Shown in pieces: positions 1 to 64,000 of a stretch of 64,000 nucleotides of DNA. Below the pieces are notes generated by a model. It was not told where the DNA came from. It saw nothing but the letters and a program-made list of their open reading frames with translations, and made no database searches. The position numbers were made by a program, and so were the translations under genes. Numbering within the stretch: the stretch's first letter is position 1; every line of letters begins with the position of its first letter. Origin of the DNA: Parafrankia irregularis (GTDB lineage Bacteria; Actinomycetota; Actinomycetes; Frankiales; Frankiaceae); NCBI RefSeq assembly GCF_001536285.1, contig NZ_FAOZ01000011.1, positions 124,001 to 188,000 of the forward strand. The letters run 5' to 3'.

Positions 1-1676
1 CGAGCTACCCGCCGGGATCGGGCCAGCAGGGACCCGGCCAGCCCGCGGGCGGCGGCTACCGCGGCCAGCCGCAGGGCGGGCCGCAGGGCCAGCCGCACCC
101 GGGCTACCCGGGCACGGGCGCCCAGCTGCCCGGTATGAGCCGCCCCGGCCAGCCCGGCTACAACCAGGCCGGCTACAACCAGCCCGGTTACAGCCAGCCC
201 GGTTACAGCCAGCCGGGCTACGGCCAGCCCGGCGGCAGCACTCCGCACCCACGACCACTGCAGGGCCCACCGAGCACGACGCCCGCGCCCGGCCCGCTCA
301 CGCCGCCAGGCTCGACACCACATCCGCGCCCGGTGGGGCCGCCACCAGGCTCGACACCGCAGCCGGCGCCACTGGGGCGTCCCGGGCCGACCCGTCCCTT
401 TCCCGGCCAGCCGGGCCAGGGCGGGTCGAACTTCGGCGGCCAGGGCTGGGGCGGCGCGAACGCGGCGCCGACCCAGCGCCCGCCGGCGCAGAACGTTCCG
501 CCGGGGAGCCAGCGGCCGCCCGGCCACCGCAACCAGGACAGCAACGACAACAGCCGCACCCTGATCATCGCGGCGGTCGTCTTCGTTCTGGTCGTCGCGC
601 TGACGGTTGGCCTCGTCGTGGCCCTGTCCGGCGGAGGCGGCAAGGACGACGGCGGCGACGAGGTCCGCTCCAGCCCGGCGAACGCTGTCGCCTACAGCGG
701 AGCGGCTGTCACCGTGCAGGGGCTGAGCCCTTACAGCCTCTCGATCGACGACCAGGGCGCGCTGCTGATCACCAGCCTCGCTACCGACCGGCTGCAGAAG
801 ATCTCCGCCACCGGTTCGGTGTCCGACCTCGCCGGCACCGGCTCGGGCGGGTTCAGCGGCGACGGCGGGCCCGCGACCGCCGCGAAGCTCGACGGTCCGG
901 GTTCCGCGGTGACCGACGGGAAAGGCAACATCTACATTCCCGACGCGCGGAACTACCGCATCCGGAAGATCGCCTCGGACGGGACCATCAGCACGATCGC
1001 GGGCACCGGCGTCGCCGGGTATTCGGGTGACGGCGGCCCGGCGACCGCCGCGCAGCTCAAAAGCGCGGAAAAGCTGGCTGTCGCCCCGGACGGATCGATC
1101 TACATCGCGGACTACGAGAACCACCGCATCCGGAAGATCGGCACGGACGGAATCATCACCACGATCGCCGGCACCGGCGTCGACGGCTACTCCGGAGAGG
1201 GTGGCCCGGCCACGGCCGCCACGCTGAACGGCCCGAACGATGTCGAGGTGGCCAGCGACGGCACCCTCTACATCGCCAATCTCGGCAGCGACACCATCCA
1301 GAAGATCAACACGGACGGAACCATCCACACCGTGGCCGGAACCGGCGAGCAGGGCTATTCCGGCGACGGCGGCCCGGCAACCAAGGCCCAGCTCTCCATT
1401 CCGTCGGTCTCCGTCGGCAGCAACGGCACGCTCTACATCGCCGACTACGGCAACAACCGGATTCGCAAGGTGGACGCGAACGGCACGATCACCACCATCG
1501 CCGGCACGGGATCCGAGGGCAGCTCCGGTGACGGCGGCCCGGCGACGGAGGCCAAGTTCACCGATCCGAGCTCGGTGGTCGAGGACTCCACCGGGGCGCT
1601 CTACATCGCCGATTCGGGCAACAACCGGATCCGGCGCATAGCCCCCGACGGCACGATCACGACGATCGCCGAGTAA
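1..1676 (+). CDS. NHL-repeat membrane protein, 5' end outside window
   Basis: The frame is open from base 3 and the Pro/Gly/Gln-rich composition is unchanged across the first in-frame ATG at 135, which has no ribosome-binding site, so the gene very likely begins upstream of the window. What is visible is a low-complexity cytosolic-type stretch with GYxQPGY repeats, one transmembrane helix (about 566-632 nt), then an extracellular beta-propeller made of at least five NHL-type repeats. Each repeat carries a SGDGGPAT-like signature followed by DGTLYIAD and a basic RIRKI-type end. The next gene has the same tail attached to a Ser/Thr kinase, so the missing N-terminus may be a kinase domain; that is inference. 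NHL propellers usually bind ligands or carbohydrate/protein partners. The reading frame ends in TAA at 1674-1676. Confidence 0.8.
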   Translation, partial: SYPPGSGQQGPGQPAGGGYRGQPQGGPQGQPHPGYPGTGAQLPGMSRPGQPGYNQAGYNQPGYSQPGYSQPGYGQPGGSTPHPRPLQGPPSTTPAPGPLTPPGSTPHPRPVGPPPGSTPQPAPLGRPGPTRPFPGQPGQGGSNFGGQGWGGANAAPTQRPPAQNVPPGSQRPPGHRNQDSNDNSRTLIIAAVVFVLVVALTVGLVVALSGGGGKDDGGDEVRSSPANAVAYSGAAVTVQGLSPYSLSIDDQGALLITSLATDRLQKISATGSVSDLAGTGSGGFSGDGGPATAAKLDGPGSAVTDGKGNIYIPDARNYRIRKIASDGTISTIAGTGVAGYSGDGGPATAAQLKSAEKLAVAPDGSIYIADYENHRIRKIGTDGIITTIAGTGVDGYSGEGGPATAATLNGPNDVEVASDGTLYIANLGSDTIQKINTDGTIHTVAGTGEQGYSGDGGPATKAQLSIPSVSVGSNGTLYIADYGNNRIRKVDANGTITTIAGTGSEGSSGDGGPATEAKFTDPSSVVEDSTGALYIADSGNNRIRRIAPDGTITTIAE

Positions 1677-1733
1677 GCCGGAAAAAGACATGCCCCGAAC
1701 GAATCGGAACAGCAGCGTGCGGAGAATGGCCCG

Positions 1734-4130
1734 GTGACTTCCATCGACCTGGGGCGAGTCGCCGGCGCGCTGACCGGCTACGAGCTCGGAGCGGAGCTCG
1801 GGCGCGGCGGTTTCGGCGCCGTGCTGGCCGGGCGGCATCGCCTGATTGACCGGGATGTCGCGGTCAAGGTCCTGCTGGAGCCGGCCGGCGCCCACGGCGG
1901 GGACGACAGCGACCTGCGGGACCGGTTCCTCTCCGAGGCCCGCGTCCTGGCCGGCCTGGACCACCCGCATGTCGTGCGCATCTACGACTACGTCGAGCAG
2001 GACGGCCTGTGCCTGCTGGTCATGGAGCAGCTCACCGGCGGCAGCCTGAAGACCCGCGGGCCGGGCCTGCGCGACCCGCGCGCCGCCTGCGCCGTCGGGC
2101 TGGCCGCCGCGGCGGCGCTGGCCGCCGCTCATGATCGCGGTGTCCTGCACCGGGACGTCAAGCCCGACAACCTGATGTTCGCCGGAGACGGCATGCCCAA
2201 GGTCACCGACTTCGGCATCGCCAAGATCCTTGAGACGACGGCGGCGACCACCACCGGCCTCGTCGGCACTCCGCGGTACATGGCCCCGGAGCAGATCACC
2301 GGCTCCCGGCTCGGGCCGGGCACCGACCTGTACTCCCTCGGTGTCGTCCTGTACGAGCTGCTCGCGGGGCGGACCCCGTTCCCCGCCGGCCTGACCGTCC
2401 CGGCGCTGCTGCACCACCACATGTCGGTGCCGCCGCTGCCGCTCAACGAGGCTCCGCCGCCGCTGGCGGCGGTGCTCCTCACCGCGCTCGCGAAGGAGCC
2501 GGCCTGGCGTCCGCCGACGGCGCACGACTTCGCCCTGTCCCTCGCCTCCGCGGCCACCTCCGTGTTCGGACCAGGCTGGCTCGCCGCCAGCGGCGTCCCG
2601 GTGCGGTTGGCTGACGACGTGCTCGCCGCCGCCGGCCACACCCAGGGCACCACGCCGAGGCCCGCCGAGATCGCCAGGCAGCTCGGGGGCGACGGATCCG
2701 CCGGCCGCCCGCCGTACGCGGATACCGCTCCGTACGCGGGTACCGCTCCGTACGCGGGCGCCGCTCCGTACGCGGGTACCGCGGGGTTAGCCCCGACCAG
2801 GGTCGAGGACTACGCGGATGAGGCCGTCGGCCCATCGACCGGGCACCGCGGGCCCAACGGGCCCAGCGGCCCCCACGGGCATCGCCAGTCGACCGGCCCG
2901 GGAGACCGTTCGCGGCGCGCGAAGATCATCACCGCGTCGGCGACGGCCGCGGCCGTGCTCGCGGTGGCACTCGGGCTGGGGATCTGGCTCACCGCCGGCG
3001 GCTCCGACCCCGAGGGACCAGCCTATGCGGGCAGTGAGGCTGTCGAGGTCAGCGGCCTCTACAGAGCGGACGGGATCGGCATCGGCCCCGACGGTTCGCT
3101 GTACCTCGCCGACAGCGGCTCGTCCGGACAATGGCAGGGCCAGGTCCTGCGACTGAGCCCCGACGGGACGCTCACCCACCTCGCCGGGGTCGGCCCGCCC
3201 GCGACCACGCCGAGTCCCACCGCCGAAAGCACAGACGCACCGACCTCTTCCCCATCGAGCTCACCGTCACCGACCCCGTCACCGACGCCGGTGCTCGGCG
3301 AGGGGGGGCCGGCCACACGCGCGGACCTGATCGCCCCGGTCGCGGTCGCCGTCGGCCCCGACGACGACGTCTACGTAGCGGACAGCGACGACGGCCGGAT
3401 CCGCCGCGTCGCCGACGGAAAGATCACCACCGCCGCCGGCGCCGGGCCGGGTGAGGGGTTCAGCGGAACCTCCGGCAAGGCCGTCGGCGCCAAGCTTTCC
3501 GACCCCCGAGCACTGGCGGTCTCCGACGAGGGCGACCTCTACATCGCCTCCGGATACCGCGTCCGCAAGGTGACGTCGGACGGCATCATCAGGGTGATCG
3601 CCGGCACCAGCGACTCCGGCACCACCGGCGACAACGGCCCGGCGGCGGAGGCGACGCTCACCAGCCCGTCCGGGCTCGCTCTCGCCGACGACGGAACGCT
3701 CTATGTCGCGGACAGCAGCGCGCACACGGTTCGCAGGATCTCGACCGACGGGAAGATCACGCTGGTCGCCGGTACGCCCGGCGAGTACGGCTACTCCGGT
3801 GACGGCGGCGCCGCGACGTCGGCGAAGCTCTACAACCCGCACGGCCTCGCGGTCGGGCCGGAGGGCGAGCTCTACATCGCCGACACCTACAACGACGTGA
3901 TTCGCGTGGTCACCACGGACGGTAAGATCAACACGTTCGCCGGCACGGATGACGCCAACGCGAACACCGCTGACGGTGCCATCGCGACCGAGACCGAGTT
4001 CAGTTATCCCTCCGGCCTCGCGATCGACGCCTCCGGCGCGGTGTACGTGAGTGAGCCCGACCGGGGTACCGTCCGACGGATTGGTCCGGACAAGTTCGTG
4101 ACGACCGTCCTGCGAAAGGCGGCCGACTAG
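1734..4130 (+). CDS. Ser/Thr protein kinase with extracellular NHL propeller
   Basis: This is a 798-residue receptor-type kinase. The GTG start at 1734 is preceded by GGAG at 1721. The kinase domain occupies about residues 15-285: glycine loop GRGGFGAV (23-30), VAVK with Lys45, HRDVKPDN near 140, DFG at 159 and an APE motif, so all catalytic residues are present. A low-complexity linker with PYAGTA repeats and an HG/GP-rich stretch leads to a transmembrane helix at roughly 398-420. The outside part is a propeller of about five NHL-like repeats interrupted by a Ser/Thr/Pro-rich loop near residues 490-520. The architecture implies that the propeller senses an extracellular signal and the kinase relays it. 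The gene lies 57 bases after the similar NHL gene, suggesting a tandem duplication and co-transcription. Confidence 0.93.
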   Translation: MTSIDLGRVAGALTGYELGAELGRGGFGAVLAGRHRLIDRDVAVKVLLEPAGAHGGDDSDLRDRFLSEARVLAGLDHPHVVRIYDYVEQDGLCLLVMEQLTGGSLKTRGPGLRDPRAACAVGLAAAAALAAAHDRGVLHRDVKPDNLMFAGDGMPKVTDFGIAKILETTAATTTGLVGTPRYMAPEQITGSRLGPGTDLYSLGVVLYELLAGRTPFPAGLTVPALLHHHMSVPPLPLNEAPPPLAAVLLTALAKEPAWRPPTAHDFALSLASAATSVFGPGWLAASGVPVRLADDVLAAAGHTQGTTPRPAEIARQLGGDGSAGRPPYADTAPYAGTAPYAGAAPYAGTAGLAPTRVEDYADEAVGPSTGHRGPNGPSGPHGHRQSTGPGDRSRRAKIITASATAAAVLAVALGLGIWLTAGGSDPEGPAYAGSEAVEVSGLYRADGIGIGPDGSLYLADSGSSGQWQGQVLRLSPDGTLTHLAGVGPPATTPSPTAESTDAPTSSPSSSPSPTPSPTPVLGEGGPATRADLIAPVAVAVGPDDDVYVADSDDGRIRRVADGKITTAAGAGPGEGFSGTSGKAVGAKLSDPRALAVSDEGDLYIASGYRVRKVTSDGIIRVIAGTSDSGTTGDNGPAAEATLTSPSGLALADDGTLYVADSSAHTVRRISTDGKITLVAGTPGEYGYSGDGGAATSAKLYNPHGLAVGPEGELYIADTYNDVIRVVTTDGKINTFAGTDDANANTADGAIATETEFSYPSGLAIDASGAVYVSEPDRGTVRRIGPDKFVTTVLRKAAD

Positions 4131-4161
4131 ATCACACCGCGGGCACCGAGCGAGGAGCTGC

Positions 4162-5919
4162 ATGTTCGATCGGCGGGACTCCTTCGACCGTCGCGAGGTG
4201 CTGCGCCTGGCCGGCAGGGGGCTGGCCGTTCTCGGTGCCGGCGGGCTCGCCGCCGGTGGTCTCACCGGCTGCGGTGGCGATGACGACGACGGCCCCGGCA
4301 GGCCGGGCGGCATCGACGAGGGAACGCCGAGCGAGCGCGACTGGCAGCGGCTGTCGGAGCAGCTCTCGGGTCGCCTGGTCCGGCCTGGATCCGGCGAGTA
4401 CGGCACCGCGCTCCAGCTGTTCGACCCCGCCTTCGACAAGATCCAGCCGCAGGCGGTCGCCTACTGCGCGTCCGCCTCGGATGTGGCCCTCGCCGTGGGC
4501 TTCGCGCGTTCCGCGGGCATCGCCCTCGCCGCTCGCTCCGGCGGGCACAGCTATGGCGGCTATTCGACGACGACCGGCCTGGTCATCGACGTCTCGACGC
4601 TGAACGAGGTGCGTCCGGGCAACCGGTCGGGCCTCGGTGTGGCCGCGAGCGGCGGGGCCACCGCGGGATCGGGGGTCGCCACCGTCGGCGCCGGGGCCCC
4701 GCTCATCGATGTCTACGACCAGCTCATCCAGGCTGGCGCGATGATCGCGGCCGGCTCCTGCCCGACCGTCGGCATCGCCGGGCTGACCCTCGGCGGCGGC
4801 ATCGGCGTCCTCGGCCGGCGCCACGGGCTGACCTGCGACCAGCTGCTGGCCGCCGAGGTCGTCCTGGCGTCGGGGGAGATCGTCCAGGTGGACGCCGAAC
4901 GGGACGCCGACCTCTTCTGGGCGCTGCGTGGCGGCGGCGGCGGCAACTTCGGGGTCGTCACCTCCTTCACGTTCGCCACGCATCCGGCGACGCCCCTGAC
5001 GGTGTTCAGCTATCGCTGGCCCTGGGACGTCGCCGCCGAAGTGGTGGCCGCCTGGCAGGACTGGAATCTCGGCGCTGACGCGCCTGACGAGCTGTGGTCC
5101 ACGTGTGTCGTCACGACGACCACGGGCTCCGATGGGAAGGGCACACCCGCGATCCGGGTCAGCGGGGTGCTCAGCGAGCCGGGCGGTTCGACCACGGGCA
5201 CCGGCACCAGCAGTGACACCACAGGCACCGGCGGCGGGGCAGGTTCGCGGACCGCGCTCGGCGGCAGCGCGGGCAGCACCGTGGCCGCGCCGGCGCGGGA
5301 CCTGCTCGCCCACCTGGTCGACGCGGTGGGCAGCCGGCCCGCGTCCACCTTCGCGGCCCAGCGTGGGCCGCTGGAGGCCATGCTGATCGAAAGCGGCTGC
5401 TCGGGGCGAAGCGTGGCGCAGTGCCACCTCGCCGGGCGCCATCCAGACGGAACCCTGCAGCGGGCCGCCCAGCTGGCGGCCTCGAACTTCCTCACCGCGC
5501 GGCTGCCGGCCGCCGGGACCGAGGCCATGCTCGCCGCCGTCGAGGCCAGGCAACGCGAGACCGGGCTTCGGTCCGGCGGTGTCATTCTCGACAGCTGGGG
5601 CGGCGCCATCGGGCAGGTCGGCCCGCAGGACACCGCGTTCGTGCACCGCGACGTGCTGGCGAGCGCCCAGTACGTCGCCGGCTACGACATCGGGGACAGC
5701 GCGGAGCTCAAGGCCCGCAACGCCGAGTGGCTGCGGGCGACCACGGTCCAGATGAACCCGTACGTGGCGGAGTCGGCGTACCAGAACTACATCGACCCGG
5801 AGCTCAGAAGCTGGGAGAAGGCCTACTACGGCTCGAATCTGGCGCGCCTGCGCTCGGTGAAGCGCGCCTACGACCCGGACAACGTCTTCGCCTTCGCTCA
5901 GAGCATCCGCCCCGCATGA
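4162..5919 (+). CDS. Exported FAD-binding (BBE-like) oxidoreductase
   Basis: This is a 585-residue berberine-bridge/VAO-family flavoprotein. The ATG at 4162 follows a GAGGAG site. The N-terminus has a twin-arginine-like motif (DRREVLRLAG), a hydrophobic stretch and an LTGC lipobox, so export by Tat and possibly lipidation are likely. The FAD_binding_4 domain includes RSGGHSYGGYS, whose His is the usual 8-alpha attachment site, and GSCPTVGIAG, whose Cys is the second attachment site in bicovalent members. The C-terminal BBE motif appears as YDPDNVF. A Gly/Ser/Thr-rich insertion (about residues 335-370) interrupts the substrate domain and is unusual. The substrate cannot be told from the sequence; relatives oxidise sugars or alkaloid-type compounds. 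Confidence 0.88.
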   Translation: MFDRRDSFDRREVLRLAGRGLAVLGAGGLAAGGLTGCGGDDDDGPGRPGGIDEGTPSERDWQRLSEQLSGRLVRPGSGEYGTALQLFDPAFDKIQPQAVAYCASASDVALAVGFARSAGIALAARSGGHSYGGYSTTTGLVIDVSTLNEVRPGNRSGLGVAASGGATAGSGVATVGAGAPLIDVYDQLIQAGAMIAAGSCPTVGIAGLTLGGGIGVLGRRHGLTCDQLLAAEVVLASGEIVQVDAERDADLFWALRGGGGGNFGVVTSFTFATHPATPLTVFSYRWPWDVAAEVVAAWQDWNLGADAPDELWSTCVVTTTTGSDGKGTPAIRVSGVLSEPGGSTTGTGTSSDTTGTGGGAGSRTALGGSAGSTVAAPARDLLAHLVDAVGSRPASTFAAQRGPLEAMLIESGCSGRSVAQCHLAGRHPDGTLQRAAQLAASNFLTARLPAAGTEAMLAAVEARQRETGLRSGGVILDSWGGAIGQVGPQDTAFVHRDVLASAQYVAGYDIGDSAELKARNAEWLRATTVQMNPYVAESAYQNYIDPELRSWEKAYYGSNLARLRSVKRAYDPDNVFAFAQSIRPA

Positions 5920-6406
5920 CGAATCCGCACCCTTCCGCCAGCGAAGATCGAAACTACCGACAGTAGCGACAACTACAGGCTGTCGCCGCTCCGGACAGGG
6001 AGTCGACGTCACCTGCCCGGAGCGGTGTGGATCAGTACATCGGTTGATCCCCACCTCCGACTACTGGCTGCTTCTAGTCCAACCACTGTCCGTTCCATGT
6101 CCGCCGACACCTGGCGATGTCTCCGCGATAGCAGGCGTTCCCGGCCCGAGGGGCACTGATCGCCCGGCGAGGGCGACCACCTCGCCGCACCGGCCGGTCA
6201 AGGAGGCGACAGCGCGGCCGCGTGGTTCCCTGCGGCATCACGAGGACCACCGGAAGGCCGCGCGTGGACCCGGTTGTGGCACGGCGGTTCCCCTTGCGAC
6301 CACTACTCAAAGTCAGTACACACATGCTGTCGGCAACCACCGACAGTCACCACCGGCGCCGGTCCCGGCAGGCACCGGCTCGCCAATCGCAGTTCAGGAG
6401 GTCCAC
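5920..6406. other. Intergenic leader region with hairpins
   Basis: This 487-base gap holds no convincing gene. It contains a strong inverted repeat just after the oxidoreductase gene and a 7-bp-arm hairpin (CTGTCGG/CCGACAG) at 6327-6346. A weak promoter-like pair (TTGCGA at 6294, 17 bases, TACACA at 6317) lies about 85 bases before the small gene at 6407. I looked for a cyclic-di-AMP (ydaO) riboswitch because of the nearby wall hydrolase and did not see one. Confidence 0.4.
5986..6025 (+). terminator. Hairpin terminator after FAD oxidoreductase
   Basis: CCGCTCCGGACAGG (5986-5999) pairs with CCTGCCCGGAGCGG (6012-6025) with one mismatch and a 12-base loop. It sits about 65 bases past the stop codon. 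There is no U-tract, as is common in high-GC actinobacteria. Confidence 0.55.
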
Positions 6407-6565
6407 ATGAAGCAGTTGATCTGGCCGTGGGGAGTGACCATCTTCATCATCTTCTTCATGGTCACCTCGCCGGGAGACGCCGCCGATGTGGTCCACAGCG
6501 CCTTCGGTGCGCTGGGCACGGTGGCCGACGGGCTCAGCAGCTTCGTCTCCGACGTCGCCGTCTGA
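6407..6565 (+). CDS. 52-residue membrane protein at edge of T4SS-like locus
   Basis: The small gene starts with ATG at 6407 behind a strong CAGGAGGT site, which is the main support for it being translated. The product has one hydrophobic helix (about residues 4-20, WGVTIFIIFFMV) followed by an amphipathic tail ending ...SDVAV. No family is recognised. It faces the wall-hydrolase gene convergently (53 bases between stops) and may belong to the secretion-like locus, where single-helix proteins of this size are common. This assignment rests on position only. Confidence 0.7.
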   Translation: MKQLIWPWGVTIFIIFFMVTSPGDAADVVHSAFGALGTVADGLSSFVSDVAV

Positions 6566-6618
6566 CAGCGGCGCGACCGGCCGACACCGCCAACGACACC
6601 GCCAACGACAACCATCGA

Positions 6619-7617
6619 TCAGAAGCTTCGAGCCAGCGGTCGGGTCACCGCGACGACAGTCGTCCAGTCGGAGAGCTCCGAGAGCACGACCCCCCAGCGG
6701 GCGCCCTTCGCGGCGATGACCTGACCGTTCCCGACGTACATGCCGACGTGGCCCGGCGCGATGGCCGTCCCGTCGGAGCCGGGGATGAACAGCAGGTCAC
6801 CCGGCTGGGGCTCGACCCCGCTGACACGGGGACCGTAGGCCACCTGTTCGGTCGTGACCCGCGGGAGCGAGACGCCGATCTCCCGATAGGCGGCCTGCAC
6901 CAGCGACGAGCAGTCCCAGGCACCCGGACCCGTCGCCCCCCAGACGTAGGGCTTTCCGATCTGCGACCACATGAAATCGATCACCGGCTGAAGTGTCTCG
7001 ACCGACACCTCGACGCCGATGTCGAGCGAATCGCCGTACACCTGGGCCTGCGCCAGGATCGTACGGACATAGTTGCGCGTTTCCGGATAGGGCGGAACAC
7101 CGGCAAAGGCCAGCACCGCACCCGGGCCGGCGTTGTAGGCCGCCAGCATCTTCTCCTGCCCTGAACCGGGCACTGAGGCGACGGCCGCCGCGACCGCGCA
7201 GTCGTAGCGCGCCGCCGCGGGAATGGCATCGACCGGGTTCCACACATCTCCGCTGCCGTGGGTGGCCCAGGTCCCCGGCATGAACTGGGCTATTCCCATC
7301 GCGCCGACCTGCGACTGGGCACGGGGATTGAATCCGGATTCCTGGCGCAGCTGGGCGGCGAGCAGTGAGGGCGTCACCTCGGGGCAGCCGGCGGCGTTCG
7401 CCGCATCCGTGATCAGCTGCACGTACTCCGTCGGAATCCCCTCGGAGTTCGTGATCGCCCGCCCGCCGACGTTCTGCTCGTCGAGAAAGGGCGCGGCGAT
7501 CAGCAGAATCAGCACGGAGATCAGCAGAAAGATTCCGCCGATGGTCACGAAGCCGCCGACGCCGAGCCAGACCAGCAGGCGCCCTCCCCGGACCGTGCCG
7601 CGCGACGTCCTCGCCAT
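6619..7617 (-). CDS. Bifunctional lytic transglycosylase / NlpC-P60 peptidase
   Basis: This is a 332-residue membrane-anchored wall hydrolase. A transmembrane helix lies at about residues 20-43. The SLT-type transglycosylase domain (about 60-195) has catalytic Glu93 in RQESGFNP, GAMGIAQFMP and AYNAGPGAV. The NlpC/P60 domain (about 205-332) has Cys236 in DCSSLV and His290 in GHVGMYVG; the third polar residue is not obvious. The enzyme should cut glycan strands and stem peptides outside the membrane. This two-domain form is the VirB1/TcpG-type hydrolase of Gram-positive conjugation systems, which opens peptidoglycan for the channel. It is followed on the same strand by the lipoprotein candidate and the HTH gene upstream (8668 to 6619), a probable three-gene operon divergent from the main secretion operon. 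Confidence 0.92.
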   Translation of the reverse strand: MARTSRGTVRGGRLLVWLGVGGFVTIGGIFLLISVLILLIAAPFLDEQNVGGRAITNSEGIPTEYVQLITDAANAAGCPEVTPSLLAAQLRQESGFNPRAQSQVGAMGIAQFMPGTWATHGSGDVWNPVDAIPAAARYDCAVAAAVASVPGSGQEKMLAAYNAGPGAVLAFAGVPPYPETRNYVRTILAQAQVYGDSLDIGVEVSVETLQPVIDFMWSQIGKPYVWGATGPGAWDCSSLVQAAYREIGVSLPRVTTEQVAYGPRVSGVEPQPGDLLFIPGSDGTAIAPGHVGMYVGNGQVIAAKGARWGVVLSELSDWTTVVAVTRPLARSF

Positions 7618-7649
7618 CCCAGCCGCCGCCTCTGCTCGTCGCGTCCGTA

Positions 7650-8360
7650 CTACCGGCCCGGCGCGTCGCCGGCGGCGTTCTCGAGATCGGCGCCGGCGAT
7701 CCGCCAGGTGCCGTCCGTCCCGACCAGCATCGTGACCGCCGGTGTCGAAACCGTGATCTCGGCGGGCCCGGCACCGGAGATCGTCTCTCGACGCACGTTG
7801 AGCAGGAGCGCCACCTGCCCGGACGTGCTGGTGTCGACGCCCCCGACGGGTGTGACCGCGAGCACCGAGACCGTGGAGCGAGTGCCGGCGGCGCGCAGCT
7901 CGTCCCAGGCACGACCGGCCTGAGAGTCGTTGTCTCCCCCGGCGGTGCCGTCAGAGCCGCCGGTGCCGGCTCCGGCGAGCTTGGCGGCGAAGTCCGGGGT
8001 CAGGCAGTCACGGGCCCGTTCGACGCCGGCTGCCGGGCCGGCGTCGGTGCGGGCGTCGAACGACTGCCATTTCGTGAAGCAGTCACGAGCCACCGCAGCG
8101 GGATCTGTGGGATCAACCGTGGCCTGATTTTCAGCGGTGGCGGTGGCGAGCGGCGGACCCGGCGCCTGACTGGCTCCCGGCGGAGGCCCGGTCGTGGTCG
8201 GGGCAGCCGATGGCTGGTCAGAGGTGTCATCGAGCGCTGCACAGCCCGCCGCCGTAACAAGTAGCAGCGAGATCAATGTCACGAATCCAACAGCAACGCG
8301 GAACCGGGCGCGATCAAGGCGGTGGTGCGGTGTTCTTCTCGCGTGTCCGCGTGGTCTCAC
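7650..8360 (-). CDS. Secreted NTF2-like (VirB8/TcpC-like) protein, putative lipoprotein
   Basis: This is a 236-residue protein with a basic N-terminus, a hydrophobic segment (FVTLISLLLVTAAG) and a Cys that could be a lipobox, although the -3 residue is Ala rather than Leu. A Thr/Pro/Gly-rich linker precedes a C-terminal domain (about residues 90-236) with alternating helix and strand features ending in DGTWRIAGADL. That resembles the NTF2-like fold used by VirB8/TcpC and Mce-associated proteins. Its GTG start overlaps the stop of the HTH gene (GTGA, 8357-8360), so translation is probably coupled. In the context of a VirB4/VirB6 operon, a periplasmic-face scaffold role is plausible but not demonstrated. 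Confidence 0.75.
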   Translation of the reverse strand: MRPRGHARRTPHHRLDRARFRVAVGFVTLISLLLVTAAGCAALDDTSDQPSAAPTTTGPPPGASQAPGPPLATATAENQATVDPTDPAAVARDCFTKWQSFDARTDAGPAAGVERARDCLTPDFAAKLAGAGTGGSDGTAGGDNDSQAGRAWDELRAAGTRSTVSVLAVTPVGGVDTSTSGQVALLLNVRRETISGAGPAEITVSTPAVTMLVGTDGTWRIAGADLENAAGDAPGR

Positions 8361-8668
8361 TCGTGGCCGTCCAGCCAGTCACGGACCCGGCCGCGACGAA
8401 TGCGCCACTGATGACCGACCTTGCGCGCGGGGATCGCGCGCTCCGACAGGAGCTTCAGAACCGTGCTCTCCGACAGCCGCAACCAGGTCACCAGTTCGTC
8501 GACAGTGAGCACGTCGTCGTCGTCCGAATGGAGCGCCGGACGAGGCGACATCGCAGGTGACGCGCCTGCGGCCACCGGAGCGGCCGGCGGCTCCGCCGTC
8601 CTGGCCACGGGCCGGGCGGGCATTCGCGGCGGGCGTGACGAGGCCGTCGGAAAGCGATCCTGCACCAC
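8357..8668 (-). CDS. Excisionase-family helix-turn-helix DNA-binding protein
   Basis: This is a 103-residue protein whose last 50 residues are a MerR-like/excisionase (HTH_17) domain: LTVDELVTWLRLSESTVLKLL, RAIPARKVGHQWRI, RVRDWL. The first half is Pro/Ala-rich. Such domains are Xis-like accessory factors or simple regulators. Because no integrase is seen in the window, regulation of the divergent secretion operon from the 8669-8907 intergenic region is the more economical reading. It is the first gene of the minus-strand trio and its stop overlaps the next start. Confidence 0.85.
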   Translation of the reverse strand: MVQDRFPTASSRPPRMPARPVARTAEPPAAPVAAGASPAMSPRPALHSDDDDVLTVDELVTWLRLSESTVLKLLSERAIPARKVGHQWRIRRGRVRDWLDGHE

Positions 8669-8907
8669 CCAGGGCCCCCTTCTCGGCCGACAACCGACAG
8701 CCGTTCTGCGTCGGCGAGGGAGGCTAACACCGCAATGCCGACCCTGGCGAGTCCCAACTATCGCTTGTCATACTTGAACGGCTCGTGTTACATCGATCCG
8801 ACCGCAGCCGAGAGCAAGTAACAGTAAGTAACTGTAACTGGCACCAATTGGCCACCACCAACACCAGATCGAGGAACCAGTCAGACCTGCCAGGAGGGCG
8901 ACGGCGC
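8669..8907. promoter_or_regulatory. Divergent promoter region of the T4SS-like locus
   Basis: This 239-base divergent spacer should drive both the minus-strand HTH/lipoprotein/hydrolase trio and the plus-strand operon. A candidate plus-strand promoter is TTGTCA at 8765-8770, 17 bases, then TTACAT at 8788-8793. At 8816-8840 there is a run of AGTAA/TAACTG words (AGTAACAGTAAGTAACTG) and at about 8848 a CCAATTGG palindrome. These are candidate sites for the HTH protein encoded next to it. Confidence 0.4.
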
Positions 8908-11900
8908 GTGAGCGATGTGCCACAGGCACCGTACGGCGAGGAGGGGGACGCGCGGCCCGTTTCGCTGATTGGCGCCCGAATCCCTTCATCCACGCCATAC
9001 GCGGCCGAGCTCCCGGCTCGCGACGGCGAGAGCGACGACCGTTCCGCCACCCGGGCTGCCCGCCGCAGGCACCGCAGGCGCGGTGACACGGACGAGCCCG
9101 CCGCCACCGGCGCTGGTGACGGATCGTGGCAGGACCAGGCGTTCCATCTGGAGGATGCGGCACCCGGCGGCGCCAGGCCCACAGGCCGGTCCGGCATGTC
9201 GGGCTCAGGCCGAACCGGCATGCCGGAGCCAGGCCGGGCCGACCCGCCGCGCGCCGGCGGCCACAGCGGCCACAGCGGCCACAGCGGCCACAGCGGCCAC
9301 AGCGGCCATGACAGTGGCGATGGCAGCCAGCAGGAACCGCGCGGCCAGGCCCAGCGGCGCGGCCGGCGCCTTCCACGCACACCCCCGAGCGCCGGCCGCG
9401 ACACCTCGGCCACGGCCGGCGGTGAGGTGAGCGGCGGCGGGCGACGTGCCATCGCGCCACGCGCGGCCCGCCCGGAGCCGCCCGTCGCGGGCGAGCCGCC
9501 CCGGCGGGTCGAGGTGGCCCGGGTTCCCGCACCGGTGCCGCCCGGCCGGTTCGCGGCGACCCCGTCGCTGCCACGGGTCACAGCAGCCAACGACCAAAGC
9601 GCCACACCGGACGCGGCTGCCAACGACACCCTGAACCGCCGCCCCGTGCTCCGTCGGGCCGCCACGCCTCGCGCCGTCCCGCCGTCGGCGCCGATGGGCC
9701 GCAAGGACCCCAGCTTCCCGCCCGCCACCTCGGGCGCCCTGGCCAACACCGGCAGTTCCAGCACCGGCGTCGCTGCCGGTCCCGGTGCCACCGGCAGCCC
9801 CGGCGGCACAGCGGCACCAGGCCCCGCCGGAACGCCCCGCGGGCGCGCCGGGTCCGGTTCCGGCCGCGGTACCTCCGGGGCTTCCGGGGCCTCAGGTGCC
9901 AGAGGAACGATCAGCGGCTCCGGTGCCTCGACGACCTCGCCGGGCCAGCGGCCCGAGCCCGCGGAGCCGCCGGCGCGTCGCGGCGGATACCAGGGCGGCA
10001 CCAGCGCGCCGCCGCCGGGCCGGCGGCCCACGACGGCCGGCCCGCGCCGGCCCGGCCGGCCGTCGGCGTTCGCACCCAGGACATCCTCGACCGACCCGGC
10101 GCCCGTAACCGGCCCGGCGCCCGTAACCGATCCAGCGCCCACAGGCGACCCAGCACCCGCGCCGCCGACGGCCTGGGAGCAGCCCGGCTGGCCAGCCCAG
10201 GCACCAGCGGGGGCGGACGAGGCAGCGGCCCGGTCGGTCGATTCGTACGCGCCGCCGGAAGTGCCCAGCTACACCGGTCAGAGCGAAGTCAGTGGCGCGG
10301 AGCCCACCTACCCGTCCGAGATCTACCCAGCCGAGGCCCATCCGGCCACACCGTCGGCTTCCGCCGGCCAGGCCTGGCCCGCGGTGGACCCGGCCTGGCC
10401 GGCCGCCGACCCCGCCTGGCCCGCGGTGGGTCAGGCGTGGCCGTCGGCCGATCAGGCCTGGCCAGCCGAAGGTCAGGCGTGGCCGTCGGTCGAGTCCACG
10501 CCGGGCGCCGCAGACACCGCAGACACCGCCGGTGGCACCCTCGGCGACACCGCCGCCGCCGCGGCCTCCGCCTGGGGCGACGTCAACGGGTGGTCCCAGG
10601 AGCCCGGTGTCACCGAGGCCGCCACGGCACTCCAGCCCGAGATCCCGACGCTGCCCGTCGAGTCGGGTGCTCGCCCCGTCTCCGTCGCACCGCACGGCGT
10701 CGCCGGGGCGGATCACGTCGACCAGGTCGACGGCGAGCTCGCGACCGAGGCGGCAGACCAGGTCTCCCTGCTTGGTCATGAGCCGGACGCGGAGGAGAGC
10801 ACCGGCTACCCGCAGAGCGATGTCGACGTGTGGGGCGATGACGATGCCCCGCTGTCGTCGGTGTCCCCGGCGTCCCCGGTGTCGTCCGAGGACGGGCACC
10901 GGCGGCGTCCGTCGACGGCGCTCCTGCCATCGGGCCGGCATCGCAGGTCAGGCCTCGAACCCGACCACGCCCAGGAGCACCCGTCGGCGGTCGCGAACCG
11001 AGCCTCGTCCCGGAGCGCCTGGCCGGGGCAGGAGACCTGGGCCGATGCGGACGACGACGAGCCCTGGGAGGAGATCCCGCTGCGGATCACTCTCATGGAC
11101 CGTGCCGCAGCCGTCCTGCCCGGCTCGTGGCGGATCGCGGTGACCTCGCTCTTCCCGTACTCGGGCACCACGACGCTGGCCGGCGTCGTCGGTCTGACCC
11201 TGGCCGGTGTCCGCGCGGAGCCGGTGCTCGGTGTCGATCTCCATCCGGGGACGACCACCCCCGGCTTCGTGCCCCCCACCGCCGACAGCATCGAGATCGA
11301 CGAATCACGTGGTGACAACCTGGTGAGCCGCGTGGGCAGCCGGGGTGTCACCACCGTCTCGGACATCGCGCGGCAGCGCGGATCCGGCGCCGCGATGCCA
11401 CCCGAGGAGGTTCAGGCCCTCATCGGCGCCCGTCGCTCGGGCGCCATGTTCGACCTCGACGTACTGCCCATCGAGCGCCCCGCGGGAAAGGACGCGGATG
11501 CGAACGCGGGCGCGGGCGCCCTGGTGCCGGTGGACGAGCCGGTAACGCCGGGAACGCTCCGAACCGTGCTCGGCGCGCTGGCCCACGCCTATCCGCTGAT
11601 TCTCCTGGACGCACCGGCGGCGGCCCCCCTCACTCCGACGGCGATCCGCTCCGCCGACGCGGTGATTCTCGTGACGCTGGCGACCGCCTCTGATCTGGAG
11701 ACCACCCTCGCCGACCTGCTCGACCCGCAGGGCGCGCTGGCCGGCGTCGGGGTGAACAGCCGGGAACGGCTTCGCCGCGAGGAAGCCGGAGCCCAGCCCG
11801 GCCCCGCTGTCATCGCCGCCGTGGTGTCACCGCGGCGAGGGCGGCCCTCACCCCGGACCAGGACCGCCACGGCCCAGCTGGCCCGCTATGTCGACGCAAT

Positions 11901-12261
11901 CGTGCGGGTCCCCTACGACCCGCGCCTCGACCCCAGCCGCGGAACCCCCGTTCGGATTCCGAGGCTGCGCTGGGCGACCCGGCGGTCCTATCTGCGGCTG
12001 GCCGCCGAGACCGTGGACGCGCTGGCCGCAATGGCAGACGCCGAGGTCAGCGCGCCCGTGCCGGCGGACCGCCCACCCCTGAGCCCACCGTCGCCGCTAG
12101 CGATTCCCAACGGTTCGACGCGGCTACACACCGGCGATGCCGATCACCCCGAGGTGCCCGGCGTATCATTTGGCGACCTGCGGCCCGGAAGCAAACCCAC
12201 GCGGGTGTCCGGGCCGGATCGTCCGGGCGGTCAACCGCCTGCGGGAGGGGAACCAAGATGA
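8908..12261 (+). CDS. MinD/ParA-like ATPase-fold protein with long disordered N-terminus
   Basis: The best start is GTG at 8908, 10 bases after AGGAGG (8892-8897), giving 1117 residues; an open frame continues upstream to 8785 without a ribosome site. The first roughly 720 residues are disordered Pro/Ala/Gly-rich sequence with GHS repeats and six AWPxxxx repeats (about nt 10375-10490). The C-terminal 350 residues resemble a MinD/ParA domain: WRIAVTSLFPYSGTTTLAG at the Walker A position, a VDLHPG switch-like segment, LILLDAPA as a Walker B-like strand, and later VILVTLA. The P-loop lysines are absent, so ATP hydrolysis is doubtful. The layout resembles EspI-type proteins of ESX loci. It is the first gene of the plus-strand operon, ending in an ATGA overlap with the next gene. 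Confidence 0.85.
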   Translation: MSDVPQAPYGEEGDARPVSLIGARIPSSTPYAAELPARDGESDDRSATRAARRRHRRRGDTDEPAATGAGDGSWQDQAFHLEDAAPGGARPTGRSGMSGSGRTGMPEPGRADPPRAGGHSGHSGHSGHSGHSGHDSGDGSQQEPRGQAQRRGRRLPRTPPSAGRDTSATAGGEVSGGGRRAIAPRAARPEPPVAGEPPRRVEVARVPAPVPPGRFAATPSLPRVTAANDQSATPDAAANDTLNRRPVLRRAATPRAVPPSAPMGRKDPSFPPATSGALANTGSSSTGVAAGPGATGSPGGTAAPGPAGTPRGRAGSGSGRGTSGASGASGARGTISGSGASTTSPGQRPEPAEPPARRGGYQGGTSAPPPGRRPTTAGPRRPGRPSAFAPRTSSTDPAPVTGPAPVTDPAPTGDPAPAPPTAWEQPGWPAQAPAGADEAAARSVDSYAPPEVPSYTGQSEVSGAEPTYPSEIYPAEAHPATPSASAGQAWPAVDPAWPAADPAWPAVGQAWPSADQAWPAEGQAWPSVESTPGAADTADTAGGTLGDTAAAAASAWGDVNGWSQEPGVTEAATALQPEIPTLPVESGARPVSVAPHGVAGADHVDQVDGELATEAADQVSLLGHEPDAEESTGYPQSDVDVWGDDDAPLSSVSPASPVSSEDGHRRRPSTALLPSGRHRRSGLEPDHAQEHPSAVANRASSRSAWPGQETWADADDDEPWEEIPLRITLMDRAAAVLPGSWRIAVTSLFPYSGTTTLAGVVGLTLAGVRAEPVLGVDLHPGTTTPGFVPPTADSIEIDESRGDNLVSRVGSRGVTTVSDIARQRGSGAAMPPEEVQALIGARRSGAMFDLDVLPIERPAGKDADANAGAGALVPVDEPVTPGTLRTVLGALAHAYPLILLDAPAAAPLTPTAIRSADAVILVTLATASDLETTLADLLDPQGALAGVGVNSRERLRREEAGAQPGPAVIAAVVSPRRGRPSPRTRTATAQLARYVDAIVRVPYDPRLDPSRGTPVRIPRLRWATRRSYLRLAAETVDALAAMADAEVSAPVPADRPPLSPPSPLAIPNGSTRLHTGDADHPEVPGVSFGDLRPGSKPTRVSGPDRPGGQPPAGGEPR
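9259..9303 (+). repeat. Five tandem 9-bp GGCCACAGC units in coding sequence
   Basis: Five perfect copies of GGCCACAGC encode five Gly-His-Ser units in the disordered region of the MinD-like protein. The unit length is a multiple of three, so copy-number change would alter the linker length without breaking the frame. Confidence 0.95.
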
Positions 12262-12695
12262 GCGTGGCTGCGGCAACCGCCTCGGTAACAGCCTTTCTCG
12301 CCGTGGAAGTCAAGCCCGACGAGGCCAAGGCGCCCGGCATCAATGCGCTGAAAGACCTGGTCAACGGGCTGGCAGCGTATGCGGTCGTCGCCGCCGTGGC
12401 CTCCGTGTTGTTGGGCGGAATCGCGTGGGCTCTCGGTGAGCGGATGGGGCTGGACCGCGCTTCGGCCGTCGGCAAGAGCGGTGTCCTCGCGGGCTTCGGC
12501 CTCGCCTTCCTGGTCGGTGCCGCCGCCACCTTCGTCAACTTCTTCATCGCCACCGGCAGCAGCGCGGATGACGCCACCGGCGACACCAACAGCATGCGTC
12601 CGCCCGCAGTGGTACTGACCATCACCCCAGGCCCCGCCGAAGACATCGTCGATGATCCCGACGTGGTCCATGCACCGCCGTCCGCAGACTTCTAG
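12258..12695 (+). CDS. Two-helix membrane protein, VirB2-like
   Basis: This is a 145-residue protein starting with ATG inside the previous stop (ATGA). Two hydrophobic helices at about residues 40-58 and 74-97 are separated by a short polar loop (ALGERMGLDRASAVGKSG), with a polar acidic tail. Size and topology match VirB2/TcpD-type subunits and small two-TM proteins of actinobacterial conjugative loci (possibly the DUF6112 type; recalled, not checked). It has no cleavable signal peptide. The position between the MinD-like gene and the VirB6-like gene supports membership of the transfer apparatus. Confidence 0.78.
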   Translation: MSVAAATASVTAFLAVEVKPDEAKAPGINALKDLVNGLAAYAVVAAVASVLLGGIAWALGERMGLDRASAVGKSGVLAGFGLAFLVGAAATFVNFFIATGSSADDATGDTNSMRPPAVVLTITPGPAEDIVDDPDVVHAPPSADF

Positions 12696-12767
12696 GCGGT
12701 TCCGGAGGTATCTGGCCTCCGACATTGCGATGATGACCCTGCCGGCAACGGAGGGGAGTAGGCGTTG

Positions 12768-13544
12768 GTGAGCCTCGCAGAGTGGGCATTCGGACGTCTG
12801 ATCGTTGTCATCGTCGCAGCGTCAACGGTGACCGCGGTCGGAGTCGGCACCGTGACTTTCTTCATCGGACGGCATTCGGTGGACAGCAGCCCTGAGGCAT
12901 CGGTCAGCGCCGGGACGGAACCCGCCGCGCCCTCGGCGCAGGCTTCGGCGGCGCCGACAGCCGTGGTCCCCACGCCCGACGATGTGCCCACGCCCACAGG
13001 CGAAGCCGGCCCGGTCGGCGCCCCCACGCGGGTCAACGAGTTCGGGGTCCCGGTCGGCTACCCCCACACAAAGTCCGGCGCCATAAGCGCCTGCGGAAAC
13101 TACGTTGCAGTAACGAGCGTCGCGAAAAATCGCGAACCCACTCGATCTCACGACATAATTCTTTCGATCTCCGACGAAAACACCGCCGCAAGGCTTTCCA
13201 ATCTCCTATCCCAGGTCGACACGGAGACTGCAAAGAATTTCAATATCCCGTCGGTCCTCTCCCCGCAGTTCACACTGAACCATCGAGTTATCGGCTACAA
13301 GATAACTAGCTACGGGGAGAACGTGAGTAAGGTTGAGGTCCTCTCAGCCATTGCCGCAGGAGTGACCGACGGGACCCCGAATCTGCAACCGTCCATGCAC
13401 TGGGGAACAGATCTCTGCACGATCAACTGGGACGGTTCAGATTGGAAACTTCGTGATATTTCAGGAGGGAGCGAAGGGCACGCTATGACAGAGCGAAGCT
13501 CGGAGTCCTTCGAACGCTTCGCTCTCGCAGGGGTGACTTCATGA
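12768..13544 (+). CDS. Bitopic membrane protein of T4SS-like operon, low-GC body
   Basis: Start GTG at 12768 (TTG at 12765 is also possible) follows GGAGGGGAG at 12750-12758. The product is about 258 residues: one N-terminal transmembrane helix (about 8-30), a Ser/Ala/Thr/Pro linker, then an extracellular domain starting NEFGVPVGYPHT and containing SGAISACGNYVA. That motif recalls conserved hypothetical proteins of actinobacterial conjugative elements. Residues from about 105 onward are encoded by DNA of only about 53% GC (224 of 420 bases, 13081-13500, counted by hand) in a roughly 70% GC setting, with codons such as AAA, AAT and ATA that neighbours avoid. The stop overlaps the next start (ATGA). 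Function is unknown; a VirB8- or VirB5-like accessory role is possible. Confidence 0.8.
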   Translation: MSLAEWAFGRLIVVIVAASTVTAVGVGTVTFFIGRHSVDSSPEASVSAGTEPAAPSAQASAAPTAVVPTPDDVPTPTGEAGPVGAPTRVNEFGVPVGYPHTKSGAISACGNYVAVTSVAKNREPTRSHDIILSISDENTAARLSNLLSQVDTETAKNFNIPSVLSPQFTLNHRVIGYKITSYGENVSKVEVLSAIAAGVTDGTPNLQPSMHWGTDLCTINWDGSDWKLRDISGGSEGHAMTERSSESFERFALAGVTS

Positions 13545-14959
13545 CGACTGCACCAGCCAAAGAGGTTCTCGCCGTCCCGAACCCCCTTTCTGGTATCGGA
13601 GATGCAATCTCCGGGATTGCCGGCGGGGCTGCCGACGACTTCTTGGACTCGGTTGGAAAAGCGTTTTGCAACATGGCGGCGGACCTTTCGTCGTCCGTCT
13701 TCAGCTTTGCGGCACAGAAGACCGCTGTAGATCTCAACGCGCAGTATGTCGTCGACAACTACAACATCGTCTTCGGCGTATCGGTGCTCATCGTCACCGG
13801 GCTCTTCCTCTGTTCGTGCACCGTAGCGGCACTACGGGGCGATCCGCACGTGTTCGTCCGGGCCCTGGCCACCACCGGCACGGCGATCATCGGCTCGTTC
13901 ATCGCCCTGACGCTGCTACAGATGGTCCTGGCCGCCTCGGATGGCATGGCCGAGGCCTTCGGCAATGACAAGGCCCTGGGAGCGGACCTCGTAGCACAGC
14001 TCCGAGAGCTACCCGAACAGGGAAATTTCGCGCTAGATCTAGTGCTGTCCCTCCTGGTGGCGATCTTCGCCTTCACGCTTTTCGTCGTGCTCTACATCCG
14101 CAAGGTCGCGATCATCGTGGTGGCGGTGTTCATCCCGTTGTATCTGGCGGGGCAGCCCACGATGACGACCAGCGCATGGATGAAGCGCGCCACCGAGACG
14201 CTGGTGGCGCTGATTTTCGCGAAGCCCGTCATCTACGCGATTTTCGCGCTCGGTGCCGGCATCGCCCAGGACACCGGCGGATCCACAGTTGACCAGACAC
14301 TGAGCATTCTCAGTGGTGTCGTAGTGATGATCGCGGCCGTCCTCTCGCCGTTCATGCTGATGCACCTGCTCGGATTCGCCGACGTCCAGCTCATGCGCGC
14401 GGTCGGGTCTGCTGGGCAGCGCAGTGCGGCGTCGTTCGGGCACGGTGCCGGTGCGCTGCTCGGTTCGACGTCCCGGGAGACGTTCCGCGGAATCGGTTCA
14501 CGGCTCCAGACCAGAAACCGGGGAATGCTCGGCGACGCGGGTGCCTTCGGCGGCTCGACCGTTCCCGCGGCCCGTCCGGCGGTGCGGCCCGGCCGCGGAG
14601 GGTCCGGATCCCCGGCGCCGGTCGGAACGCCTGCCCGTGCGGGTGCCGCCGGGACTGTACGCGCCAGGGTCAACCGCTCGGAGGGTTCGGGTGTCGGCGT
14701 CGGCGCGGCGCCGGCCGGGACGAGGTCCGGCCGGAACACCGTCGGCGCGACCGCCGCGACGCGAGCCGTCCCCGCCAGGGCGGGAGCTCCCAGCGGGGGC
14801 GGCGGCCGAGCGGCGGCCGCAGCACCGCCGCGCACCCCGGTGGCCCGGACCGCCGCCCCGGCCGCCCACGTCTCAGGCAGCACCGTGGCCAGGCCGCCGG
14901 TGACTCCGCAGGCCGCACCGCGAGTCACGCCGCCGGCACGCACAGGAGGTGGCGAGTAG
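13541..14959 (+). CDS. VirB6/TrbL-like polytopic channel protein
   Basis: This is a 472-residue protein with an N-terminal amphipathic region (ISGIAGGAADDFLDSVGKAF) and roughly six transmembrane helices between residues 75 and 285. A loop contains basic/aromatic residues (AWMKRATETLVALIFAKPVIYAIF), and a long Ala/Pro/Gly/Arg-rich cytosolic tail runs from about 300 to 472. This matches the VirB6/TrbL/TcpH group that forms the inner-membrane part of type IV channels. The ATG overlaps the previous stop and the next gene starts 3 bases after its stop, so translation is coupled through the operon. The tail is probably disordered and could contact the ATPase. Confidence 0.85.
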   Translation: MTTAPAKEVLAVPNPLSGIGDAISGIAGGAADDFLDSVGKAFCNMAADLSSSVFSFAAQKTAVDLNAQYVVDNYNIVFGVSVLIVTGLFLCSCTVAALRGDPHVFVRALATTGTAIIGSFIALTLLQMVLAASDGMAEAFGNDKALGADLVAQLRELPEQGNFALDLVLSLLVAIFAFTLFVVLYIRKVAIIVVAVFIPLYLAGQPTMTTSAWMKRATETLVALIFAKPVIYAIFALGAGIAQDTGGSTVDQTLSILSGVVVMIAAVLSPFMLMHLLGFADVQLMRAVGSAGQRSAASFGHGAGALLGSTSRETFRGIGSRLQTRNRGMLGDAGAFGGSTVPAARPAVRPGRGGSGSPAPVGTPARAGAAGTVRARVNRSEGSGVGVGAAPAGTRSGRNTVGATAATRAVPARAGAPSGGGGRAAAAAPPRTPVARTAAPAAHVSGSTVARPPVTPQAAPRVTPPARTGGGE

Positions 14960-14962
14960 CCC

Positions 14963-16465
14963 GTGGTATCCGAACGCAGCTATCGATTCGGGCCCCTGGA
15001 GCGCGGCGGGGTACTCCTCGGCATGCGCTGGCCCCAGCTGGCGCTCCTCATCGGCGTCATGCTGTCGGTGCTGGGCGCGCTGCGTTCACCGTTGATACTC
15101 GTTCCCCTGTGGGTGCTGCTGGCCGCGGGGTTCGCCTTCGTCGCGTTCGTCCGGGTGGAGGATCGTAACCTCGACCAGTGGGTGCCGATCATGTTCGGCT
15201 TCGCGATGCAGAAGGTGACGGGCGAGACAGTGTTCCGCGGAGGCTACTTCCGACTCGGTCCCACCGAGGACCGGATTTCCAGGACGGTCCTGCCGGGGCC
15301 GCTGTCGGGCCTGGTCATCCTGTCGTTCCCGGTGGGTGGCGGCCGGTACGTGGCCGTGGTCAAGGACGCGAAGAAGCAGACCTACACGGCGGTCCTGCAG
15401 GTGAAGGGCAGCCAGTTCGCCCTGCTCGAGTCCGGGGATCAGCAGTCCCGGGTCGACGCCTGGGGCGAACTGCTCGCCGGCCTGACCGGTGGTGGCGGCA
15501 AGCTCTCCCGCATCCAGTGGCTGGAACGGACCCTGCCGGACTCCGGTGACCAGCTTCAGCGGCACTGGCGGGTCCGCGGCCACCACGACGACTCCTGGGC
15601 CGCGCAGGCCTACGAACAGGTCATCGACGCGGCCGGCCCGGTCGCGCAACGGCATGAGACCTACCTGTCCTTCCAGCTCCGGGCGAAGGACGCGCGCCGT
15701 GCCATCCAGCGGGCCGGTGGCGGCGACGAAGCGGCCTGCGCGGTGCTGCTCAGCGAGCTGCGGACGATGGAGGCCGCACTGGCGCGGGCGTCGATCAACA
15801 CCGTCGGCTGGCTCCCGCCCCGCGCGCTCGCCGCGGTCATCCGCACCACCTACGACCCCTACTCGATCGAGATGATCGACGCGCGGGGTGGCGCGAGCAC
15901 CGATCTCGCCGGTGGTCTCAAGGGTCTGCCGTCGGGCATCAACCCGGCCATCGCCGGGCCCATCCGCACGGTGAACGCCTGGGATCACTACCGCACCGAC
16001 TCGGGCTTCCACACCACCTACTGGATCAACGGCTGGCCGCGGGTCCCGTCCCCGGCTGCCTTCCTCGCGCCGCTGCTGATGGAGACCACCTGCCGGCGCA
16101 CCGTCTCGCTCGTGGTGGAACCGCTGCCCGGTCGCAAGGCGGAGAAGGCGGTGAACCGGCGTCGCATGGCGCACATCGGCGAACAGCAGATGCGTGACAA
16201 GGTCGGCAAGGTGACGACACAGCGGGACGTCACCGAGGCCGACGAGGTCGAACGGCGCGAGCAGGAGCTGATCGCCGGTTTCGGCGCGTTCCGCTTCCAC
16301 GGGTTCGTCACCGTCTCCGCGGACGACCTGGAATCCCTCGCCGACGCCTGCGGTGAGGCGGAGACCCTGGCGTCGCGCAGCCGGCTGGAGATGGTGCGGC
16401 TCGTCGGCGAGCAGGACCAGGGCTTCAGCATCGGGGCGCTGCCGCTCGCGGTGGGGGTGGCATGA
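14963..16465 (+). CDS. PrgI/VirB3-like membrane protein with cytosolic domain (SCO6880-type)
   Basis: This is a 500-residue protein starting at GTG 14963, with AGGAGG at 14944. Two transmembrane helices lie close together at about residues 22-38 and 41-56 (LALLIGVMLSVLGAL, LILVPLWVLLAAGFAFVAF), as in PrgI/TcpE/VirB3 proteins. The rest is cytosolic and resembles the N-terminal part of VirB4-type proteins. I recall the Streptomyces family named after SCO6880 having this architecture; that match is from memory. The following gene supplies the ATPase part, so together they look like a VirB3-VirB4 unit split differently from the classical form. The end overlaps the ATPase start (ATGA). Confidence 0.82.
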   Translation: MVSERSYRFGPLERGGVLLGMRWPQLALLIGVMLSVLGALRSPLILVPLWVLLAAGFAFVAFVRVEDRNLDQWVPIMFGFAMQKVTGETVFRGGYFRLGPTEDRISRTVLPGPLSGLVILSFPVGGGRYVAVVKDAKKQTYTAVLQVKGSQFALLESGDQQSRVDAWGELLAGLTGGGGKLSRIQWLERTLPDSGDQLQRHWRVRGHHDDSWAAQAYEQVIDAAGPVAQRHETYLSFQLRAKDARRAIQRAGGGDEAACAVLLSELRTMEAALARASINTVGWLPPRALAAVIRTTYDPYSIEMIDARGGASTDLAGGLKGLPSGINPAIAGPIRTVNAWDHYRTDSGFHTTYWINGWPRVPSPAAFLAPLLMETTCRRTVSLVVEPLPGRKAEKAVNRRRMAHIGEQQMRDKVGKVTTQRDVTEADEVERREQELIAGFGAFRFHGFVTVSADDLESLADACGEAETLASRSRLEMVRLVGEQDQGFSIGALPLAVGVA

Positions 16466-18369
16466 GCTACGACCACGGCGCCGCCGGCTACGACGTCTAC
16501 GGCGCCGGCGCCGGCGACGACTACGGCCACGACTACGACGGCACCGGCTACGACGGCACCGGCGAGGACCCCGGCTACCAGGCCAGCGGGTACGTCGATC
16601 TCGGTGGCAGCCAGCGCAGCCGCCGCCGGCAGGCGAAGGCACAGGCGGCCCACGAGCGGCGGTCCCGGCGGGCCGAGCGGGCCGCGGCCAACGCGGAACG
16701 GGCCTCCATGCGCCGGGCCCAGTCGTCGCTGCGCCGCGGCGCCCAGCCGCCGCGGCTGCTCGGCCCCTTCGCCGGCCGCGCCTTCCACAAACTGCGCCTG
16801 CCGGCACACATGGAGACCACGGCGCAGATCGCCGGGATCTACCCGTTCGTCGTCGATTCCGGGCTCGACGCCCCGGGCATGTACATCGGCCGGCACGTGT
16901 GGTCGGGCAACTCCTTCGACTTCGACGTCTTCGAGCTGTACCGGCAGCAGGTGATCGAGAACCCGAACTTCGCGGTGTTCGGCGCCGTCGGCTCGCGCAA
17001 GTCCGCGCTGCTCAAGACGCTGATCTCCCGCGGTTCCGCGTTCGGCTACCAGGCCGCCGTCCCCTGTGACCCGAAGGGTGAGTACACCCGGCTGGCGCGC
17101 CGCCTCGGCTGCGAGCCGACCTACATCGGGCCGGGCCTGTCGACCAGGCTCAACCCCCTGGACGCCCCACCGCGCCCCCGGGGCATCGCGGACGCGGACT
17201 GGGCCCGGGAGGTGAAGCGCGCCCGCTCGGCGCTGCTGTCCTCGCTGATCGAGACGGCCAAGGGCGTGCCGCTGACACCGGCCGAGCACACCGCCGTCGA
17301 CCTCGCGCTCGACGTCGTCACCCGGCAGATCACCGGCGCCGACCCGGATCGCTGGGCCACCCCGCTGCTCCCCCACGTGCTGGAGGCGATGACCGACCCG
17401 TCCGAGGAGGACTGCTCGGCCCTGCCGATGACCGCCATGGAGCTGCGTGACGCGTCCCGGGACGCGACCCTGACGCTGCGGCGGCTCACGCACGGTGCAC
17501 TCGGTGGTCTCTTCGACGGCCCGACGACCTCGCCGCTGGACTTCGACAAGCCGATCGCGGTGCTGAACCTGGAGCGGGTCCAGGGCAGCGACGAGATGAT
17601 CGCGCTGATCATGACCTGTGCGCAGGCCTGGATGGAAGCGGCGCTGATGCGCCAGGACGGCGTGCAGCGCTACGTCGTCTACGACGAGTGCTGGCGGCTG
17701 ATGCGGTTCGCGGGGCTGGTCCGCCGGCTGTCCGCCCAGCAGAAGCTGGCGCGGCAGTGGGGCTGCGCGAACGCCATCGTGGCGCACCGCATCTCGGACC
17801 TGCTCTCGGCCTCCCCCGACTCGGTGGAGATCGCCAAGGGCCTGCTCGCCGAGACGGCGATCCGGATTCTCTACAAGCAGGCGTCGGACCAGATCGCCGA
17901 CACCAAGGAGGCACTCGGCCTCACGGACGTCGCCGCCGACCTGCTGCCCCGGCTGGACCCCGGCTACGCCCTCTGGCTGATCCAGCACCGTGCCTTCTAC
18001 GTCGAGCACGTGGTCGGCGACCTGGAGATCCCGGTCGTGCTCAACGGCTCGAAGATGCACGGCGAGGTCGACGACACCAACCTCGTCCCCGACGATCTCG
18101 ACCCCAGCGAGCTCGACCCACCCGAGCTCAACCCCCGGCTGACATCCGATCCGCCCGGTGTGGCCTTCAGCGTGCCCGCGCCGATGCCGGTGCCCGCGGC
18201 GGGTCAGCTGACCCACGCCTACCACGACGAGCGGGGCCACGACCCGGCCGAGGAGGACGAGGAGAACCTCGTCGCGCGGGCGCACTGGGCGGCACCACCC
18301 CTCGTGCGGGACGGCGTCCACCACATCCAGGTCGGCGACCCCCAGATCGTGGACGCGCCACCCAACTAG
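16462..18369 (+). CDS. VirB4/TraC-like conjugation ATPase
   Basis: This is a 635-residue protein. A Tyr/Gly/Asp-rich N-terminus and a strongly basic Arg/Ala segment (about residues 53-97) precede the FtsK/HerA-type ATPase fold. Walker A is GAVGSRKSALLKT from residue 174; the Lys-Ser pair is present but the preceding Gly is Arg. Walker B is YVVYDECWRL near residue 405. VAHR followed by SDLL and a C-terminal GYALWLIQHR segment are typical of the VirB4 C-domain. It should energise substrate or subunit movement. It is the last gene of the operon; two palindromic repeats follow before a convergent gene. Confidence 0.92.
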   Translation: MSYDHGAAGYDVYGAGAGDDYGHDYDGTGYDGTGEDPGYQASGYVDLGGSQRSRRRQAKAQAAHERRSRRAERAAANAERASMRRAQSSLRRGAQPPRLLGPFAGRAFHKLRLPAHMETTAQIAGIYPFVVDSGLDAPGMYIGRHVWSGNSFDFDVFELYRQQVIENPNFAVFGAVGSRKSALLKTLISRGSAFGYQAAVPCDPKGEYTRLARRLGCEPTYIGPGLSTRLNPLDAPPRPRGIADADWAREVKRARSALLSSLIETAKGVPLTPAEHTAVDLALDVVTRQITGADPDRWATPLLPHVLEAMTDPSEEDCSALPMTAMELRDASRDATLTLRRLTHGALGGLFDGPTTSPLDFDKPIAVLNLERVQGSDEMIALIMTCAQAWMEAALMRQDGVQRYVVYDECWRLMRFAGLVRRLSAQQKLARQWGCANAIVAHRISDLLSASPDSVEIAKGLLAETAIRILYKQASDQIADTKEALGLTDVAADLLPRLDPGYALWLIQHRAFYVEHVVGDLEIPVVLNGSKMHGEVDDTNLVPDDLDPSELDPPELNPRLTSDPPGVAFSVPAPMPVPAAGQLTHAYHDERGHDPAEEDEENLVARAHWAAPPLVRDGVHHIQVGDPQIVDAPPN

Positions 18370-18415
18370 GGCCGTGGCAGCCGCCCCTGCCCCGGCTGCG
18401 CGCCCGAAGGGGAAG

Positions 18416-18481
18416 GCGCGAAGAGTGGAGGATTTTCGTCGTCTCCGCGACCACGATCCGCAGGCCTTACCCAGCAGCAAC
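18416..18481 (+). repeat. Dispersed palindromic repeat, copy A (degenerate)
   Basis: This copy has the order GAAGAGTGGAGGATT, a GTCG/CGAC core, then a GGCCTTACCCAGCAGCAAC 3' module. It matches copy B about 97 bases downstream and copy D near 55.9 kb, but its hairpin arms are degraded. It lies after the last T4SS-like gene. Confidence 0.6.
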
Positions 18482-18512
18482 GCCAGCCGCAGCGCCAACT
18501 CGGAGCCGTGGT

Positions 18513-18578
18513 TCGAAGGGTGGAGGATATTTGGTCGTTTCAGCGACCAGAATCCTCCGGTCTTACTCAGAAGCAGCC
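18513..18578 (+). repeat. Dispersed palindromic repeat, copy B
   Basis: Arms GGAGGATATTTGGTCG (18522-18537) and CGACCAGAATCCTCC (18544-18558) pair with small irregularities around a 6-base loop. The 3' module CGGTCTTACTCAGAAGCAG follows. It probably acts as a bidirectional terminator between the VirB4-like gene and the convergent NERD gene. Confidence 0.7.
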
Positions 18579-18610
18579 GCAGATAGCGCTGCCCGTTGGC
18601 CCGGACAGCG

Positions 18611-19447
18611 CTATCTGCGCAGCATTCCCCGCAGCCGTGAGCGGGTCGGCCAGGACTGCGGCCCGGCGACCTCGTACCCCGGCAGGACCCGCTGCGCCAC
18701 GTCGACGAGCAGCGCGACGTCGATCGGGCGCAGCACCACTCCAGCGGCCAGGATGTAGTCCGCGACCCCGGCCACGGGCAACAGCAGGACACCATCGACC
18801 AGCGCGAGGCCGTCCGGCACCTCCGCCCGCGCGAACGCGACGACCGACTGTGCCTCGAGCTGCCAGCCGGCGGGCAGCTCGGCGACGAGCTGGCTGGTGG
18901 CCTCCTCGCCCATCCACGCGACCAGACCGAGCATGGCGCGCAGCGGCACCTTGCCAGCCCACACACCCGCCGGGTTCTGCCTGATCGGACCGCCGTGGGT
19001 GTCGGTCTCGATCACCCAGGCTCCGGACGGGCCGATGACCAGGTGGTCGATGTTGCCCGCGGAGTCCGCGAGCTGCCTGTCGTGGAGCACGGTGTAGCCG
19101 GCGCGGCCGAGCCGGTCCAGGGAGCGGGCGGTGCGGCGCTCGGCCTCGGCATCCAATCGCCAGGCCTCGATCTCCGGTGGAACACGGTAGTAGCGGATGG
19201 CGAACGCACCGAGGACCACGAGCGCGCCGAGCACCGCGGCCTGCGCCACCCGTACGGCCGGTAACCCGCCCAGACCGCAGAGAAACCCGGCGAGCGCGCC
19301 CGCGCCGGCAGCGCCGACAGCCGCCACGACGGCCACACGTCGCGATCTGTCGCCGCGCTCCGCCGCGTACAGCTGCCGTCGACGCTGGTACTCGGCCATG
19401 GCCGACCGGCCAGCCGGCACGCGATCATGAGTGTCCGCGGTCACCAC
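18611..19447 (-). CDS. NERD-domain (nuclease-related) membrane protein
   Basis: This is a protein of up to 278 residues with two transmembrane helices (about 39-60 and 65-84) followed by a NERD domain: EAERRTARSLDRL, YTVLHDR, GNIDHLVIGPSGAWVIET. The family consensus ends ET-K, but here it is ETDTHGG, so the usual lysine is missing. NERD is related to restriction-endonuclease folds and is seen in plasmid and DNA-processing proteins; activity here is uncertain. The GTG start at 19447 lies directly against AGGAGG, so the true start may be the second GTG at 19444 or further in. The gene is convergent with the T4SS-like operon. Confidence 0.85.
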   Translation of the reverse strand: MVTADTHDRVPAGRSAMAEYQRRRQLYAAERGDRSRRVAVVAAVGAAGAGALAGFLCGLGGLPAVRVAQAAVLGALVVLGAFAIRYYRVPPEIEAWRLDAEAERRTARSLDRLGRAGYTVLHDRQLADSAGNIDHLVIGPSGAWVIETDTHGGPIRQNPAGVWAGKVPLRAMLGLVAWMGEEATSQLVAELPAGWQLEAQSVVAFARAEVPDGLALVDGVLLLPVAGVADYILAAGVVLRPIDVALLVDVAQRVLPGYEVAGPQSWPTRSRLRGMLRR

Positions 19448-19822
19448 CTCCTGTCAGCTCGGTACCGCCGCCGCGCTTCGGGGGACCGCAGGTGGGTACC
19501 GCGAGTCTGCCGCGATCCGGTCACCGGGCGCTACCAGCAATCTTCATCGTGAGGATCACACTTCCATCGAAAACGCGACCGCAACAGCCCGGAAGCGTGG
19601 AATAACCGAAAGAACTACCGAAGATGTACACACCCCCGTCTGGGAAGTGGTGGCTGCCCCCACGCCTTGTGTCAGGTGGAGAGTGTCAGGTGGAGACAGC
19701 CCACAACCCACGGCGCTGCGCCCGCTGCCCGACGAGGGGTAGCCGAGCCGCCGCTGTGGGGAGAACGCCCTCACGATAGGCGCCTGTCGACGTCGCCGAG
19801 GCGCAGGGAGAGGAGCCACTCG
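19448..19822. other. Divergent spacer upstream of egtA
   Basis: This gap of about 375 bases between the divergent NERD gene and egtA should contain both promoters. No convincing -35/-10 pair was found. It contains a perfect 14-bp tandem duplication at 19669-19696. The frame of egtA stays open back to 19667, but that part has neither a ribosome site nor family similarity. Confidence 0.5.
19669..19696 (+). repeat. Tandem 14-bp duplication upstream of egtA
   Basis: Two perfect copies of GTGTCAGGTGGAGA lie head to tail, about 130 bases before the egtA start. This is a possible regulator site or simple slippage. Confidence 0.85.
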
Positions 19823-21478
19823 ATGCCACTTCGCGTGACACCTGAGGCTTCTGGACGCAGGCAAACGGGTCGGACCAGCCCAAACGGCCCGACCGGTCAG
19901 CCCGAGACGACCGACGAGGCGGCCCACATAAAGATCACATCCGCATCTGCTTCCTCCGATGAGTCCGCCGCGGCGGAGCTGCGGTCGTTCGACGACCTCG
20001 TCGAACTCGCCATCCACGACGTCACCAGCGCCGATGCCAGAGCCGAGGGCTCGGCCGGGTCCGGAGCAGGAGCGGGAGCCTCGGCCGGAGAAGGAGCCAC
20101 CGGACGGGCGGACATGCGCCGGGTCGGCATCGAGCTCGAGTGGCTCGTCGTCGACGTCGCACGTCCCTCCCGCTCCGTCCCGCCGGACGAGACGGCTGCG
20201 GCCCTCATCGAGGCGCTCGGAACCACCGGGGCACCCGGAACCGCAGGGGCATCCGCCCGGTCGGGCCTGCCGGGGCCAGGACCAGGGCCGGAGGCCGGAG
20301 CGCCGGCCTCTCCAACCTCGCCAACCTCGCCGGCCTCGCCCTCACTGCCCTCGCTCCCCGGCGGCAGCCGGCTCACCTTCGAACCGGGCGGGCAGCTCGA
20401 GCTGTCCGGTCCGCCGCTCGCCCTGGCGGACGCCGTCGCCGCGATGCGCGGCGACCTCACGCTCGTTCGCGGCGCGCTCGCCCGCCACGGCCTCGGTCTG
20501 GCCGGCCTCGGGGTGGACCCGCTGCGGCCGCCGCGCCGCCACACGGCGGCCTCCCGGTACGTAGCGATGGAGGAGCATTTCCGCGCCGTCGGCGGTGAGG
20601 CCGGGCTGACGATGATGTGTTCCACCGCGTCCGTCCAGGTCAACCTGGACAGCGGTGCCGACGTCACGCAGACCGTCGAGCGTTTCCGGCTCGCCCACGC
20701 CCTGGAGCCGGTGCTGATCGCGATGTTCGCCGCGTCGCCGATGCCAGCCGGCCAGCCGCTCACCTGGCAGTCCGGCCGGCAGGAGGTCTGGGCCAGGATC
20801 GACCCGAGCCGCACCGGCCCCGTCCTGCCCGACCCGACGGTGCCGCCGACCGAATGGAACCCGCGCGGCGGAACCGACCATCTGGCCTGGCTGTGGGCGC
20901 GGTACCTGCACGACGCCCACCTCATGATGATCGCGGGGGACGACGGCGAGTATCAGGCCGTCGGGCACCGGGCGACCTTCGGCGACTGGCTGGCGGGCGG
21001 GCGGGCCGCGCCGAGCACCCGCCGGCCGACGCGCCAGGACCTCGGCTGGCACGCGACGACCCTCTTCCCACCGGTCCGTCCACGCGGCTGGCTGGAGCTG
21101 CGTTACCTGGACGCACAGCCGTCGGAGCTGTGGCCGGTCCCGGTGGCCGTCGCGTCGGTCCTGTTCGACGATCCGCTCGCCGCCCGCGAGGCCCTCGCGG
21201 CCAGTGTCGCGGTCGCCGGCCGGGCCCGGCTGGCGGCCCGGCTGGGGCTGCGGGACCCGGCGCTGCACCGCGCGGCGGTTCGGTGCGTCGACCTCGCCGT
21301 GGAGGCGCTCACTCGCGCCGGCGGTGATCCGGAGCTGCGCCTCGCCGTCGAGGCCTTCGCGGATCGCTACACCCGCCGGAGACGCTCGCCGGCCGATGAC
21401 CTGAGCCTGCGCCTCGCCGCCCGCGGGCCGGCGGAGCTGCTACGCGAGGAGGCGTCCCAGTGCGTCCTGGTCCCCTGA
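19823..21478 (+). CDS. egtA: Ergothioneine pathway glutamate-cysteine ligase
   Basis: EgtA makes gamma-glutamylcysteine, the sulfur donor for ergothioneine. ATG 19823 follows GGAGAGGAG and gives 551 residues. The GCS2-type fold is recognisable from RRVGIELEWLVVD, FEPGGQLELSGPP, LGVDPLRPPRRH and MMCSTASVQVNLD. About 85 N-terminal residues and a Gly/Pro/Ser-rich insertion (about 150-180) are disordered additions. It is the first gene of egtABCD, and its end overlaps egtB by 19 bases. Confidence 0.93.
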   Translation: MPLRVTPEASGRRQTGRTSPNGPTGQPETTDEAAHIKITSASASSDESAAAELRSFDDLVELAIHDVTSADARAEGSAGSGAGAGASAGEGATGRADMRRVGIELEWLVVDVARPSRSVPPDETAAALIEALGTTGAPGTAGASARSGLPGPGPGPEAGAPASPTSPTSPASPSLPSLPGGSRLTFEPGGQLELSGPPLALADAVAAMRGDLTLVRGALARHGLGLAGLGVDPLRPPRRHTAASRYVAMEEHFRAVGGEAGLTMMCSTASVQVNLDSGADVTQTVERFRLAHALEPVLIAMFAASPMPAGQPLTWQSGRQEVWARIDPSRTGPVLPDPTVPPTEWNPRGGTDHLAWLWARYLHDAHLMMIAGDDGEYQAVGHRATFGDWLAGGRAAPSTRRPTRQDLGWHATTLFPPVRPRGWLELRYLDAQPSELWPVPVAVASVLFDDPLAAREALAASVAVAGRARLAARLGLRDPALHRAAVRCVDLAVEALTRAGGDPELRLAVEAFADRYTRRRRSPADDLSLRLAARGPAELLREEASQCVLVP

Positions 21479-22917
21479 CCGCGGCGGCGGTGGCCGGCGA
21501 GCTCGACGCCGCCCGGCGCCGCTCCCTGGCCTACACCGACCTCACCGACGACGATCTGCTGCGCCAGCACTCCCCCCTGATGTCGCCGCTGGTGTGGGAC
21601 CTCGCCCACGTCGGCAACTACGAGGAGATCTGGCTGCTGCGCGCGCTGACCGAGGCCAGGGAGCTGCACGCCGGGCTGGACGACATCTACGACGCGTTCC
21701 GGCACAAGCGGGCCACCCGGACGTCCCTGCCGCTGCTCGGCCCGGCCGAGGCCCGTGGCTACCTGCGGGACGTCCGCGCCCGGGTGCTGGACGTCCTCGC
21801 CGCGCTGGAGCCCGATCTGCTGCTGCCACGTCCCGGCGCCGAGGCGGGGGCGAGGACAGGGGCAGGGGCAGGGGCAGGGGCGGAGCCGGTTCCGCGGAAC
21901 CGGCTGCTGGCCGACTCGTTCGTGTACGGCATGGTCATCCAGCACGAGCACCAGCACGACGAGACGATGCTCGCCACGCTGCAGCTACGCACGGGGCCGC
22001 CCGTCCTGGCGGACCCCGCGGACACAGACGGCCCGCACGCAGACGGCCCGGGCGGAGAGGGCCCGGACGGAGCAACCGCCGGCATCTCGGCACGGGCGGC
22101 GGGCGACGCGGGCGAGGTCCTCGTCCCGGCCGGCGAGTTCACGATGGGGACGTCGACCGAACCGTGGGCCTACGACAACGAACGGCCCGCGCACACCGTC
22201 CACCTGCCCGCCTTCCACATCGGCCGGTTCCCGGTCACGAACCGGGCGCAGATGGAGTTCATCGCCGACGGCGGCTATGACGACGAGCGTCTCTGGTCGG
22301 CCGACGGCTGGGCCTGGCGCTGCGCGGAGCATCTGAGCGCGCCGCTGTTCTGGTCCCGCGACGGCGATGTGTGGACGCGACAGCGCTTCGGGCGGGTCGA
22401 GCCCGTCCCGCCGGACGAGCCGGTGCAGCATGTGTGCTGGTATGAGGCCGAGGCGCACGCCCGCTGGGCCGGGCGGCGGCTGCCCACGGAGGCCGAGTGG
22501 GAGAAGGCCTGCGCGCACGACCCTGTCACCGGGCGTTCACGGCGGTATCCATGGGGCGACACCGACCCGACGTCCGAGCTTGCGAACCTGGGGCACGGGC
22601 GGGCCAGGCCCACACCGGTCGGTAGCCGGCCGGCCGGGGCCAGCCCGTGCGGAGCCGAACAGATGATCGGGGACGTATGGGAGTGGACCGCGAGCGGATT
22701 CACTCCGTATCCCGGATTCGCCTCGTTCCCGTATCGGGAGTACAGCGAGGTCTTCTATCCTCAGGGCGGCGAGTCCGCCCGTTATCGGGTGTTGCGTGGC
22801 GGTTCCTGGGCGACCCACTCCAGTGCGGTCCGGTCCACGTTCCGCAACTGGGACTTTCCGATCCGCAGGCAGATCTTCGCCGGGTTCCGGCTCGCGCGCG
22901 ACGCCGGGCCATCCTGA
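21460..22917 (+). CDS. egtB: Hercynine oxygenase (iron-dependent sulfoxide synthase)
   Basis: EgtB couples gamma-glutamylcysteine to hercynine with oxygen. The GTG start at 21460 has GAGGAGG just upstream, inside the end of egtA. The 485-residue protein has a DinB-like domain with the iron-binding HX3HXE motif in HEHQHDE (about residues 164-170) and an earlier His in DLAHVGNYEE. A formylglycine-generating-enzyme (FGE-sulfatase) domain follows: VLVPAGEFTMGT, NERPAHTVHLPAF, RLPTEAEWEKA, WGDTDPT and RVLRGGSWATH. A low-complexity Gly/Ala and a DGPHADGPGGEGPDG linker sit between the domains. Confidence 0.95.
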   Translation: MRPGPLTAAAVAGELDAARRRSLAYTDLTDDDLLRQHSPLMSPLVWDLAHVGNYEEIWLLRALTEARELHAGLDDIYDAFRHKRATRTSLPLLGPAEARGYLRDVRARVLDVLAALEPDLLLPRPGAEAGARTGAGAGAGAEPVPRNRLLADSFVYGMVIQHEHQHDETMLATLQLRTGPPVLADPADTDGPHADGPGGEGPDGATAGISARAAGDAGEVLVPAGEFTMGTSTEPWAYDNERPAHTVHLPAFHIGRFPVTNRAQMEFIADGGYDDERLWSADGWAWRCAEHLSAPLFWSRDGDVWTRQRFGRVEPVPPDEPVQHVCWYEAEAHARWAGRRLPTEAEWEKACAHDPVTGRSRRYPWGDTDPTSELANLGHGRARPTPVGSRPAGASPCGAEQMIGDVWEWTASGFTPYPGFASFPYREYSEVFYPQGGESARYRVLRGGSWATHSSAVRSTFRNWDFPIRRQIFAGFRLARDAGPS

Positions 22918-22931
22918 GGAAGGGGGCACCT

Positions 22932-23759
22932 GTGTGCCGCCATCTGGCCTGGCTCGGGGCACCTCGCACGCTCGCGGCGCTCACCGTCGACCCGCCGTTC
23001 GGCCTGCTGCGCCAGTCCTGGGCGCCACGCCGGATGCGGCACGGAACCATCAACGCAGACGGTTTCGGAGTCGGCTGGTACACACCGGCGCTGCGCCCGG
23101 AACCGGCGCGTTACCGACGCGCCGTGCCCATGTGGACGGATGCCTCGTACGAATCGATCGCGGGAACGATCAGTTCGTCCTGTGTGCTCGCCGCCGTGCG
23201 CAGCGCGACTGTCGGCATGCCGGTGGAGGAGACCGCGACGGCGCCGTTCACCCACGGCACGCTGCTGATGAGCCACAACGGCCGGGTGAACGCCGAGGCC
23301 GCGATGAGTGAGCTGCTGGCCCGGCCCGGCGCACCGGTGCCGGACTCCCGCTGCGACTCGGCCATCGTGGCCGCCCTGCTCTGGGAGAGCACGTCCCGGC
23401 TGCCACTGCCGAAGGCCGTGGCGGATGTCGTACTGACCCTGAGTGAGCTCACCGAACCGGACGGGACCCCGGCCCGGCTCAACCTCCTGGTCACGGATGG
23501 CACCCAGATCGTGGCCACCACCTGGCGGGACACCCTCAGCTACCGGGCGGGGCCGGACGGCGTTCTCGTCGCGAGTGAGCCGGACGACGACGACAGCGAT
23601 GACAGCGACAGCGCCAGCGATGACAGCGACGACAAAGGTGACAGCGACGACAGCGGCAACAGCAACAACGGCGACAGTTCGGGCTGGTTCGACGTACCCG
23701 ACCTACATCTCCTGGTGGCCGACACACGCAAAGTCACTCTTAGTAGTTTGATCTCTTAG
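22932..23759 (+). CDS. egtC: Gamma-glutamyl hercynylcysteine sulfoxide hydrolase
   Basis: EgtC is a class-II glutamine-amidotransferase (Ntn) hydrolase that removes the glutamyl group in ergothioneine synthesis. The GTG start at 22932 places Cys at position 2 (MCRHLAWLG), the catalytic nucleophile; GAGGAAGGGGG precedes it. NADGFGVGWY, RSATVGMPVEETATAPF, MSHNGRVN and DSRCDSAIVAALLW are family features. Near the C-terminus, between VASEP and WFDVPDLHLLVAD, there is an odd acidic Asp/Ser/Asn tract of about 34 residues encoded by GACAGC-like repeats. The normal end of the fold resumes after it. Confidence 0.93.
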   Translation: MCRHLAWLGAPRTLAALTVDPPFGLLRQSWAPRRMRHGTINADGFGVGWYTPALRPEPARYRRAVPMWTDASYESIAGTISSSCVLAAVRSATVGMPVEETATAPFTHGTLLMSHNGRVNAEAAMSELLARPGAPVPDSRCDSAIVAALLWESTSRLPLPKAVADVVLTLSELTEPDGTPARLNLLVTDGTQIVATTWRDTLSYRAGPDGVLVASEPDDDDSDDSDSASDDSDDKGDSDDSGNSNNGDSSGWFDVPDLHLLVADTRKVTLSSLIS

Positions 23760-23800
23760 AACGGCTACTGTGAGTCGCACGAGTAGACGGAGGGCCCACG

Positions 23801-24958
23801 TTGACATCCAGGACACCCGCAACTGCCACGGGAGCGCGCGGGTCCGCCTTCGCCGGAGCCAGCGGCGGCGACCCGAGCGGCATCCGCGACGAGCCCACCC
23901 GACCGCAGGACGCAACAGCCAACGGATTGGGGTCGGGGTCGGTGCCGGTCACCGGTATCACTGTCACACGCCACCTCGCCGCCGCCGAACGGCACGCGTC
24001 CCTCACCGCCGACGTCCGCGCCGGGCTGACCGCGAATCCGCGCGAGCTGCCGCCCAAGTGGTTCTACGACGCCACCGGCAGCCTGCTGTTCGACCGGATC
24101 ACCCGGCTGCCCGAGTACTACCCGACCCGGCGCGAACACGCGGTGCTCGCCGCCAACGCCGCGCGGATCGCCACGGCCTGCCCGGCGACGACGCTGATCG
24201 AACTGGGTTCGGGCACCTCGGAGAAGACCCGTCTGCTCCTGGACGCGCTGCGCAACGCCGGGGTGCTCCGTCGCTTCGTCCCGTTCGACGTCGACGAGGA
24301 GACCCTGTTGCGGGCGGGCCAGGAGATCCTCCGCTCCTACCCGGGCACGTCCGTGCACGCCGTGGTCGGCGACTTCGAACGCCACCTGGCCTTCCTCCCC
24401 GGCTCCGCGAGCGGCGACAGCGGGAGCGCGGGCGGCGTGGCGGCCGACCGGCGGCTCGTCGCCTTCCTCGGCGGCACGATCGGGAACCTGCGTCCCGAGA
24501 CCCGCGGCACGTTCCTGCGCGCCCTGCGAGACCAGTTCCACGACGGCGACGCGCTGCTGCTCGGCACCGACCTCGTCAAGGACCCCGCCCGCCTGGTCGC
24601 GGCGTACGACGACAGCGCCGGTGTGACGGCAGCCTTCAACCGCAACGTGCTCTCCGTGATCAACCGGGAGCTCGACGCCGACTTCGACCTGCGCGGCTTC
24701 GCGCACGTCGCGGCCTGGGATCCGGAGAACTCCTGGATCGAGATGCGGCTGCGCAGCGTCCGCGAGCAGGAGGTCAGCGTGCGCGCCCTCGGCCTGGTCA
24801 CCCGCTTCGGCGCGGACGAGCAGATGCGCACCGAGATCAGCGCCAAGTTCACGCTCGAAGGCATCCGGGCCGAACTCGCGGCGGCCGGCCTCGGCACCAG
24901 CGCGCAGTGGACCGACCCGGACGGCGACTTCGCGCTGACGCTGGCCGTCCCGGCCTGA
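23801..24958 (+). CDS. egtD: L-histidine N-alpha-methyltransferase
   Basis: EgtD trimethylates histidine to hercynine using SAM, the first step of the histidine branch. The TTG start at 23801 is favoured by GGAGGG 6 bases upstream and gives 385 residues, of which about 50 at the N-terminus are a disordered extension. Family motifs include PKWFYDATGSLLFDRIT, LPEYYPTRRE, LIELGSGTSEKTR (SAM loop), FDVDEETL, FLGGTIGNL and TEISAKFTLEGI. A short Ser/Gly-rich insertion follows FLPGS. It closes the egt operon; a hairpin overlaps its stop codon. Confidence 0.95.
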   Translation: MTSRTPATATGARGSAFAGASGGDPSGIRDEPTRPQDATANGLGSGSVPVTGITVTRHLAAAERHASLTADVRAGLTANPRELPPKWFYDATGSLLFDRITRLPEYYPTRREHAVLAANAARIATACPATTLIELGSGTSEKTRLLLDALRNAGVLRRFVPFDVDEETLLRAGQEILRSYPGTSVHAVVGDFERHLAFLPGSASGDSGSAGGVAADRRLVAFLGGTIGNLRPETRGTFLRALRDQFHDGDALLLGTDLVKDPARLVAAYDDSAGVTAAFNRNVLSVINRELDADFDLRGFAHVAAWDPENSWIEMRLRSVREQEVSVRALGLVTRFGADEQMRTEISAKFTLEGIRAELAAAGLGTSAQWTDPDGDFALTLAVPA

Positions 24959-24970
24959 GCCGGGACGGCC
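24943..24970 (+). terminator. Terminator overlapping the egtD stop codon
   Basis: A perfect 12-bp stem GGCCGTCCCGGC/GCCGGGACGGCC has a CTGA tetraloop that contains the stop codon itself. It separates egtD from the convergent ilvD. Confidence 0.75.
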
Positions 24971-25001
24971 GCCAGGCCGGTCGTCAGGACCCAGCCGCTG
25001 A

Positions 25002-26855
25002 TCAGCCGGTGATCAGCCGGACGTCGCGGGCGGCGCCGGTCGACGCCGAGGTCGCCATCGCCGCGTACGCGCGCAGCGCGGCCGACACCTGGCGCTCCCG
25101 GCCCACCGGGCGGTAGCCGGCACCGGCCTCGATCTCCGCCCGGCGCGCAGCGAGCTCCTCCTCCGGCACCAGCAGCTCCAGCCGCCGGGTCGGGATGTCG
25201 ATCTCGACGATGTCGCCGTCACGCACCAGCGCGATCGGCCCGCCGTGCGCCGCCTCCGGCGAGACATGGCCGATCGACAGGCCCGAGCTGCCGCCGGAGA
25301 AACGGCCGTCGGTGATCAGAGCGCACTGCGGGCCGAGCCCACGGCCCTTGAGGAACGCGGTCGGGTAGAGCATCTCCTGCATGCCCGGGCCGCCGCGGGG
25401 GCCCTCGTAGCGGACGATGATCACATCGCCGGCCTTGACGACCTTGTTCAGGATCGCGTCGACCGCGGCCTCCTGGCTTTCCACCACCACAGCCGGACCG
25501 CGGAACGACCACTGGCTCTCGGGGACGCCGGCGGTCTTCACCACGGCGCCGTCGGGCGCCAGGTTGCCACGGAGCACAGCGAGACCACCGTCGGCCGAGT
25601 AGGCGTGCGCCACCGAGCGGATGCAGCCCTTCTCCGCATCGGTGTCGAGGGTGTCCCACCGGTTCGTCGAGCTGAACGGCTCGACGGTACGCACCCCGCC
25701 GGGCGCCGCGTGGAACAGCTCGACCGCGTCCGGGGACGGATCCGCGCCGCGCACGTCCCAGCGGTCGAGGAACTCGCGCAGGCTCGCCGCGTGCACACTG
25801 TGCACGTTCGGGTCGAGCAGCCCACCGCGGTCGAGCTCACCGAGGATCGCCGGGATCCCGCCGGCCCGGTGGACGTCCTCCATGTAGTAGTCGGTCGAGC
25901 TCGGCGCCACCTTGCACAGGCAGGCCACCGACCGGGAGATCTGGTCGATGTCGTCGAGCGTGACGTCGACACCGGCCTCGACGGCGGCGGCGAGCAGGTG
26001 CAGCACCGTGTTCGTGGAGCCGCCCATCGCGACGTCCACCGTGAAGGCGTTGCGGAACGCGGCCGCGGTCGCGATCGAGCGCGGAAGGACGGCCTCGTCG
26101 TCCTTCTCGTAGTAGCGCCGGGCCAGGTCGACGACCAGACGGCCGGCCTCGACGAACAGACCGCGGCGCGCCGCGGAGGTCGCCAGCGCCGACCCGTTGC
26201 CCGGCAGCGCCAGGCCCAGCGCCTCGGTCAGGCAGTTCATCGAGTTCGCGGTGAACATCCCGGAACAGGAACCGCAGGTCGGGCAGGCGGAACGCTCGAT
26301 GGTGTCGAGCTGCTCGTCACTCACCGCCGGGTTCACCGCGGCGATCATCGCGTCGATCAGGTCCAGCCGGGAGCGGGCCACCCCGCCGGTGATGACGGCC
26401 TGCCCCGACTCCATCGCCCCGCCGGACACGAACACGGTGGGGATGTTCAGCCGCAGCGCGGCCAGCAGCATGCCCGGGGTGATCTTGTCACAGTTGGAGA
26501 TGCAGACCAGCGCGTCGGCGCAGTGCGCGTTGACCATGTACTCGACGCTGTCCGCGATGATCTCCCGGGACGGCAGGGAGTACAGCATGCCGCCGTGGCC
26601 CATCGCGATCCCGTCGTCCACCGCGATGGTGTTGAACTCCTTGGCCACGGCACCGGCCTCGACCACCGCGTCCGCGACGATCGTCCCCAGGTCACGCAGG
26701 TGGACGTGACCCGGGACGAACTGCGTGAAGCTGTTCGCGATCGCGACGATCGGCTTGCCGAAGTCGTCATCCGTCATGCCGGTGGCCCGCCAGAGAGCGC
26801 GGGCACCGGCCATGTTGCGGCCGTGGGTGGTGGTGCGGGAACGCAGAGCGGGCAT
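25002..26855 (-). CDS. ilvD: Dihydroxy-acid dehydratase
   Basis: IlvD dehydrates dihydroxy-isovalerate and dihydroxy-methylvalerate in valine and isoleucine synthesis. ATG at 26855 ([19 protein letters not shown]) gives 617 residues, the usual length of the long-form family; the frame is open far upstream but only into unrelated DNA. Iron-sulfur cysteines are visible in [10 protein letters not shown] and [12 protein letters not shown], with other motifs at [25 protein letters not shown] and [20 protein letters not shown] lies just upstream. The gene stands alone and is convergent with egtD. Confidence 0.97.
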
Positions 26856-27093
26856 CTCGACCTCTGGGCTGGAATTACGGGGCACGAACGGACGGTGTGC
26901 TCGGGACGCCAGACCTGGGCTCGGGCGGGTGGGCACCGATCCGCATCGTCCGCATCGCCCGCACAGCGGGGCCGACACCGAGGTTCCCGAGCCGACCGCA
27001 GACACTCCAGGCGCGCCCCGGTCCGGAGGCTCGCCACCGCTCAGGCTACGCCTTGCATCCGTCGGGACGTCGTCGGGACGGCCACGGTGCCGG

Positions 27094-28332
27094 TCAGGGC
27101 GTCCAGCCTCGGCCCGGGCCGGAACCCGGGTCGTCGGTCCCGTCGGTGTCGTCGATGTCGTCGATGTCGTCGATGTCCGACGGACCCGTCGGTCCGTTCG
27201 GCGCCGAGGGCGGCCCGGACGTGCCTCGCCGACCGGTGCGGCCAGGTCGGTCAGGCCCACCCGGCCCCGGTGGCCTGTCGGGCCCGCTGGGCCGGCCGGG
27301 ACCGGAACCCGAGGCGGAGTCGGGGCCAGGGCCGAAACCGGAACCGGGGCCGAGACCGGAGCCGCCGGACTCGGTGGCCAGGAACTCCAGCCAGGTCGGA
27401 TCGATATCCGCTTGCGCGTTCGGATCCGGCCGGTCGGGATCCGGCACCGGCGTCTCCGGCACCGGCACGTCGGCTTCGGGGAACAGGCCTGGCGTTGACG
27501 GATTCCCATGGGCAGCGTCCCCGGGCGCCGGTTCCGCGGAACCGCGGGCCGGTTCCGCGGAACCGGGTGGGGGAGTCCCGGGCAGACCAGTGCCTGCTTC
27601 CGGCGGCGGTGCCGCGAGCGGGTAGCCGGCCCGACGGCCGGCGCCCGGCGGCGGCTGGGGGGCGGGCGTCCAGCCCGGCTCATCAGGCCGGCCGTGCGGC
27701 GGGACGAACGGCTCACCGGCCGGCGTCGCGGCTCCGGGGTAGCCCGGGTGGGCGACCTGACCCGCATTACCCGGGTACCCCGGGTAGTGGGGTGGATACC
27801 CCTGATACCCCGGGACGCCCGGACCGCTCCCCGGGTAGTGCGGGTACCCCGGCGGACCGTACGGCCCATATGGGCCAGCCACCCCCGGCGCTCCGGGCAC
27901 CCCCGGCGTTCCGGGTGCTCCGGGCGCTCCCGGTGCTCCGGGAACGCCGGGCGCACCCCCCGGCTGGGCGGTGCCGTACCCGACTGGACCTCCGAGCAGT
28001 CGCGAACCCGGCTGTGGCCCCGTCGCCCGGTTGAAGCGCGCGACCGTTCTCGACCCGTGCCGGCCTCGCCACCACCGGTTGATCAGCACCACGAGGACCA
28101 ACGAGGCGACGGTGCCCAGCAGCGGCGCGACGTCGTGGTTCTCGTACCCGATCAGCTGGTAGACGCTCAGCACACCGATGAAGGCGTAGCCGGTCACGAA
28201 GAAGACGATCGGGCGGAACCTCACCCGCTCGACCACCCTGCGCAGCACGATCGCGACGAACAGCCACAGAAGGAAACCGAAGAAGACGGCGGTGAGCGGA
28301 GCGAAGACGAGGTACTCGAAGAACGTGGCCAT
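27094..28332 (-). CDS. Membrane protein with collagen-like Gly/Pro-rich tail
   Basis: This is a 412-residue protein of unknown function. The N-terminal 95 residues hold about three transmembrane helices ([43 protein letters not shown]). The remainder is a disordered tail starting with a Gly-x-Pro/Gly-Ala-Pro collagen-like run (about residues 125-190), continuing with Pro/Gly/Tyr-rich sequence and ending with an [11 protein letters not shown] acidic repeat. ATG at 28332 has only a poor ribosome site. It lies between ilvD and the ABM-domain gene on the same strand. Tail composition resembles that of the MurJ and NHL proteins in this window. Confidence 0.75.
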
Positions 28333-28356
28333 CGGTTCAGGCTGGCCCGGGGCGCG

Positions 28357-28716
28357 CTAGGCCGACGAGCCCGGCGCGGCCGGCTCCGGGCGGTCCGCGA
28401 TCGCCACGACGTGTTCCACCGACGGGTCACCGGCGAAGAACGGCGACAGCGCCGCCCGCCACCGGGTGAACCGGTCGGAGCCGCGGAACGTCTCGGTGTG
28501 TGCCTCCAGGCTGTCCCAGTCGACGAGCAGCACGAACCGGGACGGCGACTCGACACCCCGCGTCATCCGGACGGACCGGCATCCAGGGGTGCTGACCAGC
28601 TCGTGGCGGACAAGCCGATAGGCGGCCGCGAAGTCGTCCTCGCTGCCAGGCCTGACTTCGAACCTCGCGACCTCGACCACCCCGGAGTCGCGCGGGGGAA
28701 CACCGGAAACGCTCAT
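28357..28716 (-). CDS. ABM-domain (dimeric alpha-beta barrel) protein
   Basis: This is a 119-residue protein from ATG 28716; a GTG at 28776 would add 20 residues, and neither start has a clear ribosome site. The central sequence VVEVARFEVRPGSEDDFAAAY, followed by STPGCRSVRMTRG, FVLLVDWDSLEAH and FRWRAALSPFF-like residues, fits the antibiotic-biosynthesis monooxygenase/YgiN fold. Such proteins are small oxygenases or stress proteins; the substrate is unknown. It is 24 bases upstream of the collagen-like membrane gene and may be co-transcribed with it. Confidence 0.8.
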   Translation of the reverse strand: MSVSGVPPRDSGVVEVARFEVRPGSEDDFAAAYRLVRHELVSTPGCRSVRMTRGVESPSRFVLLVDWDSLEAHTETFRGSDRFTRWRAALSPFFAGDPSVEHVVAIADRPEPAAPGSSA

Positions 28717-28824
28717 GGCGTCCAGTCTGTCACCGAGGACCGGGGACTTCAGGCCGGCTGCCACGACCAGTGGCACGTTTGCCCGTGGTCCGACGCTGCG
28801 ATGCGGTCGTGACGCGACCTGCGA

Positions 28825-30183
28825 TCAGTTGGCCATGTCGACGAAGCGCGAGTAGTGGCCCTGGAACGCGACCGTCACCGTGCCGGTGGGGCCGTTACGG
28901 TGCTTGGCGATGATGAGGTCGGCCTCGCCGGCGCGGGCGGACTCCTTCTCCACCGCGTCCTCGCGGTACAGCAGGATGACCGCGTCGGCGTCCTGCTCGA
29001 GGCTTCCGGACTCACGCAGGTCGGACACCTGCGGGCGCTTGTCGGCCCGCTGCTCGGAGGCACGGTTGAGCTGCGAGATCGCCACGACCGGAACCTCCAG
29101 CTCCTTCGCCAGCAGCTTCAGTGACCGCGAGATCTCGCTGACCTCCTGCTGGCGGCTCTCCACCTTCTTCGGCGACGACATGAGCTGCAGGTAGTCGAGG
29201 ATGACCAGGCGCAGGTCGTTGCGCTGCTTGAGGCGCCGGGCCTTGGCCCGGATCTCCATCATCGTGAGGTTCGGGCTGTCGTCGATGTACAGCGGCGCCT
29301 CCGCGACCTCGCCCATCCGCCGGGCGAGCCGGCCCCAGTCGTCGTCCGTGAGCCGACCGGTGCGGATGTTCTGCAGCGACACCCGCGCCTCCGCGGAGAG
29401 CAGCCGCATGGTGATCTCCATGCGGCTCATCTCCAGCGAGAAGATGACCGATGTCATCCCGTTCTTGATGGACGCGGCCCGGGCGAAGTCCAGGCCCAGG
29501 GTGGACTTTCCGACCGCGGGCCGGGCCGCGACGATCCAGAGCTGGCCGCCGTGCAGGCCGTTGGTGAGCTCGTCGAGGTCGGTGAAGCCGGTCGGGACGC
29601 CGGTGAGCGCCCCGTCATGGCCCTGGATGGCCTCGATCTCCTCCAGCGCCGGGTTGAGCAGCTCCCCGAGGGGGGTGTAGTCATCACTGGACCGCCGCTC
29701 CGTCACCTCGTACACGGCGGCCTGGGCCCGGTCGACGACCTCGCTCACGTCGGGTGCGGGGCCGAAGGCGAGCTGGACGATGCGGGTACCGGCTTCGGCG
29801 AGCCGGCGCAGGACGGCCTTCTCCGCGACGATCCGGGCGTAGTAGCCGGCGTTCGCCGCGGTCGGGACGCTGGAGATCAACGTGTGCATGTAGGCGGGCC
29901 CACCGACCCGCTCCAGCAGGTTCTGCCGGCCGAGCTCGGCGGCGACGCTGATGACGTCGGCCGGCTCACCCCGCCCGTAGAGATCACCGATCGTCTCGAA
30001 CACGGTCGCGTGTGCCGGCCGGTAGAAGTCGTTCGCGGTGAGCACCTCGACGACGTCGGCGATCGCGTCCTTCGAGAGCAGCATCCCGCCGAGCACGCTC
30101 TGCTCGGCCGGGAGATCGTGCGGCGGGGTCCGGTCGAACTCGACCGGCGCTCCGGACCCGCGATTGATATCGGTGACGCTCAC
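28825..30183 (-). CDS. dnaB: Replicative DNA helicase DnaB
   Basis: This is a 452-residue hexameric helicase that unwinds DNA at the replication fork. The N-terminal DnaB domain (PHDLPAEQSVLGGMLLS) and the RecA-like core are complete: Walker A ARPAVGKSTLG, Walker B LVILDYLQLM, then ISQLNRASEQRADKRPQVSDLRESGSLEQDADAV-type motifs. No intein is present. GTG start at 30183 is preceded by a G-rich stretch. A 757-base spacer with DnaA-box-like sites lies upstream. The order dnaB-rplI-rpsR-ssb-rpsF is the conserved actinobacterial origin-side arrangement. Confidence 0.97.
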   Translation of the reverse strand: MSVTDINRGSGAPVEFDRTPPHDLPAEQSVLGGMLLSKDAIADVVEVLTANDFYRPAHATVFETIGDLYGRGEPADVISVAAELGRQNLLERVGGPAYMHTLISSVPTAANAGYYARIVAEKAVLRRLAEAGTRIVQLAFGPAPDVSEVVDRAQAAVYEVTERRSSDDYTPLGELLNPALEEIEAIQGHDGALTGVPTGFTDLDELTNGLHGGQLWIVAARPAVGKSTLGLDFARAASIKNGMTSVIFSLEMSRMEITMRLLSAEARVSLQNIRTGRLTDDDWGRLARRMGEVAEAPLYIDDSPNLTMMEIRAKARRLKQRNDLRLVILDYLQLMSSPKKVESRQQEVSEISRSLKLLAKELEVPVVAISQLNRASEQRADKRPQVSDLRESGSLEQDADAVILLYREDAVEKESARAGEADLIIAKHRNGPTGTVTVAFQGHYSRFVDMAN

Positions 30184-30432
30184 GCCCTACCCCCCCGCCC
30201 TGGGCCCACCCGAACCCGGCCCGTCGACGGCGGGCCCACCCGACGCAGGCCCGCCCCAGCCACCGAAATCGAACCTATGTTCGATTGGCCTGCGGGACCT
30301 GTCAACTCGCCCGTCCGCCCGACCACCTCAAGATCATTAATCCCCCGCCCGTACGGACTATCCCGATCCAGGGGATAGCTAGCCAGTGTGGAGGGTCCGA
30401 CAGTAGGCGCAGACACAGGGAGGCTCCAAAAA

Positions 30433-30458
30433 GTTGTCCACAGCACCCTGTGGACAAC
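30433..30458. promoter_or_regulatory. Inverted DnaA-box pair upstream of dnaB
   Basis: GTTGTCCACAG (30433-30443), loop CACC, CTGTGGACAAC (30448-30458) is a perfect palindrome. Each arm contains TTGTCCACA, the preferred actinobacterial (Streptomyces) DnaA box. Confidence 0.7.
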
Positions 30459-30513
30459 CTGTTGGTAACTGCGGAAGATCTGGGGACCACCTCGGGATAG
30501 TGCCCCGCCCGGT

Positions 30514-30522
30514 TGTGGACAG
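30514..30522 (-). promoter_or_regulatory. DnaA-box-like site
   Basis: TGTGGACAG reads CTGTCCACA on the minus strand, one base from the preferred box. Confidence 0.5.
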
Positions 30523-30580
30523 GGCCCAGCGATCCTGACGCGAACCCGCAGCGCGCAACGGCCAGCGGCCCGATCCAACC

Positions 30581-30589
30581 TGTGGACGG
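30581..30589 (-). promoter_or_regulatory. DnaA-box-like site
   Basis: TGTGGACGG reads CCGTCCACA on the minus strand. It is a weaker match and is supported mainly by its neighbours. Confidence 0.4.
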
Positions 30590-30940
30590 AAAATAGTTCA
30601 GCCGACTTTCGGGCTACTGCGCCGGCTGGCCCATTCGGGCTATATCGCCCTAACGTCCGATCTCGCCCTCCGCAGCTGGCCCCCGCCACCACATCACCAG
30701 GTCACCAGGTCACCAGACGGACCGAACGCCCAGTGGACGCCGATCCCGTTCGCCTCAAGTGTCCCGCTGCCGCTTCCGCCTCCTGGGCGCACACGCCGAC
30801 CGGACACCGATCCACAGTGATCTACACGTGGCAGCGGCAAAGAAACGCGGCGCCGACGACAAGGCGTGGCGCCGCGGATGGACCGTCACCGGTGCCGCGG
30901 CGCCCCCGGCGAGGGGGCAGCCGCGACACCGGTGGCGAAG

Positions 30941-31387
30941 TCAGGCCGAGACGACCTGAACGGTCAGCTTCGCGGTGATCTCCGGGTGCAGGTGGACCGA
31001 GACGGAGTGCGAGCCGAGCGCCTTGATCGGCGTGCTCAGCTCGACGCGGCGGCGGTCCAGCTCCGGGCCCCCGGCGTTGGTGACGGCGGCGACGACGTCA
31101 GCCGCGGTCACCGAGCCGAACAGCCGGCCCTCCTTGCCCGCGCGGCCGGTCAGCCGCACGGACAGACCGGCCAGCTGGCCGGCGATCTCCTTGGCGTGGT
31201 CGAGGTCACGCACAGCGCGCGCGTCCCGCGCCCGCTTGATCTGCGCGACCTGACGCTCGGCGCCGCGGGTCGCGAGGATCGCGTACTTGCGCGGCACCAG
31301 GTAGTTGCGCCCGTAGCCGTCGGCCACGTCGACGATGTCCCCCGGGCTACCGAGGCCGGGGACCTCCTGGGTGAGGACGAGCTTCAT
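30941..31387 (-). CDS. rplI: Large-subunit ribosomal protein bL9
   Basis: This is a 148-residue L9 with the N-terminal signature MKLVLTQEVPGLGSPGDIVDVADGYGRNYLVPR (shown in part), a connecting helix and a C-terminal domain ending in HPEITAKLTVQVVSA. GAGGGGGATGAG precedes the ATG. It is 10 bases after rpsR in the rpsF-ssb-rpsR-rplI operon. Confidence 0.97.
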   Translation of the reverse strand: MKLVLTQEVPGLGSPGDIVDVADGYGRNYLVPRKYAILATRGAERQVAQIKRARDARAVRDLDHAKEIAGQLAGLSVRLTGRAGKEGRLFGSVTAADVVAAVTNAGGPELDRRRVELSTPIKALGSHSVSVHLHPEITAKLTVQVVSA

Positions 31388-31397
31388 CTCATCCCCC

Positions 31398-31634
31398 TCA
31401 GCGAGCCGTCGAGGTGTACGGAAGCAGCGCCATCTCGCGGCTGTTCTTCACCGCGGTCGCCACGTCACGCTGGTGCTGGCTGCAGTTACCGGTCACCCGG
31501 CGGGCGCGGATCTTCCCGCGGTCCGAGATGAACTTGCGGAGCAGCGAGGTGTCCTTGTAATCGATGTAGTGAACCTTGTCCTTACAGAAGACGCAAACCT
31601 TCTTCTTGGGCTTGCGCACGGCCGCCTTGGCCAT
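31398..31634 (-). CDS. rpsR: Small-subunit ribosomal protein bS18 (zinc-ribbon form)
   Basis: This is a 78-residue S18 starting at ATG 31634 ([12 protein letters not shown]); an 18-residue upstream extension lacks support. VCVFCKDK and GNCSQHQ supply C-x2-C and C-x2-H pairs, so this is the zinc-binding C+ version found in actinobacteria. The core [25 protein letters not shown] is conserved. It lies between ssb and rplI. Confidence 0.96.
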
Positions 31635-31697
31635 GGATGTGCTCCTACCTCTTTGGTTACGCGAGTTCCGATCGCGCGTTGAAGACATTCGACCGCC

Positions 31698-32306
31698 TTA
31701 GAACGGGGGTTCGTCGGAATAGCCGCCAGCTGGCTGTGACCACGGGTCGTCTGCGGGGCCGCCGCCGGCGTAACCGCCGCCGCCGCCACCGCCCTGACCA
31801 CCGCCGTAGCCGCCGCCGGGGCCACCCTGGCCGCCGCCGTAGCCGCCGCCGCCCTGACCACTTGGACCGCCAGGACCACCCTGGCCACCACCGAAACCGC
31901 CGCCCTGGCCGCCGAAGCCACCGCCACCGCCACCGCCACCGCGGGAAGCCTTGGTGACCTTCGTGGTGGCGTAGCGCAGCGACGGGCCGATCTCGTCAAC
32001 GTCAAGCTCGATGACAGTGCGCTTCTCGCCCTCGCGGGTCTCGAAGGAGCGCTGCTTGAGACGGCCCTGAACAATCACGCGCGAACCCTTGGTGAGGGAT
32101 TCGGCGACATTCTCGGCCGCCTGGCGCCAGATCGAGCAACGCAGGAAGAGCGCCTCGCCGTCCTTCCACTCGTTCGTGTTGCGATCGAGTGTGCGCGGGG
32201 TCGCCGCGACCGTGAAGCTCGCGACCGCGGCGCCGTTCGGCGTGAAACGCAGTTCGGGATCGCTGGTCAGGTTGCCGACGACCGTGATCACCGTCTCACC
32301 GGCCAT
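31698..32306 (-). CDS. ssb: Single-stranded DNA-binding protein
   Basis: This is a 202-residue SSB. ATG 32306 ([13 protein letters not shown]) is preferred over GTG 32312 because GAGGGGAG sits 7 bases before the ATG. The OB fold covers residues 1-115, with [17 protein letters not shown]-type features. A Gly-rich linker ([21 protein letters not shown]) leads to the acidic tip ending SDEPPF, which recruits replication and repair partners. It lies between rpsF and rpsR, as is usual in actinobacteria. Confidence 0.96.
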
Positions 32307-32369
32307 GATCACGCTCCCCTCGCTGGACGGCCCGTGCCGGCGCGCTGCGCGCCGAACGGGCGGCTCGCG

Positions 32370-32696
32370 TCACGCCGCTGCCCGGCGGGGGGCCCGCGGA
32401 GCCTTCGGCTCGGGCAGCCGGATCACCTTGGTGCGGATGACCGACTCGTTCAGCACGAGCTGGCGGTCCAGCTCGGCGACGATGGCCGGCTCGGTGTGCA
32501 GGTCGATGACCGCGTAGATGCCCTCGTAGCTCTTCGCGATCTCGTAGGAGAGCCTGCGCCGGCCCCAGACGTCGACCTTCTCGACGACCCCGCCGCCCTG
32601 GCGGACGACATTGAGGTACTGGTCGAGCGAGGGAGCGACCGTACGCTCCTCGAGCTCGGGGTCGAGGATCACCATCAGTTCATAGTGGCGTGGCAA
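32370..32696 (-). CDS. rpsF: Small-subunit ribosomal protein bS6
   Basis: S6 is recognised from [42 protein letters not shown] and [18 protein letters not shown] at 32696 is 11 bases from AGGAGG; the alternative GTG at 32708 overlaps that site, so it is less likely but would add four residues. It is the first gene of the rpsF-ssb-rpsR-rplI unit. Confidence 0.94.
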
Positions 32697-32825
32697 GGTT
32701 GAACCCACCTCCTGTGGACTCTAACGGCCACGGAATCACCCGTGGCAGGAGGAAACCAGGCGCCGGTGAGCGGAGCGCCATCTACAGGCGCGCGCACCGT
32801 CGGCACACGGTATGTCTGGTCGAGA

Positions 32826-33098
32826 TTACTCGACCCGCCCGGTGTGGTCGGCGAGGCTCAGCAGCCGGCTGACCCGGACCCACGCGACACCGACCCCGAC
32901 GACCCCGACCAGGTCGACGACGACCAGCAGCCCGCGGGCGTGCCGGGACGGATCGGCCGCCACGATCGCCAGGATCAGGAAGAGCAGGGCCAGCACGCCG
33001 GCGGCGGCCGCCGGTACCACCAGCCGCTGCGGCACGTTCGCGCGCACGGGCGCCACGGTCGGCCCCGCGCTGCCACCCTGTCGGTCGTCGCCCGTCAC
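32826..33098 (-). CDS. Small two-helix membrane protein
   Basis: This is a 90-residue protein of unknown function with two helices (VVPAAAAGVLALLFLILAIVA and GLLVVVDLVGVVGVGVAWVRV) and short polar ends. The GTG start at 33098 has GAGG about 9 bases upstream. It lies between the mannosyltransferase-like gene and rpsF on the same strand. Confidence 0.7.
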   Translation of the reverse strand: MTGDDRQGGSAGPTVAPVRANVPQRLVVPAAAAGVLALLFLILAIVAADPSRHARGLLVVVDLVGVVGVGVAWVRVSRLLSLADHTGRVE

Positions 33099-33233
33099 GG
33101 CTCACATCCTCGCGTATGTCCGGCCGGCCGGGCACGCATCCGATCAGCTCGGCCGTGTCGCACCCAGACCCGCACCCCGGCCGGACGACACCACGGCACG
33201 ACGAGACACGACGAGGCACGGCGAGGCACGGCG

Positions 33234-34436
33234 TCAGTCCACCCAGTAGCCCTGAGTGAAGGCCACGACGAAGATCACCATGAGCGGTCCGCACACCCAG
33301 ACGTAGGCGCCCCGCACCCATGGCCAGCGTGCACCGGCCCGCGCGAGCAGCAGGTACAGCGGGAAGGCGACGAGAATGCCACGGATCCCGGACGCGTAGT
33401 AGTTCGTGAAGCTCATGATCACCGTCATGAGCCCGACGAACGTCGCCTCCCCCCACCGCCTGCCCCAGATCAGGGCACCGGTGAGCAGCACACCGATGAC
33501 GACCGCGAGCAGCTCGCCGCGCCAGAACCAGACGAACGTCGACGCCCCGTCGCCGTCGAAGGCCGAGCCCCAGGTCCGCGACCAGCCGTTCCAGGGCCAG
33601 TCGACGGCACGATGCCAGCCGTCGTGCATGGCGTCGGTGTAGGAGTCCCACCGCCCGCTGCGGACCCTCAGGTAGACGAGATAGCCGGCGATCGGCAGCG
33701 GCGGGATGGCCAGTGCCAGCGCCGGCCTGGCGATCAGCGGACGTCCAGCGGCGCGCCGTACCAGCACGTACTGGACGATGAGCGCGGCGCAGAACGCGAT
33801 GCCGGTCACCCGCGCGGAGGCCGCCGCCGCTCCCAGCAGGCCGGCGAGCAGCCATCGGTCACGGCGCGCGGCCAGCCAGGAGGCGGTCGCGAAGCCGAGG
33901 AAGAAGCCTTCGGAGTAAGCGGCGAAGAGGAACACCGCGTACGGGAAGCACACCAGCGCGAGGACCGCGAAGCGCGCGTCGCCGTCGTCCACCTCGTCGG
34001 CCGCCAGCCGCCACAGTGCGGCCACACCGATCGCGCCGACCACGAACGAGACCACCAGACCGGCACCGATCCAGTCGGGAACGACCACGTGCACAGCCCG
34101 GATGGCCAGCGGCAGTCCGGGGAAGTCGACCTCGGTGCGGTCCGAGTAGGACGGCGAGAGGTAGCCGTAGCGGGCCACCTTGGTGAACAGGCCGACATCC
34201 CAGCGGTCCCACAGCGTCGTCAGCCCGGGGACGTCCCGGGCCGGGCCGTTGGAGAGCAGGCGCGCCCCGGCGAGCGACGCGAGGGCCACCGCGACCCGGC
34301 TCGCCACCCACAGCGGCAGGGTCGCCTGCACGCACGCGGGCAGCCGGGCCCAGGCAGTGCGCACCGCGCCGAAGCCGCCCCAGCCGCGCCGCTTCCCCGG
34401 CTCCGCCGCGACGACCTCCCGGGTCTCCGAGGTCAC
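33234..34436 (-). CDS. Polytopic mannosyltransferase-like protein (PIG-V type)
   Basis: This is a 400-residue membrane protein with about nine to ten helices. An early WDRWDVGLFTKVARYGYLSPSY segment carries the Asp pair and Tyr expected of GT-C enzymes using polyprenyl-phosphate sugars. DFPGLPLAIR and FPYAVFLFAAYSEGFFLG resemble PIG-V/GPI-mannosyltransferase-family proteins of actinobacteria. It probably adds a hexose to a lipid or envelope polymer. Its GTG start overlaps the stop of the GT87 gene (GTGA, 34433-34436), so the two are translationally coupled. Confidence 0.82.
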   Translation of the reverse strand: MTSETREVVAAEPGKRRGWGGFGAVRTAWARLPACVQATLPLWVASRVAVALASLAGARLLSNGPARDVPGLTTLWDRWDVGLFTKVARYGYLSPSYSDRTEVDFPGLPLAIRAVHVVVPDWIGAGLVVSFVVGAIGVAALWRLAADEVDDGDARFAVLALVCFPYAVFLFAAYSEGFFLGFATASWLAARRDRWLLAGLLGAAAASARVTGIAFCAALIVQYVLVRRAAGRPLIARPALALAIPPLPIAGYLVYLRVRSGRWDSYTDAMHDGWHRAVDWPWNGWSRTWGSAFDGDGASTFVWFWRGELLAVVIGVLLTGALIWGRRWGEATFVGLMTVIMSFTNYYASGIRGILVAFPLYLLLARAGARWPWVRGAYVWVCGPLMVIFVVAFTQGYWVD

Positions 34437-36475
34437 CCTGCGTCCCCCCGCGGGCGAAGGATCGGTGAAAGGCGCGGCAAAGCAGGCCGGACGGACTGGA
34501 CGGACGGAGCAGCCAGGCCGGACTGGACGGACTCGGTGGACAGGCTGGACTCAGCAGACAGGACCGACCGAGCGGACGGCGCGGCGTGCACAGCGTGGAC
34601 GGCGTGGACGGCGTGGACGGACGTGATGGACCCGGCTGCGTGGGCCGCCTCGGCTGGCCGGGCCGCTCCGGCCGGCTCGGCCTGGGCCGTGCTGTCGGCC
34701 CAGGCCCCCCGGCGCAGCGGCAGCAGGGTCCGAGCCCCGAGGCGCCCACCGCGCACATCGGGTGCCCCGTCGAGCACGCCCCCGGCCGGGTCGTCCAGTC
34801 CGTCGGCGCGGACGACGTCGCGCTCGGGCCGCAGGATCTCCGACACGACGAACGCCGCGAGCACGCACAGGACGAGGTCGCGCAGCACGACCGCGCCGAC
34901 GAACCAGCCCCGGTCGATTCCGTCGGCACCGGAGGTGTCGTTGAAGATGAAGTGCATAAACCTGGTGAACAGCACCCAGATCTCGCAGGCCTGCCAGAGC
35001 AGGAACAGCCGCCAGCGGGGCCTGGCCAGTGCGACCAGGGGCAGCAGCCAGATCGTGTACTGCGGCGAGAAGACCTTGTTGGTCAGCAGGAACGCGATGA
35101 CGAGGAGCAGCACGACCTGCGGCACCCGCGGGCGGCGCGGTGCCAGCAGCGCCAGGGCGATCACGCCGGCGACGGCCAGGATCAGCGCCACCGCGGTCAC
35201 CGCGTTCAGGGTTCCGACGGGAATGCCGTGCTTGTGCACCGCGGTGAGCAGCAGCGGCGTGGCGATGGCGACCAGCAGCCAGCACACCGCCGCCGCACCG
35301 ATGATCCGCGGGGCCCGCCAGGGCCAGTTGCGCAGCGCCACCGCGGCGAGCGCCCCGACGGCGGCGAGGCCGAGGAGCATCACGACGAGGTGCGCCGGCG
35401 CGAACCAGCCGGTGTCGTACTTCCCGGCGGCCCAGGACAGGGCGAAGGCGAGCGAGTCCCAGTCGGCGCCGCGCTCGGAGTTGAGCTCGAAGAAGCGCTG
35501 CAGGCCGTTGTGCCCGCCCGCGTACTCGCCGTCAAGCAGCGCGGTCCAGTTCCCACCGCCCCAGAAGGTGGACCAGATGCCGTCGCTGACCTTGTCCGTC
35601 CCGTTGAAGTAGCCGGCGGTGAGCCACACCGGCAGCAACACCAGGACCACCGTGCCGGCCGCGTAGAGCACGCTGCGCACCAGCGGGCGCAGCCGCCCGG
35701 CGCGCAGGCACAGCACCGCCAGGCCGACAAGGAAGAACACCGGGTAGAGCTTCGTGACGATGCCGAGGCCGAACAGGATGCCCGCCAGCCGCGGCGCTTG
35801 GCGTGACCAGGCGAGCAGGCCGCCGGCGGCGAAGGCCACGGCGAGGATGTCCCAGTTGGTCAGCAGGTGCAGCGCGAGCATCGGCGCCAGCGCGAGCAGG
35901 GCCGCGTCCCACACCCGGCGCTGGCCGGCCGTCATCGCGGTGCAGGCGACGGCCACGCAGGCGGCGATCAGGAACAGCAGCGCGGTGAAGTCGTAGAACA
36001 GCGCCGAGCGGGTGTCCATCGAGTAGTGGTCGAAGACCTGGGCGCCGGGCGGCCCGCCCTCGGTGCGGAAGACGGCGACGGGCGCGGAGCCGAGGCCGGC
36101 GAACGAGGAGACGAGCTGCATCGCCGCGCCGATGAGCGGCGGGTACTCGGTGGGGTAGTCCAGATAGGGGATCTTGCCGTCTACCAGGCCCTCCTGGCTG
36201 TAGAGGGCGACCACGTCCGAATAGCACATCCGGGTGTACTGGTACTCGTCCGTCCAGTTACGGGTGTCGCGGCAGCCGGACTTCTGCGCGTAGCCGAGCA
36301 CGCAGGTGATGACCACGAAGAGCATCAGCACCCTAAGCGGGCTCCACCATGTCCGCGTGGTACCAACGACGGCGTGCCGCCCCGGCGGCCCCCCGATCAG
36401 CTCGCTGGCGCCCGCGACCACGGGGTCGTTCTGCGCCGGGCTGGACCGGGTGGGCAACGCCGGGGTCGTGGCCAT
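34433..36475 (-). CDS. GT87-family membrane glycosyltransferase
   Basis: This is a protein of about 680 residues (ATG 36475; ATGs at 36484 and 36520 are alternatives, and none has a good ribosome site) with around ten helices. SDVVALYSQEGLVDGKIPYLDYPTEYPP and LTNWDILAVAFAAGGLLAWSRQ are typical of the DUF2029/GT87 polyprenyl-mannose-dependent transferases. By gene order it corresponds to M. tuberculosis Rv0051, beside ponA1. The last roughly 110 residues are an odd low-complexity tail with HAVHAVHAVHAA and Ser/Val/Gln repeats. Confidence 0.85.
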   Translation of the reverse strand: MATTPALPTRSSPAQNDPVVAGASELIGGPPGRHAVVGTTRTWWSPLRVLMLFVVITCVLGYAQKSGCRDTRNWTDEYQYTRMCYSDVVALYSQEGLVDGKIPYLDYPTEYPPLIGAAMQLVSSFAGLGSAPVAVFRTEGGPPGAQVFDHYSMDTRSALFYDFTALLFLIAACVAVACTAMTAGQRRVWDAALLALAPMLALHLLTNWDILAVAFAAGGLLAWSRQAPRLAGILFGLGIVTKLYPVFFLVGLAVLCLRAGRLRPLVRSVLYAAGTVVLVLLPVWLTAGYFNGTDKVSDGIWSTFWGGGNWTALLDGEYAGGHNGLQRFFELNSERGADWDSLAFALSWAAGKYDTGWFAPAHLVVMLLGLAAVGALAAVALRNWPWRAPRIIGAAAVCWLLVAIATPLLLTAVHKHGIPVGTLNAVTAVALILAVAGVIALALLAPRRPRVPQVVLLLVIAFLLTNKVFSPQYTIWLLPLVALARPRWRLFLLWQACEIWVLFTRFMHFIFNDTSGADGIDRGWFVGAVVLRDLVLCVLAAFVVSEILRPERDVVRADGLDDPAGGVLDGAPDVRGGRLGARTLLPLRRGAWADSTAQAEPAGAARPAEAAHAAGSITSVHAVHAVHAVHAAPSARSVLSAESSLSTESVQSGLAAPSVQSVRPALPRLSPILRPRGDAG

Positions 36476-36557
36476 GCGGGTCATTCTGGTACACGGACCT
36501 GAGTGCCCGTTCGACGACACTGATCAGGCGCCCGTGGGCCCCGTACCACCGCCGGAA

Positions 36558-36602
36558 GATCTGAGGACCGCGGTCGTTGTCACGACCACGGTCCTCAAGA
36601 TC
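36558..36602 (-). terminator. Hairpin terminator after the PBP gene
   Basis: A roughly 20-bp stem (GATCTGAGGACCGCGGTCGT against ACGACCACGGTCCTCAAGATC, one mismatch and one bulge) has a TGTC loop. It lies between ponA and the GT87 gene. Its GGTCGT/ACGACC core recalls the dispersed palindromic repeats. Confidence 0.65.
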
Positions 36603-36621
36603 CTGTCCGCAGGGGCGACGG

Positions 36622-39600
36622 CTAATGCCCGCCGAAGATGTCGCCGACGATGCCTGTCGGCGACCTCGTCGGCTGTGGGCGTGTCGTCTGTTGGCCGCTG
36701 GTGCCGGAGGTGGCCCGGCTGGTCTGCCGGGACTGGCTGGTGCGGTTCTCGTTGTCCCCGAAGATGTCCCAGTCGTCGGTGCCACCGACCGGCGTCTGGC
36801 TCGGCAGGTCGGACGGTGTCGGCTCCGGCGTCGGCGACGGGCTGCGCAGCGTGACGGAGCCGCCGTAGGCCGGCGGGTCGAACTGCTTGATCGGCTCGCC
36901 CTTCAGGGCCGCGTCCATGAACGCCTTCCAGATCCTCGCCGGATAGGTTCCGCCGTAGACGACGCCGTTCGTAACGCCGGGGATCCCCCTGAGCTGGTCC
37001 GATTCCCTACCCTGGCCGCGGAACATGTTCACGCAGGAGGCAATCTCCTTCGTGTACCCGCAGAACCAGGCGGAGCGGAAGTTGTCCGTGGTGCCGGTCT
37101 TTCCGGCCGCCGGCCGGTTGTCCGCGAGCTTCGCCTTCGTGCCGGTGCCGTGGTCGATCACGGCCTGCAGCGCGTAGGTCGCGTCCCGCGCGACACTCGG
37201 CGGGATCACCGGGTCCTTGGAGGTCTGCGCGCTGTCCCCGCCGCGCAGGATGACCTCGCCGGAGTTGTCCTCGACCGTGGCGACGATGTGCGGGGTCGCC
37301 TGGTAGCCCCCGCTGGCCAGGGTGCTGTACACGTCGGTCATCTCCAGCGCCGTGACGCCGTCCTTGCCGAGGGTGACACCGGCGACGTCCTCCAGCTTGG
37401 TGTCCGCGTCGATCCCCATGTCATGGGCGGTCTCGATGATGTTGTTGACACCGATGTCGTTACCCAGCGGGACATACACGGTGTTGATCGACTCGGCGGT
37501 CGACTCGATCAGATCCGGATAGCCGAGATCACCCGGTTCGCTCTCGTCATTACTGAACTCGTAGGTGCCGATGTTCATATGAGCGGGGGCGTGGTAGGTC
37601 GATTTGAGGCTGATGCCCGCCTTCAGGGCTGCCACCAACGTGATGGTCTTGAAGGTCGAGCCGGGCTGAACCTCGGCGGTCGAGACGTTGTCCTCGTACT
37701 GCTCCTGGCCGTTCTCGCCCTTGCCGTACAGGGAGCCGCCGTACCAGGCGAGCACCTCACCGGTCCCCGGTTTCACCGCCACCAGGCCGGTGCGTAGTTC
37801 GGGCACGGCCGCGTAGGCCGTCCCGATCTCCTTGCTGACCGCCTGGAAGGCGGCGGTCTGCTTGGCCTCGTCCAGCGTCGTGGTGATACGCAGGCCACCC
37901 CGGTTGATCTGGTCCTCGGTGATGCCCTTGGCGTCCAGCTCGTTCAGGACCTGATCGCGGATGTAGCCGACCTGGTCGGAGGACGTGTAGGAGGAGCCCT
38001 CGTTCTTGTCGATCACCGCCGGTGGTTTCTCGTTCGCCAGCGAGGCCGGCGCCCAGCCCTCGGCGACCATCGTGGCCACGACGTCCTTCCACCGCGCCTC
38101 GGCGTCTGCCGGGTTCTCCTTCGGGTCCAGGTAGTTCGGCGACCGGATGAGCCCGGCGATCACCGCACCCTCACCCGCGGTCAGCTGGGACGCCGGTTTG
38201 TTGAAGTACGCCTTGGACGCCGCCTCGATGCCGTACGCGCCCCGGCCGAAGTAGATCGTGTTCAGATAGAACTCCAGGATCTCGTCCTTGGAGTACTTCC
38301 TGGAGATCTTCACCGCCATCACGATCTCCCGCATCTTCCGGGTGAACGTGCGGTCCTGGGTGAGATACGCGTTCTTCACGTACTGCTGGGTGATGGTCGA
38401 GCCACCCTGGGCGATCTCACCGCCGGTGACGTTCACCCACATCGCTCGCGCGATGCCCTTCGGGGAGATCCCGGGCTCGCTGTAGAAGTCCTTGTTCTCG
38501 GCGGCCAGCACCGCGTGCTGGACGTCCTTCGACACCTGCGAGAGCGGGACGTCGGTGCGGTTCACCGTCCCGATCCGGGTGATCTCGCCACCGCCCGCCC
38601 AGGTGATGATCGAGGTCTGGTCGGTCTTGACCTCGTCGGGCAGCGGGATGCGGGTGGCCGCATAGATCACCGCGAGGCCGGCGACGAACAGCAGCGAGCC
38701 GGACAGGAAGCTGGCCAGCACCAGGCGGCGGAACCAGCGCGGGCGGTTACGCCACCATCTCGGGCCATGCCGGCCCACGTTGCGCCGGGTGTTCCCGCGG
38801 CCACCGACGGCGGCGCGTGCCCCGGTGGGATTCGTGGCGGAACGTGGTCCGGTCCGCCCACCCGGGCCCTGAGGGCCACCGGGCCGCCGCCCCTCGGCGC
38901 CGCCCATCCGGGCCGCCGACATGCCGGAGCGCCCGTCGCGGTCCAGGGAGTCCAGCGAGTCGATCCCGTCGACAGCGGCGCCGCCGGGTGTCACCTTGCG
39001 GTAGACAGTCGCGTCCGCGGTGCGCTCGTGCACGTCGACCCGCCGCAGCGCGGCCTGGTCGACGGTGTCGTAGAGGGCGTTCACCTGGCCGGGTGGCTGG
39101 TCGGACGGCGACTGACGCCCCCCGCCCGGGCGGTAGGCACGCAGCCGGGTGGTGGCGCCGGAGAGCCGTTCGCTCCGGCTTCCGCCAGCCCCCGCCGTGG
39201 CGCCCGCCGCTCCCGCGGCGCCGGCGGCGCCGGTGGCCCGGGCACGTGCGGCGGCGGCCCGGCCCGCCACTGGTCGTGACGGGCGATCCGCGGCCGGCCC
39301 CCCGTTGAGCAGGGCGGTGGAGTCAGCACCCGCGCCGCCGGGCTGCGGGCGGCCGGAGCCGCCGCGACCGCCAGGCCCGCCAGCCGGGCCGGGCCCGGCG
39401 ACGTCGCCGCGGGCAGGTCCGCCCGTGGGCGGGGTGCGGCCGGCCGACGTGTTGCGAGGGCTGCTACTGCGCGGGTTGGTGCTGCGGGGGTTGAGGACCC
39501 GCCCGGAACCGGTGCGCTCCGCACCGGTCTGCCGGGAACCGGATCGGCTTCCCTCCGCACGGTCGGAGAAGCCCCGCCCGCCAGACGCCGGACCGGCGTC

Positions 39601-40014
39601 CGCACCCGCACCCGCGTTGCGCGGCCCCGTCGTGGGCCGCGCGGGCTGACCGGGTGCGGCCCGCTGGTCGCCCGGCCCGCTGGAGCCCTGCCCCCTGGTG
39701 TCGGGACCCCTGGAGTCCGGGCCCCTGGAATCCGGGCCGCTGGGGCCCGGCCCGCCGCGGCCGGCGGCTCGACGGCCGGAGGTGGAGTCGCCACCGTCAC
39801 GGCCGGCAGCGGCCCGGCGGCGAGCCGCGGCACCGGGATCGGGCGCCCAGCCGGCGGGCTCGGGGTTGCTCACCGAGGTCGCGGCCGGGTCCCCGGCGGA
39901 GTCGAAGCGTCGGTCCGGTGGCCCACCGGCCGGGCGCGGGCCGTCAGGCGATGGCTGCCCGTCGCCGGCACGAGCGCCTGTCGGCCGTGCACCCTGGCTA
40001 TAGGGAGTACTCAC
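36622..40014 (-). CDS. ponA: Bifunctional class A penicillin-binding protein (PonA1-like)
   Basis: This is a 1130-residue PBP that polymerises and cross-links peptidoglycan. The first roughly 415 residues are a disordered Gly/Pro/Arg/Ser-rich cytosolic region. A transmembrane helix (LASFLSGSLLFVAGLAVIYA) precedes the GT51 domain with catalytic Glu in LAAENKDFYSEPG and AQGGSTITQQYVKNAYL. The transpeptidase domain has PGSTFKTIT (SxxK, near 785), SINT (SxN) and GKTGTTDNFRSAWF (KTG, near 970). The C-terminus is a Pro/Thr/Ser tail. GTG start at 40014. Context matches Rv0049-ponA1-Rv0051. The long basic N-terminus is a likely site for phosphorylation or partner binding. Confidence 0.95.
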   Translation of the reverse strand: MSTPYSQGARPTGARAGDGQPSPDGPRPAGGPPDRRFDSAGDPAATSVSNPEPAGWAPDPGAAARRRAAAGRDGGDSTSGRRAAGRGGPGPSGPDSRGPDSRGPDTRGQGSSGPGDQRAAPGQPARPTTGPRNAGAGADAGPASGGRGFSDRAEGSRSGSRQTGAERTGSGRVLNPRSTNPRSSSPRNTSAGRTPPTGGPARGDVAGPGPAGGPGGRGGSGRPQPGGAGADSTALLNGGPAADRPSRPVAGRAAAARARATGAAGAAGAAGATAGAGGSRSERLSGATTRLRAYRPGGGRQSPSDQPPGQVNALYDTVDQAALRRVDVHERTADATVYRKVTPGGAAVDGIDSLDSLDRDGRSGMSAARMGGAEGRRPGGPQGPGGRTGPRSATNPTGARAAVGGRGNTRRNVGRHGPRWWRNRPRWFRRLVLASFLSGSLLFVAGLAVIYAATRIPLPDEVKTDQTSIITWAGGGEITRIGTVNRTDVPLSQVSKDVQHAVLAAENKDFYSEPGISPKGIARAMWVNVTGGEIAQGGSTITQQYVKNAYLTQDRTFTRKMREIVMAVKISRKYSKDEILEFYLNTIYFGRGAYGIEAASKAYFNKPASQLTAGEGAVIAGLIRSPNYLDPKENPADAEARWKDVVATMVAEGWAPASLANEKPPAVIDKNEGSSYTSSDQVGYIRDQVLNELDAKGITEDQINRGGLRITTTLDEAKQTAAFQAVSKEIGTAYAAVPELRTGLVAVKPGTGEVLAWYGGSLYGKGENGQEQYEDNVSTAEVQPGSTFKTITLVAALKAGISLKSTYHAPAHMNIGTYEFSNDESEPGDLGYPDLIESTAESINTVYVPLGNDIGVNNIIETAHDMGIDADTKLEDVAGVTLGKDGVTALEMTDVYSTLASGGYQATPHIVATVEDNSGEVILRGGDSAQTSKDPVIPPSVARDATYALQAVIDHGTGTKAKLADNRPAAGKTGTTDNFRSAWFCGYTKEIASCVNMFRGQGRESDQLRGIPGVTNGVVYGGTYPARIWKAFMDAALKGEPIKQFDPPAYGGSVTLRSPSPTPEPTPSDLPSQTPVGGTDDWDIFGDNENRTSQSRQTSRATSGTSGQQTTRPQPTRSPTGIVGDIFGGH

Positions 40015-40245
40015 CAGCTACCCCGTCCGTTCGCCGTGTGCCCCCCGGTCACTGTGCTGAGGCCATGATCCGGCCAGCGCTCCCCGAACCCGCGCCACCG
40101 CGCCGAAGTCGGCCGCACCCACGTGGAAGCCCACATGGCAGACCAGAATCTCATGCCAGATTCGACCACCCACGAGAGGGCACCGAAGTGTAGGCGGCCT
40201 GGACCGACACAGGCCGATCAAGGCGACGGAGCTCGGCCGAGGCTC

Positions 40246-40653
40246 TCAGGTGTCGGCGGCCCGTCGGCGTGACTGCTTCCTGGCCGGTGGCTCACCGGTA
40301 CCGATCACGTACGACGTGATCAGGTGGTTCCAGCCACAGGGCGGACAGACCTCGACCACGTAGACGTTCAGCTCGCTGTAGCGGGTGGCCAGGCCGGGCA
40401 GTTCCTTGGTGGCTCGCACCCGGCCCGAGCTGGGCCCCAGTTCGTCACCATAGGTATAGGTGACGTTGATGAGCGGGTCGGCACCGCGGCAGACCGGGCA
40501 CCGCTTCTTCGTCGGCTCGCCGTGGTACCTGGCCGCCCGTACCAGGTAGGGATGTGCGTCGCACACGTCGGCCGAGGAGACCCGGCCCGCGAACAGGTCG
40601 CCCAGCGTCGCCCTGCGGGCGAGCGCATAGTCGATGACCGACCGTGGACGCAT
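40246..40653 (-). CDS. DUF5318-type zinc-ribbon protein
   Basis: This is a 135-residue protein starting at ATG 40653 (MRPRSVIDYALARRATL). KKRCPVCRGADP and EVCPPCGWNHL provide two C-x2-C pairs, suggesting a structural zinc ribbon; a basic tail (RKQSRRRAADT) ends the protein. It corresponds by order to Rv0049, upstream of ponA1, and I recognise the family as DUF5318. The function is unknown. A 231-base gap separates it from ponA. Confidence 0.85.
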   Translation of the reverse strand: MRPRSVIDYALARRATLGDLFAGRVSSADVCDAHPYLVRAARYHGEPTKKRCPVCRGADPLINVTYTYGDELGPSSGRVRATKELPGLATRYSELNVYVVEVCPPCGWNHLITSYVIGTGEPPARKQSRRRAADT

Positions 40654-40941
40654 GCCTGCCACGGTACGCCGACGGCGGTCGCCGGGCAGACGGTAACGAC
40701 AGAAGTTGACGCGCTCCACGCCTTTCGCCGGCGGCAGCTCCCGGGCGCCCGACCCGGCCTTGCGGGCCCGGACCGTGCCTGGCGCGGATGTCACCCGGCA
40801 GCGGCGTCGCACGAGCCGGCGCCGAACCCACGTGTCCATCCACCGCAGTGCTTCTGGCCTGCGGCGAAACCTCGATCTGTCATCGTCCGGTCGCCAGTAC
40901 GCAATCCGGTGTTGCCGTGGGCGTACCGAGGCGTCTATCCT

Positions 40942-40964
40942 CGATGTATCGCATCGATATGTCG
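40942..40964. promoter_or_regulatory. Putative PadR operator palindrome
   Basis: CGATGTATCGCATCGATATG followed by TCG is a 23-bp dyad centred at 40953: the TATCG-CAT-CGATA core is perfect, and flanking CGA/TCG match with two internal mismatches. Its halves resemble the CGATACACA units just downstream. ATGT half-sites are typical of PadR operators. Confidence 0.55.
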
Positions 40965-40980
40965 GTGCGACAGTACTAGT

Positions 40981-41030
40981 CGATACACAGCTCCGATACA
41001 CACAGCCGATACACACGGAGCCGATACACA
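40981..41030 (+). repeat. Four CGATACACA direct repeats upstream of PadR gene
   Basis: Perfect copies start at 40981, 40994, 41007 and 41022, so spacing is 13, 13 and 15 bases. This is slightly over one helical turn, suitable for cooperative binding. They lie between the palindrome and the PadR start. Confidence 0.8.
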
Positions 41031-41086
41031 GGCCCGGACCACCGGGCCGGTGCGGGCCTGGTAGCTGCCGCGGGAGGTGAGCGCGC

Positions 41087-41782
41087 ATGTTGGAGCTGGC
41101 GGTGCTCGCGCTCCTCTCGGAGTGCCCCATGCATGGCTACGAGCTGCGCAAGCGACTCGCCGCCGTGCTCGGGTCCTTCCACCGCTTCAGCTATGGTTCG
41201 CTGTATCCCTGCCTGCGCCGGCTACAGGCGTCCGGTTTCGTGACCGCGGACGACGCCGGCGCGGCCGCCCGGATCGGCGGGCGCAGCCGGGTCGTCTACA
41301 CCCTCACCGCCGAGGGCAAGGAGAAGCTCTCCGATCTGCTGGGTGAAGGTGGGCCGTCCTCCTGGGAGGACGAGATGTTCGGCGTCCGCTTCGCCTTCTT
41401 CTCCAAGACGGACGCGGCGGTGCGGCTGCGGATCCTCGAGGGGCGGCGCGGCCGACTCGAGGAGCGTGGCGAGAAGGTTCGCTCGGCGCTGACCCGCACC
41501 CAGAAGCGGCTCGACTCCTACACCCTCGAGCTGCAGCGCCACGGCCTCGAATCGGTCGAGCGCGAGGTTCGGTGGCTCAACGAGCTGATCGAGACCGAGC
41601 GGGCCCAGGCGCCTGCGCCCAGGCCAGGGCCGCAGGTGTTGTCCACATCATCCACAGAGTTGTCCACAGGTTCGTCCACAGCTGACGCGGAGTCGGTGGA
41701 GCCAACGGCCCCGCCGGAAGACACGCGGATCCGTGGCGAAGGCCCCAGCGACGCGGCCCCGTCCCCAGCCCCCGGCACCTAG
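41087..41782 (+). CDS. PadR-family transcriptional regulator
   Basis: This is a 231-residue PadR protein. The winged-helix domain covers residues 1-85 (LELAVLALLSECPMHGYELRK, YGSLYPCLRRLQ, RVVYTLTAEGKEKL). A second helical domain with a likely dimerising coiled coil (about 110-175) follows, then a Ser/Thr/Pro-rich tail. ATG 41087 follows GGGAGGTGA. Order and orientation with ino1 match Rv0047c-Rv0046c. It is probably autoregulated through the sites at 40942-41030. The tail segment [14 protein letters not shown] is encoded by four DnaA-box-like 9-mers. Confidence 0.93.
   Translation: MLELAVLALLSECPMHGYELRKRLAAVLGSFHRFSYGSLYPCLRRLQASGFVTADDAGAAARIGGRSRVVYTLTAEGKEKLSDLLGEGGPSSWEDEMFGVRFAFFSKTDAAVRLRILEGRRGRLEERGEKVRSALTRTQKRLDSYTLELQRHGLESVEREVRWLNELIETERAQAPAPRPGPQVLSTSSTELSTGSSTADAESVEPTAPPEDTRIRGEGPSDAAPSPAPGT
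41639..41680 (+). promoter_or_regulatory. Array of four DnaA-box-like 9-mers inside PadR gene
   Basis: TTGTCCACA (41639), TCATCCACA (41648), TTGTCCACA (41660) and TCGTCCACA (41672) lie on one strand with spacing 9, 12 and 12. The same spacing and a shared 20-base segment recur at 49561-49602. Confidence 0.65.
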
Positions 41783-41983
41783 CGCAGCGCAACACCCGCA
41801 GTGCGGCCCCGGGCATCACGGCAGGGGTCTGGTTCGGGGCGTGGTCGGGCTCGCACGGTTGACGCAGGTAGTCACCGTCCAGCCAGGTCCCGCGCCTTGC
41901 CACCCAGCAACGCCAGGCCTTCAGCAGTTCCAGGCCGCCAGCAACGCCAGCATCCCATTCACCAACTAAGGAGCGCATCCGTC

Positions 41984-43057
41984 ATGGGTTCGGTTCGTGT
42001 CGCCATCGTCGGTGTGGGCAACTGCGCCGCATCTCTCGTCCAAGGGGTCGAGTACTACCGCGACGCCGACCCGTCGGCCCAGGTCCCTGGTCTGATGCAT
42101 GTGACGCTCGGCGACTACCACGTCTCCGACCTCACCTTCGTCGCCGCGTTCGACGTCGACGCGAAGAAGGTCGGCCGCGACCTCTCCGAGGCCATCGTGG
42201 CCAGCGAGAACAACACCATCAAGATCGCCGATGTGCCCCCGCTCGGTGTCACCGTCGCCCGTGGGCACACCCTCGACGGCCTCGGCCGCTACTACCGCGA
42301 GACGATCGAGGAGTCCGACGAGGCCCCGGTCGACGTCGTCGCCGCGCTGCGTGAGGCCCGCGCCGACGTCCTCGTCTGCTACCTCCCGGTCGGCTCCGAC
42401 GACGCGGCGAAGTTCTACGCCCAGTGCGCCATCGACGCCGGCGTCGCCTTCATCAACTGCCTCCCGGTCTTCATCGCGGGTGTCCCCGAGTGGGCCGAGA
42501 AGTTCCGCGCCGCGGGTGTGCCGATCGTCGGCGACGACATCAAGTCGCAGGTCGGCGCCACCATCACGCACCGGGTGCTGGCGAAGCTGTTCGAGGACCG
42601 CGGTGTCATCCTCGACCGCACGATGCAGCTGAACGTCGGCGGCAACATGGACTTCAAGAACATGCTCGAGCGGGAGCGGCTGGAGTCCAAGAAGATCTCC
42701 AAGACCCAGGCTGTGACCTCCCAGGTCTCCCACGACCTGGGCAAGGACAACGTGCACATCGGCCCGTCCGACTACGTCGCCTGGCTCGATGACCGCAAGT
42801 GGGCCTACGTCCGCCTCGAGGGCCGCGCGTTCGGTGACGTCCCGCTGAACCTGGAGTACAAGCTCGAGGTCTGGGACTCCCCCAACAGCGCCGGCGTGGT
42901 CATCGACGCCGTCCGCTGCGCGAAGGTCGCGCTGGACCGCGGCATCGGTGGGCCGATCCTCTCTGCGTCCTCCTACTTCATGAAGTCCCCGCCGGAGCAG
43001 TACCGCGACAGCGAGGCCCGCGACAAGGTCGAGGCCTTCATCCGCGGCGAGAGCTGA
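41984..43057 (+). CDS. ino1: Inositol-3-phosphate synthase
   Basis: This is a 357-residue actinobacterial-type enzyme converting glucose 6-phosphate to inositol 3-phosphate for phosphatidylinositol and mycothiol. ATG 41984 has AAGGAG 10 bases upstream. The Rossmann start is [48 protein letters not shown] and SKTQAVTS are strongly conserved. It is downstream of the PadR gene, which may control it. A strong hairpin follows. Confidence 0.97.
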
Positions 43058-43114
43058 GCGAGCGGCACCACCGCGCGTGATCGCACGACGCTGATCGCGC
43101 CGCACTGAAGATCA

Positions 43115-43155
43115 CGGCGATGGCCCCGAGGACGTCTGTCCCGGGGCCATCGCCG
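43115..43155. terminator. Bidirectional hairpin terminator after ino1
   Basis: The 13-bp arms CGGCGATGGCCCC and GGGGCCATCGCCG are perfect, with an inner GGAC/GTCC stem. It lies between ino1 and the convergent vWA gene. Confidence 0.75.
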
Positions 43156-43240
43156 CGTCCGGAGGAAAGCCGGCATCCCGGGGCAGGCTGGCTTCGGGAG
43201 GCAAGCTGGCTTCGGGAGGCGGACCGGCGTCCAAAGGCGG

Positions 43241-45118
43241 TCAGCCGGGAATCTCGGTGAACGCTCCGACGAGCACCACGAAGATGCTGTTCGGGTCGAG
43301 GGCCGGGTAGCTCTGGGCGCCGGTCGCGTCGGAGATCCGGGCCAGCGCCTCCAGGTCGGCGTCCTCGCCATAGCCGATCGTGATGATCCGTACCGGATGC
43401 AGCGGCGAGTACTCGCGGCGCAGTGTCCGGACCAGCTCGTCGAGCGACATGCTGCCCGGGTCGGAGTTGCGGCCGTCGGTCAGCAGCACCACCTGGTTGG
43501 GCCAGCCCTCCTCATAGTGCTGGTTAAGGTGCCGGAACGCGGCGAGCGTGGTCTCGTACAGCCCGGTGTCACCGCGAGGTTCGATCCGGCTCATCTCGTC
43601 GATGACGGCCTGCCGGCGGGGCACCCCGCCGGCCTCGTCTGCCCCGTCTGCCCCGCCGACCTGTTCCTCCACCGGGCCGAGCCCGACGAGTTCGTCCCAG
43701 TCGTCGGCGCCGTGCAGCCGGGAGGAGAACCGCCACAGCCCGAGGTTGCTGCCGTCCGCGAACATCGGCAGGGCGGCCTTCGCGGCGTCCAACGCCACCG
43801 CCAGCCGGCTGCGGTCTCCGCTGGCAGGCACCGGCTCGGCCATGGAGCCCGAACTGTCCAGGACCATCAGCGTGTTGGTCCGCTGATGCACGCCGACGAA
43901 GGTCGCCTGCAGCGCGGTCATGACCGTCGGCACCGTCACCGGCTTCCTGCCCAGCTCCTGCGGCCGGGCCGCGAGCCCGGTCTCGGGTCCGAGGGAGTCG
44001 GCGGCCCCGTCGACGGTTCGGAAACCGTGACCGGCCAGCGCCGCCACGCCCCGCCCCGACCTAAGCAGCGCCAGCAGGTCCGCGGCCACCCGGCTTTTCA
44101 CCGGGTCGGACGAGACCCGGCTCAGCTGGACGTAGCGGATCTCGTCCAGCATGAGCCCGTCGGACGGGTAGGACGCGACGAGCTCGGGCCCGTCCCCGTC
44201 CGGCAGCCGCGCGCCGAGCCCGACCCCGGCGTTGTACTGGTAGACGAGGCTCTCGGAGAGCGGGATCGCGGACAGACGCGACGCGCCCGGATCGTCGAGG
44301 CCGGTGCCGCGCAGCGTCGCGAGCAGGCTCGCGTCGGAGCCCGGGAGCAGGCTCGCCGCACGTTCGAGCCGCAGGATGGCGCTGTCGGTCGTGAGATCGT
44401 CGGTGAGGTCGTCGGTGATGTCCTTCTCGATGAGCCGCGCGGCCGGCCGGTCCAGGGCCTGGGCGACGAGGACGGTCAGCGCGGACAGGCCGGACGTCGA
44501 GGTGCGCGGGTCGGGCAGGCCGATCGTGAAACCGCCCCAGGCCGCCTTCCCGTGCGCGGCCCAGTAGTCGTCATCGCCCGGCTCCGCCAGCTGCTTACCC
44601 AGGTCCGCCCAGGAGAGCTGATGTCCGGGCCACCCGAGCGCCACCGCCATCGGCCGCGGCATCGCGATGACGACGGGCGACGTGGCGATCAGCTGACCGG
44701 TGTCGGTCAGCAGCCGGTTGGCCGGTTCGGTGGTTCGCGCCAGGGCCAGCCAGTCGGCGGAGTCAGGCACCCAGACGTCGGGTATCTCCCCGGCGCCCGG
44801 GTCGCTCCAGCCGCCGCGCAGGTACGCCGCGGCCCGGCCACTGTCGACGGCGTCCACCTGGATGGACGCGCAGTACCCGAAGACGGCGGGATGCTCGTCG
44901 CGGTAGGCCGTCGCGAGCTCCTCCATCGGGTCGGCCAACGACGGGGCCACGGCGACCGTCAGCGTCACGGTGCCGGCGCAGGTGGCGACCGCCGGACTGC
45001 CACGGAGGAACACCCAGCCGCCGGTCAGGGCTCCGGCGAGCACCGGGATCGCGGCCAGCGCCGTGATCCGGCGGACGGACGGGCCGGTGCGGCGGTACCG
45101 GTGCCGGGCACCAGACAT
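43241..45118 (-). CDS. Substrate-binding/von Willebrand factor A fusion protein
   Basis: This is a 625-residue protein with one N-terminal membrane segment (ITALAAIPVLAGALTGGWVFL). An extracellular solute-binding-like region (about 50-380: VTLTVAVAPSLADPMEELATAY, DVWVPDSADWL, VVIAMPRPMAVALGWPG) is followed by a vWA domain (about 410-625) with MIDAS residues DSSGSM and LLTDGRN. The combination is recurrent in actinobacteria; it probably binds a ligand outside the cell and a protein partner through the metal site. ATG 45118 follows GGAGGTC. It is divergent from the MFS gene. The function is not established. Confidence 0.85.
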   Translation of the reverse strand: MSGARHRYRRTGPSVRRITALAAIPVLAGALTGGWVFLRGSPAVATCAGTVTLTVAVAPSLADPMEELATAYRDEHPAVFGYCASIQVDAVDSGRAAAYLRGGWSDPGAGEIPDVWVPDSADWLALARTTEPANRLLTDTGQLIATSPVVIAMPRPMAVALGWPGHQLSWADLGKQLAEPGDDDYWAAHGKAAWGGFTIGLPDPRTSTSGLSALTVLVAQALDRPAARLIEKDITDDLTDDLTTDSAILRLERAASLLPGSDASLLATLRGTGLDDPGASRLSAIPLSESLVYQYNAGVGLGARLPDGDGPELVASYPSDGLMLDEIRYVQLSRVSSDPVKSRVAADLLALLRSGRGVAALAGHGFRTVDGAADSLGPETGLAARPQELGRKPVTVPTVMTALQATFVGVHQRTNTLMVLDSSGSMAEPVPASGDRSRLAVALDAAKAALPMFADGSNLGLWRFSSRLHGADDWDELVGLGPVEEQVGGADGADEAGGVPRRQAVIDEMSRIEPRGDTGLYETTLAAFRHLNQHYEEGWPNQVVLLTDGRNSDPGSMSLDELVRTLRREYSPLHPVRIITIGYGEDADLEALARISDATGAQSYPALDPNSIFVVLVGAFTEIPG

Positions 45119-45365
45119 CAGACCGGGACCTCCGAAACGGTCGATCTACGCGAGGTGACCGTAGCGGACCCTTCTCGACCCGGCTCGACCACAGACGACC
45201 GCAGTGTCTGCATTGATGCACCCCCAAAGACCCACGCGAGCATGGTGATGCCATTGCGATGACACGGAAACGGAAGTCCCCCCGGAGGGATCACCCTTCA
45301 TTTCGTGGGCGCTCCTGCGGTGGCCCGCCATTCCGATCGGGCCGTGCACTTCGTAGGCTGACGAG

Positions 45366-46866
45366 GTGGCCTCGACCGGCAACTCGCCCGGCAAGCAGTG
45401 GACCGGTGATCTGCGTACCCTGCTTCTCGGCCGCGGGTTCCGCCAGCTCTACGCCGCCCGGCTGTCATCACAGGCCGCGGACGGTGTCTTCCAGGCAAGC
45501 CTGGTCAGCTACGTCCTGTTCTCACCGGAGCGCGCGACGTCCGCCGGCGCGCTGGCGGCGTCCCTCGCCGTGGTGGTGCTGCCCTTCAGCGTGATCGGCC
45601 CGTTCGCCGGCATCGTGCTCGACCGCGTCTCCCGGCAGCGGGTCCTCGTGGTCTCCTCCGTGATCCGCGCACTGCTGATGGTCGTGCTCGTCGGGCTGAT
45701 CCTCGGCGGGCGCACCGGCGCCGACTTCTACGCGACGGCGCTCGCCGCGGTCAGCGTGAACCGGTTCGTGCTGGCCGCCCTCTCCGCGGGCCTGCCGATG
45801 GTCGTGGACGTCGACCGCCTCGTCACCGCCAACGCGCTGTCCGTCACCTCGGGCACCGTCGCCACGCTGCTGGGCGCCGGCATCGGCAGCGGTCTGCGCG
45901 GGCTCACCGGCGGTGACGACAAGGAGGTCGCGCTGGTCGCGGGCCTCGCGGCGCTCGCCTATGTGGCCGCCGCCGTGACAGCGTCACGCCCGGCCCGGCT
46001 CGCCTTCGGCCCGGTCGAGGCGGCACCCTGGCAGGGTGCCTGGTCACAGGCCCGCAGCGTGGCCGTCGACCTGGCCGACGGCGTGCGCTACCTGTGGCAT
46101 CACGGTCCGGCGCGGCGCGCCCTGGCGGCGCTGACGGCGTCCCGGGCCGCCTACGGGCTGGTGCTGGTGCTGACGGTGCTGCTCTACCGCAACCACTTCA
46201 CCGGCGCCACGGGCGGCCTCGCCGGCCTCGCCCAGGTGGTCGCCGCCAGCGGGATCGGGACCGTGCTGGCCGCCGTGGTCACGCCCCGGGTGACACAGCG
46301 GATGCCGAAGGCGCGCTGGATCGCGATCGTCCTCGTCGGGGGGCGGTGTCGTCGAGATCGCGCTGGGGCTGCCGTTCCAGTCCCTGCTGTTCGTCGTCGC
46401 CGGCCTGCTGCTCGGCTTCTCCGCCCAGGCGAGCAAGATCTGCGTCGACACGATCGTGCAGGAGGAGACGGAGGACGCCTACCGCGGCCGGGCGTTCTCG
46501 CTCTACGACCTGCTGTTCAACCTGGCCTTCGTGGCGGCCGCCGCGGTCGCCGCCCTCATCGTGCCCGAGAACGGCCGCTCCGCGCCGACCATCATCGTCG
46601 CCGGGATCGGCTACTGCCTCGCGGGCCTCGTCTACTACCGGGCCGCGATGCGCCACCCCGAGGACCGGGTGATCCGCGGCGTCGGAGCGGCCCACAACCT
46701 GGCCGCCGACAGCCCGATCACCGACAACCCGCTCGCCGCCGGGCCGTCGATCGGCGGGCCGGTCGTCGACAACCCGGCGATCGACGGCCCGAGCGGCGCC
46801 GGCTCATCCACGATGACGAACGCGGCCAGCGCGTCACCGTCGACGAGAACGCCGCTCACAAGCTGA
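45366..46866 (+). pseudogene. MFS transporter interrupted by +1 frameshift in a G6 run
   Basis: The N-terminal two thirds (GTG 45366, KQWTGDLRTLLLGRGFRQLYAARL; about ten helices) is an intact MFS-type transporter. At 46338-46343 a run of six G shifts the frame: as given it reads VGGRCRRDRAG, whereas one G fewer reads VGGGVVEIALGLPFQSLLF and continues through VQEETEDAYRGRAFSLYDLLFNLAFVA to the stop at 46864-46866. The restored protein would be 499 residues with a polar tail. It may be a sequencing error, a phase-variable tract or a real lesion. The substrate is unknown. Confidence 0.8.
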
Positions 46867-47266
46867 CGTCGCCGCCCTGGCGGTGCGACTCAGCGCCCTG
46901 GCGGTGCGCTTCAGTGAGAAGTGGCGGATCTCGCCCCCGATATCGACCTGGCCGTCCGTGCCCACCCGCCCTCCGCACGGCGACCCACCGGGATCCCGCA
47001 CCGCCGCGCAGCACCAGCAATTAGTGTCAATAGCGCAAAAGGGGCAAAAGTCGCCCGCCAGGGATGCCGGACGAACGTGGCCACTTCCGAGCAAGGGTGA
47101 AGGATTCTGGTCGCCGGAACGACCAGAATCCTTCACCCTGTCACGCCGCCGCTCCCGCCGCTCCCGCCGCCGTTGCGGCTGCTTTCAGGCAAGGGAAAGC
47201 ACGATTGTGGCTGGCCCCGAGGGCCGCACTGGCCGCCGACGGCAAGGAACTACTGGAGGCGCTGCC
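46867..47266. other. Convergent spacer with terminator and 21-bp repeat
   Basis: This is 400 bases between the MFS gene and cca (convergent). It contains two imperfect 21-base copies starting GCCCTGGCGGTGCG (46875-46916) and the perfect palindrome at 47094-47139. No gene is supported, although the shifted MFS frame stays open to 47024. Confidence 0.6.
47094..47139. terminator. Perfect 20-bp palindrome, dispersed repeat copy C
   Basis: AGGGTGAAGGATTCTGGTCG (47094-47113) pairs perfectly with CGACCAGAATCCTTCACCCT (47120-47139) around CCGGAA. It shares the GATTCTGGTCG/CGACCAGAATC core with copies B and D but lacks their 3' module. It is a likely bidirectional terminator. Confidence 0.8.
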
Positions 47267-48748
<1,482 letters not shown>

Positions 48749-48910
48749 ACGTTCAGATTACGGGTGACCGGCCCCACCGGGACGTCCACAGCCGGTCCGT
48801 GGCCCGGCCCGTCACGCTCGGGACGTCCCGAACCAGGAACTGAGCCGATTCACGCGGACGAACCGGACACACAACGAGGCCGATTCGGCCGCTGCTCGTA
48901 CGATCAGGGC

Positions 48911-49384
48911 ATGCCCTCCCCGCCCAGGACGACGCCCGGCCGCCGGCCGCTGCGCCGGGTGGAGGAGACCTCGGCGGGTGGCCTGGTGCTCGACACGCCG
49001 TCGGCCGGGGCGAACGCGGCCCTGATCGCCCGTAGGGACAGGCGTGGGCGACTGTTGTGGTCACTGCCGAAGGGGCATGTGGAGGCCGACGAGACCACGG
49101 AGGAGGCAGCCGTCCGGGAGGTCGCCGAGGAGACCGGGGTGACCGGGGCGGTGCTGGCCCCGCTGGGCACCATCGACTTCTGGTTCGTCGCCGGGGAGGC
49201 CCGGGTACACAAGACCGTGCACCACTTCCTCCTGGTGCGCACCGGGGGCGCGCTCTCCGACGACGACATCGAGGTCGAGGAGGTCGCCTGGGTGCCGCTC
49301 GCCGAGGTCGCCGACCGCCTCGCCTACGCGGACGAACGGCGGCTGCTCGACGAGATCCCGACGATCCTCGCCGAAGCGTCGTGA
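48911..49384 (+). CDS. NUDIX hydrolase
   Basis: This is a 157-residue NUDIX protein (Rv3908/MutT4 position). The Nudix box reads [23 protein letters not shown], split here as GX5E, REVAEE and TGV elements in order, so catalytic residues are present. [10 protein letters not shown] and LWSLPKG precede it. No ribosome site is seen before ATG 48911, but TACGAT at 48899-48904 ends 6 bases upstream, suggesting a leaderless transcript. Its stop overlaps the next start (GTGA). The substrate, likely a damaged or signalling nucleotide, is unknown. Confidence 0.93.
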
Positions 49385-52164
49385 GCGTGGCCTACCCGTC
49401 CCGGCGGCGCCGGAAGGGCCGCATGCGGTTCCCGACGCGGCTCGCCGCCGGTGTGGTGGCGGCTCTCAGCCTGGCCGTGGGGGTCACCGGCGGGCAACCG
49501 GCGAGCGCTACCACACGCTCGGTGGCGGGATCGTCACTGGACAACGCCGCGACCACAGCTTCATCCACAGTTTCCACAGGGCTGTCCACAGAGTTGTCCA
49601 CAGGATCGGCCTCATCTGTGGGTATCGCGGCTGGAACGACCGCGGCAATCCAGCCGATCACCAGGACATCTCCGGACACAAGCGGCACTCCGGGCAGCTC
49701 TGGTGGCGCGTCCAGTTCCGCCGGCACGAACCAGGCCGTCCAGCTCACCGTCACCGAGGTCACTCCGCCCGGCAACGGCTCGACCGTGCTACGGATCTCC
49801 GGCTCGGTAGCTACCCAGGGCGGTGCTTCGATCACGGGGCTCGGCGTCCGGGTCGACCTCGGCGCCGCCCTGACCTCCCGCAGCCAGCTACAGAAGGTGG
49901 CCGCCGGCGGTGCGGGAGCCTCTCCCAGCTCCTCGTCGGCCGCCAGTGCGGCACTCGACGCGACCGGCGGGTTCACCGTCGATGTCCCGGTGGCCGAGCT
50001 GATTCCGGCCAGCGGCCTGGAGGTGCGCTCGGTTCAGGTCCGCGTCGTCGGCCGGGTCAACGGAGGCGCGCTGGACAGCAGGCTGGCGACGGTGACGACC
50101 TTCGTGGTCCTGTCCGCTCCCCGGGTGGCGCAGTCGCAGCGGACGCCGGTGCTGACCGTGGTACCGCTGGCGAGCAGGCCGCGGCTGCGCTCCGACGGCC
50201 TGCTCACCGACAACACGCTGGCCGGGGAGATCAAGGAGGGCGGCCGGCTCCGGGAGCTGCTGGAAGGGGTGATCCAGTCCCGCACAACGACCGTCGCACT
50301 CGGAGTCGACCCCACCTTGGTACAGGCCCTGACCCGGATGAGTACGCGGTACTCCTACGCGACACCGTCCGGGGAGACGGCCACTGAGGGCAACCTTGAC
50401 GCGATCGCGTACCTGGAGAACATCAAGACCTACGCGCGCCAGGGCGGCACCGTCTTCGCGCTGCCCTACGGGGACACCGACCTGCCCGCGCTCGTCCGCG
50501 CCGACCAGCTCGACGCGCTGAAGTACTCGGTCAACACCGGCCAGCAGGTGATCGCCGAGCTCCTGGAGAAGCCGGTACTGGCCCAGGAGGGGAGCTGGAC
50601 CGCCTTCCCCGCGGACGGGCTCGCCGACGCCGGGACCGTGAACGCGCTGAGCGCCAACGGCTACGGCACGGTGATCGTCGACGACCAGCTCCTCCCCGCT
50701 GCCCGGGGCCTGACGTACACGCCGTCGGCAGCCACCACGATGGCGACCGCGACCGGCCAGGTCCGCCTGCTGGCCGCCGACCACGTGCTGGCCGATCTCG
50801 TCGCCGACCCCGACGGCAGCGTCGACGGCAGCCAGAACGATCCCGCCCTCGCCCGCTTCCAGGCGGAGCTCGCGATGATCACGGATCAGGCACCGGACCG
50901 GCGGCGCCTCGTCGTGCTCGCGCTCCCCCGGTACGCGGCCGTCTCCGCCAGCTGGCTGCAGACCATCCTCAACACCGTCACGACGAGCACCTACTCGACC
51001 GGGATCGATCTGCGCGGCGCGACCACCGACGCCAAACTGGACGCCACCCGGCAGCGGACCGCGCTGACCTACGGCGAGGCGGCGCAGGCGAAGGAGCTGC
51101 CGACCGAGTACGTCGACCGGGTCGAGGAGATCCGGGGCAAGGCCTACGTCCTCGGGTCCGTCTTCTGCCAGCCGGACGCGACCCCGGCCCTGGCGACCGA
51201 GACCTGCCTGAGGACCAGGCGCGATCCCGTGATCAATACTTTGATCACGGGATTGTCGGCGGCCTGGCGCACGGACAGCGCGGGCGGAACCTCGCTCGTC
51301 CAGCAGGCCGACGGCGCCGTGCAGGAGAAGCAGTCCAGCATCCGGGTCGTCGGATCACAGATGGTCAACCTCACCAGCAGCCGCGGCCGGGTACCGGTCA
51401 CCCTGGAGAACAGCTCCGACTGGGACGCGACCGTGGTCGTGAAGCTGTCGTCCAGCGACCGCGGCCGACTCATCTCCGCCACCAAGATCACCAGGGTGCT
51501 CAAGGCTGGCCAGAAGGACCAGATCGAGATCGAGGTCGACGCGGAGAGCGCCGGCACCTTCCCGGTCGACATCCGGCTGGAGACCGTCGACGGCCAGACC
51601 ATCGGCCCGGAGGCGTCCGCGCGGGTGCTGGTCCATTCGACCGTCTACGGGGCCATCGCCATCGGCATCACGGTCGGGGCGGTCGGCGTGCTCTTCGCCG
51701 CCGTGCTGATTCGCCTCGTCCGCCGGCTCCGGGCCCGTTCGCGTTCCCAGGGCGCGCCCCCCGACGACCTCCCGGGCGGACCGGGACAGGCTGACGCCTC
51801 TGGCCTGCCCGCACCGGCACCCCAGGTGGCAGAACGGGCGACCCTCCCGCTCAGGAAGTACCCCTCCACCAGCGCGGGCGGGGCCCCTTATCCAGCTCCG
51901 CCCCCGCCGCCGGACTGGTTCCCGCATCACGCCGGGGGACCACACCACCCCAGTGATCCGCACCACGCCGGCGACCCGCGCCATGCCGGCGGCCTGGACC
52001 ATGGTCGCGACCCGGGCCGCACCCGCGACCCGCACCATGCCGGCGACCCGCACCATGCCGGCGGCCCGGATCTCGGCCGCGCCGGGCCGTGGAGCTTCGG
52101 CCGCCCGGCGGCACCGGCAGGGTCGACGGCCCAGCCGCAGCCCCAGCGCCCGGATGGCCGGTGA
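49381..52164 (+). CDS. DUF6049-type exported membrane protein
   Basis: GTG at 49381 overlaps the NUDIX stop and gives 927 residues. A signal segment ([22 protein letters not shown]) is followed by a Ser/Thr-rich stretch, a large extracytoplasmic region and a C-terminal transmembrane helix ([22 protein letters not shown]), then a cytosolic basic and Pro-rich tail. By position it is the Rv3909 counterpart. The tail ends with His-rich repeats ([13 protein letters not shown]). Co-occurrence upstream of murJ suggests an envelope-assembly role, but the function is unknown. Confidence 0.85.
49561..49602 (+). promoter_or_regulatory. Array of four DnaA-box-like 9-mers inside DUF6049 gene
   Basis: TCATCCACA (49561), GTTTCCACA (49570), CTGTCCACA (49582) and TTGTCCACA (49594) lie on one strand with spacing 9, 12 and 12, exactly as at 41639-41680. 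They encode the [15 protein letters not shown] part of the protein. Confidence 0.65.
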
Positions 52165-55100
52165 TGGGACCGTACGACGGTCGTGGCCGGCGTCCGTCCG
52201 ACGATCATCATGATGATCGTCCCTACCGCCCCGCGGCCGACGATCCGTATGTGGTCGAGCGGTACACCGGCCACGGAGACGACCAGTACGTGAACGCACC
52301 CGAGCCGGGCACGGAAGCACCACCGTTTCCCGATGCCCGCGAGCGCCCGGACAGCTACCGTCCGAACGTGGCCCGACCCGCCGGAGACTCCGCAGCGCAC
52401 TGGGACGACCCCGCCCAGCACCGGGGCCGGGCGACCCAGCCCCCGTATGAGCAGCAGCGCGACGGGTGGGGGCCAGCCGACGGTCACCTGCCGCCGGCTA
52501 CCCGGTCACGATCTTCCCAGGACCACGATGGCACGTACGGGCAGGGCGGTTACGAATCGGCGGCCCGCTACGACCCGCCCCGGCACAGCGACCAGCACGG
52601 CTACGACGACCCGCAGGCCTACCGCGATCAGCAGGCCTACGACGACCCGCGTCGGCGCAGCAACCAGCACGGGCACGGCGCTGGCGACGGCTACGGCGAT
52701 CAGCGCCGAATCAGCGACCAGCGTGGCTACGACGATCAGCGTGGCTACGGCGATCAGCGCCGGAACAGCGACCAGCGTGGCCACGGTGACCAGCGGCGGC
52801 TCAGCGACCAGCGCGGCTACGGCCCAGGCGCACCGGGTTACGACGACGGTGCCGGGTACGGCCAGCCGGTACCCGATCAGAACGCCGGCCACGCAGGCCG
52901 CGCGGGCTACATCAACCGCGCCGAATACGAAGAATACGAACGGAGCCGGCGCGGTGACCAGGCACGCCCGCCGACCGACCCCGGCCAGGCCCGGTATCCG
53001 GGCGGATCGTCGCCCACCAGTCGGGTGCCGTCCGGCTCCGCCTATCCGGGCGGTCCACCGACCCCACCGGCGCCGGCACGGCCACCATCACCGGTAGCCG
53101 GCCACCACAACACCGGAAGCCCGTACGACGGCGGAGCCGGCCGTATCACCCCGTACCCGGGCACGTCGCCTAAGTCTTACCAGGTGGACGACGAGCGGAT
53201 CAGCGGGTACCCCGCCGACCCGCGGGGACCTGCCGAGCGGGGTGAGCAGACCCGCAGGCTCCCGAGCGCTCCGCCTGTCCCGCCCCCGTCCGAAGGGGGG
53301 CCCGCGACGCGGGCGGCGCATGCCCGCACACCGGCCCCAGGCACCGCCCCCCGCGGCCACCCGGTGCACCACGGCGAGCCGACACACCACGTCGGGCCCG
53401 CGCACGACAGCGGGCCGATGCACCACAGCGAGCCCTCACACCACAGCGGGCCGATGCGGCACGGCGAGCCCGTGTACCTCAGCGAGCCGACGCGGCACAC
53501 CGGGCCGCCCCGGAACCGCCCGCCCGCGCAGCCGCCCGTCCAGCCGTTCGAGGACCTCGACGAGCCGCCCTACGAGCCGGTCCATGACGCGGCCTACGAG
53601 GAGCCCTTCGAGGACGTCCGCGAGGGGCCCTTCGAGGAGGCCTACGAGGACGCCTACGACGATCGCACCGCTCGGCTGCCACCGCCGAGCACGGCGCCAC
53701 CCAAAGCCAGGACCCCGCGGCCGGCGGCACCGGCCCGGAAGGGCCCGCCGCGGCAGCCACCGGCCCCGGCCGGCCGGCGGACGACGTCCACGCAGACCGG
53801 CCGGGGCACCGGCACCGGTAGCCGCAAGAAGGCGCCGGCGAAGAGCGCCGGCCTGGGCCGGGCCAGCGGCATCATGGCGATCGGCACCATCGCCTCGCGG
53901 GCCACCGGCTTCCTGCGCACCGTCGCGATCTCGGCGGCGATCGGCGTCGGTGTGGTGAGCAACGCGTACACCACCGCGAACACGACCCCGAACGTCCTCT
54001 ACGACCTGCTGCTCGGCGGCATCCTCACCAGCGCCGTCGTCCCGGTGCTGGTCCGTGCCTCGAAGGAGGATCCGGACGGCGGGGACGGCTTCGCGTCGTC
54101 CCTGGTCACCCTGACGGTGCTCGGCCTCGGCGCCGCCGTGGTCCTCGGGATGATCCTCGCCCCCGAGATCATCGGCATCTACATGCACGGCAACGATCCC
54201 GCCAAGAAGGCGCTGGCGACGGACCTGCTGCGCTGGTTCATGCCCCAGGTGCTCTTCTACGGGGTCGGCGCGGTGCTCGGGGCGATCCTCAACACCAGGC
54301 AGTCCTTCGCCGCGCCCATGTTCGCGCCGGTGCTGAACAACCTGGTGGTCATCGCGACCTGTGTGGCGTTCTTCCTCGTCCCGGGCGACCGCCCACCGAC
54401 GGTGGACGGGATCACCGACGCCCAGACCTTCGTCCTGGCCGGCGGAACCACCCTCGGCGTGATCATCATGACCGTCGCGCTGCTCCCGACCGTGCGTGCC
54501 GTCGGCTTCCGCTACCGGCCCCGCCTCGATCTGCGCCACCCGGGGCTGCGGTCGGCCTACCAGCTGGCGGGCTGGACGCTGCTCTACGTCCTGGTCAGCC
54601 AGCTCGGCTTCGCGGTGATCACCAATCTGACGAACGACAAGCACAGCGAAGTCACCACGATCTACCAGAACGCCTACCAGCTCTTCCAGCTCCCCTACGC
54701 GATCATCGGCGTCTCGGTGGTCACCGCGCTGCTCCCCCGGATGAGCAACCACGCGGCCGCCGGCAAGACCGCGCTCGTCCGCGAGGACCTGTCGACCGCG
54801 ACCCGGATGACGGTCACCGCGATCGTTCCGTCCGCCCTGTTCCTGCTGGCACTGGGCCGCCCGATCGCCGTGACGATCTTCAACCACGGCGCGGTCGACG
54901 TCGCCGGCGCGGTGCGGATCGGCGACTCCCTGAGCGCCTTCGCCATCGCGCTCGTGCCCTTCGCCCTGTTCCAGGTGCAGCTGCGAGCCTTCTACGCCTA
55001 CCGGGACAGCCGCACCCCCGCGCTGGTCAACATCGGCGTGGTCGCGACGAACATCGTCGCCGCGCTCGTGCTTTCCCACCTGGCGGCGCCGGAGCACCGC

Positions 55101-55763
55101 GCGGTCGTGCTGCCGCTCGGCTTCGCGCTCGCATACATGATCGGCCTGGTCGCGACGACCGTCCTGCTGCGGCGCAAGCTCGGCGGCATCGACGGCAACC
55201 GCGTCGCCCGGGTGACGACCCGGGTGAGCGTGACAGCCGGCATCGGCGCCGTGCTGGCCAGCGTCATCGCGGACGTCGTCCGCGACCTGCTCGGGCACGG
55301 CTGGCTCGGGTCGGGGATCGCGGTCGTCATCGGGCTCGTCGCCGGCGGTCTCGCCTTCGTCGTGATCTCGGTGCGCAGCGGGCTCTACGAGATGACGGCG
55401 CTGATGCGGATGGTCGGCGGCAAGCTCGGCGCGGGCAAGGGCGGCGCGGGCAAGGGCGGGACGTCCTCGGGCGGACGTCCCGCGGCCAGCCGGTCGTCGG
55501 GGCCGCCCAGGGTCCCGGCGGATCAGGATCGCGCCCGTGAACCGCGGGAGCGGCGCGAACCACGCGAACAGCGCGGACGCGATGCCGGCGGGCGCGATCC
55601 CGGTGGGCGAGGTCCCGGCGGTAGCCGCAGCGGTGGCGGACGTGGCCGCAGCAGCGGCACTGACAACAGCGGACGCGGTGGACGTGGCAGCGGCGAACGC
55701 GGGTCGCGGGGGTCGTCCGGAGGCCGCGGCGGCCCCCCCGACCCGCGGCGTCGCCCCCGCTGA
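52164..55763 (+). CDS. murJ: Lipid II flippase MurJ with long disordered ends
   Basis: MurJ (MviN) flips the peptidoglycan precursor lipid II. ATG 52164 shares a base with the previous stop (TGATG) and gives 1199 residues. The first roughly 565 are disordered and repeat-rich: DQRGYGDQRRNSDQRG-type units and HHSEPSHHSGP-type units. The transporter core (about 570-1090) begins ASGIMAIGTIASRATGFLRT and includes NTTPNVLYDLLLGGILTSAVVP (shown in part) and about 14 helices. A Gly/Arg/Ser-rich tail follows. In M. tuberculosis a pseudokinase is fused to MurJ; here it is the separate gene at 56617. Confidence 0.93.
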   Translation: MGPYDGRGRRPSDDHHDDRPYRPAADDPYVVERYTGHGDDQYVNAPEPGTEAPPFPDARERPDSYRPNVARPAGDSAAHWDDPAQHRGRATQPPYEQQRDGWGPADGHLPPATRSRSSQDHDGTYGQGGYESAARYDPPRHSDQHGYDDPQAYRDQQAYDDPRRRSNQHGHGAGDGYGDQRRISDQRGYDDQRGYGDQRRNSDQRGHGDQRRLSDQRGYGPGAPGYDDGAGYGQPVPDQNAGHAGRAGYINRAEYEEYERSRRGDQARPPTDPGQARYPGGSSPTSRVPSGSAYPGGPPTPPAPARPPSPVAGHHNTGSPYDGGAGRITPYPGTSPKSYQVDDERISGYPADPRGPAERGEQTRRLPSAPPVPPPSEGGPATRAAHARTPAPGTAPRGHPVHHGEPTHHVGPAHDSGPMHHSEPSHHSGPMRHGEPVYLSEPTRHTGPPRNRPPAQPPVQPFEDLDEPPYEPVHDAAYEEPFEDVREGPFEEAYEDAYDDRTARLPPPSTAPPKARTPRPAAPARKGPPRQPPAPAGRRTTSTQTGRGTGTGSRKKAPAKSAGLGRASGIMAIGTIASRATGFLRTVAISAAIGVGVVSNAYTTANTTPNVLYDLLLGGILTSAVVPVLVRASKEDPDGGDGFASSLVTLTVLGLGAAVVLGMILAPEIIGIYMHGNDPAKKALATDLLRWFMPQVLFYGVGAVLGAILNTRQSFAAPMFAPVLNNLVVIATCVAFFLVPGDRPPTVDGITDAQTFVLAGGTTLGVIIMTVALLPTVRAVGFRYRPRLDLRHPGLRSAYQLAGWTLLYVLVSQLGFAVITNLTNDKHSEVTTIYQNAYQLFQLPYAIIGVSVVTALLPRMSNHAAAGKTALVREDLSTATRMTVTAIVPSALFLLALGRPIAVTIFNHGAVDVAGAVRIGDSLSAFAIALVPFALFQVQLRAFYAYRDSRTPALVNIGVVATNIVAALVLSHLAAPEHRAVVLPLGFALAYMIGLVATTVLLRRKLGGIDGNRVARVTTRVSVTAGIGAVLASVIADVVRDLLGHGWLGSGIAVVIGLVAGGLAFVVISVRSGLYEMTALMRMVGGKLGAGKGGAGKGGTSSGGRPAASRSSGPPRVPADQDRAREPRERREPREQRGRDAGGRDPGGRGPGGSRSGGGRGRSSGTDNSGRGGRGSGERGSRGSSGGRGGPPDPRRRPR

Positions 55764-56616
55764 GCTCGAATCCCGCGCTGGTCGGGTGCTGGTCGGGTGC
55801 CCGCTGCCGCGGACCGGCCGGGCATGTCCCGCGCGAGTCGGCATCGGCAGCACGAGCGGGGCAGCGGAGGCGGAGACCCGAAGAGTGAACGATTCTGGCC
55901 GTCCCAGCGACCAGAATTGTTCGGTCTTGCTCAAAAGCAACGGAAGGTGGCCGGCTCCGCTCACCGGGCCGTGAACGACACACCGACAGGCCGCCCTGAC
56001 CCCGACGGACGAATCACGACCAGCCAGACCGATACACCCGATACGCCCGATCCGTCTGGCCACTGTGAGCGCGGCGGCGACCTCGACCAGGTGGGTCCGC
56101 GAGAAGCAGCCACGTGGCCGCCGCCCCCTTCCGCGACCTCCGATGACGACAACCCCACCCTCGAAACAACTAAAGGTAGTTCTCGCGTGACGATCTGTCG
56201 AAAATATGCCGACCGTCAGCGAGGATCAGACACCAAGAGAAGCCAACCGGAAACGCCAGAAGCTTCGCCCGCTACGAGCGGAGGGCCTGTTCTCGACCCG
56301 GTCACACCAGTCCCGGTTTCCGTGGCCGTTACCTGGGCGGACGCAGTCACTCGGTGCGTCAACCTGGCTTGTCTGGAGACATCCGCAAGATGTCAGGGCT
56401 GGCCTCGTACACTGAACACGCTGTGCGCGGGCCCCGCCCAACGTCGCCGGTGAACCAGGCGCAGCACCCAGGCTTGGGGCATCTTGGGCGCCCTACGTCT
56501 GACAAGGCGACGGAGGGTGCCCGGGTGTTCGTTCGCAGCGGTGGAACGCTGGGCGGATCCTCTGCCCGGTTCGGGTGGGGCGACCCACCGGCGGGTATGC
56601 GGACGACGGAGGCACT
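55764..56616. other. Spacer between murJ and pseudokinase gene
   Basis: This is 853 bases with no credible gene. It contains repeat copy D and an AT-richer zone around 56160-56215. A TACACT at 56408-56413 could be a -10 element, without a matching -35. The length suggests that the pseudokinase-sigM unit has its own promoter. Confidence 0.5.
55879..55943 (+). repeat. Dispersed palindromic repeat, copy D
   Basis: GAACGATTCTGGCCG (55887-55901) pairs with CGACCAGAATTGTTC (55908-55922) with two mismatches. The 3' module CGGTCTTGCTCAAAAGCAAC follows. Same order of elements as copy B; it lies after murJ. Confidence 0.7.
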
Positions 56617-58833
56617 GTGGTCGACGGAAGCAACCGACCGCAGGGCGCGGACGTCGATAACAACGTGACCAACGATGCGCCGGCGCACCTGCCCGCCAGC
56701 ACCGCCGTCCTCGCCGAATCCGTTCTCGACCGGCGTTACCGGCTGCTCGCGCCGCTGAACACCCGCGGCCCGGTCACACTTTGGCGGGGCGACGACAACG
56801 TTCTCGCCCGGCCGGTGGCGGTGCGCATCGTCGAACACCCGGACAGCTCCGGCGATCCCGGGTCGGAGGCCGACCAGGCTGCCCTCGAGGAGGTCGCCGA
56901 GTCGCTGCTGAAGGCCGCGATCAGCTCGGGCCGGCTGGTTCATCCCGGTGCCGCGTCCACCTATGACGCGACGACGACGACCACCGGGTCGACCCGCATC
57001 TCCTACGTCGTCTCGGAATGGGTGGAAGGGCGCACGCTGCGCCAGCTCGCCGCCGAGGGCCCGCCGCGCCCCGAGCAGGCCGGCGCCATCGTGCTCGCCG
57101 CCGCCCGGGTCCTCGCCGCGGCGCACGAGCGCGGGATCCACCACGGCGGGCTCAACCCGGGCGATGTCATCGTCTCCGGCCACGGCACCGTGAAGGTCGT
57201 CGATCTTGAGATCGGCGGGATCCTGGCCGGGCTGGACGGTTCGGCCACCGGCGCCGAGCCGACCGTCGGCGCCGGCACGGACTCGGGCGCGGGTGCGGAC
57301 GGCGACGCGGGCTCGGGCTCGGAGGCGAACGGCGACGACGGGGCAGGCATCGCCTCTGCCGGGGACCTGGCGGACGTCCGTGCCCTCGGCGCGCTGCTCT
57401 ACGCGGGCCTGACCGGCGCGTGGCCGCTGCTCGGCGAGCACGCCCTGCCGGCGGCCCCGACGGCCAACGGGCGGCTGCGAACGCCCAGGCAGGTCAACGC
57501 CGCGGTCCCCCGCGACCTCGACGCGATCGCGCTGGCGACCCTCGGTGACGAGCGGGCCGGCGCACCCATCACCACAGCCGCCGAGCTGGTCGCCGAGCTG
57601 GAGGCCGTCAGCCCCGTCGACCAGGTGCTCGACACCGGCCTGATGAGCCTCGGCGACGAGGGCCCGGCCAGCACCGAGGCGATGCCGGTGGACGGCTACG
57701 GCCCGGCCACCGGCGACTTCCAGGACCGGGGCGGCTACGGCGGCTACGACAGCGGCCCGAACAGCTACGGCAACCGAGATGGCTACGGTGGCCGGGACGA
57801 CTACGACAGCCGAGGCGGCTACGGCAACCACGGTGATTACAACAGTCGCGGTGACTACGACAACCGGGGCGGTTACGACAGCCGAGGCGGCTACGACGGC
57901 CGGAGTGACTACGGCAACCGGGGCGGCTACCCCGGGCCGGGCGGCGGCTACGGCGGCGCGGGCAGTCCTGCCGGTGCCACGGGCGGCGGCTACGACCGCC
58001 GGGGCTACGACCAGACCGCCCACATGGGCCGCGCCGGCTACGACCAGACCGCCTACGAGGAGCGCGGGTACGGCGCGGGCGGCGGCGGTTACGACCGCGG
58101 CGACGAGCGCGAGCGTGGCTACGACGGCTATCCGTCGCAGCGCGGTCCGTCCGAGCCGCGCCGGCACACGGATGATAGCGGCCGGATCCCGCCGTCTGAC
58201 GGGGTCCGCGGCGGCTCGACCGCCCGGCGCGTCCTGCCGTGGCTGGCGCTCGCCGTGGTCGTCGTCCTCGTCGCCGTCGTCGCCGTGATCGCACTGCAGA
58301 ACAAGGACGACAAAACTGCGGGGACAGATCCCGGCACCAGCCCGTCGTCGACGACGATGCTCTCGACGGGCCAGAAGATCGATATTGCGGGCGTCGCCGC
58401 CTTCGACCCGCAGGGAGGCGACGGCGAGAACGACGGTTCGGCCGCCAAGACGATCGACGGCAGCCCGGCGACCGAGTGGACCACCAGCGGCTACGAGCCG
58501 CAGAATCCGCCTGCGCAGTTCGGTGGGACCGGGAAGACCGGGGTCGGTCTCCGGTTCACCTTCAACGAGCCCGTCGCGCCCAGCGAAGTGGCGGTCACCG
58601 TAGGCTCGCTGGCTCCGGTCACCTTCGAGCTGCGGGCCGGCGACACCGAGGTCAACGACATCAGCGCCTATCCCATCGTCGGCCTGCCGCATCAGGGCAA
58701 GTCCGGCGAGGTTCCGATCACGATGCCGTCCGACCAGCAGAAGCACAAGTACTGGGTGGTTTGGCTGACCGAACTGCCCACGGTTGGTGGGAAGCTCAAG
58801 GGCTCGATCGCCGAGGTCGAGTTCAAGCACTGA
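56617..58833 (+). CDS. Transmembrane pseudokinase with discoidin-like domain
   Basis: Start GTG 56617 follows GGAGG (56608-56612); an earlier GTG at 56575 is possible. The product is about 738 residues. The kinase-like domain lacks the catalytic set: VAVR instead of VAVK, HHGGLNPGDV instead of HRDLKPxN, and DLE instead of DFG. A Gly/Tyr/Arg/Asp-rich repeat region (YDSRGGYDGRSDYGNRGGY-like) leads to a transmembrane helix (LPWLALAVVVVLVAVVAVIAL) and an extracellular F5/8-type domain (DGSPATEWTTSGYE, VGLRFTFNEPVAPSEVAV). This equals the C-terminal half of mycobacterial MviN, which binds FhaA to gate wall synthesis. Confidence 0.88.
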   Translation: MVDGSNRPQGADVDNNVTNDAPAHLPASTAVLAESVLDRRYRLLAPLNTRGPVTLWRGDDNVLARPVAVRIVEHPDSSGDPGSEADQAALEEVAESLLKAAISSGRLVHPGAASTYDATTTTTGSTRISYVVSEWVEGRTLRQLAAEGPPRPEQAGAIVLAAARVLAAAHERGIHHGGLNPGDVIVSGHGTVKVVDLEIGGILAGLDGSATGAEPTVGAGTDSGAGADGDAGSGSEANGDDGAGIASAGDLADVRALGALLYAGLTGAWPLLGEHALPAAPTANGRLRTPRQVNAAVPRDLDAIALATLGDERAGAPITTAAELVAELEAVSPVDQVLDTGLMSLGDEGPASTEAMPVDGYGPATGDFQDRGGYGGYDSGPNSYGNRDGYGGRDDYDSRGGYGNHGDYNSRGDYDNRGGYDSRGGYDGRSDYGNRGGYPGPGGGYGGAGSPAGATGGGYDRRGYDQTAHMGRAGYDQTAYEERGYGAGGGGYDRGDERERGYDGYPSQRGPSEPRRHTDDSGRIPPSDGVRGGSTARRVLPWLALAVVVVLVAVVAVIALQNKDDKTAGTDPGTSPSSTTMLSTGQKIDIAGVAAFDPQGGDGENDGSAAKTIDGSPATEWTTSGYEPQNPPAQFGGTGKTGVGLRFTFNEPVAPSEVAVTVGSLAPVTFELRAGDTEVNDISAYPIVGLPHQGKSGEVPITMPSDQQKHKYWVVWLTELPTVGGKLKGSIAEVEFKH

Positions 58834-58863
58834 TCGGGTCGCGGCGGCAGGGCTGGGGAGACG

Positions 58864-59697
58864 GTGAACCCGTCTGCGGCGGGTCGGGCGGAGTCCCCGC
58901 CTGACGGCCGCCCCGGCGCGCGCGCAGTAGCTGCGTCAGGATCCGGGTCCGGGCCTGCGGCCGCGGCGGTGGCCGCAGGTGTGGCGGCGGATGCCGACGC
59001 GCTCCGGCGGCATGTGGCCGGCGATCCGGATGCGTTCGGGGAGCTGTTCCGCGCGCACGCGGACCGGCTGTGGGCGGTCGCGTTCAACCTGCTGAGCGAC
59101 GCGGAGGAGGCGGCGGACGCCGTCCAGGAGGCGATGCTCTCCGCGCACCGCCGGGCCGCCGACTTCCGCGGCGAGGCGGCCGTCGGGACGTGGCTGCACC
59201 GCATCGTCACCAACGCGGCCCTCGACCGCCTGCGCCGCCGGGCGGCGCGCCCGACCGTGCCTCTTCCGTCGTCTCCCGACGGCCTTCCCCGCGAGCCGGT
59301 GGACGTCCGCGACGCGATCACCGACCACGACGTCCGGCTGGACATCCAGACCGCGCTCGGCATGCTTCCCGTCACACTGCGCGCCCCGGTCGTGCTGGTG
59401 GACGTCGAGGGCCGACCGGTCGCCGAGGTTGCCCAGCTGCTGGATATACCGGTCGGAACGGTTAAAAGCCGCTGCGCGCGGGCCCGGGCCCAACTCGCCG
59501 TTCATCTCGGACATCTCGCCCCCGAAAGGGCACCCCAGACCCCTGGCGGGAACCAGCCGGCGTCCCCTTCCGTCTCAGATGTGGGACGGCGTGACGCGCC
59601 GGACGGATCCAAAGGCCAGGCCGCAGGCTCAGGGGCGGGCGACAACACGAACCCGACCGCCCGCAGGGCCGGTCGACTGACTCGCCGGAGGAGGTGA
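58864..59697 (+). CDS. sigM: ECF RNA polymerase sigma factor, SigM-like
   Basis: This is a 277-residue ECF sigma factor. Region 2 is PDAFGELFRAHADRLWAVAFN then AEEAADAVQEAMLSAHRRA, and region 4 is LPVTLRAPVVLVDVEGRPVAEVAQLLDIPVGTVKSR (parts). An Ala/Gly-rich N-terminal extension (about 45 residues) and a polar tail are added. GTG 58864 follows GGGGAG. It is followed at once by a zinc-finger anti-sigma gene and by trxB/trxA, matching the sigM-rsmA-trxB-trxA order; oxidative or envelope stress control is expected. Confidence 0.92.
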   Translation: MNPSAAGRAESPPDGRPGARAVAASGSGSGPAAAAVAAGVAADADALRRHVAGDPDAFGELFRAHADRLWAVAFNLLSDAEEAADAVQEAMLSAHRRAADFRGEAAVGTWLHRIVTNAALDRLRRRAARPTVPLPSSPDGLPREPVDVRDAITDHDVRLDIQTALGMLPVTLRAPVVLVDVEGRPVAEVAQLLDIPVGTVKSRCARARAQLAVHLGHLAPERAPQTPGGNQPASPSVSDVGRRDAPDGSKGQAAGSGAGDNTNPTARRAGRLTRRRR

Positions 59698-59703
59698 TCG
59701 ACG

Positions 59704-61116
59704 GTGATGACGGACGAGCACGGCACCCAGGACTCTGATCCGGGCTGGCACCTCACGGGCCCCGGCGATTCCGATGATTCCGGTTGTTCCGAACTCGCTG
59801 ACGGTACTGGCGGTATCGGTACCGGCGGGCCGGGCCAGGCCGGCCAGGGGCGAGCCTGGCGGCGGGACGCCCATCCCGACATCGAGGTGCTCGACGCCTA
59901 CCTCGACACCCATCCCGATCCACCAGGCCCCGGCGCATCCCCGGGCGTGACCGCGAGCCGGGTTGACCGCCATCTCCGTTCCTGCGTCGCCTGCCAGGAC
60001 ACGCTGACCGCGCTGCGCCGGGTCCGGGCCGAACTCGCCCGCCTGGCCAGCATGACGATGCCGGACGACGTCGCCGAACGGATCCAGGCGGCCCTCGCCG
60101 CCCGCTCCGGCGCCGCGGCGTCCGCCGGCAGGCCCGCCGGCCGTCCGCTCGGCACCGACCTCGCTGACGGCCTCGACAACGCCGCTGACGTCCCGGCAGC
60201 CGACATCACGCCCGCGGGTATCCGGCGGATGAGCTTCGTGGACGGAGCCTCCGGATCCCGGTCCAGACCGGGATCCGGACCCCGGTCCGGATCCCGGCTG
60301 CACGGTGCCGGTGGGCGCCGCGGCCGGCCAGCGGGGAACCGCGGCAGCGGTGCTCGGGACTGGATCTCCATCGCGGCCGCGTGCGTCGCGCTGGTCGCCT
60401 TCGGCGCCGCCGTTCTCGCCGTGCGCGGGCTCACCTCCGGAACCAGCGCGGAGACCACGGCTGACGCCGCCGTCGCCGCTGCCAACCCGGCGGAGGCGGG
60501 CACCTTCGGCGCAGCCGCCCAACCGCAGCGCGAGGCACTGCCCACAGTCGCCTCGTCCGCGGCGAACGAGGCGGCTGCCGCCGGTGGAACGTCGGCTGCC
60601 GGCGCTGGCTGGGTGCTCGTCGCCGACACCGACAAGGTCCTGCGCCCGGCTGGCGTCGTCGCCCACGGCCAGCAGCTGCTCGCGGGCCAGCTCGCGATGA
60701 CACGGCTTGCCTGGTCCGCCCTGGGCAGCCGCTCCGGCGCGACGGAGGCCGCGGCGCCCACGTCCGCCGCCACCGACGGGGCCGCGACCGCCGCTTCCCC
60801 TCCTCCATCCGCCGGCGCCGCCTCCGCCGACCAGGCCGCCGGTGCCGACCAGGTGTTGGCGACGACGCCTGAGTCGCTGGCCCGGGTTTACGACACTCCG
60901 CAGCTACGGATGTGCTACGAAACCCTCTCCGCGCAGACCGGCGGCTCCGTCATCGCGCTCGACCGGGTGCGTTTCGACGACCAGCAGGCGATCATGCTCG
61001 TGCTCTCGGTCGCCGGGCAGCCGACCACCGCCCACCTTGTCGTCATCGACGCGCACTGCGGATCCGTGCCGATTCCGGGTGCCGTCTGGTACAGCGTGAA
61101 CGCGAGCCGTGGTTAG
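59704..61116 (+). CDS. Membrane anti-sigma factor with zinc-finger motif
   Basis: This is a 470-residue protein. The cytosolic part contains the zinc anti-sigma motif HLRSCVACQ (H-x3-C-x2-C) near residue 95 in a predicted helical domain. A transmembrane helix (WISIAAACVALVAFGAAVLAV) lies near residue 230. The extracytoplasmic part is Ala-rich and ends in a small folded region (QLRMCYETLSAQTGGSVIALDRV). It follows the sigma gene by 6 bases with GGAGGAGG upstream of GTG 59704. It should hold the SigM-like factor inactive until a signal arrives. Position equals Rv3912. Confidence 0.88.
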   Translation: MMTDEHGTQDSDPGWHLTGPGDSDDSGCSELADGTGGIGTGGPGQAGQGRAWRRDAHPDIEVLDAYLDTHPDPPGPGASPGVTASRVDRHLRSCVACQDTLTALRRVRAELARLASMTMPDDVAERIQAALAARSGAAASAGRPAGRPLGTDLADGLDNAADVPAADITPAGIRRMSFVDGASGSRSRPGSGPRSGSRLHGAGGRRGRPAGNRGSGARDWISIAAACVALVAFGAAVLAVRGLTSGTSAETTADAAVAAANPAEAGTFGAAAQPQREALPTVASSAANEAAAAGGTSAAGAGWVLVADTDKVLRPAGVVAHGQQLLAGQLAMTRLAWSALGSRSGATEAAAPTSAATDGAATAASPPPSAGAASADQAAGADQVLATTPESLARVYDTPQLRMCYETLSAQTGGSVIALDRVRFDDQQAIMLVLSVAGQPTTAHLVVIDAHCGSVPIPGAVWYSVNASRG

Positions 61117-61383
61117 CGGGTCGAGCGCCACCGCACAGCCCGGGCGCCCGGCGGGCGGGTGAGCCGCCAGCCGGACCGGCGTGCCGACGTCACATGTATG
61201 TGGCGGGCCGCTGGGATCCACTGCTGGAATCAGCGACAGTCGCGCGCGGTTATGCGGGCAGACGTCAGTACCTGAAGGATCTGAAGAACCGCCAGTATCG
61301 AAGAACCGAAGAGAAGTCGAACCAAACCACGCGAGGCGAGGGACGTCGGCGGCAGACCGTCGGCGATCATGAAGGGAGCGGGT

Positions 61384-62424
61384 GTGGCAGCCCAGGGCAA
61401 GGACCAGGCGGTCCCGACCGCCGGGACCGAACGTTCCGGGGAGCGGGTCCTGGACGTCGTCATCATCGGATCCGGCCCGGCCGGGTACACGGCGGCGATC
61501 TACACCGCCCGAGCGAACCTGCGGCCGGTGGTGTTCGAGGGCGCAGTCACCTCCGGTGGCGCGCTGATGACCACGACCGAGGTCGAGAACTTCCCCGGTT
61601 TCCCCGAGGGCATCCAGGGGCCGGAGCTCATGGGCAACCTGCGCGCCCAGGCGGAGCGTTTCGGCGCCGAGCTCATCCCCGACGATGTCACCGAGGTCGA
61701 CCTGACCGCCAACCCGAAGGTGGTCAGGGTCGGTGAGGAGACCTACCTCACCCGGTCCGTCATCGTCGCCACCGGCTCGGCCTACAAGAAGCTCGGGATC
61801 GAGCACGAGGACCGGCTGCTGGGCCGCGGTGTGTCCGCCTGTGCGACCTGTGACGGCTTCTTCTTCCGGGACCACGACATCGTGGTCGTCGGCGGCGGCG
61901 ACTCCGCGATGGAGGAGGCGACGTTCCTCACCCGGTTCGCGAAGTCGGTGACGATCGTGCATCGGCGCGACAAGCTGCGCGCGAGCGTGATCATGCAGGA
62001 GCGCGCCTTCGCCGACCCGAAGATCAGGTTCCGGTGGAACTCGGAGGTCGCGGAGGTTCTCGGCGACGACAAGTTGACGGGCGTCCGGCTGCGCGACACG
62101 GTCACCGGCGAGACCGACGAGATTCCCGTGACGGGCCTGTTCGTGGCGATTGGCCACACGCCCCGGACAGAGCTGGTCGCCGACCAGCTCGAGCTCGACA
62201 AGGAGGGCTACGTCAAGGTGGCCCACCCGACCACGGCGACCAACATTCCCGGCGTGTTCGCCTGTGGCGACGTGGTCGACCACACCTACCGCCAGGCGAT
62301 CACGGCCGCCGGCACCGGCTGCTCGGCGGCGCTGGACGCCGAGCGCTACATCGCCGGCAGTGAGGGCGTCGCCGACCCGACCGCCGTCGCGGCGCGGGTG
62401 CCGGATCCCGCGCTGGCCAGCTGA
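61384..62424 (+). CDS. trxB: Thioredoxin-disulfide reductase
   Basis: This is a NADPH-dependent FAD enzyme that reduces thioredoxin. GTG 61384 is preferred because AAGGGAG lies 5 bases upstream; ATG 61369 would add five residues without a site. FAD motif [20 protein letters not shown], redox-active CATC in [11 protein letters not shown] (near residue 153), NADPH motif [12 protein letters not shown] and the C-terminal [23 protein letters not shown] are all present. It is followed by trxA about 215 bases on. Confidence 0.97.
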
Positions 62425-62473
62425 ACCGGGCTGGCCACCAGGCCCGGGCTGGCCGCTCGGAAGGGCGGGCCAT

Positions 62474-62502
62474 CCGGGCGGCGGAGTACCCCATCCGCCC
62501 GG
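62474..62502 (+). terminator. Hairpin between trxB and trxA
   Basis: CCGGGCGG (62474-62481) and CCGCCCGG (62495-62502) form an 8-bp stem with a 13-base loop. It may attenuate read-through into trxA. Confidence 0.4.
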
Positions 62503-62639
62503 TTTAGCCAGACAATTGGCTGGCCGACGGGGGAGGAGCGCCACCCCCGTCGAGCAGCAGGCAGGCCGCCAGCTACCGGCGGCCGCCACACCCAGGCAGC
62601 AAAGACAGCGAAGACCAGGAACGACCCGAGGAGAACCCC

Positions 62640-62966
62640 ATGGCAGGTGCAACCGGTGTGGTGACGGACGACACGTTCGCCACCGAGGTACTGAAGAGCG
62701 ACAAGCCGGTGCTGGTCGACTTCTGGGCCGAGTGGTGCGGCCCGTGCAAGATGGTCGCCCCGGTGCTCGAGGAGATCGCCAAGGAGCACGGCGAGAAGCT
62801 GCGGATCGTCAAGCTCAACATCGACGAGAACCCGCAGGTCGCCCGCGAGTACCAGATCATGTCGATTCCGACCATGGCGGTGTTCGTCAACGGCGAGGTC
62901 GACCGGACCATCGTCGGGGCGAAGCCGAAGGCGGCGCTGCTGCGCGATCTGGCGGCCTACGTCTGA
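62640..62966 (+). CDS. trxA: Thioredoxin
   Basis: This is a 108-residue thioredoxin with active-site WCGPCK (Cys33, Cys36), [20 protein letters not shown], the cis-Pro in SIPTM and [15 protein letters not shown] precedes ATG 62640. It works with TrxB upstream in cytosolic disulfide reduction; no signal peptide. Confidence 0.98.
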
Positions 62967-63500
62967 GCAGTGCCTCGCCGCGCCGCTTCGCCGCGGGCAT
63001 GACGGTTCCGCGGAGCCGTTGATCCCGCGTCAGCAGCAACACCGGCACGCACCGGCCGCACCAACAGCAACGGCCCGTTCCCTGTGGAGCGGGCCGTTGC
63101 TGTTGCGGCAGGTTCCGCGACCACAGGTGACATCCTCGGCACTCCTGGTGGACGCAGCCCGCCACCGGAGGCGGCCCGGACCAGCAAGCGCCCTCCACGG
63201 GGCTGTACGGGCCGTGGACATGATCGATTGACGGATGCAGCCCGGTACCTGGGCCCGGCCCGTTACCCTTGCTCACGGCCGGTAACAGGCAGCCGTCACA
63301 CCGCGCGGACGGCGTCACGTGGGCCGGCGATTCCGTCGCGGGCCGGCGAAAGCCGTCGCGGAGCGGGAAAACCGGACGTTGGGGATCGCAGCCCTCGCGG
63401 ACCAGCGGCGATGCCCTAATCTGATGGCGGGATTCGGCGGCCGAACCGGTTCGACGCTGGTTGACGGTTCGATGAACGCACATTCGAAAGGTGCTCATTC
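62967..63500. other. Spacer between trxA and cwlM
   Basis: This is 534 bases without a credible gene. It holds the trxA terminator and presumably the cwlM promoter; no clear promoter was identified. Confidence 0.5.
63062..63105 (+). terminator. Strong terminator after trxA
   Basis: CAACAGCAACGGCCCG (63062-63077) pairs perfectly over 16 bp with CGGGCCGTTGCTGTTG (63090-63105). Confidence 0.8.
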
Positions 63501-64000
63501 GTGAAGCTGCTGCGCCTTGGTGACCGTGATCCCTCCGTAGCCGAGGCACGGGCAGCTTTCATCCACCTCGGTTTCCTGCCGGTCGCACCACGCCAGGCCG
63601 CCGTGGCGGACAACGCGCCTGTCACCGCGACCGGGCCGGCCACCGCTACCACCGCCGGGGCCGTCACGCCTGCGGAGCCTGACGGGCAGACCTCGGCCAC
63701 CGAGGCGGAGCGGTCAGCCGCAGAGACCGAGCCGGCTGTGACGGCTGATCTGTTCGACCGCGAGCTCGACAACGCGGTCCGGGCATTTCAGCAGAGCCGG
63801 GGGCTCTCCGTCGACGGCATCATCGGCCCCGACACGTTCCGGGCCATCGAGGAGGCTCGTCGCCGCCTGGGTGACCGGCTCCTCTACTTCAGCGTGACGC
63901 ACCCCTTCGTCGGCGACGACGTCACCGCGTTGCAGGAGCGCCTGTCGAACATGGGCTTCGACGTCGGCCGCGCCGACGGAATCTTCGGCGCCCGCACCGA
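63501..64000 (+). CDS. cwlM: CwlM-like peptidoglycan-binding amidase homologue, 3' end outside window
   Basis: The frame opens at GTG 63501 (KLLRLGDRDPSVAEARAAF) with GAAAGGTG upstream and runs off the window. Two peptidoglycan-binding (PG_binding_1) repeats are visible: the first is split by an Ala/Thr-rich insertion and ends AFQQSRGLSVDGIIGPDTF, and the second starts FVGDDVTALQERLSNMGFDVGRADGIFG. The amidase domain would follow. Position after trxA matches Rv3915 (CwlM), an essential regulator of MurA that is phosphorylated by PknB. The part seen has no signal peptide, which agrees with a cytosolic CwlM. Confidence 0.88.
   Translation, partial: MKLLRLGDRDPSVAEARAAFIHLGFLPVAPRQAAVADNAPVTATGPATATTAGAVTPAEPDGQTSATEAERSAAETEPAVTADLFDRELDNAVRAFQQSRGLSVDGIIGPDTFRAIEEARRRLGDRLLYFSVTHPFVGDDVTALQERLSNMGFDVGRADGIFGART

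Follow-up and report, generated by a model that had tools for sequence, protein, structure and literature searches.

Organization of the locus

The window, as we call the whole 64,000-nucleotide stretch of DNA analysed here, carries at 6619-18369 a nine-gene locus resembling a type IV secretion system (T4SS), distributed over both strands and delineated from the open reading frame list and profile searches. T4SSs are machines that move DNA or protein between cells, and the VirB4 ATPase is their signature subunit. Every open reading frame named in an earlier note on this DNA was recovered with the same coordinates, and the plus-strand operon proposed there is borne out; the tight spacing supports two operons, one per strand. 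The plus-strand genes overlap by 4 bp (12258/12261, 13541/13544 and 16462/16465) or lie 3 bp (14959/14963) and 69 bp (12695/12765) apart, and the minus-strand genes follow in the order 8668-8357, 8360-7650 and 7617-6619. The nearest functionally studied relative of the locus is Streptomyces cmdABCDEF (SCO4126-4131) with tgdA (SCO4132), from which the Cmd and Tgd names used below are taken.

The minus-strand operon begins with a small DNA-binding protein of the HTH_17 or excisionase/BldC type (8357-8668; Pfam HTH_17, 3.6e-10; TIGR01764, 1.1e-9), which is part of the gene set kept in Frankiaceae and is probably a local regulator; since it had no match among PDB sequences, its kinship to BldC is by domain type only. 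The last gene of this operon (6619-7617) encodes the VirB1-like peptidoglycan hydrolase expected from the earlier note, a relative of TgdA with an N-terminal transmembrane segment followed by SLT lytic transglycosylase (Pfam, 1.8e-15) and NlpC/P60 (2.4e-21) domains. Its motifs ESGFNP, DCSSL and GHVG are intact in all 17 Frankiaceae copies checked, and it clusters with the hydrolases of the cmd loci, of the plasmid pSP01 and of C47, another contig of the window's own genome that bears a conjugative cluster.

Between these two genes, 7650-8360 (minus strand) encodes a lipoprotein-like protein with an invariant cysteine (C40) after a hydrophobic segment, so far found only in Frankiaceae. The VirB8 assignment made earlier agrees with a structure comparison of its AF2 model (pLDDT 61), in which the VirB8 family ranked top with Z 10.3-11.4 over about 120 aa and other NTF2-like folds scored at most 9.4. 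The plus-strand product of 12765-13544, which had been counted among the small membrane proteins, also has a predicted VirB8 fold, giving two VirB8-fold proteins instead of the one claimed. It is a homologue of CmdE (SCO4130 position) by HMM, with matches of 1e-13 to 3e-19 to cmd loci, has homologues at the corresponding place in C47 and pSP01, and has an AF2 core with Z 9.0-9.9 to VirB8 family structures. Both models are of modest confidence, and PDB profile searches with the 12765 and 7650 alignments gave no meaningful match; the folds are therefore predicted for both proteins, whose profiles gave a non-significant 3% probability when compared with each other. Foldseek placed plastid-division ARC6/PARC6 domains first by E-value for both models; re-examination with VIA-align placed VirB8 structures highest, by a clear margin with 7650 and a narrow one with 12765.

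The plus-strand operon opens with a long gene at 8908-12261, whose start is probably 8908 rather than 8785 as first called. Its product is a MinD/ParA-like protein with a conserved N-terminal peptide and a long Pro/Ala-rich linker. The Walker A lysine is absent, the site reading SLFPYSGTTTL or SGRTT in 11 aligned Frankiaceae, which makes the protein a candidate pseudo-ATPase. It matches Soj weakly (E 0.025), and its profile matches the MinD-like proteins of conjugative clusters with E 7e-5 over 67 columns. This gene was earlier regarded as an unusual addition, a view that is not supported: a MinD-like gene occupies the same position in conjugative C47, in pSP01 and in a Streptomyces plasmid. 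The divergent intergenic region holds a conserved element of about 80 bp (8764-8841), a candidate control region found by aligning 14 Frankiaceae intergenic regions, in which the conserved blocks CTTGTCATACT, GTGTTACATCGAT and GCAAGTAACaGTAAGTAAC stand in that order. The element contains AAGTAAC direct repeats that occur nowhere else in the window; the promoter region in the window was also searched for consensus sites of WhiA, BldD and sigma-70, and none turned up.

The gene at 12258-12695 (plus strand) encodes a DUF6112 protein (Pfam, 1.3e-10) with two transmembrane segments by hydropathy; it is a VirB2-like candidate, a direct VirB2 match being absent. The VirB6 assignment of 13541-14959 (plus strand) holds in a profile search: the product is a polytopic membrane protein of SCO6881/CmdD type (NF047967, 2.8e-17) with at least five hydrophobic segments. 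The next two plus-strand genes were named VirB3/PrgI and VirB4, and profile searches uphold both assignments with corrections. The first product (14963-16465; SCO6880/CmdC family, NF042935, 2.9e-110) does have a PrgI/VirB3-like N-terminal segment, but it is fused to the N-terminal half of VirB4, columns 203-361 of the CD1110 VirB4 profile (NF045971) falling on its C-terminus. The second (16462-18369; CmdB type, NF045971, 1.6e-19) does match VirB4 but comprises only the C-terminal ATPase half (columns 373-721), with P-loop GAVGSRKS and Walker B VVYDE. In PDB searches it matched VirB4 (4ag5, 1.1e-25) as well as TrwK (446-739); alignments of SCO6880 and SCO6881 gave no meaningful match in PDB profile searches. 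Within the P-loop of the Frankiaceae VirB4, GxGKS has become GSRKS; the Gly-to-Arg change is fixed in the copies examined, and Gly stands at this position in 97 relatives.

Conservation and chromosomal setting

Conservation of the gene set and its flanks across Frankia, which the earlier note proposed to examine, was found: a VirB4 ortholog is present in 31 of 35 Frankiaceae genomes, all nine genes keep their order and strand in the loci uncut by contig ends, and the neighbouring genes are conserved in most of the loci read. Chance is excluded by this shared order and strand. If the locus were what is left of an ancient conjugative element, functionless today and decaying, this might account for the altered P-loops of both nucleotide-binding proteins and for the fragmented SCO6880-family gene of two assemblies from uncultured symbionts, but we regard such decay as very improbable: dN/dS is well below 1 (0.05-0.29 for most locus genes, indicating purifying selection), the hydrolase motifs are intact and gene order is maintained family-wide.

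The absence of a coupling protein and a relaxase, as the earlier note had it, extends to all Frankiaceae loci examined, neither being found inside or adjoining the locus; no VirD4 gene lies between VirB4 and the flanking genes wherever the downstream side was read. Scanning of parts of the window revealed no tRNA, and no integrase or relaxase among the open reading frames covered. The locus thus occupies, as had been suggested, a stable chromosomal site and is not a conjugative element, gene order, and mostly the neighbours as well, recurring family-wide; a mobile element is ruled out by this synteny and by the lack of integrase, relaxase and VirD4 in the locus.

The suggested genome-wide search for an unlinked coupling ATPase or relaxase found both. 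VirD4 and a MobF relaxase exist on C47, and VirD4-type matches also on contigs C8, C43 and C45, so that the locus might serve as a conjugation apparatus whose coupling protein and relaxase are supplied in trans from unlinked genes, or one that uses the TraB/FtsK-type translocase of an AICE. The VirD4-bearing clusters of this genome are separate, however, with their own VirB4 and SCO6880-family genes, and no PF12696/PF02534 coupling protein was detected genome-wide in seven relatives with the locus, including two whose assemblies are single contigs. TrwC relaxase was not found in three of these seven VirD4-less genomes; a TrwC search found it absent from G006, G019, G020 and G117. Moreover, deletion of the cmd cluster in S. 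coelicolor left the transfer of an SLP2-derived plasmid unchanged, and conjugation in trans appears improbable.

An ESX/T7SS affiliation, suggested by an EccE match and by the MinD/EspI layout, was rejected for want of a further ESX gene in the locus: no EccC, EccB or WXG100 gene was present among the open reading frames scanned in or near it, the EccE-like similarity of the SCO6880 protein is the only ESX similarity, and the MinD-like gene also belongs to conjugative relatives, which counts against this reading.

Relationship to the Streptomyces cmd locus and proposed role

The cmd locus, identified through the primers of PMC2782261 (26-29 of 31 bases matching), has roles in sporulation and chromosome segregation. 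The earlier note made no link to this developmental locus. We show that cmdA, a divergently oriented gene after cmdB, encodes a divergent VirD4 (HMM, 1e-33 to 1e-47). Deletion of cmdA is reported to have no apparent effect on sporulation, whereas deletion of the other cmd genes does affect it, so that the sporulation role of cmd is already VirD4-independent. In the VirB4 tree, Frankiaceae and cmd fall within one 17-row set (support 97/83) with very long branches, and the grouping may be an artefact because the cmd branch is very long. The SCO6880 tree neither supports nor contradicts it, and in the SLT tree Frankiaceae and cmd both stand apart from the SCO6878 type. Sequence identity points the other way: VirB4 and SCO6880 of Frankiaceae share about 33-47% with the SCO6878 type and mobile relatives, and about 25-30% with CmdB and CmdC.

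We think it fairly probable that the locus is a domesticated, vertically inherited SCO6880/Cmd-type T4SS minus VirD4 and relaxase, with a likely envelope role in hyphal growth or sporulation rather than in conjugation. A role in building or servicing the envelope, and not in DNA spread, is probable because the nearest studied Streptomyces relative is needed for normal sporulation. In such an apparatus, VirB6, the two VirB8-fold proteins and the VirB3/VirB4N-VirB4C pair would form a membrane complex, and the SLT-P60 enzyme would open the peptidoglycan; the MinD-like protein lacking the catalytic lysine may be a positional or scaffold subunit, and the HTH protein may control both divergent operons. 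The machine would then act at the cell envelope in hyphal growth or sporulation, as for CmdB-F and TgdA.

A VirD4-independent secretion system exporting proteins such as enzymes or symbiosis factors would also fit the presence and conservation of every core channel part. Some T4SSs lack VirD4, according to a review (PMC12857230), and a study of 2008 (PMC2266912) placed the conserved VirB4 gene within a region where secreted proteins abound. Nevertheless, the locus itself holds no conserved candidate substrate gene, the changed P-loop of VirB4 may be ill suited to a motor that powers export, and the phenotype of the nearest functionally studied relative is morphogenetic; we consider protein secretion rather unlikely. 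More tentatively, and short of calling it likely, we suggest that this Frankiaceae-fixed, T4SS-derived envelope machine without a coupling ATPase, both of whose nucleotide-binding subunits are changed, could take part in the morphogenesis of hyphae or sporangia as a static scaffold or as a gated channel, and not as a powered translocator.

If the domesticated envelope machine is real, T4SS parts have been recruited for a core cell function in mycelial actinobacteria, with VirD4 kept but dispensable for sporulation in Streptomyces and lost in Frankiaceae, which would offer a testable route by which a conjugation apparatus became a developmental one. For Frankia, which fixes nitrogen in symbiosis with plants and offers few genetic handles, there would be a conserved envelope apparatus to study in sporulation, vesicle formation and symbiosis.

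Comparison with known systems

The locus shares VirB1-, VirB3/PrgI-, VirB4-, VirB6- and VirB8-type parts with the minimal Gram-positive T4SS (PrgI/TcpC type), from which it differs in a VirB4 split in two and in lacking coupling protein and relaxase. Conjugative clusters of the pSP01/C47 type have the same order of divergent SLT-P60, MinD-like, VirB8-like, VirB6, SCO6880 and VirB4 genes, but they reside on a plasmid or small contig, have a normal VirB4 P-loop and carry VirD4 directly after VirB4 (with one small gene between in pSP01); C47 has in addition its MobF relaxase. Streptomyces clusters of the SCO6871-6884 type (e.g. S. angustmyceticus p1) share the C40 hydrolase, DUF6112, VirB6, SCO6880 and VirB4, the last with 40-46% identity to Frankiaceae, but are sporadically distributed, with a same-strand hydrolase, a DUF6238 gene between SCO6880 and VirB4, and VirD4 often nearby. 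Orthology to these SCO6878-type clusters was rejected despite the higher identity, because they differ in gene order, in their placement in the SLT tree and by the DUF6238 insertion. The Streptomyces cmd locus differs from that of Frankiaceae in keeping the VirD4-like CmdA, in a normal CmdB P-loop (GESGNGKS), in a VirB4 identity of about 30% and in MinD-like and HTH genes not being detected in cmd loci; both are nevertheless chromosomal and non-mobile and share a divergent SLT-P60 hydrolase (TgdA) and the order CmdF-E-D-C-B, that is, a small VirB2-like protein (CmdF, matched by position and size only) followed by VirB8-like, VirB6-like, SCO6880-like and VirB4 proteins.

Gene content of the locus

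The nine genes of the locus (6619-18369), on contig C11 of the 9.5-Mb genome, flank a divergent control region. The minus strand encodes an SLT plus NlpC/P60 hydrolase, a VirB8-fold protein (7650-8360) in which a hydrophobic segment is followed by a conserved Cys, and an HTH_17 protein; the plus strand encodes a MinD-like protein, a DUF6112 protein, a second VirB8-fold protein (12765-13544), a VirB6-like protein of the SCO6881 family, an SCO6880-family protein (14963-16465) and VirB4, which is 98% identical to that of Parafrankia sp. EUN1f. An FAD oxidase gene lies upstream, and a NERD-domain gene, the ergothioneine genes egtA-D and ilvD lie downstream; more distant neighbours are dnaB, rplI, ssb, rpsF, murJ and the genes for thioredoxin reductase and thioredoxin, a set found near the replication origin in actinobacteria. 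No tRNA gene was found within the window. Just upstream of the locus (135-4130), an NHL-repeat protein is encoded beside a Ser/Thr kinase with NHL repeats, and genes similar to this pair are likewise upstream in several other Frankiaceae.

A single VirB4 profile is divided between two adjacent genes, with columns 203-361 on the C-terminal end of the SCO6880-family protein and columns 373-721 on most of the next product, which also matches solved VirB4 ATPase domains. By these profiles, the SCO6880-family protein is a fusion of a PrgI-like start, whose own match is weak (E 0.087), to the N-terminal half of VirB4, the C-terminal ATPase half being encoded by the gene that follows. Since 14963-16465 also matches EccE of the T7SS (TIGR03923, 2.4e-12; Pfam EccE, 2.9e-5), it hints that ESX EccE and the PrgI/VirB4N module of T4SS may be kin. 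The SCO6880-family gene consists of two overlapping pieces in different frames, through assembly error or a true break, in three extracted stretches (L050 10192-11941, L118 8090-9839 and L059 10439-12246) that come from the genomes of two uncultured Frankia symbionts; L050 and L118 share one source, Candidatus Frankia meridionalis.

Both VirB8 assignments are based on structure predictions of modest overall confidence, with a mean pLDDT of 63 for 12765-13544 and 61 for 7650-8360. In VIA-align, nearly all of the top 24-25 rows for either protein are VirB8-family structures, which score 10.3-11.4 against at most 9.4 for other NTF2-like folds with 7650-8360, and 9.0-9.9 against 8.9 for the NTF2-like folds that come next with 12765-13544, one RsgI9 NTF2 domain reaching 9.4; Foldseek ranks ARC6/PARC6 first for both models. 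Despite its small structural margin, a VirB8-like nature of the 12765 product is supported by its homology to CmdE of the Streptomyces developmental locus cmd and to its counterparts in conjugative clusters.

Conservation across Frankiaceae

VirB4 orthologs occur throughout Frankiaceae at 82-98% identity. Profile search found an orthologous copy in 31 of 35 family genomes and none in G007 (63% complete), G011 (3.0 Mb), G118 (1310 contigs) and G121 (1200 contigs). One copy lies at ~40 kb in a genome that we take to be CcI3, fitting the position given in a 2008 secretome study. The Frankia gene was already noted in that study as the only VirB4-like gene common to three Frankia strains, near the origin and most similar to a Streptomyces ATP-binding protein (PMC2266912).

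In loci uncut by contig ends, the order and strand of all nine genes are kept, and the FAD, NERD and egt neighbours are kept in most. In three members of one Frankiaceae genus, VirB4 converges with a ~660-aa gene outside all known Pfam families (L050 13749-15728, L053 7873-9870 and L056 13596-15596). Simple Nei-Gojobori estimates of dN/dS against two congeneric genomes are 0.05-0.29 for most locus genes, 0.16-0.38 for 12765 and ~0.4 for the MinD-like protein, which has a long linker. Between the divergent operons, a block of ~80 bp upstream of the MinD-like gene (8764-8841) is conserved in 14 loci and holds AAGTAAC direct repeats ~10 bp apart. The adjoining HTH_17 protein has an excisionase/BldC-type domain, and BldC is known to bind direct repeats (PMC5859096).

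The P-loops of VirB4 and of the MinD-like protein, both putative nucleotide-binding proteins, are changed. The Frankiaceae VirB4 motif is G-x-V-G-S-R-K-S in 19 of 19 copies of one set and all eight of another, the window copy being in both, with Lys, Ser and the Walker B residues retained; the position before the Lys is Gly in 97 relatives. The MinD-like protein lacks the Walker lysine in all 11 copies aligned, and Arg takes that position in the equivalent proteins of three conjugative clusters.

Absence of a coupling protein and proposed role

In none of the Frankiaceae loci read is VirB4 followed by a VirD4 gene. PF12696 and PF02534 had no match anywhere in G006, G008, G009, G010, G015, G019 or G020, all of which carry the locus, and had matches in five other genomes; no TrwC relaxase was found in G006, G019, G020 or G117. 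The window's own genome does carry conjugative clusters. That on contig C47 (L006 598-16000) comprises a MobF relaxase, VirD4, VirB4, an SCO6880-family protein, a VirB8-like protein, a gene in the DUF6112 position, a MinD-like protein and a divergent SLT gene, and contigs C8, C43 and C45 carry related sets; the MinD-like gene is therefore a normal part of such clusters.

Most likely the products of the locus form a membrane complex of the VirB type that includes a dedicated peptidoglycan hydrolase and would be retained, independently of VirD4, for a task in the envelope or in development, with the HTH_17 protein as a putative regulator.

Comparison with the Streptomyces cmd/tgdA locus

In Streptomyces, cmdABCDEF (SCO4126-4131) is reported to influence aerial hyphae, septation and the segregation of chromosomes, deletion of cmdA alone leaves sporulation without apparent change, and transfer of an SLP2-derived plasmid is unaffected by the cluster (PMC2782261); the adjoining transglycosylase gene tgdA (SCO4132) also affects differentiation, according to work cited in PMC6585502. 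We located cmd in four Streptomyces-like genomes, whose VirB4 genes match the published mutagenesis primers (PMC2782261) at 26-29 of 31 bases, one primer lying at the Walker A lysine. The order is divergent SLT, small membrane protein, CmdE, CmdD, CmdC, CmdB and CmdA; one stretch (L094) showed no SLT gene. CmdA matches the VirD4 profile at 1e-33 to 1e-47, and Pfam TraG-D_C weakly in one of two copies tested. Since cmdA is dispensable for sporulation and its product VirD4-like, the only cmd gene whose loss spared sporulation would be that for a coupling-protein homolog, the very gene that the Frankiaceae locus lacks.

In the VirB4 tree, Frankiaceae and cmd fall into one 17-row set (97/83), separate from the SCO6878 type and most mobile relatives, but the cmd branch measures 3.7 changes per site and further long branches are close by; the SCO6880 tree leaves this grouping open. 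The SLT tree joins the Frankiaceae hydrolases to those of cmd, C47, C43/C45 and the plasmid pSP01 and separates them from the SCO6878 type. Frankiaceae VirB4 is ~34-47% identical to SCO6878-type and most mobile VirB4 versus 29-30% to CmdB. We therefore regard the Frankiaceae locus as related to cmd and alike in plan, but not as its proven ortholog.
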